Shown here: in pieces, positions 1 to 35,685 of the stretch
Layout: each line of letters opens with the position of its first letter
How positions within the stretch are numbered: position 1 is the stretch's first letter
From: Muribaculaceae bacterium
GTDB lineage: Bacteria; Bacteroidota; Bacteroidia; Bacteroidales; Muribaculaceae
Length of the DNA: 35,685 bases
NCBI GenBank assembly: GCA_017451225.1
Contig: JAFSPZ010000035.1
Span: 1 to 35,685, forward strand
Direction of reading: 5' to 3'
Notes under the pieces: model-generated
What the model saw: only the letters and a program-made list of their open reading frames with translations
The model's database searches: none
What the model was told of the DNA's origin: nothing
Program-made: the position numbers and the translations under genes

Positions 1-213
1 CAAGTTCAGGGTGTTGGCGAGGATGGCCGCATCACCAACTGGACTGAGAGCGTATTGTTCACCACCGAGGCTGAGGATCCAAGTGCTATCAGCACTGTTG
101 GCGTTGACAAGACCGACAACGTATACTACAACCTGCTCGGTATCAAGTTCAACGGCATGCCAACTACTCCTGGCATCTACATCCACAACGGCAAGAAGGT
201 TATCATCAAATAA
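1..213 (+). CDS. C-terminal fragment of a secreted FN3-containing protein with T9SS-like tail
   Basis: Only the last 70 codons are in the window; the open frame runs off the left edge. The visible part starts with the end of a fibronectin type III-like domain (WTESVLFTT), followed by a short linker and a 40-residue tail with the pattern YYNLLGIKFNG...GIYIHNGKKVIIK. That pattern (Gly-x-Tyr strand, then a Lys-rich end) resembles the type A C-terminal sorting domain of type IX secretion. The last 23 codons, stop, 3' UTR and terminator are identical to those of the next gene (487-2418), so the two are probably paralogues. Cargo function cannot be judged from this fragment. The T9SS assignment is an inference from the motif. 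Confidence 0.8.
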   Translation, partial: QVQGVGEDGRITNWTESVLFTTEAEDPSAISTVGVDKTDNVYYNLLGIKFNGMPTTPGIYIHNGKKVIIK

Positions 214-279
214 ATAACCCTCAACCGTTAAACATCATCTAAAATATGCGTCCCACTGCGGGGCGCATATTTTTTTGTT
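145..279 (+). repeat. Direct repeat, copy 1 of a 135-bp perfect duplication
   Basis: Positions 145-279 are identical base for base to 2350-2484. The unit covers the last 22 sense codons, the stop, the 3' UTR and the terminator. Identity stops at 280 and before 145, where synonymous and amino-acid differences begin. Confidence 0.95.
244..277 (+). terminator. Rho-independent terminator
   Basis: An 11-bp stem (244-254 with 260-270, one G-T wobble, loop ACTGC) is followed by a run of seven T. It ends the truncated gene at 1-213. An identical copy lies at 2449-2482. Confidence 0.9.
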
Positions 280-407
280 AGCCTTTATTTTATATCAAAA
301 TGACAATTAGCATCATAACATGAATTGAGCCAAATCAACAGAGTTTATGTTTTGAATATTATATACTTATTTTTTGCATTATTTTAAGTAATTATACACT
401 TTTCTTC

Positions 408-438
408 TTTGTAGTTCATAAAAAATAAGGTAACTTTG
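408..438 (+). promoter_or_regulatory. Bacteroidetes-type promoter
   Basis: TTTG at 408-411 and TAACTTTG at 431-438 are separated by 19 nt, matching the Bacteroidetes primary sigma factor consensus. It points at the gene starting at 487 and argues against any start upstream of about 445. Confidence 0.8.
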
Positions 439-486
439 CTAGCGATATATTTATTTATCGTTTTTATTAATCAATACCAATTATTC

Positions 487-2418
487 ATGAAAAAAATTAC
501 TTTATTGATGTTATTGGCAGTTCTCGTATTGCCAATGAATGCAAAGATTTCCACAACAGTTGCTAAGCAACTACCTACCACCAAGGATGCTAACTATCTG
601 GCAAAGCGTAATGGCGTATCGCCAAAGGCTTGTGACCAAGTGACCAACCTCTACGCAGTTACTCCTAACCGCGACGGTTCTATGGTATGGGACTTTGAGG
701 ACGCTACTGCTGGTTATGCTCCTTTCACTGTTGATGACAAAGACGGTGATGGCTACAACTGGACCTATTACAACAACACCGGTCTTGAGACTGGCCGCAT
801 GACTGCTCATGGGGGTGAAGGTCTGATTGCTTCGGCAAGCTACGACAATGACTCCGGAACAGCTCTTAATCCAAACAACTGGCTGATTTCTCCCGAGGTA
901 ACTTTGGGTGGCTCGCTCAAATTCTGGGCAGCTGGTCAGGATGCAGGCTATGCTGCCGAGAAGTTTGGTGTTTATGTAACTATTGATGGCACTAACTACA
1001 CTCAGGTAGGTGCCGACAAGACTGCCACTGGCGAGTATGTAGAGTATGAGTATGACCTCACTCCTTATGCAGGCCAGACTGGTAAGTTCGCTATCGTTCA
1101 TCACAATGTTACCGATATGTTCTTCCTGAACGTTGATGACATCACTTTCGATCCAAGTTCAGAGGTTACTCCTGAACCTACCATCCCTACCAATGTAGCT
1201 GTTGTTCCAACCGCAACTACTGGCGAGGTAACTTGGGTTCCTGGTGAGAACAACGCTTCTTGGAACCTTCGCTGGCGTCCTTACGTAGATCCGGCTTCGG
1301 TTAGCACTCTTTGGGACCTCCCAATTGAGAATGGTTCAGTTCCTCAAGCTGCTGATTTCTCGATTTATGATGCCGATGGCGACGGCAACAACTGGGGACT
1401 TGCTGCTACCGATCAGGCTTCTACCGATGCAGCATTCTACTCGGCAAGCTATTCTGGTGGCGCCCTTTCTCCCGACAACTGGCTGTTTACTCCAGAAATA
1501 GGCCTGGGTGGCACCCTGAAGTTCGATGCTTGGCAGTATAGCGCAAGCTGGCCTGACAAGTTCATGGTTTACGTAGCACCAGCTGACTATGCGTCACTTG
1601 ACGAGTTCGTTCCAGTATCTGAGTTCATCATTCCTACTGGCACCACTCCCGAAAGCTTCGAGATTGACCTGAGCGAGTATGAGGGCATGGGCGTTATCGC
1701 CTTCCGTCACTACGACTGCACCGACCAGTTCCGTATCTACCTTGACAACATCGAGGTAATTCCTGCCGACGCAGTAGAAATTCCCGATTGGACAGTTGTT
1801 GAGAACGTAGAGAATCCTTACACCATCGAGGGTCTGACTCCCGAGACTGAGTATGAGGTTCAAGTTATGGCATTCAACGAGACTGGTGACAAGTACACCG
1901 ACTGGACCGAGAGCACTCGCTTCACTACTCTCGCCGAGACTGTAGAACCTAATGAGGGCTTCTTCCTTGTGGGAACATTCAACGGCTGGAGCCAAGAGAC
2001 CGGTATGTTAGAGTTCGTTGACAACAAGGTTGAGGGCGTTGAGCTCGAGGCTGAGGCTGAGTTCAAGGTTATCACCTATGACGTTAACAACAACACTGTA
2101 TGGTTTGGCGGCGAGGACGCTAATGGCGTTGGCTACTTCCTGATCAACAATGACATGCTTAACATCAACATCACTCTGGTGGATGGTTCAAACTTCCGCA
2201 TTGCTGAGGCTGGCACCTACAACTTCGAGTTGGTACAAGAAGGAAAAGCTGCTCCTATGCTGAAGGTTACCAAGGAAGAAGGAACTGGCATCAGCACCGT
2301 TGGTGTTGACGCTAAGGCCGACAACGCTTACTACAACCTGCTCGGTGTTAAGTTCAACGGCATGCCAACTACTCCTGGCATCTACATCCACAACGGCAAG
2401 AAGGTTATCATCAAATAA
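487..2418 (+). CDS. Secreted multidomain surface protein (two choice-of-anchor J-like domains, FN3, SusE/F-like domain, T9SS-like tail)
   Basis: The ATG at 487 is chosen because it begins a clear signal peptide (MKKITLLMLLAVLVLPMNAK) and lies about 45 nt after a good promoter; an in-frame TTG at 436 is inside the promoter. The product is 643 aa. Residues about 68-222 and 276-425 form two similar jelly-roll domains of the choice-of-anchor J / cleaved-adhesin type (WDFED..., NNWLISP/DNWLFTP, GGxLKFxA, DNIEVIP). FN3 strands flank the second one (about 236-275 and 430-475), so that domain seems inserted into an FN3 fold. Residues about 489-595 (GFFLVGTFNGW...) resemble SusE/SusF-type starch-binding domains. 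The end is a T9SS type A-like tail. It is probably a cell-surface or secreted glycan- or protein-binding factor; no catalytic motif is visible. Confidence 0.85.
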   Translation: MKKITLLMLLAVLVLPMNAKISTTVAKQLPTTKDANYLAKRNGVSPKACDQVTNLYAVTPNRDGSMVWDFEDATAGYAPFTVDDKDGDGYNWTYYNNTGLETGRMTAHGGEGLIASASYDNDSGTALNPNNWLISPEVTLGGSLKFWAAGQDAGYAAEKFGVYVTIDGTNYTQVGADKTATGEYVEYEYDLTPYAGQTGKFAIVHHNVTDMFFLNVDDITFDPSSEVTPEPTIPTNVAVVPTATTGEVTWVPGENNASWNLRWRPYVDPASVSTLWDLPIENGSVPQAADFSIYDADGDGNNWGLAATDQASTDAAFYSASYSGGALSPDNWLFTPEIGLGGTLKFDAWQYSASWPDKFMVYVAPADYASLDEFVPVSEFIIPTGTTPESFEIDLSEYEGMGVIAFRHYDCTDQFRIYLDNIEVIPADAVEIPDWTVVENVENPYTIEGLTPETEYEVQVMAFNETGDKYTDWTESTRFTTLAETVEPNEGFFLVGTFNGWSQETGMLEFVDNKVEGVELEAEAEFKVITYDVNNNTVWFGGEDANGVGYFLINNDMLNINITLVDGSNFRIAEAGTYNFELVQEGKAAPMLKVTKEEGTGISTVGVDAKADNAYYNLLGVKFNGMPTTPGIYIHNGKKVIIK

Positions 2419-2484
2419 ATAACCCTCAACCGTTAAACATCATCTAAAATATGCGTCCCACTGCGGGGCGCATATTTTTTTGTT
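2350..2484 (+). repeat. Direct repeat, copy 2 of a 135-bp perfect duplication
   Basis: Second copy of the unit at 145-279, offset 2205 bp. It includes the coding end of the gene at 487-2418 and its terminator. Confidence 0.95.
2449..2482 (+). terminator. Rho-independent terminator (copy of 244-277)
   Basis: Identical hairpin and T tract to the terminator at 244-277. It ends the gene at 487-2418. Confidence 0.9.
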
Positions 2485-2620
2485 TATGACACAAATAATG
2501 CAGAATAGCGGCAAAGCCTGTCAAGTCATCACCAGGCATAAATCTTGGCTTGACACAGCAACAGATTAGGGCCAAATTTGAGTAATTTTACACAAAAAAG
2601 TCACAAAATTGCGTAACATT

Positions 2621-2651
2621 TTTGCCATTAAATAAAAAATGTATACCTTTG
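2621..2651 (+). promoter_or_regulatory. Bacteroidetes-type promoter
   Basis: TTTG at 2621-2624 and TACCTTTG at 2644-2651 with a 19-nt spacer. It lies 57 nt upstream of the ATG at 2709. Confidence 0.85.
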
Positions 2652-2708
2652 CGTGCTAATTTTGTGAAGTATATATTTTTGCAAATAAAAACATAAAAAA
2701 TATTTATA

Positions 2709-4811
2709 ATGGCAGCATTAGAAAAAATTAGAAAAAGAGCCGCAATTCTTACCATTGTCATAGGCGCAGGTCTATTGGCATTTATCCTGGAAGAGGCGGT
2801 ACGTGCGTCGGGAGCATTCACTTCCGACACTCTCGCAGCCAAAGTTGGCAACGAGAAGATTGAGATGCAAGAGTTCCAGAACAAGTCACAAGAAATGCAA
2901 AAGCAACAGGATCCCGACAGCAAGACCGATCCCGCTGTGACCCAGCAGCAGATTCTTCAAGGCATGATACAGGAGAAGCTGGTTTCTCAGGAATGTGAAG
3001 AGTCGAATATTGTTGTTACAGGTTCGGAGGTTGCCGACTTGATGATTAAGAATCCTCCTCAATCAATCGTCCAACTGTGCCAGCAAAATGGCGTAGACCC
3101 ACAGACATTGCTCAACACCCTTAAGAACCCAGGCAACATCAACCCCAATGACCCCGGTTTCCAGCAGGTAAGAGCTTTGTATGAGAGTGAAGCCCAGAAC
3201 ATGGAACTTCAGCTCAAGCAGGCAAAACTTGCCACATTGCTCATGGGCTGCATGCAAGCCAACGACATAGACATCAATCTCACCAAAGAGGAGAGCGAAG
3301 TTTATGACATCACCTATGCCAAGGTTGACTACACCACCGTTGACGACAAGCTCATTAAGGTTACCGACGCTGAGCTCAAAGAGGCCTACAACAAGTACAA
3401 AGAGATTTTCAAAATTAACGACGAGACCCGCCGAGTTCATTACATCAAGGTAGACATCGATCCTTCGTCAAACGACAAGGCCGCTGCCACCAAGAAAGTG
3501 GACGCAATCCTTGCTTCGCTTCAAAACAGCAATGGCATTGAGGGCATTCGCAGCAACAGTGATATCGTGCTTGACTCGCTGACCACCACAATGAACGACA
3601 AGAACTTGTTTGCTTCTAACGGCAAGTCGGTTCCCAAAGACGACATTCTCAAGCAGCTTATCGAGGGCGGTTTAAACACCTGCAGCAAGAAAGAGCCTAC
3701 AGGCCGCGATCGTGACACCTATATTTATAAGGTGACCAGCACATTTGAGAGCATCGACTCGATTGGCCTCGACATGGTTCAAGTTATAGGCGACAAGAAT
3801 CGTCAGGATTCAGTTATGGCTTTACTCGAGAAGGGCAAATCTATCGACTCTTTAGCTACCGAGAACAACCCCAACATCCACGTTCAGAAGAGCAATAAGC
3901 AACAATTGGCACGTGCATTCCAGCTCCCCGATTCACTTCGCACCAAGATTAACAACAATGCCGATGGCAAGTTCTTTGTATTCCAATCGAGCAAAGAGGG
4001 TGCCGTGATTGCTAAAGTTGCGCAATCTAAAGCAAAAACTACGTTCTACAACATTGCCCGCGCTAAGTTTACCGACTATCCAAGCGAAGCTACTCTCGAC
4101 GGTCTGCGCGCTAAGTTGCAGAAGTATATCAACACAAACAAGAACATCGCAGCCTTTGAGAAAAACGCTAAGAATGCCGGCTTCGAGATTTCGGAACAAA
4201 TTATTGATCCAAGCACCACTCAACTTGGCGCTCAGCAGTCTCAATTTGGCATGATGCCAGGTATCAAAGAGAGCCGCAGGGCAGTGAAATGGGCTTATGA
4301 GAACAAGCCAGGCGCAATTTCTCAAATCTTTGACAGCGACACCGAGCTTCTTGTAGTTGCAGTAGACGCTATTTACAAAGACTATATGCCATTTGACGAC
4401 CCAACTATTAAGAAGCGTCTCACCGAGCTCGTTAAGAGCGAGAAGAAGGGCGAGTACCTGATGAAGCAGTACAAGGGTAAGGCAAACAGCCTCGACGCTT
4501 ATGCCAAGCTGATGAAGGTTGAGAAGATTGACTCAGCACAAGTATCGATGGGCGCTCCCCAACCGATGCTTGAGGGCAAGGTTGCAGGCCTTATCGCCGG
4601 CCTTGGCGCCAAGGGCAAAGGCCAACTTCAAGTTATTGCCGGCCGCAACGCCTTCTATGTTGTTCAAGTAAACAACATCACTCCAGCCCGTGAACTTCCC
4701 AAGCAGCAACTGGCAGCTCAATATCGCCAGCGCTTCCCAGTTCAGCAGATGTTCCAAGCCATCCTTCAGGGCAGCCGCAAGGTCAAGAACAACCTGATCA
4801 AGTTCAGCTAA
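2709..4811 (+). CDS. PpiD/SurA-like periplasmic peptidyl-prolyl isomerase/chaperone
   Basis: The product is 700 aa and has the PpiD layout: a short positive N-terminus (LEKIRKRA), one membrane segment at about residues 11-31, then a long periplasmic part. A SurA_N-type helical chaperone region follows (about 40-190: VGNEKIEMQEFQNKSQEMQ, then ILQGMIQEKLVSQECEE). The central region (about 240-370) sits where the parvulin domain should be but lacks a clear parvulin core by eye, so catalysis is uncertain. A C-terminal helical part completes it. The family helps fold outer-membrane and secreted proteins as they leave the Sec translocon. It has its own promoter and terminator, so it is probably monocistronic. 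Confidence 0.8.
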   Translation: MAALEKIRKRAAILTIVIGAGLLAFILEEAVRASGAFTSDTLAAKVGNEKIEMQEFQNKSQEMQKQQDPDSKTDPAVTQQQILQGMIQEKLVSQECEESNIVVTGSEVADLMIKNPPQSIVQLCQQNGVDPQTLLNTLKNPGNINPNDPGFQQVRALYESEAQNMELQLKQAKLATLLMGCMQANDIDINLTKEESEVYDITYAKVDYTTVDDKLIKVTDAELKEAYNKYKEIFKINDETRRVHYIKVDIDPSSNDKAAATKKVDAILASLQNSNGIEGIRSNSDIVLDSLTTTMNDKNLFASNGKSVPKDDILKQLIEGGLNTCSKKEPTGRDRDTYIYKVTSTFESIDSIGLDMVQVIGDKNRQDSVMALLEKGKSIDSLATENNPNIHVQKSNKQQLARAFQLPDSLRTKINNNADGKFFVFQSSKEGAVIAKVAQSKAKTTFYNIARAKFTDYPSEATLDGLRAKLQKYINTNKNIAAFEKNAKNAGFEISEQIIDPSTTQLGAQQSQFGMMPGIKESRRAVKWAYENKPGAISQIFDSDTELLVVAVDAIYKDYMPFDDPTIKKRLTELVKSEKKGEYLMKQYKGKANSLDAYAKLMKVEKIDSAQVSMGAPQPMLEGKVAGLIAGLGAKGKGQLQVIAGRNAFYVVQVNNITPARELPKQQLAAQYRQRFPVQQMFQAILQGSRKVKNNLIKFS

Positions 4812-4832
4812 AAGCTGGCTTGATATAAATAT

Positions 4833-4870
4833 AAAAAAGGTGTTGAGTTATGCGCTCAACACCTTTTTTT
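4833..4870 (+). terminator. Rho-independent terminator
   Basis: A perfect 9-bp stem GGTGTTGAG/CTCAACACC (4839-4847 and 4855-4863) is preceded by A6 and followed by T7. It ends the PpiD-like gene. Confidence 0.92.
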
Positions 4871-4880
4871 ATCAAAATGG

Positions 4881-4911
4881 TTGTAAGAAATCAAAATTAT
4901 GAGTAACTTTG
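4881..4911 (+). promoter_or_regulatory. Probable promoter for sufE
   Basis: TAACTTTG at 4904-4911 is a perfect -7 box. The -33 element is weak (GTTG, with TTG at 4881-4883, 20-nt gap). It lies 28 nt before the ATG at 4940. Confidence 0.65.
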
Positions 4912-4939
4912 ACCGATTTATACACATATTATATATATA

Positions 4940-5362
4940 ATGACTGAAATCAACCAAATTCAAGACGAGATAATCGAGGAGTTCAGCGACATGGACGACT
5001 GGATGGACCGTTATGCCTATATCATTGAGCTGGGCAACGGCCTCGATGCACTCGACGAGAGCCTAAAGACACCCGATAACCTCATTGACGGATGCCAGAG
5101 CCGCCTGTGGCTCGATGCGCAATACAGCGATGGAGTAGTAACCTACCGCGCCGACAGCGACGCCATCATCGTCAAGGGCATAGTGGCTATGCTCATTCGC
5201 GTGCTCAGCGGCCAGAAGCCTCAAGATATCGTTGATGCCGACCTCTACTTCATCGACCGCATAGGGCTGCGCGACCACCTCTCCCCCACCCGCAGCAACG
5301 GCCTCCTCTCCATGCTCAAGAACATGAAAGCCTATGCAATGGCATTCACGATGCAGAAATAG
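4940..5362 (+). CDS. sufE: SufE-family cysteine desulfuration protein
   Basis: The product is 140 aa, the normal size for SufE. The SufE fold signature is clear: LIDGCQSRLWL holds the persulfide-accepting cysteine at residue 52, followed by DADLYFIDRIGLRDHLSPTRSNGL near the C-terminus. SufE accepts sulfur from the cysteine desulfurase SufS and passes it to the SufBCD scaffold for Fe-S cluster assembly in the cytoplasm. No other suf genes are adjacent here. It has its own promoter; the peptide transporter follows after 80 bp without a visible terminator, so the two may be co-transcribed. Confidence 0.92.
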   Translation: MTEINQIQDEIIEEFSDMDDWMDRYAYIIELGNGLDALDESLKTPDNLIDGCQSRLWLDAQYSDGVVTYRADSDAIIVKGIVAMLIRVLSGQKPQDIVDADLYFIDRIGLRDHLSPTRSNGLLSMLKNMKAYAMAFTMQK

Positions 5363-5442
5363 CGAGTCAAGCAATAGTAGATGACATGTTCACTCTCAAG
5401 TGTAAAGCAATAAATTTTTAACCATTAATAAATAAACTGACT

Positions 5443-7140
5443 ATGTTACTAGATTTATGGAACAACAATCGCATGGTGTTTATGCTAATTGCGGTTGCAA
5501 TTGTGGTTTTACCTTTCCTCATTTACTATGTTATTGAGGCAAAGAAAAAACATCCCAAGGGCCTTATCTCTGCCGCTCTGTCAAACATGGGCGAACGATT
5601 TGGCTACTACATTATGAATGCAGTGCTGCTGCTATTCTTGTGTTCAAAGTTTGGCATCAGCGATGACGATGCCGGATGGATTTATGCTGTGTTCTATTTC
5701 TTGATTTATGTGCTTAGCTTACCTGGCGGTATCATTGCTGACAGATTACAGAACTACAAAGGTATTATTATGTTGGGCCTTCTCGTTATGGCGTCGGGTT
5801 ATGCAATCCTCTCGATTCCTGTGTTTGGTGGCAACCCGGGCTCAGTACCCACTTGGATTCTTGTCTTGACTTGCTTTGCCCTACTGGTAATCGCCGCAGG
5901 CAATGGCTTGTTCAAGGGGAACCTGCAAGCTATCGTAGGTCAACTTTACGACAACTTTGAGGCCGATGCAGCCAAGAAAGGTCCCGAAGAATATGCCATC
6001 GCCAAGTCGCGTCGTGAAAGTGGATTCCAAATTTTCTATGTATTCATCAATATTGGCGGCGTGATTGCGCCTTTCGTGGCACCATTGTTGCGCAGCGCAT
6101 TGCTTAAATTAGACGGATTCATCTATAATGCCGACCTTCCACGCTTGTGCCACGGCTTCATTGAAGGAACGCTTAAAGGTGACGATATGCAGAACCTCAC
6201 CACTCTTGCACAGGGTTCAGTCTTAAATGGAACCCAAGTGGGTGATATGGCAACCTTCTGCACTAACTACCTTGAGAGCTTTAACACTGGTGTGCACTAC
6301 TCATTTATCGCTTCGGCAGTAGCTATGTTGATATCATTAATAATCTTCGTGGCCACCAGAAAAACGTTGCCTAACCCTGTCAAGAAAGTTAAAGAAGTAA
6401 CAACAGTTAGCAAGGATGAAGTAACTGCCGATGCTAAGGAGATTAAGCAGCGCATGTATGCTCTGTTTGCAGTGCTTGGTGTGGCTGTGTTCTTCTGGTT
6501 CTCGTTCCACCAGAACGGCCAGTCGCTGTCGGTATTTGCTCGTGACTTCTGTAACACTAGCGCAATTGCTCCTGAAATATGGCAATGCATCAATCCATTC
6601 TTTGTGATTGTGCTCACGCCTATCATCATGATGATATTTGCTTCACTGGCACGTAAAGGCAAAGAAATCTCTACTCCTCGCAAGATTGCATTTGGTATGT
6701 TCTTAGCAGCCTGTGCTTATATCTTCCTCATCGCCATTGCGGCCCAGAATGGTTATCCCTCTGGCGACGAGTTCAAGGGTTGGCCCGAAGCAGCTAAGGA
6801 TGCTGTGAAAGCTGGTCCATGGGTGCTCATTGTTACCTATTTCTTCCTTACTGTTGCCGAACTCTTTATCTCACCACTGGGATTGTCGTTCGTTTCTAAG
6901 GTAGCTCCCACTCACCTGCAAGGCGTATGTCAGGGTTGGTGGCTTACTGCTACAGCCGTAGGTAACCTGTTCATCGCCCTTGGTGTGAAAATGCTTAACA
7001 AATTCCCACAACAATGGATTTGCTGGGCTGTATTTGCAGCTTTCTGCCTCATCTCAATGGGAGTGATGCTCGGTATGGTGAAATGGCTCGAACGAGTTAC
7101 CAGCGACCAGCCAGTCGAAGCTGAGGAAGCTGCCGAGTAA
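5443..7140 (+). CDS. POT/PTR-family proton-dependent oligopeptide transporter (first of two)
   Basis: The product is 565 aa and is very hydrophobic, with the major facilitator fold. POT signatures are present: GERFGYY at residues 50-56, FYVFINIGG (the FYxxINxG motif), FFWFSFHQNGQSLSVFA and AELFISPLGLSFVSKVAP. Compared with the neighbour at 7285 it has an extra N-terminal hydrophobic segment (about residues 11-31) and a long loop region (about 225-275). The first Glu of the classical ExxERF motif is Asn here (N48). It should import di/tripeptides with protons across the inner membrane. The tandem paralogue suggests different peptide preferences. Confidence 0.9.
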   Translation: MLLDLWNNNRMVFMLIAVAIVVLPFLIYYVIEAKKKHPKGLISAALSNMGERFGYYIMNAVLLLFLCSKFGISDDDAGWIYAVFYFLIYVLSLPGGIIADRLQNYKGIIMLGLLVMASGYAILSIPVFGGNPGSVPTWILVLTCFALLVIAAGNGLFKGNLQAIVGQLYDNFEADAAKKGPEEYAIAKSRRESGFQIFYVFINIGGVIAPFVAPLLRSALLKLDGFIYNADLPRLCHGFIEGTLKGDDMQNLTTLAQGSVLNGTQVGDMATFCTNYLESFNTGVHYSFIASAVAMLISLIIFVATRKTLPNPVKKVKEVTTVSKDEVTADAKEIKQRMYALFAVLGVAVFFWFSFHQNGQSLSVFARDFCNTSAIAPEIWQCINPFFVIVLTPIIMMIFASLARKGKEISTPRKIAFGMFLAACAYIFLIAIAAQNGYPSGDEFKGWPEAAKDAVKAGPWVLIVTYFFLTVAELFISPLGLSFVSKVAPTHLQGVCQGWWLTATAVGNLFIALGVKMLNKFPQQWICWAVFAAFCLISMGVMLGMVKWLERVTSDQPVEAEEAAE

Positions 7141-7167
7141 CATATTATTTCTATAAATAATAAACTC

Positions 7168-7214
7168 AACAAGGCCGAGGGGCTGACCAACATCATCCCC
7201 TCGCCTTTGTTGTT
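7168..7214 (+). terminator. Imperfect terminator-like hairpin between the POT genes
   Basis: AACAAGGCCGAGGGG (from about 7169) pairs imperfectly with CCCCTCGCCTTTGTT (to about 7211); the GAGGGG/CCCCTC core is perfect. No long T run follows, so termination may be partial. Confidence 0.45.
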
Positions 7215-7232
7215 AAAGAATGGTGAGGTATG

Positions 7233-7254
7233 GGCGCAGCCCACTTAACACTTA
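7233..7254. repeat. Short dispersed intergenic repeat, copy A
   Basis: GGCGCAGCCCACTTAACACTT here matches, apart from one missing C, the reverse complement of 20577-20598. Both copies lie between genes. Confidence 0.5.
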
Positions 7255-7284
7255 ACATTTATAACTTAACACTTATACATTATC

Positions 7285-8835
7285 ATGTTCAAAAATCAAC
7301 CTAAAGGCTTGTATGCCCTTGCGCTTGCCAATACTGGTGAACGCTTTGGCTACTACACTATGCTTGCGATTTTTGCTCTGTTTATGCAGGCAAAATTCGG
7401 ATGGGACGAGAATCAGGCAGCACATGTCTATGCCATCTTTCTTGCAGTAGTTTATTTTGCACCACTTTTCGGTGGTATGCTTGCCGACAAGATTGGATAC
7501 GGCAAGTGTGTTACCATCGGTATGCTCACAATGTTCTTGGGATACCTAGGGCTGGCGATACCCACAGAAGCCGACACGGTGGGACTTGTCACCATGTATG
7601 CCGGCCTGGCTTGTGTGTCGCTCGGCACAGGTTTGTTTAAAGGTAACCTGCAGGTAATGATTGGTAACCTTTACGACAATCCCAAATATGCCGACCGCCG
7701 CGACGATGCTTTCTCGCTATTCTATATGGCTATCAACATTGGCGCTATGTTTGCGCCATCAATGGCAAAGTGGATTACCAACCAATATCTTAGCAACTAT
7801 GGCTTCACCTACGATGCCGCCAACTTCTCGCCTGACTACCTCCAAGCTCTGTATGGAGGCTACGGACTGTGCTTTGGAGTGGCTTGTGTTTCGCTTGTGT
7901 TAAGTGCTGTTATCTATTTTGCTTGCAAGAGCTGGTTCAAAGACGCAATGAAGACCGCTAAGCAGGCTAAGGAGGAAAATGCCGATGTGGAAGAGCTTAC
8001 ACCAACGCAGACCAAGGAACGTACCATAGCCCTTTTGCTGGTATTTGCCGTTGTTATTTTCTTCTGGATGGCTTTCCACCAGAACGGCTCGGCCCTAACG
8101 TTCTTCGCCAAGAAATACACCAATCTCACAATCACAGGCGGCATGCGCATATGGTTCAATATTTTCTCTTTAGCATTAATTGCACTGGCTGTTTACACCG
8201 GTTTTGCAACTTTCCAGAGCAAACTGAAAAAGACACGCATCATTTGTGGAGTTTCCACAATAGCACTTGTGGCTCTTGCTATTGGTCTATTTTTGGGAAT
8301 GGACGACCCAACCATGGCTCAGCCTAGCGATTTCCAGCAGTTTAACCCATTCTTTGTGGTGGCGCTCACTCCTTTCAGCATTCTCTTCTTTGGAGCCTTG
8401 GCGGCACGCAAACACGCTGTCAGCGCTCCCGCACGAATTGCTTGGGGTATGCTGTTGGCAGCAGTGGGATTTGGTGTGATAACCCTTGCATCAACTGGCT
8501 TGACATCGCCTATGGACTTAGGCAACAAAACACAGAGCGTGTTGTCGCCGACATGGCTCATTGGCACCTACTTCACACTCACCATTGCTGAGCTGTTCCT
8601 TTCTCCTATGGGTATCAGCTTCGTGTCGAAAGTCGCACCTCCCAAGTACAAGGGACTCATGATGGGAGGTTGGTTTGCTGCAACTGCCATCGGTAACTAC
8701 TTGAGTCGCATCCCTTCAATGTTGTGGGACAAGATACCACTCATGTACAACTGGGCAATTCTCATCGCTCTGTGTATCATTGCGGCAATATTCATGTTCT
8801 CAATGCTCAAGCGCCTTGAGAAAGTGGCGAAATAA
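7285..8835 (+). CDS. POT/PTR-family proton-dependent oligopeptide transporter (second of two)
   Basis: The product is 516 aa. It carries the POT signatures GERFGYY (residues 18-24), GTGLFKGNLQVMIGNLY, FYMAINIGAMFAP (FYxxINxG), FFWMAFHQNGSALTFFA and AELFLSPMGISFVSKVAP. As in the upstream paralogue, the first Glu of ExxERF is Asn (N16). It begins directly with the first canonical helix, while its neighbour has an extra one. It is separated from it by 144 bp containing a weak hairpin and an AT-rich stretch with repeated CTTAACACTTA words. Role: peptide uptake at the inner membrane, inferred from family. Confidence 0.9.
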   Translation: MFKNQPKGLYALALANTGERFGYYTMLAIFALFMQAKFGWDENQAAHVYAIFLAVVYFAPLFGGMLADKIGYGKCVTIGMLTMFLGYLGLAIPTEADTVGLVTMYAGLACVSLGTGLFKGNLQVMIGNLYDNPKYADRRDDAFSLFYMAINIGAMFAPSMAKWITNQYLSNYGFTYDAANFSPDYLQALYGGYGLCFGVACVSLVLSAVIYFACKSWFKDAMKTAKQAKEENADVEELTPTQTKERTIALLLVFAVVIFFWMAFHQNGSALTFFAKKYTNLTITGGMRIWFNIFSLALIALAVYTGFATFQSKLKKTRIICGVSTIALVALAIGLFLGMDDPTMAQPSDFQQFNPFFVVALTPFSILFFGALAARKHAVSAPARIAWGMLLAAVGFGVITLASTGLTSPMDLGNKTQSVLSPTWLIGTYFTLTIAELFLSPMGISFVSKVAPPKYKGLMMGGWFAATAIGNYLSRIPSMLWDKIPLMYNWAILIALCIIAAIFMFSMLKRLEKVAK

Positions 8836-8856
8836 CGACATCGTAACATAAAAATC

Positions 8857-8895
8857 ACTCAGGCAGGCTGTGCAATTGCACTCGCCTGCCTGAGT
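8857..8895. terminator. Bidirectional terminator hairpin
   Basis: A perfect 12-bp stem ACTCAGGCAGGC/GCCTGCCTGAGT (8857-8868 and 8884-8895) encloses a second palindrome (GTGCAATTGCAC). It lies between the converging POT gene and the repeat-protein gene. On the minus strand it is followed by a T5 run; on the plus strand the T tract is weak. Confidence 0.8.
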
Positions 8896-8928
8896 ATTTC
8901 TTTGCGTATTGTCTAGAAAACTTTATCT

Positions 8929-9297
8929 TTAATTGTCTTTCTCGATTGTGTAAATAATGTCCCAGTACTTGGTAGACTTGCCCTTGTAGATGTGTTCCTT
9001 GTCGTAGGTATACACGATATCCCAGTGCCTGGTAGACTTACCTTTATAGATGTAGTGATCATCGTAGGTGTAGACAATGTCCCAGTGCCTGGTCGACTTG
9101 CCCTTGTAGATATAATGGTCATCGTAGGTGTAAACGATGTCCCAATGCTTTGTTGATTTGCCCTTGTAGATGTAATGATCATCGAAGGTGTAGACAATGT
9201 CCCAATACTTAGTCGATGTGCCTTCAAAGATGTGGCGCTCGGCCACAAGGGGCAGCGAGACAATCAAAATGAGTGCTATTGCGACGAGTCTTTTCAT
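8929..9297 (-). CDS. Small secreted protein of five 20-residue repeats, linked to a LytTR system
   Basis: The product is 122 aa. It starts with a signal peptide (MKRLVAIALILIVSLPLVAE), and the rest is five back-to-back copies of a 20-residue unit of form YIYKGKSTKHWDIVYTYDDH. Conserved positions are I-Y-x-G-x-S-T-x-x-W-D-I-x-Y-T. The pattern of short hydrophobic stretches split by Gly and Asp suggests two beta strands per repeat, so a small closed or solenoid beta fold is likely. The repeat is visible in DNA as a 60-bp period from about 8947 to 9240. The start lies 21 bp after the stop of the response regulator gene on the same strand, so the two are probably co-transcribed. I do not recognise the family with certainty; similar Gly-Ser-Thr/DxxYT repeat proteins occur in other bacteria. 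No function assigned. Confidence 0.8.
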   Translation of the reverse strand: MKRLVAIALILIVSLPLVAERHIFEGTSTKYWDIVYTFDDHYIYKGKSTKHWDIVYTYDDHYIYKGKSTRHWDIVYTYDDHYIYKGKSTRHWDIVYTYDKEHIYKGKSTKYWDIIYTIEKDN

Positions 9298-9318
9298 TGC
9301 TGAATTATATTAACTGGG

Positions 9319-10029
9319 TTACTGTCCCAGGAAGTCAAGGAAAGCCTGCTTGTAGCTGTCGCCAATGGGGATGTAGGTGTCCTTGTCATAGACGATGCGG
9401 TTGCGGTCAATCTCGCGTATTTTGCTCTTCTGCACAATAAACGAGCGGTGTACCCTTATGAAACGTGAAGCTGGTAGCATCTGCTCCATTGCCTTCATGT
9501 TCATGAGCGAAAGGATGGGATGAGGCGACTGCTCGGTGTAGATTTTCACATAATCTTTGAGACCCTCGATATAACGAATGTCGTCAAGGTCGATTTGCAG
9601 CAACTTGTACTCACTCTTGACAAAGATGCTTTTCACTTCGGGCTCACGGGGTTCTTCGGCCTGCTGAACCATCATGAACCACTGCAGTGCCTTGTTGCAT
9701 GCCTCAAGAAACTCAGGGTAAGAAATGGGCTTCAACAAGTAGTCGAGAGCGTTGATGCGATACCCATCGACAGCATATTGCTCAAAGGCGGTAGTAAACA
9801 CCACACGTGTCGACTCGGGCAGCATGCGCGACAACTCAAGTCCGTTGAGCTCAGGCATTTGAATGTCGAGAAAAACCAACTCCACAGGATCGTCGGCAAT
9901 TCCTTTCATGGCATCGACAGCATTAGAATACTTGCCATGCAGTTCCATGAATGGTATCTTTTTCACATAGCTCACCAGCAGTTCTATTGCTAATGGCTCA
10001 TCGTCAATTATGGCGCACTTTATTATCAT
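9319..10029 (-). CDS. LytTR-family response regulator
   Basis: The product is 236 aa. Receiver domain at residues 1-120: acidic pair D9-D10, phospho-acceptor D55 in FLDIQMPELNG, T79-T80, and K100 in LLKP. LytTR DNA-binding domain at about 135-236 (SIFVKSEYKLLQIDLDDIRYIE..., FIRVHRSFIV). The class binds direct repeats upstream of targets through a beta fold rather than an HTH. Its first codons overlap the end of the kinase gene by 26 bp, so they are translationally linked. The repeat protein downstream may be in the same transcript. Confidence 0.95.
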   Translation of the reverse strand: MIIKCAIIDDEPLAIELLVSYVKKIPFMELHGKYSNAVDAMKGIADDPVELVFLDIQMPELNGLELSRMLPESTRVVFTTAFEQYAVDGYRINALDYLLKPISYPEFLEACNKALQWFMMVQQAEEPREPEVKSIFVKSEYKLLQIDLDDIRYIEGLKDYVKIYTEQSPHPILSLMNMKAMEQMLPASRFIRVHRSFIVQKSKIREIDRNRIVYDKDTYIPIGDSYKQAFLDFLGQ

Positions 10030-11080
10030 TGTAGAGTACTATTTTTGAGAAATAATTGTTAGTATTACTGTCTATTCCTTTTTCCCAGGTGTAACGTTCT
10101 GGATACATGAGTTCCAAGCGTTTAGCCACCTGTTCAAGTCCTATTCCCGAGCCGCTCTTGTCGTTGTCGCGCTTGGGATGGTTGGTGTTGATTATTTCGC
10201 ACACTATCTTGTCGTCGACATTGCTCATGTCGATAGTTATCTCGCCCTCTCCCGACTGGGATATACCATGCTTGAAAGCATTCTCGATGAGTGATATGAA
10301 AATGAGCGGCGCAATGGGTGTTGAATCGTCATCTTCAATATCAATATTGGTGTTGATTTTCACGTTGTTGGTCACGCGGATTTTCATCAACTCGATGTAG
10401 TTCTTTATAAATTCAACCTCCTTGTAGAGTGGCACGAAACGCTTTTGATTGTCGTAGAGAGCATGTCGCAGCAGCTTGCTCAGCTCTCCAACCGCCGTCT
10501 GAGCCTTGTCGGGGTCAAAAGAAATTAAAGCATAGATATTGTTCAGAGTGTTGAGCAAAAAGTGTGGATTGAGCTGGTTGCGCAAGTTCTTAAGCTCGGC
10601 TTCGGTGCGAGTGCGTTCGGCTTCTTTCTTAGCCTCTTGCAGCTTGTGCCAGCGCTGGCTCAACCTGATTGCCACGCTAAGTCCCACCACAAGAATGAGC
10701 ATGAACGACATCTGCACAAAACGAGTCCACTTGGGTGGAGCATTGAACGCCATCTTAGGGGGAGAAGCCGAAGGGAAAAGGTTGCCCATAAGGTGCCACC
10801 ACCATGTCATTCCCGCTACAATCACAAAAATTGCCAAGATATTGTAGAACACAAATCTTTTGTGCTTGTTATGGAACAACAATCTGGGAATGAAATAAAT
10901 ATAATTAAGATAAAACACTATAATCCATCCCAAAGTGCCGCCCATTGAGCGCATGAAATGACGCATGAGATCGGTCATTGTATCACTCTGCCTGAAAGTG
11001 AACAACGGGAAAGCCAGCAACAGTCCCCAACACAGCACGTGGATGAGTGTATTGCGATTAAATGTTAGTTTCTTGCCCAT
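10004..11080 (-). CDS. LytS/YehU-type sensor histidine kinase
   Basis: The product is 358 aa. About four membrane segments lie in the first 140 residues (about 10-28, 47-66, 78-96, 121-139), with no obvious extracytoplasmic sensor domain. A short coiled coil (LQEAKKEAERTRTEAEL) follows, then the His_kinase domain with H173 in LRNQLNPHFLLNTLNN. The ATP-binding part has LIENAFKHG (N267) and GSGIGLEQV. It should phosphorylate the LytTR regulator encoded next (26-bp overlap). The ATG lies only 5 nt after a TAACTTTG box, so the mRNA may be nearly leaderless; starting later would delete the first membrane segment. Confidence 0.93.
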   Translation of the reverse strand: MGKKLTFNRNTLIHVLCWGLLLAFPLFTFRQSDTMTDLMRHFMRSMGGTLGWIIVFYLNYIYFIPRLLFHNKHKRFVFYNILAIFVIVAGMTWWWHLMGNLFPSASPPKMAFNAPPKWTRFVQMSFMLILVVGLSVAIRLSQRWHKLQEAKKEAERTRTEAELKNLRNQLNPHFLLNTLNNIYALISFDPDKAQTAVGELSKLLRHALYDNQKRFVPLYKEVEFIKNYIELMKIRVTNNVKINTNIDIEDDDSTPIAPLIFISLIENAFKHGISQSGEGEITIDMSNVDDKIVCEIINTNHPKRDNDKSGSGIGLEQVAKRLELMYPERYTWEKGIDSNTNNYFSKIVLYNDNKVRHN

Positions 11081-11084
11081 AGTG

Positions 11085-11092
11085 CAAAGTTA
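11085..11092 (-). promoter_or_regulatory. -7 promoter box for the histidine kinase operon
   Basis: TAACTTTG on the minus strand, a perfect -7 box, ends 4 nt before the kinase ATG. No convincing TTTG is found at the usual -33 distance. Confidence 0.55.
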
Positions 11093-11227
11093 ATAATTTT
11101 TGCAAAAATAACATAATAATAACAACAATAAAAATGTGATAGACAAAACCAAGTGCTGACATAGAAGAATAAACCATTTTAATCTACTAAATAAAAATCA
11201 AGAAAAAGTGTATTTTTTTAATATGGT

Positions 11228-11255
11228 TTTGAAGATGGCAGCCATTCTAACTTTG
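11228..11255 (+). promoter_or_regulatory. Possible promoter of the capsid-like pair
   Basis: TAACTTTG at 11248-11255 is a perfect -7 box. A TTTG at 11228-11231 is only 16 nt upstream, shorter than usual. The ATG at 11322 is 66 nt downstream. Confidence 0.6.
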
Positions 11256-11321
11256 CAACGTGAAGAAACAGATGTGCCATGTGGCACCAAGTTTTTATTA
11301 ACATGTTAAATCTATTATCTA

Positions 11322-11705
11322 ATGAAAGAAGAAGACAACAACACTTTGAAATCATGTAATGAGCCAATCGAGGAGCATCCTCAGCAGCAAGCCATTGACA
11401 ATGAGCAGCAACAAGAGACTGACGTGGTTGACGAGGTTCTCGAGAAACTGGGAGTGAGCCAGAGCATTGCCAACTCGGCAAAAGCAATTATAGACTCGAT
11501 TGAGCCTGGAAAAACACCAAGCGAAAGCTTTGTCAAGCTGATTGTGGGCGCACTCAACCACGACGAAGACCTTAAGAACGCTGAAGCGGCAGGATACTTG
11601 AAAGGACGTAACGAGGTTATTGAAGCCGCCAACAAACTAGCCGAAGAACAAACTCCTAAACCCGTGAATTTTCCCGTATACCGCCGACGCAGTTTCTGGG
11701 ACTAA
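11322..11705 (+). CDS. Small acidic helical protein upstream of capsid-like gene
   Basis: I do not recognise this 127-aa protein. It has no signal peptide or membrane segment. The first 40 residues are rich in Glu, Gln and Asn and look disordered. Helical stretches follow (VVDEVLEKLGVSQSIANSAKAIIDSI; SESFVKLIVGALNHDEDLKNAEAAGYLKGRNEVIEAANKLAEE), then a basic and aromatic end, VYRRRSFWD. It stands 33 bp before the capsid-like gene in the same direction and shares its promoter. An acidic helical protein before a major capsid gene is the usual place of a scaffolding or head-assembly protein in phages, but this is only positional inference. Confidence 0.7.
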   Translation: MKEEDNNTLKSCNEPIEEHPQQQAIDNEQQQETDVVDEVLEKLGVSQSIANSAKAIIDSIEPGKTPSESFVKLIVGALNHDEDLKNAEAAGYLKGRNEVIEAANKLAEEQTPKPVNFPVYRRRSFWD

Positions 11706-11738
11706 ATTAATAGCTAATAATCTAAAAACTAATAAACT

Positions 11739-13151
11739 ATGTTATTGAAGAAATATATCAAGCGCATCAAGGATGCGCACAACTGGATTAAAAGAAACCG
11801 CCAGCTTCTCATGCTCCTGCTGGCGATAGCGATAATGCTCATTCTGGGCGGATGTTACATGGATGGCCATAGCGCCCTACTATCTATTGTGATAGGCGGA
11901 GTGGCTGGAGGCAAACATGTGGTTGACGAACCACTCACCACCGACCTCTCGCGAGAGACATCGCCCGACTTGCTGCTCAACGAGATAGACCAGCAGATAG
12001 TGAAAGTGCGCCCCATGGCGACACCTATCGACCAACTATCACGATGTGCGGGCTCCAAACATGCTGGAAGCATGGTTGTCGATTTTTACAATGTGGACAC
12101 CAAGCCTACAATGACAGTGACCACACAAGCCTATGATGAACCCACAGCACAGACTGTTACCGACGACAGCGTTAAAGCCACCATCACAACTGCCAAGAAT
12201 GAGATGTTTGACGTGTCGGATACCATACTTGTGCAAGGAGTATATGGCTACGAGCCCGATGGCACCACACTCTCAAGCCAAGAGCTAGTGCTATATGTCA
12301 TTGCCCGTGACGACAACAATGTGCTTAAAGTGCTTGCTGTCAACGGAAAAACGATTGGCGATGTAAAAGGATGCGTGCCCAGCATTCCAGCTCAGACCAA
12401 GCTCATCAGAATGGGTCGCGCAGCAACCGAACTCGATGTAATGTCGCCACAGTTTGAAGCAATGCCCCGCAAGGCACAGCAATTTTGCCAGATCTTCAAG
12501 ATGCAGGTGGAGCAAAGCACTATGCAAAAGATTGCCAATAAGGAAGTTGAGTGGACGATGAACGACCAGGAAGAGGCTGCCATCTATGACATGAGGCTTG
12601 GAATGGAGAAGAGTTTTCTATTTGGTGTGAAAGGTAAAATTTGGGACAGCACCAAGAAAGAAAATGTGATGTTCACAGGAGGAATATGGCAACAAGCCGG
12701 CAAGGAGTTTGTCTATGACGATGACGGCTTCACACAAGAGTCGATTATTGACCTCATGCGAGACGCATTCACCGGCAATGCCGGCAGCAAGCGCAAAATT
12801 CTCATTGGTGGCTCAGAGCTGATTGGGTTCCTCAACAAGCTCGATTATCAGCGAGTTGTCACGTCGACCGACACTGTCACCAAGTGGGGCATCGACTTCA
12901 CCGAACTAAGGTCTAAATTCGGTGTTCTGTATGTACTTCTTAGCGAGGTGTTTGACGAGTGTGGCATGGCCGACGCAGGCATGATTATCGATCCCGAATA
13001 CTTGCAAAAGTACACGCACCAGCCTTTCAGTGCCGAGACCCTCAACCTCAAGGCCAGCGGTGTGAGGAACGTTGACGCCACAGTCCTTACCGAGACCAGC
13101 TGCCTAGTGCTGAGATACCCCAAAGCCCACATGCGCATCATCAAGGTGTGA
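11739..13151 (+). CDS. Phage major capsid-like protein with hydrophobic N-terminal anchor
   Basis: The product is 470 aa. Residues about 70-470 resemble major capsid proteins of the SU10/DUF5309 (HK97-fold) kind: SPDLLLNEIDQQIVKVRPMATPID near the start, a helix AMPRKAQQFCQIFKMQVEQS, EEAAIYDMRLGMEKSFLFG before an insertion loop, KILIGGSELIGFLNKL, and an end of the form WGIDFTELRSKFGVLYVLLSEVFDECGMADAGMIIDPEYL. Unusually, the N-terminus has a basic stretch (KKYIKRIKDAHNWIKRNRQ) and a hydrophobic segment ending in LILGGC at about residues 24-39, which reads as a membrane anchor or lipobox-like site, with a second hydrophobic patch at about 47-58. No terminase, portal, protease or tail gene is near. 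It may be a domesticated capsid or encapsulin-like shell protein, or a phage remnant. The family call rests on remembered motifs. Confidence 0.65.
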   Translation: MLLKKYIKRIKDAHNWIKRNRQLLMLLLAIAIMLILGGCYMDGHSALLSIVIGGVAGGKHVVDEPLTTDLSRETSPDLLLNEIDQQIVKVRPMATPIDQLSRCAGSKHAGSMVVDFYNVDTKPTMTVTTQAYDEPTAQTVTDDSVKATITTAKNEMFDVSDTILVQGVYGYEPDGTTLSSQELVLYVIARDDNNVLKVLAVNGKTIGDVKGCVPSIPAQTKLIRMGRAATELDVMSPQFEAMPRKAQQFCQIFKMQVEQSTMQKIANKEVEWTMNDQEEAAIYDMRLGMEKSFLFGVKGKIWDSTKKENVMFTGGIWQQAGKEFVYDDDGFTQESIIDLMRDAFTGNAGSKRKILIGGSELIGFLNKLDYQRVVTSTDTVTKWGIDFTELRSKFGVLYVLLSEVFDECGMADAGMIIDPEYLQKYTHQPFSAETLNLKASGVRNVDATVLTETSCLVLRYPKAHMRIIKV

Positions 13152-13225
13152 CAAGGCATCTAACAATAGTTGTGAAACTATGATTGTCCAAGTATTTTCT
13201 ATTTTTGTTCTCTATTATTAAATCT

Positions 13226-13258
13226 CAGAGGCTATGCTTATGCTAGCCTCTGTTTTTT
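13226..13258 (+). terminator. Rho-independent terminator
   Basis: A perfect 9-bp stem CAGAGGCTA/TAGCCTCTG (13226-13234 and 13244-13252) is followed by T6. It ends the capsid-like pair and separates it from the CotH genes. Confidence 0.92.
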
Positions 13259-13367
13259 CTATCTCACAACACTAGAAAACACCATAAAAATAACCTCTTC
13301 AAAATGCAATACTTATGCTGTTTCAATCGTTTTATTAGTTAGGATAACTATACCCTTACGTTAAGTG

Positions 13368-15092
13368 ATGAGCTCGATTTTTAGACACACCGCAATAAAC
13401 GGTTGCCAGTGGCTTGTGCTGGCAATGCTCCTGTTGTGTCCGCTTCAAGGTATGTCGCAGCTCTACATCAACGGCAATCCAACGTTCAGTGACAGCACGT
13501 CCAACATCATCCTTTACAGCCTTCCACAAGAATGTTTCGGCCAAGACTTCACTGCCACAGTCCAACTAGACACGGCAACCCACTGGCGCAACATTACCGT
13601 CAATGGGCAGTCGCTCATCAATAACCCCATCACTTTTAATGACATTGCTGGCGACAAATCCTATCTAATCAGGGCGATAAGCGACCATGGAACCATTGTC
13701 AAGCGATTGCAGTTCACGTTCCTCCCCATCATCAGCATTGAGGGAAACATCGGCTATGACTACGCCGACGCTCATGTCACTCTACTTGACCCCGACGGCA
13801 ACCTCGACCAGGCAATGACAGCCCAGGTGAAATGGCGTGGTGGATATACCAACACCGAAGGACGCCACAAGCGCAACTACGGCATCAAGTTTGTGGACGA
13901 GAATGGTAACAAACAGGACCGCAAGCTGCTGGGAATGAGGCGCGACAACCACTGGAAACTCGATGCATCGCAGGTCGATCTCTCGCGGGTGCGCAACCGC
14001 GTGGCAACCGACCTGTGGCTCGACATGGCTCGTGAGCCTTATTACTTTGACCAAGCGCCCGATGCGCTAACTGCCGCACGAGGCAAGATGGTGGAAGTGT
14101 TCTGCGACGGCAAGTATATGGGCATCTACTCATTGATGGAATGCATCGACCGCAAGCAGCTTCAAATCAGAAAATATGACGAGGACACAAAGCAGATTCA
14201 CGGCATGCTGTGGAACGCGGCAAGCTGGAGCCGTGTCACCGAATTCAAGCATTATGTTGATTATGACAACAACAGTCCCTATTATGACGCCTTTGTGGTG
14301 GAATACCCCGATTTTGAAGAAGTTAGCCCAACTCACCACGAGGACTTGTATAACGCGGTGAAATTTATCGCAACTTGCAACGTCAATGCATTTAACGCCC
14401 ATGCCCATGAGTACTTAGACATGCCCGTGATAATTGATTATGCCATTTTTACCCAGTTCCTCATTTCGGTAGACAATGGTGCCAACAACATTTACTGGGC
14501 AATCTATGACCGCGAAATCGACAAGAAGCTAACGCTTGCTGCATGGGACCTGGACTGGTCGCTGGGCACCAACCGCGACGCACCCGATTTTCGTGGCGGA
14601 AAGGCCGAACCCGACTATAATTACAATTTCTCAAGCCGCGAGTTCATCTTGCTTCGTGACAACAGATGCATCTACAACCGGGACATGGTGGAGAGATACT
14701 GGCAACTAAGGGAAACTTGGCTCAGTGAGAAAAGTCTCACCGACAGGGTAAACAATATTGTGAACCAGCTTGTTGAATGTGGAGCCGTTGCACGTGAAGA
14801 AGCCAGGTGGAGCGGCGACAGCGACATTAATGGTCTGCCGCTCGACATCAAAGGCGAAAGAGACTACATCAACGACTGGATAAAGAAACGGCTCGCCCAC
14901 CTCGACCGCACCCTCATGCGTCATCCGTGTGATGTTGACAGCGATGGTATCGTGACAGCTGCCGACATCTATGCCATCAGCTCCTATATACTCGAAGGCA
15001 CAAGCCATGGCTACCAACTTGACGTTGACGGAGATGGTAACATCACCGTTACCGATTTAAATTGTGTTTATAATCACTTGTTAGGATATTAA
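13368..15092 (+). CDS. Secreted CotH-kinase-like protein with dockerin-like C-terminus (first of two)
   Basis: The ATG at 13368 is preferred over the adjoining GTG at 13365. The product is 574 aa with a signal peptide (hydrophobic GCQWLVLAMLLLCPLQGMSQ). The middle is a CotH-type atypical kinase domain: VKWRGG...HKRNYGIKF, RRDNHWKLDASQVDLSRVRNRVA, GKYMGIYSLMECIDRKQL, and the metal-binding-like WDLD at residues 393-396. Bacillus CotH phosphorylates spore-coat protein; the substrate here is unknown. The C-terminus has two Ca-binding dockerin-like repeats (DVDSDGIVTAADIYAI from residue 522, DVDGDGNITVTDLNCV from 552). A short Ig-like or adhesin-like region precedes the kinase. No cohesin gene lies nearby. 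The paralogue follows after 13 bp, surely the same operon. Confidence 0.85.
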   Translation: MSSIFRHTAINGCQWLVLAMLLLCPLQGMSQLYINGNPTFSDSTSNIILYSLPQECFGQDFTATVQLDTATHWRNITVNGQSLINNPITFNDIAGDKSYLIRAISDHGTIVKRLQFTFLPIISIEGNIGYDYADAHVTLLDPDGNLDQAMTAQVKWRGGYTNTEGRHKRNYGIKFVDENGNKQDRKLLGMRRDNHWKLDASQVDLSRVRNRVATDLWLDMAREPYYFDQAPDALTAARGKMVEVFCDGKYMGIYSLMECIDRKQLQIRKYDEDTKQIHGMLWNAASWSRVTEFKHYVDYDNNSPYYDAFVVEYPDFEEVSPTHHEDLYNAVKFIATCNVNAFNAHAHEYLDMPVIIDYAIFTQFLISVDNGANNIYWAIYDREIDKKLTLAAWDLDWSLGTNRDAPDFRGGKAEPDYNYNFSSREFILLRDNRCIYNRDMVERYWQLRETWLSEKSLTDRVNNIVNQLVECGAVAREEARWSGDSDINGLPLDIKGERDYINDWIKKRLAHLDRTLMRHPCDVDSDGIVTAADIYAISSYILEGTSHGYQLDVDGDGNITVTDLNCVYNHLLGY

Positions 15093-15105
15093 GTCAACAA
15101 CAATC

Positions 15106-16824
15106 ATGAATAGTCGCCACTACACATCGATACTTCTATTTACAATTGCAGCTTTGCTGAATTTGACGGGATTTTGCCATGCCCAAGCGGCTGTAGTGTT
15201 TACTGTCAATGGCTGTCCTGCATTCAATGACTCGACTGCAGGCACAGTGCTTGTGTCGGTTCCACAGCAATGGTTTGGCACCAGCGTTGAGGCCACATTT
15301 GGCAATAGCGACAGTTGCATTGTGGAGAGTATCGACGGCATGCCTCTTGAAAATGACAGCACATTCATTTTCAACGATATCAGCGGCAGCAAAAGCTGGA
15401 GTGTAGCATGCAGCAACGGCAAAGTTTTCAGCCTCCAGTTCACTTTTCTGCCCATTGTGGCACTCGATGGCGACTTTGGTTACGACTATACCAACGGCTC
15501 GGTTTCTCTTGCTGAACCAGGCCAGCCTGCTAGCGAAATGATGACGGCCCGCATCAAGTGGCGAGGCGGCTCGACCAACACCCCCGAGAAGCACAAACGC
15601 AATTACAGCATAAAATTTGTGGACGAAAACGGCGAGAAACAAAACCGCAAGCTTATGGACATGCGCCGCGACAATCATTGGATTCTTGATGCCGGCCAAA
15701 TCGATATGGCACGAGTGAGAAACCGTGTAGCAACCGAATTGTGGCTTGACATGGCCCGTGAACCCTATTACTTTGACAAGGCCCCCGATGCCCTCTCGGG
15801 AGTGAGAGGCGAAGTTGTGGAACTATTCTTGGGAAACGAATACCGCGGCATCTATTCACTCACCGAGGCTATGGACCGAAAGCAGCTGCAACTTGTCAAG
15901 CACGACACCATCAACAATGTGTTCCACGGTGGATTGTGGAAGACCGACAAATTCACCGACGAAACAGGTTTCAAGTGGGCCGAAGAATATAACGACTCAC
16001 TTCCTGACTATTATGGGTTCACCACCATGTATCCCGAGATTGACGAGGTGTTTCCCACCAGCTATGAGGTGTTGTACAATGCCGTTAATGCCATGATGTG
16101 GAGCTATACCTATGAATACTTCAACAATGTTGTAGACCAATATTTCGATGTGCCCGTGGTCATTGATTACACTATTTTTTACCTTACCCTGTGTGCCAAC
16201 GACAACTCAACAAAAAACATCTATTGGCTGTGCTATGACCGGGAAGAAGACCAAAGATTGAGCATCGCAGTATGGGACCTTGATGCAACAATGGGACAAT
16301 CATGGTCGCCCATGGATTGGAGACCGCCTATTGTTGCCTATGATTTCTTCAATCAGCCATTTACATGGCCTTTCAAGATGATGTTCCACAACAAGTGCAA
16401 GTACCGCCAGCAGTTTCTTGACCGATATGACGAACTGCGAGCATCATGGCTTAGCGAGCAAAGTCTTGTAAATCGCTATGCCACAGCTATCGACCGCCTC
16501 ATTGAGTGCGGCGCAGCGACCCGCGAAGAGAACCGATGGAACGGTGACAGCGACCTCTTTGGGCACCCTCTCAACTTTGCGCAAGAGAAGCAATACATTA
16601 CCGAGTGGATTACCAACCGGTTGCCTCTACTTGACGTGTGGATGCATCACCACCTGTGCGACGTGAATTTTGACGGAGTAGTATCATCGGTCGACATCAC
16701 TATCCTTTATAATTACCTCATCAATGGCGATGACACCTATGATGAAGCTCTTGACACCGACTTTGATGGAGTCATCAGCGCAGCCGACATCACCTGCATA
16801 TATAATGAACTTTTAGGATTCTGA
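15106..16824 (+). CDS. Secreted CotH-kinase-like protein with dockerin-like C-terminus (second of two)
   Basis: The product is 572 aa, a full-length paralogue of the preceding gene, with matching blocks throughout (IKWRGGSTNTPEKHKRNY, RVRNRVATELWLDMAREPYYFD, NEYRGIYSLTEAMDRKQL, WDLD at residues 390-393). The signal peptide is at the N-terminus (ILLFTIAALLNLTGFCHAQA). Two dockerin-like Ca-binding repeats end the protein (DVNFDGVVSSVDITIL from 519, DTDFDGVISAADITCI from 550). Divergence between the copies is moderate and spread over the length, so the duplication is not recent. Both appear to keep the CotH core residues. Export and dockerin-like ends suggest attachment to a surface partner; which protein they modify is unknown. 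Confidence 0.85.
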   Translation: MNSRHYTSILLFTIAALLNLTGFCHAQAAVVFTVNGCPAFNDSTAGTVLVSVPQQWFGTSVEATFGNSDSCIVESIDGMPLENDSTFIFNDISGSKSWSVACSNGKVFSLQFTFLPIVALDGDFGYDYTNGSVSLAEPGQPASEMMTARIKWRGGSTNTPEKHKRNYSIKFVDENGEKQNRKLMDMRRDNHWILDAGQIDMARVRNRVATELWLDMAREPYYFDKAPDALSGVRGEVVELFLGNEYRGIYSLTEAMDRKQLQLVKHDTINNVFHGGLWKTDKFTDETGFKWAEEYNDSLPDYYGFTTMYPEIDEVFPTSYEVLYNAVNAMMWSYTYEYFNNVVDQYFDVPVVIDYTIFYLTLCANDNSTKNIYWLCYDREEDQRLSIAVWDLDATMGQSWSPMDWRPPIVAYDFFNQPFTWPFKMMFHNKCKYRQQFLDRYDELRASWLSEQSLVNRYATAIDRLIECGAATREENRWNGDSDLFGHPLNFAQEKQYITEWITNRLPLLDVWMHHHLCDVNFDGVVSSVDITILYNYLINGDDTYDEALDTDFDGVISAADITCIYNELLGF

Positions 16825-16902
16825 CATTCTTTTTTTCTATAAGGATTATTCAGACTAGATAAGGGGTTTGACTGCCGTTTTGACTGGCATTAACATCAAC
16901 AG

Positions 16903-16936
16903 GAAATTGTGACTCATAGTCGCAATTTCTTGCTTT
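16903..16936 (+). terminator. Terminator-like hairpin after the CotH pair
   Basis: An 11-bp stem GAAATTGTGAC/GTCGCAATTTC (16903-16913 and 16919-16929) has one G-T wobble and a 5-nt loop. The T tract after it is short and broken. Confidence 0.65.
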
Positions 16937-17002
16937 AGTGACGCTTTTAGAAAAAACTTTCTTAATTCTTGTTTAAATAATGTGTAAATGAATAATTTTT
17001 TG

Positions 17003-17010
17003 TAGTTTTG
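17003..17010 (+). promoter_or_regulatory. -7 box upstream of the VWA/tubulin/actin-like operon
   Basis: TAGTTTTG fits TAnnTTTG and lies 73 nt before the ATG at 17084. No clear TTTG was found at the -33 position. Confidence 0.5.
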
Positions 17011-17083
17011 CAAGTTATAAGGTGAAGTAGCATCTTATGCAACGTGACTATAATTAAAAACTTTGTTTTTAAACACATTGAGA

Positions 17084-18547
17084 ATGAACATGATAAGACG
17101 AGTATACCACATGACGGGCATTGCACTGGTGATGCTTGCCATGATAGTGATGGCCGCCTCATGCCGAGGTGGAGGGCTGGAGAAGGCTGTTAAAATGGCA
17201 TTCATCGACGGCGACACCACTCAGGCTCGCTACGACTCCATTTGCTCCCTAATCAAGAACAATCCCAAAAGCTACTCCGAATTCCTCACCGAGAACGGAG
17301 AAATCAATGTTGACGCTCTGGGCAGCTACATCAACAAGGTGGGAAGCAAGTTGCGTCCACCCATGTCGTGGAACATTAAAGGATATGGCCTTAAAGAGCT
17401 CACACTCACCATTTACTTCGAGCGCAGCGGTTCAATGATTCCCTACGACACTCCAGGAGGAGGCGGTCAGCTAAAGAAAGCCGTGAACGACCTCATCAAC
17501 TTCTTTCCCGGCAAAGACGGAGTGAATATTAACATTGTGAACGACAACATCTACCCCTATAAAGGCTCGGTTGACTCGTTCCTCCAGGACCGCAATATCT
17601 ATGGCAGCACAAGCGGTACCGGCGATGCCAGCTACACCGATTTCAAGCTTATCTTTGAGAAGATAATACAAGCACAGAAGCCCGGCAACGTGAGCGTGCT
17701 TATTACGGACCTTATCTACTCGCCAAAGAACACAGCCGACGTGAGTGTTGAGAAAATCCTCAACGAGGAGAACAGTGTAGCGACAAGCATTTTCAAGACC
17801 TATAAGGGCAAGTCGATTATCGTCAACCAGATGATGGGCGACTATAACGGACAGTATTATCCCTATAATGGCGCACCCATCACTTACAACGGCAAGCGTC
17901 CATTCTATGTGATAATCGTTGCCGACGCATCGACTATCGACCGCATGAGCGGCGACGACAAGTATGCCAAGTTCCTGCGTCCAGCCGATGTAAAGAACAG
18001 CTACCGTTTCAATCAGGCTCAAAGCGAGCTCAACTTCAAGGTAGTACCCGACTGGAAGGACAATGTGGGTAAGTTCCGCCCATCACGCAGCGAGAACAAT
18101 GTGCTTACCAACTGCGAGGGCGACCGCGAGACCGGCGTTCTGTGCTTCACCCTCGCCGCCAATCTCAAACCTCTTGCCAAAGACGACGCATTCCTGACAA
18201 ACGTGGCAAACTACGCCGTGCAGTCGCAAAGCGGCTTTGAAATTACAATTAGAGCCATCAAGCCCGAAGATATCACCAACAACAATCGTTCTTATCTGGA
18301 AGGCATGACTCACTTGATTACAGCCAAGGGAAAATTCAAAACTTCGCGCGACGAGCTGTCGATCACACTTGCCAACCAATTCCCCACATGGATTAAAGAG
18401 TCGACCACAACAAGCGACACCGACGCTAACGCAACAAACTTCTCAACCACTACATTTGGATTGGAACAGTTTTTGCAAGGTATCTACGACGCCTTCTCGG
18501 CTGGCAACGACACCTACGGGAAAATTGTAATGAAACTCGAAAACTAA
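17084..18547 (+). CDS. Lipoprotein with VWA-like domain
   Basis: The ATG at 17084 starts a lipoprotein signal (hydrophobic TGIALVMLAMIVMAASC, acyl-Cys at residue 27); the frame also has an earlier TTG, which is not needed. The product is 487 aa. From about residue 104 it resembles a von Willebrand A fold: a hydrophobic strand LTLTIYF followed by E113-R-S-G-S117 in place of the usual DxSxS metal site, then a helix with LKKAVNDLINFF, SYTDFKLIFEKII (T185) and VSVLITDLIYS (D209). The rest (about 220-487) is an alpha/beta region I do not recognise. It should sit on the periplasmic side, tethered by lipid. It is the first gene of a seven-gene unit and lies 15 bp from the next gene. Confidence 0.75.
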   Translation: MNMIRRVYHMTGIALVMLAMIVMAASCRGGGLEKAVKMAFIDGDTTQARYDSICSLIKNNPKSYSEFLTENGEINVDALGSYINKVGSKLRPPMSWNIKGYGLKELTLTIYFERSGSMIPYDTPGGGGQLKKAVNDLINFFPGKDGVNINIVNDNIYPYKGSVDSFLQDRNIYGSTSGTGDASYTDFKLIFEKIIQAQKPGNVSVLITDLIYSPKNTADVSVEKILNEENSVATSIFKTYKGKSIIVNQMMGDYNGQYYPYNGAPITYNGKRPFYVIIVADASTIDRMSGDDKYAKFLRPADVKNSYRFNQAQSELNFKVVPDWKDNVGKFRPSRSENNVLTNCEGDRETGVLCFTLAANLKPLAKDDAFLTNVANYAVQSQSGFEITIRAIKPEDITNNNRSYLEGMTHLITAKGKFKTSRDELSITLANQFPTWIKESTTTSDTDANATNFSTTTFGLEQFLQGIYDAFSAGNDTYGKIVMKLEN

Positions 18548-18562
18548 AAACAATATATCAAG

Positions 18563-19003
18563 ATGCGAGATAAAGTAATATTTTTAGTTATTGGCATCAT
18601 TATCAGCGTGTTGTTCTTTATTTTCAAGATTACACTCTATGATGCACTCTATTATTCCAACGGATTCAGCAACGACCTGGGCAACCTTGACGAGTATACC
18701 TCGGTTGCAGCCATCACCATAGCTATGGCATGGGGAGGAGCGGCTATCTACTACTATGCCATCAACTCAGTGAAATTTGACCGCTGGTATCACTGGCTGG
18801 CAACACTGGGTGTGGTGGCTGTGCTCACCCCGGTTGTAGACTATTTTGTCACTAGTTCCATTTTGGAAGGCAAGGACTACGGCAGCGCAATTGTATCGTT
18901 TGAGCTTCACAACATATTGTTTGCAGCGATTATGTTTGTCATTGCCTCGTTCTCAATGCGGTGGTGGAGCAGCAACTGCCGTCACACCCCCATCCCACAA
19001 TAA
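18563..19003 (+). CDS. Four-TM membrane protein of unknown function
   Basis: The product is 146 aa with four hydrophobic segments at about residues 4-26, 47-66, 78-97 and 112-132. The short loops include a conserved-looking YYYAINSVKFDRWYHW between segments two and three. No catalytic motif is visible. It is co-directional and closely spaced between the VWA lipoprotein (15 bp) and the tubulin-like gene (46 bp), so it is likely the inner-membrane part of the same system. Confidence 0.75.
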   Translation: MRDKVIFLVIGIIISVLFFIFKITLYDALYYSNGFSNDLGNLDEYTSVAAITIAMAWGGAAIYYYAINSVKFDRWYHWLATLGVVAVLTPVVDYFVTSSILEGKDYGSAIVSFELHNILFAAIMFVIASFSMRWWSSNCRHTPIPQ

Positions 19004-19049
19004 CTCTCACCACTAAGTTTGATAAACGTTAAACGAATAACGACAACAA

Positions 19050-20579
19050 ATGAAATTATTTGTATTTGCAATAGGAGGAACTGGCTCACGCGTGCTCAAA
19101 TCCATGATTATGATGTGCGCTGCTGGCGTGCGTCCCGTCGATGCCAACGGCGTGCCACTGAAAGATGTGGAAATCGTGCCCATCATCATCGACCCGCACA
19201 AGTCTAATGCCGACCTCAAGCGCACCGAGCGACTGCTCAGCGCCTATGGCACACTCCGTGAGAAACTATATGGCAAGAATGCTAATGCCAATGGCTTCTT
19301 TGCCACAAAGATATCGAGCCTCAAGGAAGTGGTCTCAAGCAGCCAAGTGCCACTCGACGACTCTTTCATCTTTAATCTTGCAGCTGTTGAGAACTACAAG
19401 TTCCGTGACTTCATCAGCTACAACACCATGAACGAACCAAACCAAGCTCTCACTTCATTGCTCTTTGCCGACTATCAGCTCGAGAACAAGATGAGCATCG
19501 GTTTTGTGGGCTCTCCTAACATTGGTAGTGTGGCGTTGAATGGCATCAAAGACAGCAACGAGTTCAAGGCTTTTGCCAACGTCTTTGCCGACGGCGACCG
19601 CATTTTCTTCATCAGCAGCATTTTTGGAGGCACTGGCGCAGCGGGATTCCCTATCATCGTGAAGAACATACGCCAAGCCAAGAATATCGACGCTAAAAAC
19701 AAGGCATTCTTGCAGCGAGCTCCAATAGGTGGACTCACCGTACTCCCCTATTTCACGCTCATGGAAAGTGACGACAAGAAAGACAAGCGCATTGACAACG
19801 CCGACTTCATAGTAAAGACACAAAGTGCGCTTGAATATTATAACAACACCCTTACAGGCAACGGACGCAACGCTGTGAACGCAATTTTCTATCTGGGAGA
19901 CCACGGACACAACGCCCCCTATGCCTACGATCCAGGCGACAAACGCGACCAGCACGACCCAGCTCACCTCATAGAAATGATTGGAGCGCTGGCGCCTTTC
20001 AAATTCTTGAGCTTGAGCGACAGCGAACTCACCGACCTTGCTACTGGCGAGCCATTGCCGACCAAGGCGTTTGAGTATGGCCTTGAGCGCGACACCGATT
20101 TTGTCGACTTCTCATGCTTCGGTCAAGAGACACGACAGCTCATCTATCGCAACCTAGTGAAGATGCACTTGCTGTACATATTCCTGCGCACAGGACTCAA
20201 CGGCATGATAGGACAAGGATTCACCGAGGATGCTCCCAAAATCACCCGCGAGTTCACCGGTACACAATTCTACCGCGTGCTAACGCAGCAATTCTTTGAC
20301 GGATACATCGAGTGGCTCACCGAGCTGCTTCACAACCGTCGTCATGTAACTCTCTTCAATGAGGGTGAAATGGATATGAACAAAGCCATCCACAAAGTGC
20401 TTACCAAGAAAGGTTTCTTTGGCAGCAAAAAAGTGGACAACGATGTTTTCAAAGCCGAAATGAACAAGTTGAGCCGCGACAACAACAGCTATGGCAGCAA
20501 TCCTGAGCTCAAGCTCATGGACCTGTTCTACAACGCAGCCGACAAAATCATCACCGACCGCTATGATAATATCAACTAA
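19050..20579 (+). CDS. Tubulin/FtsZ-like nucleotide-binding protein
   Basis: The product is 509 aa, with no signal peptide, so cytoplasmic. The N-terminus has strand plus Gly loop FAIGGTGSRVLKSM (residues 6-19). A strand ending in an acidic residue follows (EIVPIIIDPHKSNADL, D48). The key feature is FISSIFGGTGAAGFPIIVKNIR, with GGTGAAG at residues 193-199, matching the tubulin signature GGGTGSG. The order of these motifs agrees with the Tubulin_2-type FtsZ-like proteins often found beside VWA genes. The C-terminal half is not recognised. Unlike FtsZ there is no dcw context. It probably binds GTP and may polymerise or act as a switch; this is inference. It sits between the 4-TM gene and the actin-like gene. 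Confidence 0.75.
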   Translation: MKLFVFAIGGTGSRVLKSMIMMCAAGVRPVDANGVPLKDVEIVPIIIDPHKSNADLKRTERLLSAYGTLREKLYGKNANANGFFATKISSLKEVVSSSQVPLDDSFIFNLAAVENYKFRDFISYNTMNEPNQALTSLLFADYQLENKMSIGFVGSPNIGSVALNGIKDSNEFKAFANVFADGDRIFFISSIFGGTGAAGFPIIVKNIRQAKNIDAKNKAFLQRAPIGGLTVLPYFTLMESDDKKDKRIDNADFIVKTQSALEYYNNTLTGNGRNAVNAIFYLGDHGHNAPYAYDPGDKRDQHDPAHLIEMIGALAPFKFLSLSDSELTDLATGEPLPTKAFEYGLERDTDFVDFSCFGQETRQLIYRNLVKMHLLYIFLRTGLNGMIGQGFTEDAPKITREFTGTQFYRVLTQQFFDGYIEWLTELLHNRRHVTLFNEGEMDMNKAIHKVLTKKGFFGSKKVDNDVFKAEMNKLSRDNNSYGSNPELKLMDLFYNAADKIITDRYDNIN

Positions 20580-20598
20580 GTGTTAAGTGGCTGCGCCA
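20577..20598. repeat. Short dispersed intergenic repeat, copy B
   Basis: TAAGTGTTAAGTGGCTGCGC here is, apart from one missing base, the reverse complement of 7233-7254. It spans the stop codon of the tubulin-like gene and the following gap. Confidence 0.5.
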
Positions 20599-20654
20599 AC
20601 TAGACAACGTGCCAACAGCAATCGATAAATGACTACTAACATCGATAAAAAACT

Positions 20655-23600
20655 ATGAGTCAAGTACTATCATATAACAACAAGACGACTAAGACGAGCG
20701 CTCAAGACTGGATTCCTGTAACGCCCTATGTTGACGACGACATCAAGCAAATCAAGGATCCAAACGGAGGTCTCTCGGAAAACCCCCGCACTGCGATTCC
20801 AAGCCCTTTTGCACAGCTCGACCTAGTGAAAAACGCCTTTGAGCACCTGGCAAGCAATGCAAGACTTGCAGGGTCGATGATGGACAAACGCCTTGTGTCG
20901 AACGCGCTCGACGTTGCACAGCTCTTCTTTGACTTCGAGAACCATAAAGACTATCTCCACATTGTGAGATGGAACCGCGAAGAGCAACTGGAACGTCTCA
21001 AGAGTGAGCCTGAGCATCGCCTCTACGGAGAGACTTTGGAACTGTTTCTTGCCAGCGACACAAAATATAATTTCAACATGCTCACCGACTGGTACATACT
21101 ATTGTGGAACAGTCAGGTGATTGGAGCGACATCGCCTTCGTCGATGACAATTGCCGTGCCTCGCGAAAGCGAACAGCCCATCACAGGCATCAAGGTTGAA
21201 CAAGGAATCTCGCTCTTTGACAGCGACACTCGCGACCTGTGGCAGCGCGACGAAGACTTTGTTTACTACATGTTCATGCTCTTCAATGCCTTCCCAACAT
21301 TGCGCACCGCAGTGAAAGGCGTGTATGACTACATGCTTAAGAATAAAGACATCATCATGCAAGAAAAGCCTGCACTATATGCTCGCTTGACACAGGTGAT
21401 TCCCAATCTCGAGGCATTGAGCTATGAGTTGGCACCACGACTGGTTGAAAAACTTGACCTGGAATTTGACCCATTTGTGGGTGATGACGAGGTGACCGTA
21501 CTGGGAGCACGACTCTATCACAAGCGTGCCCGCGACATAATGAGCTCGGCCTCCACCAGCGACTTCGTGATAGCTCCTACACGCATGGTTGATGGCAAAC
21601 TGCCACTGGTGCTTCGCAACAACTTCAACGGCAGTGTCGACCACTATATTTATATCGATAAAGAATGGGACAGCTCCACTCAAGTGTTTACTAGAGGAAT
21701 TCCCATCGACAAGCGCAAACTTCCCGACACCAGCATAATCTATCCGTTCATCACCACTGGTGATTTCCTCCAGGACACCCTGATAAGGCTTAGTGGCCCT
21801 ATCGATGACAGCCACTATTTCAATGGCAACGTCACCAGTAAGACCATGCATCAGCCCAATGGATACCTGCTGCCTCTCACCGAAGAGTTTTTCAAGTATT
21901 TCAATGCAAGTGATGTGACCAAGAAAATACATGGCCGCAACATGCTTGAGATGGAAGAATTGAATGACGGGTCGGTCAATGTCACCTTGCGAGTACCTCT
22001 CAAGAAACGTTACATAGAGCTCACACGCAACTACTACCCCATCGATGACCCATCGTGGCACTTTGACGAGAATCGTGGCACCGGACGCATCATCACCAGC
22101 GTGGTGATGTCGACTGCCATCTTCCCATTTGTGCGCACCAACTATAAAGACGACTACACAGTGCAGCTGTTCTCTATGATTGACGGTGGTGAAGCGCGGC
22201 TCAACTTCTTCAACGACGGCATGAACACCGACGGTATGAAATGCAGTGGAAAAGTGCGCACTAAGAGCTCATACACAACCACCTACTATGACCTGGAAGG
22301 GTCGTTTGACATGATGCAGGCAGTAATCAATACTCCTGCGGGAGAATTCACAGGCTACATCGTTCCGTTGTGGAAGCCGTATGTGGCAAGCAGCAAGGAG
22401 CTGATATTTGCAGTTGACTTTGGCACAACCAACAGTCATGTGGAATGGTCGGAACGAGGGCATGACGCCAAAGACCTCGAGTTCAAGCACGGAGAGCATC
22501 AAGTGCTCATTGCTTCGCTGCTCAAGCGTGGCACACTCCTCTTTGCCGACCAGTTGCAACGTGTAGAATTCCTTCCCAGCGACATTGACAATGTGTACGG
22601 ATTCCCATTGCGCAGTGCTTTGGCCCGCAATTCCATCAGCACAGGAGGCCACAAGCTCTTTGGCGACATCAACATACCATTCCTCTATGAGCGCCAGTAC
22701 TTTGATGGCTATGACATTACCACCAACCTCAAGTGGATGGGCGACATAACCCTCTCACGCGAGTTCCTGCGCGAGCTTGTATTGCTCATCAAGGCAAAAG
22801 TGCTGCTTGAGAACGGAGACTTGAACCGCACTAGTATTGTATACTTCTTCCCTGTGAGCATGGGAGGCAGCGACCGTCGCAAACTTGACGACACCTGGAA
22901 CGAACTGTATCACACCTACTTTGGCGATGACACAAGCAACCTCCACGCCTATCCCGAGAGTATTGCTCCAGCCTATTTCTACAAGGGCGACGACGTGAGC
23001 GGCGGCAGCTTTGTCTCAATCGACATTGGTGGCGGAACAACCGACACCGTGATATATCAGCCTACAGCCAACCGTCTTGATACCGAGCCCGTGGCAATCT
23101 CGTCGTTCCGCTTTGCCGGTGACGCAATATTTGGCGACGCTTTCACCGAGCGCGATGCCGACAACAATCCTCTCATACGTCACTACGGAGAGTATTTCAA
23201 GCGACTCATATCCAAGAACGGTGACATAGGCTACCTCAACAGCATCCTCCAAGATGTGCTCAAGCGCAAACGCTCTCAAGACGTTAACGCGTTCCTCTTC
23301 TCAATCGAGAATGTTGAGCAACTGCGAGAGCTGCGAGAGGTGGACCGCAACATATACAGCTACAACACGCTGCTGCGCAACGACGCTCAGCGCAAGCTCA
23401 TATTCATGTACTTCTATGCCGCCATCATCTACTACATAGCACAGTCGATGAAGGCCCGCAACTACGAGATGCCCAAGCAAATCTACTTCAGTGGCACTGG
23501 ATCAAAGATTTTGAACATCCTGGGCAGCAAGGACCAAGTGATAGAGTTCACCCAACTCATCCTCGAGCGCGTCTTCGATAAGAAGTACACCGAGCGGTTC

Positions 23601-24086
23601 TCCATCAAGATAGAGCAGAAGAGTCCCAAGCAGATTACCTGCCGCGGCGGCATTAAGCTCGAGAGCCTGCGCATGGACGGCAACGTCGATGTACAACGTC
23701 TCACACCTCGCAATGTCAACTCGATGAAGTATTGTTACTCGATGCTCGACGAGAAACCGCTCACAATCAAGTCGGTTTATGAGATTGAAGTTAGAGACAA
23801 ACTCATTGAGCAAGTATCCCGTTTCAACGAGTTCTTCATTGGTCTGTGCGACAATGTCACCAAAGACGAGTTTGGCATCGACAACAAGGTGTTCAAGATT
23901 TTCGTCAGCGTTCTGAGCGACGACATAGGCAACTACCTCACAGCAGGTATAGGCAACTACCTCAAGGGACGCTATGAAGGCGACGAAGCGATTGAAGACG
24001 TTCCGTTCTTCTATCCTATCATTGGAATCATCAGGCACAACCTTCTCAAGAATTTGTGCAACGAGGTGATTTCACGCACTGTTTAA
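20655..24086 (+). CDS. Large protein with actin/Hsp70-type ATPase half
   Basis: The product is 1143 aa, cytoplasmic, with no signal peptide or membrane segment. Residues about 580-1080 hold the actin/Hsp70 ATPase signatures in order: phosphate-1 loop IFAVDFGTTNSHVEW (D588), phosphate-2 loop VSIDIGGGTTDTVIY (D790), and adenosine loop YFSGTGSKILNIL (from F945). Residues 1-580 have no motif I recognise and look like a folded alpha/beta region. Size and layout recall the large actin-like protein SrfB, which also occurs in multi-gene units, but I cannot confirm orthology. It follows the tubulin-like gene by 75 bp. The pairing suggests an ATP-driven partner of the GTP-binding protein. Confidence 0.75.
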   Translation: MSQVLSYNNKTTKTSAQDWIPVTPYVDDDIKQIKDPNGGLSENPRTAIPSPFAQLDLVKNAFEHLASNARLAGSMMDKRLVSNALDVAQLFFDFENHKDYLHIVRWNREEQLERLKSEPEHRLYGETLELFLASDTKYNFNMLTDWYILLWNSQVIGATSPSSMTIAVPRESEQPITGIKVEQGISLFDSDTRDLWQRDEDFVYYMFMLFNAFPTLRTAVKGVYDYMLKNKDIIMQEKPALYARLTQVIPNLEALSYELAPRLVEKLDLEFDPFVGDDEVTVLGARLYHKRARDIMSSASTSDFVIAPTRMVDGKLPLVLRNNFNGSVDHYIYIDKEWDSSTQVFTRGIPIDKRKLPDTSIIYPFITTGDFLQDTLIRLSGPIDDSHYFNGNVTSKTMHQPNGYLLPLTEEFFKYFNASDVTKKIHGRNMLEMEELNDGSVNVTLRVPLKKRYIELTRNYYPIDDPSWHFDENRGTGRIITSVVMSTAIFPFVRTNYKDDYTVQLFSMIDGGEARLNFFNDGMNTDGMKCSGKVRTKSSYTTTYYDLEGSFDMMQAVINTPAGEFTGYIVPLWKPYVASSKELIFAVDFGTTNSHVEWSERGHDAKDLEFKHGEHQVLIASLLKRGTLLFADQLQRVEFLPSDIDNVYGFPLRSALARNSISTGGHKLFGDINIPFLYERQYFDGYDITTNLKWMGDITLSREFLRELVLLIKAKVLLENGDLNRTSIVYFFPVSMGGSDRRKLDDTWNELYHTYFGDDTSNLHAYPESIAPAYFYKGDDVSGGSFVSIDIGGGTTDTVIYQPTANRLDTEPVAISSFRFAGDAIFGDAFTERDADNNPLIRHYGEYFKRLISKNGDIGYLNSILQDVLKRKRSQDVNAFLFSIENVEQLRELREVDRNIYSYNTLLRNDAQRKLIFMYFYAAIIYYIAQSMKARNYEMPKQIYFSGTGSKILNILGSKDQVIEFTQLILERVFDKKYTERFSIKIEQKSPKQITCRGGIKLESLRMDGNVDVQRLTPRNVNSMKYCYSMLDEKPLTIKSVYEIEVRDKLIEQVSRFNEFFIGLCDNVTKDEFGIDNKVFKIFVSVLSDDIGNYLTAGIGNYLKGRYEGDEAIEDVPFFYPIIGIIRHNLLKNLCNEVISRTV

Positions 24087-24139
24087 CAACTTTGAATTAT
24101 AAAAAACATAATAATAACAAACAAAATCTTTCAAACGAA

Positions 24140-25429
24140 ATGAAAAAAATTCTGTTAACACTAGTGTGCATCATGGCAGCCATGAGCACCATGGGACTAA
24201 GCGCCCAGGACAACGCCAAGAACCTTAACCCAGGTCAGTGGAAACATGGACTTGCTATTGGAGCACAATGGATCGCAAGAGACCTTGGATTTGCTCAAGC
24301 CGAGGACGTGGTAATTTCCCGCACCAACGAGAACTACACACTCGACGACCTACAGAAGATGTATGGCAGTCGCGACAAGTGGATGGGCTTCTATAACAAG
24401 CTCAAATCACACGAGAATGAGAGCGGCGACATTGACAAACTGTTATCAACCATCACTGCCGAGTATGACAAAGGAGCTGTTATTAAAAACGGCGTTAAAA
24501 AAGATGTGGAGAAATACAACGCCAGCCACACAGGCGACGAGGTGGGAGCTACTACCGCTGCCGAGGCCAATGGCAATGAAGCCACAACCATCACCAATGC
24601 CAACGACTCTACCGAGTCGAAAGCTGGAGATAGCGAAGAGAACAAGCAAGATGAAAAGGGTTCACACGGTGGACACGGCTTCCTCTACCTGCTCTCATTA
24701 CTGGGTCTTGCAGCAGGTGTGATTGGTACTTTCCTTGCCATGCAGGCACGCAAAGAGAGTCAAGCTATCATGAGTGACGTGAATGGTGACATCAACAACA
24801 TGCAGAAGCAAATTGACAAGCTTCGCGCTGCAATTAAGGGTGAGCATCCCGTTGTTCTTCACAACAAGAATGCCAAGCACGACAACAAGCTCAACGAGAG
24901 TGAAGGTCTAGCACAGACCAAGAAGATAGAATTTGACAACAATCCTTCTAAAAAGCAAGACAACAAGAAGCAGGAGCCCAAGAAAGAGGAGCCTAAGAAA
25001 GAAGTGAAGAAAGAAGAGCCCAGAAAGGACATGAAGAAAGAGGAACCAAAGAAAGAGGAGAAGAAAGAAGAGCCTAAGAAAGAGGAACCAAAAGCCACTG
25101 TTCTGGGCGAACCTCGCATCCTTTTCATGGCCAAGCCTGACGAAGACGACAATTTCTCTCGTTCTTCTTCGCAATATGAGCCAGGAAACTCTATCTTCGA
25201 GCTCACCACTATGGACGGCAAGAGTGGCTCATTCACTGTAATCAACAAGAGCGATGCCCACAAGCTCGCGCTGCTCATGCCTGGTGACACCCTCACTCGC
25301 GCATGCTCGGGCAACAACATCCAGTCAAGCGCAGGCAAGTCACGCATCATCACCGACCGTGCAGGCCGTGCTCAGCTCGAAAACGGCAAGTGGCACATTG
25401 TTGTGAAAGCCATCGTTCACTACGAGTAA
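24140..25429 (+). CDS. Exported single-pass membrane protein with Lys/Glu/Pro-rich tail
   Basis: The ATG at 24140 begins a signal peptide (MKKILLTLVCIMAAMSTMGLSAQ), so the earlier in-frame start at 24056 is rejected. The product is 429 aa. Residues 24-175 would be periplasmic, ending in a Ser/Thr/Asn-rich linker. A membrane segment lies at about 180-201 (FLYLLSLLGLAAGVIGTFLAM), followed by positive residues, so the rest should be cytoplasmic. A short coiled coil (NNMQKQIDKLRAAI) and a low-complexity stretch of KKEEPK-type repeats (about 276-318) lead to a C-terminal globular domain (about 322-429). It seems built to connect the envelope with the cytoplasmic tubulin- and actin-like proteins. 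Family unknown. Confidence 0.75.
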   Translation: MKKILLTLVCIMAAMSTMGLSAQDNAKNLNPGQWKHGLAIGAQWIARDLGFAQAEDVVISRTNENYTLDDLQKMYGSRDKWMGFYNKLKSHENESGDIDKLLSTITAEYDKGAVIKNGVKKDVEKYNASHTGDEVGATTAAEANGNEATTITNANDSTESKAGDSEENKQDEKGSHGGHGFLYLLSLLGLAAGVIGTFLAMQARKESQAIMSDVNGDINNMQKQIDKLRAAIKGEHPVVLHNKNAKHDNKLNESEGLAQTKKIEFDNNPSKKQDNKKQEPKKEEPKKEVKKEEPRKDMKKEEPKKEEKKEEPKKEEPKATVLGEPRILFMAKPDEDDNFSRSSSQYEPGNSIFELTTMDGKSGSFTVINKSDAHKLALLMPGDTLTRACSGNNIQSSAGKSRIITDRAGRAQLENGKWHIVVKAIVHYE

Positions 25430-25441
25430 TAGTTAGAATTG

Positions 25442-25487
25442 GCAAAGTGGGAAGTACAATGTGTAAGATTAGTACTTCCTACTTTGC
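25442..25487 (+). other. Strong intergenic hairpin inside the operon
   Basis: Arms at 25442-25457 and 25472-25487 pair over 16 bp with one G-T wobble and a 14-nt loop. No T tract follows, so it is more likely an mRNA stabiliser, processing site or attenuator than a full terminator. It ends 21 nt before the GTG start of the next gene. Confidence 0.7.
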
Positions 25488-25508
25488 TCTTAAACTTGAG
25501 ACTTAAAA

Positions 25509-26174
25509 GTGCATATTTTCTGCCCCAACTGCGGGAAACATATTGATGTATCGATTCAAGAAATCGAAAAGCTGGAAGGACGCTATGTGTGCCCTCAGTG
25601 CCTCACTGAGCTAGCCCTCGAACTCGAAACGAGCAAAAAGGACCTTCCGCTCAATGACGAGGTTGCTCCTGTTGAGAAACAAACTAAAACCGATGCCCCA
25701 CGCAATGATCAACCTTCAACATCAACACACAATAATAGCAGCAGTGACAGCCATGACAACGATGTCACAGCAAAATCCACTGCCGACAAACCCCAAGAGG
25801 CAGAAACACCACCTCAACCCAACACACATGTTGACGACGTGATTAGATACTGCAGAAAATGTGGAAGCTTCCTTAAAGAAGGTGCCAACTTTTGCCCTAA
25901 ATGTGGTAATTTTGTGAGAGTACGACCTCCAAAATACCAGTCAAAGAAGACAACAGCACCTCCACCCTACACTAAAAATTCACAGCAAAACAATCAAGGC
26001 AAAACCACTCCTTCCAAACAGCCCATGGCAGCAAAAAAAACAAAAGCTTCGTCCCGCCCCTCAAATGGCGGCAGCAAATCTCAATTCAGCATCCTCAGCA
26101 TTGGCGGATGCCTTGCCTTCACACTCATAGTCGTGGCCCTGTTCTTCATTGTATATATCTTAACAGGCAACTGA
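25509..26174 (+). CDS. Tail-anchored protein with two zinc ribbons
   Basis: The start is GTG at 25509: an in-frame stop at 25497 blocks anything earlier, and the first zinc ligands follow at once (residues 5 and 8). The product is 221 aa. Zinc ribbon 1 is at residues 5-35 (CPNC...CPQC). After a Thr/Ser/Asn/Pro-rich linker, zinc ribbon 2 is at about 115-135 (CRKCG...CPKCG). A second basic and Ser-rich linker leads to a C-terminal membrane segment at about 193-218 (LAFTLIVVALFFIVYIL). The soluble part should be in the cytoplasm. Zinc ribbons of this type bind protein or nucleic acid. It is part of the unit by direction and spacing. Confidence 0.75.
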   Translation: MHIFCPNCGKHIDVSIQEIEKLEGRYVCPQCLTELALELETSKKDLPLNDEVAPVEKQTKTDAPRNDQPSTSTHNNSSSDSHDNDVTAKSTADKPQEAETPPQPNTHVDDVIRYCRKCGSFLKEGANFCPKCGNFVRVRPPKYQSKKTTAPPPYTKNSQQNNQGKTTPSKQPMAAKKTKASSRPSNGGSKSQFSILSIGGCLAFTLIVVALFFIVYILTGN

Positions 26175-26199
26175 TAAACAACCTTTAATCATTATCAAG

Positions 26200-26832
26200 A
26201 TGAAAATAGAATGTCCCAAGTGCGGATTAATCTCCAACCAAACCGAAGAGGAACTTGCGAAACTCAACCACATCATCACCTGCCCTAAGTGTATGTCGCC
26301 ACTTAAGATTGTTAATGGTGTAGCTTATATTCCTACCGACAAAGCTCCTATCGAAGAGCTGAAACCCTTTGTAGAACAACCGCCTCAATTCAAGGGTACA
26401 GATTATTATCAAACATATGAGAATCTTGAGAACCTTGACCCACTATACAGTTCGGCAGTAGAATATATCAAAACTTGCAATGTGATTACCCTTCCCATGC
26501 TACAGCGCTACTTCGACATAACTCCCGAGCGAGCCGAACTCCTGATGCAGCAACTTGAGGACAATAAGGTTGTGTCGCCTTTTGATGGTGTTAACCCACG
26601 CAAAATACTCATAAATCACAATACCAACATCAATTACACCACTTCTCACCAAAGGCGGTTCAGTAACGAGGCCCAATATATGTCGCCCCAGCAGCCCGAC
26701 ACGGCAACTAATAAAAAAAGCGTCCCAGAACCAGCACGCTCAAGAGGATGGTTAAGATTCCTTCCAGGCTTGGGAGTGATAATTTTCATCCTGCTCCTGT
26801 GCAAACTCATCATCAGCTATTTCGCTAAATAA
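26200..26832 (+). CDS. Zinc ribbon + FtsK-gamma-like winged helix + TM anchor
   Basis: The product is 210 aa. A zinc ribbon lies at residues 5-31 (CPKCG...CPKCM). Residues about 78-142 match the FtsK gamma DNA-binding domain closely by eye: LDPLYSSAVEYIKTCNVITL, then LQRYFDITPERAELLMQQLE and a VVSPFDG...PRKIL ending, compared with the DPLF..AV..., LQRxFRIGYNRAAxxxxQLE, GIVxP.DGxxPRxVL pattern of FtsK. A basic/polar linker and a C-terminal membrane segment (about 186-207) follow. In FtsK this domain reads KOPS DNA; here it lacks the motor, so a membrane-tethered DNA- or protein-binding role is inferred. It is the last gene of the unit. Confidence 0.75.
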   Translation: MKIECPKCGLISNQTEEELAKLNHIITCPKCMSPLKIVNGVAYIPTDKAPIEELKPFVEQPPQFKGTDYYQTYENLENLDPLYSSAVEYIKTCNVITLPMLQRYFDITPERAELLMQQLEDNKVVSPFDGVNPRKILINHNTNINYTTSHQRRFSNEAQYMSPQQPDTATNKKSVPEPARSRGWLRFLPGLGVIIFILLLCKLIISYFAK

Positions 26833-26836
26833 TAAC

Positions 26837-26865
26837 TGTTGTTTTGCCTGAACAGCAAAGCAACA
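26837..26865 (+). terminator. Hairpin at the end of the seven-gene unit
   Basis: An 11-bp stem TGTTGTTTTGC/GCAAAGCAACA with one G-T wobble and a 7-nt loop starts 5 nt after the last stop. A T tract is missing, so termination strength is uncertain. Confidence 0.5.
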
Positions 26866-26958
26866 CCATTTGCGACTACCACACTTTTCCATTTAACTTC
26901 CTACTCCACTCAGGAGCAGGCGGTTATTCCTTTCACTATTGCAATTTGAGAGAAATAA

Positions 26959-27003
26959 ATAAAAAAGAAAGAGCGAATAGTGCCGAAGCACATCTTCGCT
27001 CTT
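26959..27003 (-). terminator. Terminator of the tRNA-Asp transcript
   Basis: On the minus strand AAGAGCGAA and TTCGCTCTT pair around an inner GTGC-TTCG-GCAC stem with a UUCG tetraloop, followed by a T-rich stretch (CTTTTTTATTTATTT). It begins 17 nt after the tRNA 3' end. Confidence 0.8.
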
Positions 27004-27019
27004 CTCCTCTCTCCACTTG

Positions 27020-27093
27020 CGGTGCGTACAGGACTCGAACCAGCGACCTCCTGCGTGACAGGCAGGCATTCTAACCAACTGAACTAACGCACC
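27020..27093 (-). tRNA. tRNA-Asp (anticodon GUC)
   Basis: A full cloverleaf reads on the minus strand: acceptor GGTGCGT/ACGCACC, D arm with AGTTGGTTAGA, anticodon loop CTGTCAC (GTC), T arm GGTTCGAGTCC, discriminator G. The CCA end is not encoded. The body agrees well with bacterial tRNA-Asp. Confidence 0.96.
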
Positions 27094-27110
27094 GGGTTGA
27101 AAATGCGGTG

Positions 27111-27141
27111 CAAAGTTACACACAATTTTTGAACTGGCAAA
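27111..27141 (-). promoter_or_regulatory. Promoter of tRNA-Asp
   Basis: On the minus strand TTTG (27141-27138) and TAACTTTG (27118-27111) are separated by 19 nt. The tRNA 5' end lies 17 nt downstream. Confidence 0.85.
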
Positions 27142-27397
27142 TTTTTTCGCACTTTTTTTTGATTTTTTTTAATTTTTCCCTCATAAAAAGGCCAACTATT
27201 ACAAATTATAGGCAATTATTGGTAGTGCAAACAATAATGAATACATATTTATTCAAAAACCTATCATTATTTTGCTACTAAAAGGGGTAGTTTTAACGCA
27301 AAACTAATAAAAATAAATATAATTATTTGGAAATTATGTCTTTATGTCTTTATTTTGCGTTTGCTAAATAGAAATACTTAACATACTATTATAAAAT

Positions 27398-27613
27398 ATG
27401 ACAAACACCACTAAAGATTTGACGGTGCGAGAACGTGAGGTTCTAAAGTTTCTTGTTGAGGGTTTGAGCAGTAGAGAAATTGCCGACAAGCTGTATATTT
27501 CTATAAACACTGTTCAATATCACCGCAAGCAATTGTTGCACAAGACTGACTCGCGCAACGTTGCGGAACTGATAGGCAAAGCCTATAGGTTGCGACTGAT
27601 TGAATTAGATTGA
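27398..27613 (+). CDS. Solo LuxR/GerE-type HTH regulator
   Basis: The product is 71 aa and consists of almost only a LuxR-type helix-turn-helix: LTVREREVLKFLVEGLSSRE, then IADKLYISINTVQYHRKQLLHKT and a final helix. It has no receiver, ligand-binding or membrane domain. The upstream 280 bp are AT-rich; a weak promoter (TTTG near 27326, TATTTTG near 27351) may serve it. It is flanked by tRNA-Asp (opposite strand) and a terminator. It may be a stand-alone DNA-binding protein or the surviving output domain of a larger regulator. Target unknown. Confidence 0.85.
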   Translation: MTNTTKDLTVREREVLKFLVEGLSSREIADKLYISINTVQYHRKQLLHKTDSRNVAELIGKAYRLRLIELD

Positions 27614-27652
27614 TGACAAAAAAATACTGATCATCAGGTAAGCTAATCCTAT

Positions 27653-27686
27653 AACCATTCTTGCAAATTGCCAGAATGGTTTTTTG
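27653..27686 (+). terminator. Rho-independent terminator
   Basis: A perfect 9-bp stem AACCATTCT/AGAATGGTT (27653-27661 and 27673-27681) is followed by T5. It ends the LuxR-type gene. Confidence 0.9.
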
Positions 27687-27871
27687 TTTCTAAAAAGTAG
27701 CGTGATTCCTGACACAATAATGCGAGAGCGATTTTTCACAAAGTCGCTCCCGCAGGATTTTAGAGTATGAGAAAATTTACTTTTGTGTGTTTTATCTTGG
27801 TTTTATAAAATAAAAAAAGTATTTCTTCTTTATCGATTGCAAATATAATAAAAAATATTTAAAAACAAAAT

Positions 27872-27908
27872 AAAAAGTGGCTTTTTCTTGCGAAATCGCC
27901 ACTTTTTT
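27872..27908. terminator. Bidirectional terminator before the symporter 3' end
   Basis: AAAAAGTGGC (27872-27881) pairs with GCCACTTTTT (27898-27907), with an inner TTTC/GAAA stem. The A and T flanks let it act in both directions; on the minus strand it ends the AGCS symporter transcript. Confidence 0.85.
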
Positions 27909-27930
27909 CTATATTATCACTCAAATATTG

Positions 27931-29316
27931 TTATTTTACGCTTTTTCCTTTCTGGAAATACTCTTTTGCCACCTTCTTCACTCGCGGTGACAACAGCAGC
28001 AGAGCAGTCATTGTACAGCATGCCATGAGGAAGAAGGCGATGTCCATGAATCCCACCACAACCTTCAAAGGCACTACTGCTGCCACAACAATCATAATAA
28101 GATAGTAGTAATTGTAGTACTTGGCATTGTGAGCACCAAAGAGGAAGTTGGTACATTTGAGTCCATAATAGCTATAGGTGAACATGGTCGAGAATGCAAA
28201 GAAGAATACGATAATCATGAGCAGATACTGGCCCACGTTGGGGAGCAACTTGCCCCAGGCACCCAGGGCAATCTCCAGGCCTTTGGGATCGGTCTGGCCC
28301 ACGTAGTTGCCGGCAATGATGATGGGGATTGCGGTGAGCGTGCATATTAGGCCCGAATCGATGGCTGGACCAAGCATCGCGATTAAGCCCTCTCGCACGG
28401 GTTCGGTGTTCTTGCTGGCGCCGTGCATCATCGAAGCGGTACCTATACCAGCCTCGTTGACATAGGCTGCACGACGCGCTCCAATGAGTGCGACATAGGC
28501 AAAACCTCCCAATCCAGCCTCAAAGGTGAATGCCCCTTCAAAAATCGAGGAGAACACTCCTGGTATTTTATCATAATTCATAGCCATGATTACAAGCACC
28601 ATAATCAGGTAGAGAGCGACCATCAGTGGTACCATCCTGGAAGCTATTGCCGCAATGCTCTTGATGCCTCGCAAGATTACTGCCGCCACAATTGTTACCA
28701 TGACAACTCCCATAATGAGTCGCAGAACCCACGTGTTCTCAATGCCCATAGGAGTGGTGAACACAGTGGTCACCGACTCAACTAGTTGGTTAGCCTGCCA
28801 CACACACAGGGTGCCGACCAAACCAAAGATGGCGAATGCAATGGCGAGCGGTTTCCATTTTGCGCCAAGTCCCTGTGTTATGATATACATGGGACCGCCC
28901 TGCACCTCTCCAGCGCTGTCCCTGCCCTTGTACATGATTGCAAGAGTTCCCTCAAAGAACTTAGTGGTCATTCCCACGATAGCGCTCACCCACATCCAGA
29001 ATATCACTCCCGGATTACCATTTCCAACCGTCAAAGCTACAGCCACACCGGCAATGTTTCCCATTCCCACAGTTGCGGCAATGGCGCTGAGCAGCGCTTG
29101 CACCGAGCTAATCTGCCCTGTCTCTTTTCCCTTGTCACTGGCTTGTTTTTGTCTCAACACGCCAATTGCTTGCGGCAGTCGCCTGATTGACACAGCGCCT
29201 GAATAGAAAAACAAGAACAGACCTCCTCCAATTAGCAGAATGAACTCGGGATACTCGCATAAAGTATCGGCAACAGTAATAATTGCTTCGCCTATTTTAT
29301 TGAAGATTTCACTCAT
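27931..29316 (-). CDS. AGCS-family sodium:alanine/glycine symporter
   Basis: The product is 461 aa, highly hydrophobic with about 10-11 membrane segments. AGCS signatures are clear: LSAIAATVGMGNIAGVAVAL, FWMWVSAIVGMTTKFFEGTLA, GGPMYII, and RRAAYVNEAGIGTASMMHGAS in the middle. The family imports alanine or glycine with sodium at the inner membrane. It is the last gene of the minus-strand cluster, 31 bp after a TPM-domain gene with no terminator between, so it may be co-transcribed with the LemA/TPM genes. The substrate cannot be told from sequence alone. Confidence 0.93.
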   Translation of the reverse strand: MSEIFNKIGEAIITVADTLCEYPEFILLIGGGLFLFFYSGAVSIRRLPQAIGVLRQKQASDKGKETGQISSVQALLSAIAATVGMGNIAGVAVALTVGNGNPGVIFWMWVSAIVGMTTKFFEGTLAIMYKGRDSAGEVQGGPMYIITQGLGAKWKPLAIAFAIFGLVGTLCVWQANQLVESVTTVFTTPMGIENTWVLRLIMGVVMVTIVAAVILRGIKSIAAIASRMVPLMVALYLIMVLVIMAMNYDKIPGVFSSIFEGAFTFEAGLGGFAYVALIGARRAAYVNEAGIGTASMMHGASKNTEPVREGLIAMLGPAIDSGLICTLTAIPIIIAGNYVGQTDPKGLEIALGAWGKLLPNVGQYLLMIIVFFFAFSTMFTYSYYGLKCTNFLFGAHNAKYYNYYYLIMIVVAAVVPLKVVVGFMDIAFFLMACCTMTALLLLSPRVKKVAKEYFQKGKSVK

Positions 29317-29347
29317 AGTCTAATGTGATTATATTGAACTCTACATA

Positions 29348-30211
29348 TTAAAATTTTGTTTTAGCTCCACCGCCACCAAAGTCGCCGCCCCCGTATTTAT
29401 ATCTGTATTGTTCAGGCTCCTCGGTCGCAGGTTTTGCATCGTCGTCGTCATCTTCCTCTTCTTCGTCTTCGTTATTATCTTCGGCATTTGTTTCTTCAAC
29501 ATCGTCGGGCTTCTCTTCCTGAGAAGAATTCTGTTCCTCTTTGAGATTGGAGGCTTGTGGTTGCTGTTGCGTGTTAATGGCTTTCTTGTTGCGCTTGCGC
29601 AGGAAGGCAATGAGAGCAATCACAGCAACAATCACAGCAAGGATAAACCACCCGTTGCCACCACCCTTTTTCTTGCCACTGTCGCTTGCAAGAGCTTGGC
29701 TGTGCTTGTAATCGTCAAGAATGACAGGCACAATCTCATCGATGGCCGCCTTGATTCCTCCAGCATAGTCTCCATCCTTAAAGTGAGGCACCATGTAATC
29801 GGTTTGCAGTCGCTTGCAGAACACATCGGGGATAGCACCTTCCAGACCATAGCCCACAGCAAACCCAATCTCACCATCGCCCTTGTCGTTCCTTGGCTTT
29901 ATGAGCATTACAAGTCCGTTGTTGAGTCGTTTGCCACCAACTCCCCATTTGCGTCCTAGCTCGGTTGCAAATTCCTTGGCATCAATTCCACCCAGGTCGT
30001 TAACAGTGACAACCACTATCTGATTTTGGGTTTTCTTTGACAAGGTGTCGAGTTGAGCATTAAGAGCCGCAACTAGTGAATCGTTGTTGATAATGCTTGC
30101 CATGTCAACAACAGGAGATGCCTGTGCAGGCTTGTCGGGCACCTGTGCAAAGCTCTCGTTACACAACAGTGCAACAAGAGCTATTAAAACTATTCTATTT
30201 AGTAACTTCAT
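29348..30211 (-). CDS. TPM-domain membrane protein with acidic linker (TPM paralogue 4)
   Basis: The start is placed at 30211, where MKLLNRIVLIALVALLCNESFAQ gives a signal peptide; the longer frame to 30259 translates a 9-bp repeat and is rejected. The product is 287 aa. The TPM fold spans about residues 30-175 (VVDMASIINNDSLVAALNAQ, IVVVTVNDLGG, FATELGRKWGVG, NGLVMLIKP, FAVGYGLEGAIPD). A membrane segment (about 190-207, GNGWFILAVIVAVIALIAFL) follows, then a Gln/Glu/Asp-rich cytoplasmic-like tail with an acidic run and a Gly-rich end (GGGDFGGGGAKTKF). The TPM domain would be outside the inner membrane. TPM proteins accompany LemA in many bacteria and some are linked to repair of proteins or photosystems; activity here is unknown. 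Confidence 0.85.
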   Translation of the reverse strand: MKLLNRIVLIALVALLCNESFAQVPDKPAQASPVVDMASIINNDSLVAALNAQLDTLSKKTQNQIVVVTVNDLGGIDAKEFATELGRKWGVGGKRLNNGLVMLIKPRNDKGDGEIGFAVGYGLEGAIPDVFCKRLQTDYMVPHFKDGDYAGGIKAAIDEIVPVILDDYKHSQALASDSGKKKGGGNGWFILAVIVAVIALIAFLRKRNKKAINTQQQPQASNLKEEQNSSQEEKPDDVEETNAEDNNEDEEEEDDDDDAKPATEEPEQYRYKYGGGDFGGGGAKTKF

Positions 30212-30230
30212 TTCTTTGTAATAAGGAGAG

Positions 30231-30266
30231 AAAGGAGTTAAAGGAGTTAAAGGAATCAAATGAGTT
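30231..30266. repeat. Four 9-bp tandem repeats between TPM genes
   Basis: AAAGGAGTT, AAAGGAGTT, AAAGGAATC and AAATGAGTT follow one another between the stop of one TPM gene and the start of the next. Confidence 0.75.
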
Positions 30267-30288
30267 AAATGTGTGGTATAGCGATAAT

Positions 30289-31098
30289 CTACCAGCTGCC
30301 GCCACCACCGCCGCCGCCAAACGAGCCGCCGCCAAAGCCGCCCCAGCCGCCGCCACCGAAGCCGCCGCCAAAGCTGCCTCCAGAACTGCGTCCAGAACTG
30401 CGTCCACTGCCGAAGGAACCTGGGAATATGACTGGGCCACCAGTGTAGGTGCGGGTATTGGTTCCGTTACCATTGCCATTGTTACTGCTGGTCATCACCA
30501 CAAAGACAAAGCACATAATCATCAGTACCACAATAACTGAAAGGATGGCATCACCCACATCGTCACCGACATATTCCTCGGTGTCGAATTCACCCTGTAG
30601 AGCGGGCTTGAGGATTTCCAATGCCGCCCAAATGCCTCCTGCATAATCGTTTTCCTTGAAATAAGGCACCATCTCTTCGTCAACGATTTTGCTGCACAAC
30701 AAGTCGGGTAACGGACCTTCGGCACCATAGCCTGTGCTGATGAATGCACGGCCTTTACCCTTGGCATCGTCGCCAGTTTTGGGCTTTATCAAGACAACAA
30801 CACCATTATCCGAACCCTTGTGACCTACTCCCCATTTCTCACCTACTTCCTGACCAAATTCTGCAAGCTGCATGCCGTCGAGAATCTCGTTGGTAACAGT
30901 CATCACCACAATTTGGTTACTGGTAGTGCGCGAGAAATATTCTAGCGAGTCTTCAAGTAGTTTCTCCTGTTTGTCGTCGATGATGCCGGCATAATCCCAC
31001 ACAAGCAGCTTCTGTGTGGGTTTATCGGGGACCTTTGCGCTCATGCCCATCGCAAGGCAGAGCATTAATAATGTTGTCAATATTTTGTTGCGGCTCAT
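30289..31098 (-). CDS. TPM-domain membrane protein with Gly/Ser-rich tail (TPM paralogue 3)
   Basis: The product is 269 aa with a signal peptide (KILTTLLMLCLAMGMSAK). The TPM domain is at about 25-165 (VWDYAGIIDDKQEKLLEDSL, NQIVVMTVTNEI, FGQEVGEKWGVG, NGVVVLIKP, AFISTGYGAEGPLPD). A membrane segment follows (about 183-200, ILSVIVVLMIMCFVFVVM). The last 50 residues are a Gly/Ser-rich tail (SGRSSGGSFGGGFGGGGWGG and on), typical of TPM proteins of the YgcG kind. It is 11 bp downstream of the lipoprotein TPM gene and 77 bp upstream of the next one. Confidence 0.88.
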   Translation of the reverse strand: MSRNKILTTLLMLCLAMGMSAKVPDKPTQKLLVWDYAGIIDDKQEKLLEDSLEYFSRTTSNQIVVMTVTNEILDGMQLAEFGQEVGEKWGVGHKGSDNGVVVLIKPKTGDDAKGKGRAFISTGYGAEGPLPDLLCSKIVDEEMVPYFKENDYAGGIWAALEILKPALQGEFDTEEYVGDDVGDAILSVIVVLMIMCFVFVVMTSSNNGNGNGTNTRTYTGGPVIFPGSFGSGRSSGRSSGGSFGGGFGGGGWGGFGGGSFGGGGGGGSW

Positions 31099-31109
31099 GA
31101 GCTTAAGTA

Positions 31110-31691
31110 TTAATCTTTATCTCCTGTGAGAATGTCTTTAATCTTGTCGAGGGCATTCTCAACGGCCTCGCCATACTTGTTTTGCTGGAACTCGGGCACC
31201 ATTACATCTTGAATGATGCTAAGGCACATGTCATTGGAGAGAATTTTCTCCATGCCCAAACCTGTAGCAATTGCAGCCTTACCACCACCTTCGGGGGTAT
31301 CATCCATCTTGGGTTTTATTACGATGGTGATGCCGTCGTTAGTCTCTTTGTGGCCCACACCCCACTTGTTACCAAGCTTTGTGGCATAGTCATGGGCATT
31401 CATCCCCTTGAGGTCGTTGGTAATCACTACAGCTACCTGTGCCAGCTTGAGGCTGTCGAGCTCCTTTATCTTCTTACCTATTTCGACGGAATCTTTTTGA
31501 TTGAGGATTCCCACCATATCAAGAATTGGGAAAGAAGGCGCCGCAGGCAGTGTGTCATCAACCACCGAATTTGCCTGTTGAGTCGTCGTTGAAGTTGTGC
31601 TTTGACCTCCCTTGCTGTTGTCGCGACACGCCGGCAAAACTGCAATAAGCAGTATTGCCAAAGCAAGTGTAATGATGGATTTATTCTTCAT
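31110..31691 (-). CDS. TPM-domain lipoprotein (TPM paralogue 2)
   Basis: The product is 193 aa. A lipoprotein signal ends in VLPAC (Cys at residue 22), followed by a Ser/Thr/Gln-rich linker. The TPM domain covers about 50-190 (FPILDMVGILNQKDSVEIGK, AQVAVVITNDLKGM, YATKLGNKWGVGHKETNDGI, AAIATGLGMEKILSND). No membrane segment or Gly-rich tail follows, so it is held only by lipid. Its start overlaps the end of the preceding TPM gene by 11 bp, implying coupled translation. Confidence 0.88.
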   Translation of the reverse strand: MKNKSIITLALAILLIAVLPACRDNSKGGQSTTSTTTQQANSVVDDTLPAAPSFPILDMVGILNQKDSVEIGKKIKELDSLKLAQVAVVITNDLKGMNAHDYATKLGNKWGVGHKETNDGITIVIKPKMDDTPEGGGKAAIATGLGMEKILSNDMCLSIIQDVMVPEFQQNKYGEAVENALDKIKDILTGDKD

Positions 31692-32118
31692 AAGAGATTT
31701 CGTTGCTCAGTTCATTCTCGTCATCGTCTTCGATGGGGAAAAAGGATTTAAGCTTCTCGCCCACACTGGCTATGACTTTGCACAAGCCTGTAGCGGGGTC
31801 ACCAGCTTTCAAGTGCTCAAGAAGCGTGTCCTTCTCATTCTCCCAGTAGTTCTCGGGCACCACGGCATTGATGCCAGCATCACCCAAGATAGCAAACTTG
31901 CGGCTCTCAAATGCCATGTAGATGAGCACGCCATTGCGATGACGTGTCTTATACATTTTCAAGCGGTTGAAAGTCTTGATGGCGTCGCGCATCACATCGT
32001 TGCCACACTTGGGAGTAAGGTGAACGCGAATCTCGCCGGAAGTCATCTTCTCGGCGTCGCCAATAGCGTCAACCACACGCCCTTGGTCAGGAATGCTGAT
32101 AAAACTGTCGAGTTTCAT
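31681..32118 (-). CDS. TPM-domain protein without export signal (TPM paralogue 1)
   Basis: The ATG at 32118 is preferred to the earlier one at 32172 because it starts at the normal domain edge (MKLDSFISIPDQGRVVDAI). The product is 145 aa. The TPM-like core is seen in MTSGEIRVHLTPK, NGVLIYMAFESRKFAILGDAG and a final helix. It lacks signal peptide and membrane segment, so it appears cytoplasmic, unlike its three neighbours; the frame upstream of 32118 does not give a convincing signal peptide. It follows lemA by about 100 bp and overlaps the next gene by 11 bp. Confidence 0.8.
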   Translation of the reverse strand: MKLDSFISIPDQGRVVDAIGDAEKMTSGEIRVHLTPKCGNDVMRDAIKTFNRLKMYKTRHRNGVLIYMAFESRKFAILGDAGINAVVPENYWENEKDTLLEHLKAGDPATGLCKVIASVGEKLKSFFPIEDDDENELSNEISYEE

Positions 32119-32218
32119 GAGTGTGTTATGAATAGAACAAAGAAGAAGTGAAATAGTAGAATAGCACAGCAAATGATGCAGATTTTTCTACCCTACTATT
32201 TCACAATTATAACTAAAT

Positions 32219-32956
32219 TTAGTCGTTGAGCACGCTCTCAAGATCGGGAGCCTTGTCGGCACCTTCCTGAGCAGCAAAGTAAGCACGCTCTTTGAATCCA
32301 AATATATTAGCAAGAATGTTCTTTGGGAAACGGCGAATGCTGATATTGTACTCCTTGGCAGTTTCGTTGAATTTCTTGCGCTCGGTGGCTACACGGTTCT
32401 CGGTACCCTCAAGCTGAACTTGGAGGTTCTCGAAGAGCTTGTCGCTCTTGAGTTCGGGATAAGCCTCATGCACTACATTGATAGCCAATCGAGCTTGCTC
32501 AAGCATCTTGTCCTGTGCGGCAGCATATTGCTGGAGCGACTTAGCATCGTTGGGGTCCATCTTAACCTTAGAAAGAGAGTCGGCTGTAGCAGCTACGGCT
32601 TGCATCTGCTGGTCGGCACTGGCAGTGTTGTTATGAGCACGTGCATTGGCTGTACCAAGCTGAATTTCTTTCTCAGTGTTAGCATATTTCTTTGCACTTG
32701 CAGCTACATTCTTGATGAGGTCGATGCGACGCTGATACTGGTTCTCCACTTGCGACCAAGCGGTCTTAACTTCCTCTTCCTGGGTAACTAGTCCGTTGTA
32801 GCCGGAGTATACCCAGAAACCGAGTATTACGACCAAGAGAATAAGAATGCCGCCTGTTGTTCCCAAGCCTAAGCATCCTTTGGCAGCCTTTCCAGCCGAG
32901 AGGTTGTTGACTGGATTTGGATTGTTCACGTTTTGATTGTTGGTGTTTAGATCCAT
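32219..32956 (-). CDS. lemA: LemA-family membrane protein
   Basis: The product is 245 aa. An Asn/Pro-rich N-terminus precedes one membrane segment (about residues 34-50, GGILILLVVILGFWVYSGYN). Then comes the LemA helical domain: YNGLVTQEEEVKTAWSQVEN, QYQRRIDLIKNVAASAKKYA, AYPELKSDKLFENLQVQLEGT, ENRVATERKKFNETAKEYN and a final FPKNILANIFGF. LemA proteins have a short N-terminal end on one side and the helical bundle on the other side of the membrane. It is the first gene of the LemA/TPM cluster. Co-occurrence with TPM proteins is common; the biochemical role is not established. Confidence 0.95.
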   Translation of the reverse strand: MDLNTNNQNVNNPNPVNNLSAGKAAKGCLGLGTTGGILILLVVILGFWVYSGYNGLVTQEEEVKTAWSQVENQYQRRIDLIKNVAASAKKYANTEKEIQLGTANARAHNNTASADQQMQAVAATADSLSKVKMDPNDAKSLQQYAAAQDKMLEQARLAINVVHEAYPELKSDKLFENLQVQLEGTENRVATERKKFNETAKEYNISIRRFPKNILANIFGFKERAYFAAQEGADKAPDLESVLND

Positions 32957-33296
32957 AGTTTTATTGTCTTAAATTGTGATTAAATTATTTTTTTGTAAAA
33001 GTAATGCTTTTTGTTGAAATAGCACAATTTTTGTGCCAGAAAAACACCTAAATATATAAAAATGCTAATTCTGCGTTCATTTCATCACCCTGAGGTAAAT
33101 GTGACAATGAATGGTATATCTTCACATTAGGACAGTGTGGTGTGTTTTTGTTACCGAGTATTTGTTAAAAAGGGTAATATAGTTGCATTGGGGGTTAAAA
33201 AAGCCACTTTTTTTGAGTTATTGAACACAACTGCCGTTTTTTTGCTTACTTTTGCAGAGTTTTAAAAATTAGAAAACAAATATTAAAAAGAGTAAT
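32957..33296. other. Gene-free divergent promoter region of 340 bp
   Basis: AT-rich stretch between the diverging lemA and fadL-like genes. The fadL-like promoter is at its right end. A 7-bp inverted repeat AATGTGA/TCACATT (33098-33104 and 33122-33128) might be an operator. A -7-like TACTTTTA for lemA is seen on the minus strand near 33003-32996 but is imperfect. No ORF is seen. Confidence 0.5.
33221..33254 (+). promoter_or_regulatory. Possible promoter of the FadL-like gene
   Basis: TACTTTTG at 33247-33254 fits the -7 box. The nearest -33-like TTG (33221-33223) is 23 nt upstream, longer than usual. The ATG is 43 nt downstream. Confidence 0.55.
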
Positions 33297-34766
33297 ATGA
33301 AGAAAATTTCAATTATGCTGTTTGCAACAGCGATTACATTTATTGCCCAGGCAGGCGGCCTGCTTCACAACACCAATCAGCACATCGCTTTCCAGCGCAT
33401 GATGGCTCGCGGTGCAAGTAACGAAATAGACGCGGTTTATACCAACCCTGCCGGTATTGCCTTTATGGATCATGACGGATGGACACTTTCACTCAACATC
33501 CAGAGTGCTTACCAAACCCGTAACATCGATGCCACAGTGATGACACCGGCTGGAATGGGACTCTTCCCTAACGATACTTATAACAAGAAGTATAAAGGCA
33601 ACGCGGCAGCGCCCATCCTGCCCTCGGTCTATGCAGCTTACAAGACCCCCAAATGGGCTATTTCTGGATTTATTGGCGTTGTTGGCGGCGGTGGCAAGTG
33701 CACCTTCGACGACGGCCTGCCCCTCTTTGACGCTGCTGTGATGGCTGGTCTCTATCAGCAATCGGCTCAGCTACTGCAACAATATCCCATGGTTGCACCT
33801 GTGTTTGGTGGTCCCATCACCCCCGACCAGTACTTCATTGATGGCTACATGAAAGGCAGACAATATATCTTTGGCGGCCAGCTGGGATTCTCTTATAAGT
33901 TTAACGAACACTTCTCGGCCTACGCCGGATTCCGTGCCAACTATTTCAGTGGAAACTACACAGGACATGTAAACGCCACTGCTGATCAGGCGCTTGCAAC
34001 CAAGATGCAGCAAGTAGCCGCTGTGGCAGGACCTGCCAACCCTGCTCTTGCACAGATGCTCGTTGGCATGAGTGGCGAGAATGGCCTTGCTCACATTGCC
34101 ATCGACTGCACTCAAACTGGATGGGGAATCACACCTATTCTGGGCGTTGATTTCAAGTGGAGAGGTTTGACTCTGGCTGCAAAATATGAGTTTAAGTCCA
34201 ATCTCAATATTGAGAACGACACCAAGACACTTGAAGCTCCCGCTGCTTTTGAAAGCTCTCTTGAGCCTTACAAGCATGGTGTGAACACTCCAAGCGATAT
34301 TCCAAGTGTGCTGTATGTGGCTGCCGGCTATGAATTCATTCCCAACAAGCTGCGCGGTACTATCGAGTATCACTACTATGACGATAAGCATGCCGACATG
34401 GCAGGTGGAAAGAACAAAGAGCTTAAGCACGGAACACACGAGTTCCTCGCTGGTGTGGAGTGGGACATCAACAAGACCTTTACCGTTAGCGCCGGCGCTC
34501 AGCGCACCGACTATGGCTTGAGCAACAAGTACCAGAGCAACACCTCGTTCTCTTGCGACAGCTACTCAATTGGATTTGGTGGCGCAATCAACGTTTCTAA
34601 AAACGTGAAAGTCAACGTGGGCTACTTCTGGACAACCTACAGCGATTACAAGAAAGAAATGAAGGCTGAAGATGGTGGCTACAACGGCATCTCTGCAATC
34701 ACTGGCACCGACGTTTACAGCCGTACCAACAAAGTCTTTGGTGTGGGCGTTGACTACAAGTTCTAA
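33297..34766 (+). CDS. OmpP1/FadL/TodX-family outer-membrane protein
   Basis: The product is 489 aa with a signal peptide (MKKISIMLFATAITFIAQAG). The N-terminal hatch has the family mark GASNEIDAVYTNPAGIAFM. The rest alternates as expected for a 14-strand barrel and ends in aromatic F (VFGVGVDYKF), as outer-membrane proteins do. FadL-type channels let hydrophobic compounds such as long-chain fatty acids cross the outer membrane. The substrate here is unknown. It has its own promoter and terminator. Confidence 0.92.
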   Translation: MKKISIMLFATAITFIAQAGGLLHNTNQHIAFQRMMARGASNEIDAVYTNPAGIAFMDHDGWTLSLNIQSAYQTRNIDATVMTPAGMGLFPNDTYNKKYKGNAAAPILPSVYAAYKTPKWAISGFIGVVGGGGKCTFDDGLPLFDAAVMAGLYQQSAQLLQQYPMVAPVFGGPITPDQYFIDGYMKGRQYIFGGQLGFSYKFNEHFSAYAGFRANYFSGNYTGHVNATADQALATKMQQVAAVAGPANPALAQMLVGMSGENGLAHIAIDCTQTGWGITPILGVDFKWRGLTLAAKYEFKSNLNIENDTKTLEAPAAFESSLEPYKHGVNTPSDIPSVLYVAAGYEFIPNKLRGTIEYHYYDDKHADMAGGKNKELKHGTHEFLAGVEWDINKTFTVSAGAQRTDYGLSNKYQSNTSFSCDSYSIGFGGAINVSKNVKVNVGYFWTTYSDYKKEMKAEDGGYNGISAITGTDVYSRTNKVFGVGVDYKF

Positions 34767-34799
34767 TGATTAATCTTTAATCAAGAAAACACAATATCC

Positions 34800-34840
34800 A
34801 GGTGGGGCAATAACCAACATTGCTCCACCTTTATTATTTT
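34800..34840 (+). terminator. Rho-independent terminator
   Basis: A 12-bp stem AGGTGGGGCAAT/ATTGCTCCACCT (34800-34811 and 34819-34830) has one G-T wobble and a 7-nt loop, followed by TTATTATTTTT. Confidence 0.88.
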
Positions 34841-34896
34841 TCAAGCCTAGATTTTAGTTAAAATATTTGTTTTTCACCCCGTTTAGTTGAATTGAT

Positions 34897-34928
34897 TTTG
34901 TTCGTCTTAATTATTCATTGTATATTTG
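34897..34928 (+). promoter_or_regulatory. Bacteroidetes-type promoter of the C10 protease gene
   Basis: TTTG at 34897-34900 and TATATTTG at 34921-34928, 20-nt spacer. The ATG at 35008 is 79 nt downstream. Confidence 0.75.
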
Positions 34929-35007
34929 CTCGCTATTTTCAAAAGAACACATAATAACCAAACTTATAAAACAACTATTTTTCAAACCTTTTAACCCCAT
35001 TTTATTT

Positions 35008-35685
35008 ATGGCAAAAAACCGCATCTTAGGTCTGCTCATGCTTTTCTTGAGCATTGGATTGCTTGCGCAAGCTGCTCCTATCACTCAGGACCAAGCCCGC
35101 AAGGAAGCTAGTAGCTTCCTGCTGAAGAAGCAGATTTCCAACCACAGTCTTAGGCCTGTAGCCCTTAGCAACAAAATGCTTAAGGCGGGCAATCTTGAAG
35201 CCTTCTATATTTTCAACGTTGGCAACAATCAAGGATTCATCATCGTTTCGGGCGACGACCGCATCAATCCTATTTTGGGATATAGTGACGAAGGATTCTT
35301 CGATGAAGCTAAAGCTCCCGAAAATATGAAGAACATGCTCAACGAGTATGCACAGCAAATCTCTATGCTCGATAATGTATCGGGCATCGATGGCGCTATT
35401 GCCGCTGCAAAGAACGTGGTAGACACCCGCAACTCTATCGCGCCACTCATTACCACCAAGTGGGATCAGGCACGCCCCTATTGGAACAAGTGTCCACAGG
35501 TGCAGAACGAGGACGGCGAGTATGAGCCCTCCTACACTGGCTGCGTGGCAACCGCCATGTCGCAGATAATGAAATATTACAATTATCCCGCACAGACCAC
35601 TCAGGTTATTCCTAGCTACCAATATGGCTACGGCACAGGAAACATGGGAGAGTATATCACCCAAACCACCGAAGACCTGCCCGTC
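35008..35685 (+). CDS. C10 (streptopain-like) cysteine peptidase, N-terminal part
   Basis: Open from the ATG at 35008 to the window end (226 codons), so the 3' part is missing. A signal peptide (RILGLLMLFLSIGLLAQAA) leads into a Spi-type propeptide (ITQDQARKEASSFLLKK, then AFYIFNVGNNQGFIIVSGDD, PILGYSDEGFF). The mature domain begins around IAPLITTKWDQARPYW, with the catalytic Cys in YTGCVATAMSQIMKYY. The His/Asn catalytic residues lie beyond the edge. Such secreted proteases act on host or dietary proteins; the propeptide keeps them inactive until cleaved. In this group they often carry T9SS tails, which cannot be checked here. Confidence 0.93.
   Translation, partial: MAKNRILGLLMLFLSIGLLAQAAPITQDQARKEASSFLLKKQISNHSLRPVALSNKMLKAGNLEAFYIFNVGNNQGFIIVSGDDRINPILGYSDEGFFDEAKAPENMKNMLNEYAQQISMLDNVSGIDGAIAAAKNVVDTRNSIAPLITTKWDQARPYWNKCPQVQNEDGEYEPSYTGCVATAMSQIMKYYNYPAQTTQVIPSYQYGYGTGNMGEYITQTTEDLPV

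Follow-up and report, generated by a model that had tools for sequence, protein, structure and literature searches.

A four-gene cassette encoding predicted tubulin-fold and actin-fold NTPases and a VWA-like lipoprotein in Bacteroidota and Cyanobacteriota

Introduction

FtsZ and FtsA are a tubulin-fold and an actin-fold NTPase that meet at the membrane. This pair apart, modules that combine proteins of these two folds are, to our knowledge, not generally known from bacteria. Two further described systems resemble the locus reported here. In the FtsZl1 (Tubulin_2, PF13809)/VWA operons, a divergent tubulin-superfamily protein, whose T6-H7 elements are hard to identify, is encoded beside VWA and membrane proteins; the alignment of Makarova and Koonin (2010) includes a protein from Bacteroides caccae (PMC2875224). 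The DO-GTPase/GAP1-N2 systems are membrane-proximal and combine tubulin, VWA, and zinc-ribbon proteins; HSP70 occurs in other members. In that study, tubulin and HSP70 represent separate themes around the GTPase and GAP1, and the tubulin theme is described from Firmicutes and Actinobacteria (Kaur 2020, PMC7159879).

Here, we analyze a locus within a 35,685-nucleotide stretch of DNA (the window) from a Muribaculaceae bacterium. Its four core genes, g1 to g4, occur together even in distantly related bacteria, which suggests a membrane-linked machine, apparently an undescribed one. A search of open-licence PMC turned up no account of these four genes as a unit; g2 or g4 may be among the families left unnamed in the supplement of the 2010 study.

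Results and discussion

Organization of the locus

All seven ORFs of the unit proposed in the initial annotation were confirmed as co-directional (Table 1), with gaps of 15, 46, 75, 53, 79, and 25 bp. A 19-residue hydropathy scan likewise recovered the membrane segments reported there, three in g2 and further ones in g5, g6, and g7, and gave a single N-terminal segment in g1, adjoined by the lipobox AASC. The same scan returned a borderline hydrophobic stretch at residues 185–203 of g3, overlapping the G-box strand. The zinc ribbons of g6 and perhaps g7, the FtsK gamma domain of g7, and the replacement of D by E in the MIDAS motif of g1 are additions to the initial annotation.

Table 1. Features of the cassette and its flanks (positions in the window)
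Feature	Position	Strand	Description	Basis
Seven-gene unit	17084–26832	+	g1–g7	ORF calls
Upstream block	16958–17040	+	Candidate promoter TAGTTTTG at 17003–17010; left edge of cassette	Conservation in near relatives
Inverted repeat	17054–17072		TTAAAAAC-TTT-GTTTTTAA between promoter and g1; possible regulatory site	Seen in sequence
g1	17084–18547	+	Predicted VWA lipoprotein, 487 aa; core	Motifs, hhalign, hydropathy
g2	18563–19003	+	Small membrane protein, 146 aa, three hydrophobic segments; core	Hydropathy
g3	19050–20579	+	Predicted tubulin/FtsZ-superfamily protein, 509 aa; core	Profiles, motifs
g4	20655–24086	+	Predicted ASKHA (actin/MreB/Hsp70-type) ATPase, 1143 aa; core	PDB profiles, motifs
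g5	24140–25429	+	Signal-like segment, one TM, charged linker, C-terminal domain; accessory	Hydropathy
g6	25509–26174	+	Zinc-ribbon protein, C-terminal TM, GTG start; accessory	Pfam Zn_Ribbon_1 (2.6e-8, above cut-off)
g7	26200–26832	+	Possible zinc ribbon, FtsK gamma domain, C-terminal TM; clade-specific accessory	Pfam
tRNA-Asp	27019–27093	opposite	Downstream of cassette

The upstream block is common to near relatives, and most other upstream sequence differs. The octamer within it is a candidate promoter of the Bacteroidales type. Given that TAnnTTTG occurs 22 times on the forward strand of the window, the weight of this candidate comes from its conservation in 11 aligned loci. The inverted repeat that follows is also retained in these 11 rows; it differs slightly in two loci (L048 and L051), and in a third (L050) the row is incomplete. 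At the right edge, a blastn search with the final 232 bp of g7 returned zero matches. Adjacency to a tRNA was rejected as a general integration site, as a tRNA is present anywhere in the locus for just 5 of 50 loci. An insertion between g3 and g4 in one locus (L022) had zero matches to Rfam families.

Conservation of the four-gene core

The family-level search yielded 26 matching genomes. Three of these (L042–L044), in which only an ordinary FtsZ was met, as judged by sequence and the sizes of neighbouring genes, were left out, giving 26 loci in 23 genomes. The check suggested in the initial annotation, namely whether these genes lie apart in relatives, did not refute the proposal: of 80 named Bacteroidales loci, 79 have g4 no more than 3 kb downstream of g3, with gaps within 200 bp in 74 of these and above 200 bp in 5. 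A script identified the full core in 76 of the 80 named loci, or 77 with L060; L091 is without g4. At the family level, g4 is found in 25 of 26 loci, plus one truncated copy. Of the 390 genomes in the Bacteroidota sample, 12 have g4, one of them as a copy interrupted by a contig end, and these are the same 12 that have an intact g3; one genome (G488) carries a degraded g3, and g4 was not found there across 19.5 kb.

The core is also found outside the family. When HMMs built from the family were run on 12 other Bacteroidota loci, they detected g4 in 11, g1 in 10, and g2 in 9. On two cyanobacterial plasmids they detected g1, g3, and g4, and the gene order recurs; PCC 7003 and 73109 were also seen to carry g3. 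Core order is also kept on all four IMG/VR loci, g1 being assigned by position in one of them. Gene trees of 32 loci are correlated (r = 0.967 for g3 and g4, a value reached by 0 of 1000 permutations), and this correlation partly reflects shared ancestry. The evolutionary unit is the core g1–g2–g3–g4 rather than the seven genes: the initial proposal of a seven-gene unit holds for the widely conserved g1–g4 but does not extend to g5, which is common in Bacteroidales, or to the clade-specific g6 and g7.

The tubulin-like protein g3

Assignment of g3 to the tubulin/FtsZ superfamily is supported by profiles. Pfam Tubulin matches 24 of 25 g3 family members at E up to 0.05 (best 5.6e-6); the protein of the window itself is under the cut-off (E 0.0056), and its best PDB match, 3zid, is weak (E 0.015). 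The GGTGAAG loop in g3 and the DFGTTN, DIGGGTTD, and SGTGSK loops in g4, on which the initial reading relied, are present in the translations, and they are not chance occurrences, since they are kept across alignments. In g3, residues G193, G194, T195, and G196 are invariant in 25 of 25 alignment rows, including that of the window, and both the G-box GGTG(S/T/A) and the T1 glycine loop are retained in all of the 32 loci that were selected to be diverse. Inspection of the alignment placed the invariant E309 in an H7-like stretch and found no NxDxxD-like loop corresponding to the T7 catalytic loop, which makes polymerization and GTP hydrolysis uncertain. We rejected g3 as a cell-division FtsZ. 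In hhalign against FtsZ, the probability is 2%, and the score of 25.0 barely exceeds that of shuffled sequences (23.5).

Among the relatives compared by profile, the nearest to g3 is FtsZl1 (hhalign score 47.3, probability 53%, shuffled maximum 23.6), and g3 shares with it T6–H7 elements that are hard to identify, neighbouring genes for membrane proteins, and the presence of a VWA-like gene in the operon, g1, for which the profile probability is 48–54%. There are three differences. Firstly, g3 reaches 15 bits where the Tubulin_2 cut-off is 27; the PF13809 cut-off is reached by one of the four listed g3-type proteins (28.4 with its neighbours). Secondly, judged by length, g3 (509 aa) is without the long C-terminal half of FtsZl1, which is coiled-coil and helical, as five FtsZl1 proteins of the phylum have 982–1208 aa; homologues of g1, g2, and g4 were not found within the 7.8–19 kb around these five genes, two of the stretches being short. 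Thirdly, g3 is paired with an ASKHA protein, and none is mentioned for the FtsZl1/VWA operons in the parts of the published account drawn on here (PMC2875224). On score, length, and neighbourhood we rejected g3 as a plain FtsZl1 member, and the FtsZ-like/VWA systems initially cited as a precedent represent a different tubulin subfamily.

The ASKHA protein g4

For g4, profiles support an ASKHA ATPase near MreB and Hsp70. Its PDB profile matches include MreB (8e-7), Hsp70 (7e-6), and actin (2e-5). The phosphate-1, phosphate-2, and adenosine motifs follow in order, as in MreB, Hsp70, and actin, and the key residues are kept in 32 of 32 diverse loci. The similarity is limited to the C-terminal part; the N-terminal region of about 570 aa is without family assignment. 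SrfB of srfABC is also a large protein with an ASKHA-type motif; g4 was rejected as a member of that family (PF07520), as it scores 10.1 bits over 40 residues against a cut-off of 27.1, and 0 of 25 g4 members match at E 0.05. A C-terminal amphipathic helix of the FtsA kind was not seen in g4, where the 18-residue windows within the final 40 residues come no higher than rank 313 by hydrophobic moment.

The proteins g1 and g2

We predict from sequence that g1 is a VWA-like lipoprotein. MIDAS-like [DE]xS and [TS]D motifs are present in 32 of 32 aligned loci. The canonical DxSGSM occurs in four loci (L033, L034, L146, and L147); in the clade of the window E replaces D, with ERSGSM or EQSGSM in 78 of 78 g1 proteins of the named set. 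The hhalign score of g1 against VWA is 41.6 (probability 48%), compared with a maximum of 16.3 in 20 shuffles. Pfam VWA_2 matches only 1 of 16 g1 members, profile searches gave no PDB match, and the g1 model is weak in loci L035–L041 (E 0.003 to 1.2).

Sequence similarity identifies g2 in 17 of the 26 family loci and in 78 of the 80 named ones; in 13 further loci, the slot is filled by a small protein with 2–4 hydrophobic segments. Encoded between the VWA and the tubulin-like protein, g2 offers a concrete bridge to test.

The claim that the locus combines tubulin and actin folds thus gained profile support on both sides, with a weak PDB match on the tubulin side. That the operon is an ordinary one, its hypothetical proteins unrelated and their folds over-read, would be in line with single-sequence Pfam scores below the curated cut-offs for all four core products and with profile–profile probabilities of about one half. 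We consider it very improbable: co-occurrence and synteny in two phyla contradict the assumption of unrelated genes, and the g3 matches to Tubulin and the g4 matches to ASKHA structures argue against over-reading.

Variable neighbours and mobility of the cassette

The genes g5–g7 vary by lineage. The g5 gene, found in 72 of the 80 named loci, probably encodes a membrane bridge, and its C-terminal region has matches in some other Bacteroidota loci. A gene of the g6/g7 type is found somewhere in 46 of the 80. The FtsK_gamma match of g7 is well above the cut-off (4.9e-13; 49 bits against 30.6), the zinc-ribbon match of g7 is below its own cut-off, and a gamma-bearing gene is present in 19 of 124 scanned loci, that of the window counted. 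Other loci have TerD, protease, or peptidoglycan-binding genes; TerD, CW_7, and protease matches are above Pfam cut-offs, and SH3 and TPR matches are under them. As for the DO-GTPase/GAP1-N2 systems, Pfam and NCBIfam showed no GTPase or GAP1 match for the seven products, although these libraries may hold no DO-GTPase or GAP1 models.

Computation shows that the four genes are inherited together in a fixed order and that the set behaves as an accessory cassette located at different sites in near relatives: in nine of these, the cassette and the promoter block are embedded in mostly unrelated flanks. Three genomes from the family search have two copies each, and a relaxase gene lies upstream of the cassette in one locus (L036). 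Phage origin is unsupported, with zero matches in 50,697 phage records; carriage by a phage or provirus is still conceivable, given the four IMG/VR contigs with the core.

These features, together with the patchy presence (13 of 395 genomes), the plasmid and IMG/VR locations, and the TerD and protease genes among the variable neighbours, would also suit an anti-phage or inter-bacterial conflict system, in which the core senses envelope perturbation through a VWA ligand and switches via the two NTPases, with the variable downstream genes as effectors. Such a role fits the patchy distribution as well as envelope assembly does, and similar roles have been proposed for related tubulin/HSP70 systems (Kaur 2020, PMC7159879). 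Nevertheless, the four-gene core is fixed, PADLOC models identify no core product, and no nuclease or pore-forming effector was recognized among the scanned downstream neighbours. The PD-T4-6 matches to g5 (1.4e-4) and g6 (0.012) fall, by inspection, in charged, low-complexity stretches. We regard a conflict role as a serious but rather unlikely explanation.

Possible function

The reading to which we give about an even chance is that the cassette is accessory and moves laterally, and that it encodes an NTPase assembly which spans the envelope and works at the membrane in the manner of FtsZ and FtsA. The locus likewise pairs predicted tubulin-fold and actin-fold NTPases; it differs from ftsZ-ftsA in being accessory and patchy and in the long N-terminal part of g4. 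Co-inheritance leads us to favour joint work of the two NTPases at the membrane. Like FtsZ and FtsA, they would form a joint assembly at the inner membrane, on its cytoplasmic side, and the g4 ATPase would be an adaptor or switch. The g2 protein, plus g5 where present, may link this assembly across the membrane with the VWA lipoprotein; the MIDAS-like site of the latter would bind a periplasmic or envelope ligand. Lineage-specific partners, i.e., zinc-ribbon TM proteins, TerD, proteases, and peptidoglycan-binding proteins, could serve as outputs or local adaptors.

In another arrangement of the same parts, a membrane chaperone or a secretion/assembly device, g4 would be a chaperone-like ATPase, the VWA lipoprotein a co-chaperone for a surface component, and g3 a scaffold. 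VWA proteins have been described as co-chaperones of MoxR ATPases (Kaur 2020, PMC7159879), g4 is similar to Hsp70, and proteases are among the partners. On the other hand, the best solved relatives of g4 in the broad profile are MreB proteins, the families shown for the scanned proteins include no Hsp70 substrate-binding domain, GrpE, or DnaJ, and no constant secreted substrate gene was seen; a chaperone device seems improbable to us.

For the FtsZ–FtsA-like assembly, the use may be remodelling or a stress or phage response; conditional envelope remodelling or an envelope-stress response, rather than routine division, appears most likely. More tentatively, with somewhat less than even confidence, we suggest a second, division-independent machine, in which NTPases of the tubulin and actin folds would form one membrane-bound cytoskeletal complex, connected across the inner membrane with a lipoprotein that binds a ligand. 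It would spread as a mobile cassette common to Bacteroidota and Cyanobacteriota, with output modules swapped by lineage. One of the plasmid copies belongs to the cultured cyanobacterium Picosynechococcus sp. PCC 8807, which makes the cassette experimentally accessible.

Conservation of the core

The seven co-directional open reading frames of the window, g1–g7, were all borne out on a sequence check, together with the coordinates, gaps and motifs given for them in the initial annotation; the most likely start of g5 is the ATG at 24140. The core comprises genes for a VWA-like lipoprotein (g1), a protein with three membrane segments (g2), a tubulin/FtsZ-superfamily protein (g3) and an ASKHA ATPase (g4), and g5–g7 are accessory. 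The core is co-inherited in fixed order, with its nucleotide motifs and membrane segments kept.

A family search of 99 genomes gave g3 matches in 26; three of these, having ordinary FtsZ alone, were dropped, and 26 loci in 23 genomes were retained, with two copies per genome in three genomes. In 25 of the 26 loci g3 is followed by g4; in the remaining one, L026, g4 is truncated. Sequence-recognized g1 and g2 are each present in 17 loci, the E-values not being independent, since the gene models contain members from the same loci. In seven further loci (L035–L041) the g1 slot is taken by a larger protein, which matches the g1 model weakly (E 0.003 to 1.2), and the g2 slot by a small TM protein. 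Among 80 named Bacteroidales loci (the best 80 of 562 confirmed relatives), g4 was found in 79 and g2 in 78. By script, 77 loci have g1 and 76 the whole core; L060, missed because of an over-extended ORF, raises these counts to 78 and 77. Both L073 and L112 lie at the edge of a contig, and g4 is absent from L091. Median core gaps in this set are 36, 59 and 39 bp, and the g3–g4 gap exceeds 200 bp in 5 of 79 loci.

In the phylum sample, g3 was detected in 13/395 genomes, one copy (G488) having seven internal stops, and g4 in 12/390, precisely the 12 with intact g3. Eleven of these g4 genes are complete, and the G189 copy is interrupted by the end of its contig. The remaining hits were weak (1e-9 or worse) and consisted of short frames, similar in size to MreB/FtsA, that cover the ATPase motif. 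No g4 was found in the 19.5 kb examined of G488, which lies outside the 390. When run on 12 further loci from Bacteroidota, the family-built models recognized g4 in 11, g1 in 10 and g2 in 9. The same models matched plasmids of Gloeothece and Picosynechococcus, respectively, for g3 (5e-62 and 6e-59), g4 (6e-39 and 4e-43) and g1 (3e-12 and 1e-8; opposite in strand in Gloeothece), g2 being assigned by position only. The core order also occurs in all four IMG/VR loci found, with one g1 assigned by position.

Pairwise distances in the four core gene trees, built for 32 loci of our choosing, correlate with r of 0.79 to 0.97, a level reached by none of 1000 permutations per pair; the correlation is partly explained by shared ancestry. 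The truncated L026 g4 and the stop-ridden G488 g3 are decaying copies of the system. The L022 insertion between g3 and g4 (about 2.6 kb) has no Rfam match.

Features of the cassette and compared loci (membrane segments from hydropathy)
Feature	Locus	Coordinates	Strand	Observation
127-aa ORF	window	11322–11705	+	accompanies capsid homologue
SU10 major capsid homologue	window	11739–13151	+	isolated; Pfam 4.5e-50
CotH kinase + dockerin proteins, tandem	window	13365–15092, 15106–16824	+	directly upstream of cassette
Candidate promoter	window	17003–17010
Inverted repeat	window	17054–17072
g1–g7	window	17084–26832	+
g1	window			one N-terminal hydrophobic segment
g2	window			three hydrophobic segments
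g3	window			borderline hydrophobic stretch, overlaps G-box strand
g5	window			signal-like segment + one TM
g6, g7	window			one C-terminal TM apiece
g7	window	26200–26832	+	FtsK gamma winged-helix domain; small, zinc-ribbon-like, tail-anchored
Insertion	L022	9265–11860		carries 599-aa ORF
g3, stop-ridden	L159 (G488)	9050–10288
ASKHA/HSP70-like paralogues	L024	10496–14167, 14393–17122	+
ASKHA/HSP70-like paralogue	L030	977–4387
ASKHA/HSP70-like paralogue	L034	1043–4237
Two TerD genes, CW_7 gene	L036	277–2249	-	downstream of core

Folds of the products

As single sequences, none of the core products matched Pfam above cut-off, and NCBIfam and PADLOC scans of the four gave nothing convincing. Matches below the cut-off were Tubulin (0.0056) and Tubulin_2 (0.015) for g3, SrfB (0.19) for g4 and DUF418 (0.0029) for g2; g1 had none.

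Across 25 g3 members, Tubulin was matched by 24 (best 5.6e-6) and Tubulin_2 by 17 (best 4.7e-6) at E <= 0.05. The g3 profile weakly matched tubulin/FtsZ entries of the PDB (best 3zid, E 0.035, later 0.015). In profile-profile comparison it scored 47.3 against FtsZl1, the Tubulin_2 (PF13809) proteins (probability 53%, control maximum 23.6), and 25.0 against FtsZ (2%, control maximum 23.5). The T7 loop was not identified in g3, hence it may not resemble FtsZ in hydrolysis and polymer dynamics.

The g4 profile matched Hsp70 and MreB in the PDB. A broader alignment gave matches to MreB (8e-7), Hsp70 (7e-6) and actin (2e-5), and all of its PDB matches among those listed (60 of 109) lie beyond position 570. 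The first ~570 residues gave no convincing match, Otubain appearing at 0.025 in one relative. Pfam hits among 25 members were Ppx-GppA (5), FtsA (4), MutL (4), MreB (3) and EutA (2), with SrfB in none. An FtsA-like terminal amphipathic helix was sought in g4 and not found, so that membrane attachment would need g2 or another partner.

For g1, VWA_2 was matched by one of 16 members, and the profile had no PDB match. Compared with nine VWA proteins from related genomes it scored 41.6, at a probability of only 48% (maximum of 20 column shuffles, 16.3). Both MIDAS-like motifs are retained in 32/32 loci. In the window clade the first D is replaced by E: of the 78 g1 in the named set, 77 have ERSGSM and one has EQSGSM.

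Among the accessory products, g6 has zinc ribbons in Pfam, that of g7 being weak and under the cut-off; the FtsK gamma domain of g7 exceeds its own cut-off. Such a small, zinc-ribbon-like, tail-anchored protein seems an unusual context for this domain.

Mobility and changing neighbors

The core behaves as a movable cassette with changeable ends. The flanks of the window cassette, 5 kb on the upstream and 4 kb on the downstream side, were compared with nine named near relatives (g3 92–95% identical). In most of these the common sequence is limited to a short block upstream, starting near 16958, which contains the candidate promoter, with the inverted repeat further in, before the start. L050 and L051 additionally have in common with the window CotH-like genes, which lie beside the cassette in reversed orientation. 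Downstream, where some relatives have little sequence and L046 none, L050 matches the window flank over 421 bp at 67%. L017, with nearly identical g3, has flanks in common with the window.

Gene g5 occurs in 72/80 named loci and a zinc-ribbon gene of the g6/g7 type in 46/80. The gamma-domain gene is found in 19/124 loci; it follows the core in 16 of them and precedes it in L083, L092 and L098. Besides its downstream genes, L036 has a relaxase gene upstream, and these neighbors point to a connection with Ter-type stress systems and with mobility; gene sizes in L039 and L040 seem to resemble those of L036. A CW_7 protein is also encoded downstream in L038, and downstream genes elsewhere encode trypsin-like proteases, one aspartyl protease and, under the cut-off, one TPR and one SH3 protein. 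Additional ASKHA/HSP70-like paralogues lie in or beside the core operon in L024, L030 and L034, upstream and under the cut-off in the latter two.

Possible role and relation to described systems

We propose that g3 and g4 may assemble at the cytoplasmic face of the inner membrane, that g2 and g5 would connect this assembly to the VWA lipoprotein, and that the changing partner genes would represent its outputs. Envelope remodelling or a stress response is our first choice for the use of the cassette; the chief alternative is a role in conflict, and the two are barely distinguished by the data at hand.

The portion consulted of Makarova and Koonin (2010; PMC2875224) describes FtsZl1 with VWA proteins, kinases, GTPases and OmpA proteins, and its main text contains none of the terms hsp70, zinc, ftsk or srf; the remodelling idea is restated in sections of Makarova et al. 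(2015; PMC5898192). As far as the excerpts go, Kaur et al. (2020; PMC7159879) treat tubulin and HSP70 as separate themes within GTPase-centred systems, and a 2023 FtsZ/tubulin phylogeny (PMC9871819) treats Tubulin_2 proteins as a separate group, sparse and divergent. Five FtsZl1 loci of the phylum, two of them partial, differ from the cassette in having no g1, g2 or g4 homologue at E <= 1 in the examined sequence. A broad g3 model matches one FtsZl1 protein (E 0.0012), consistent with g3 and FtsZl1 being distantly related. Relative to these descriptions, the new element of the cassette is the pairing of tubulin with ASKHA.

A capsid homologue upstream

The capsid homologue upstream in the window shows a 40–42% match to three Bacteroides phages. 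No further phage gene was recognized among ten flank proteins scanned, the 127-aa ORF being left out. In a genus search a homologue was present in 39/41 genomes, mostly in single copy, and we consider the window protein a candidate domesticated capsid.
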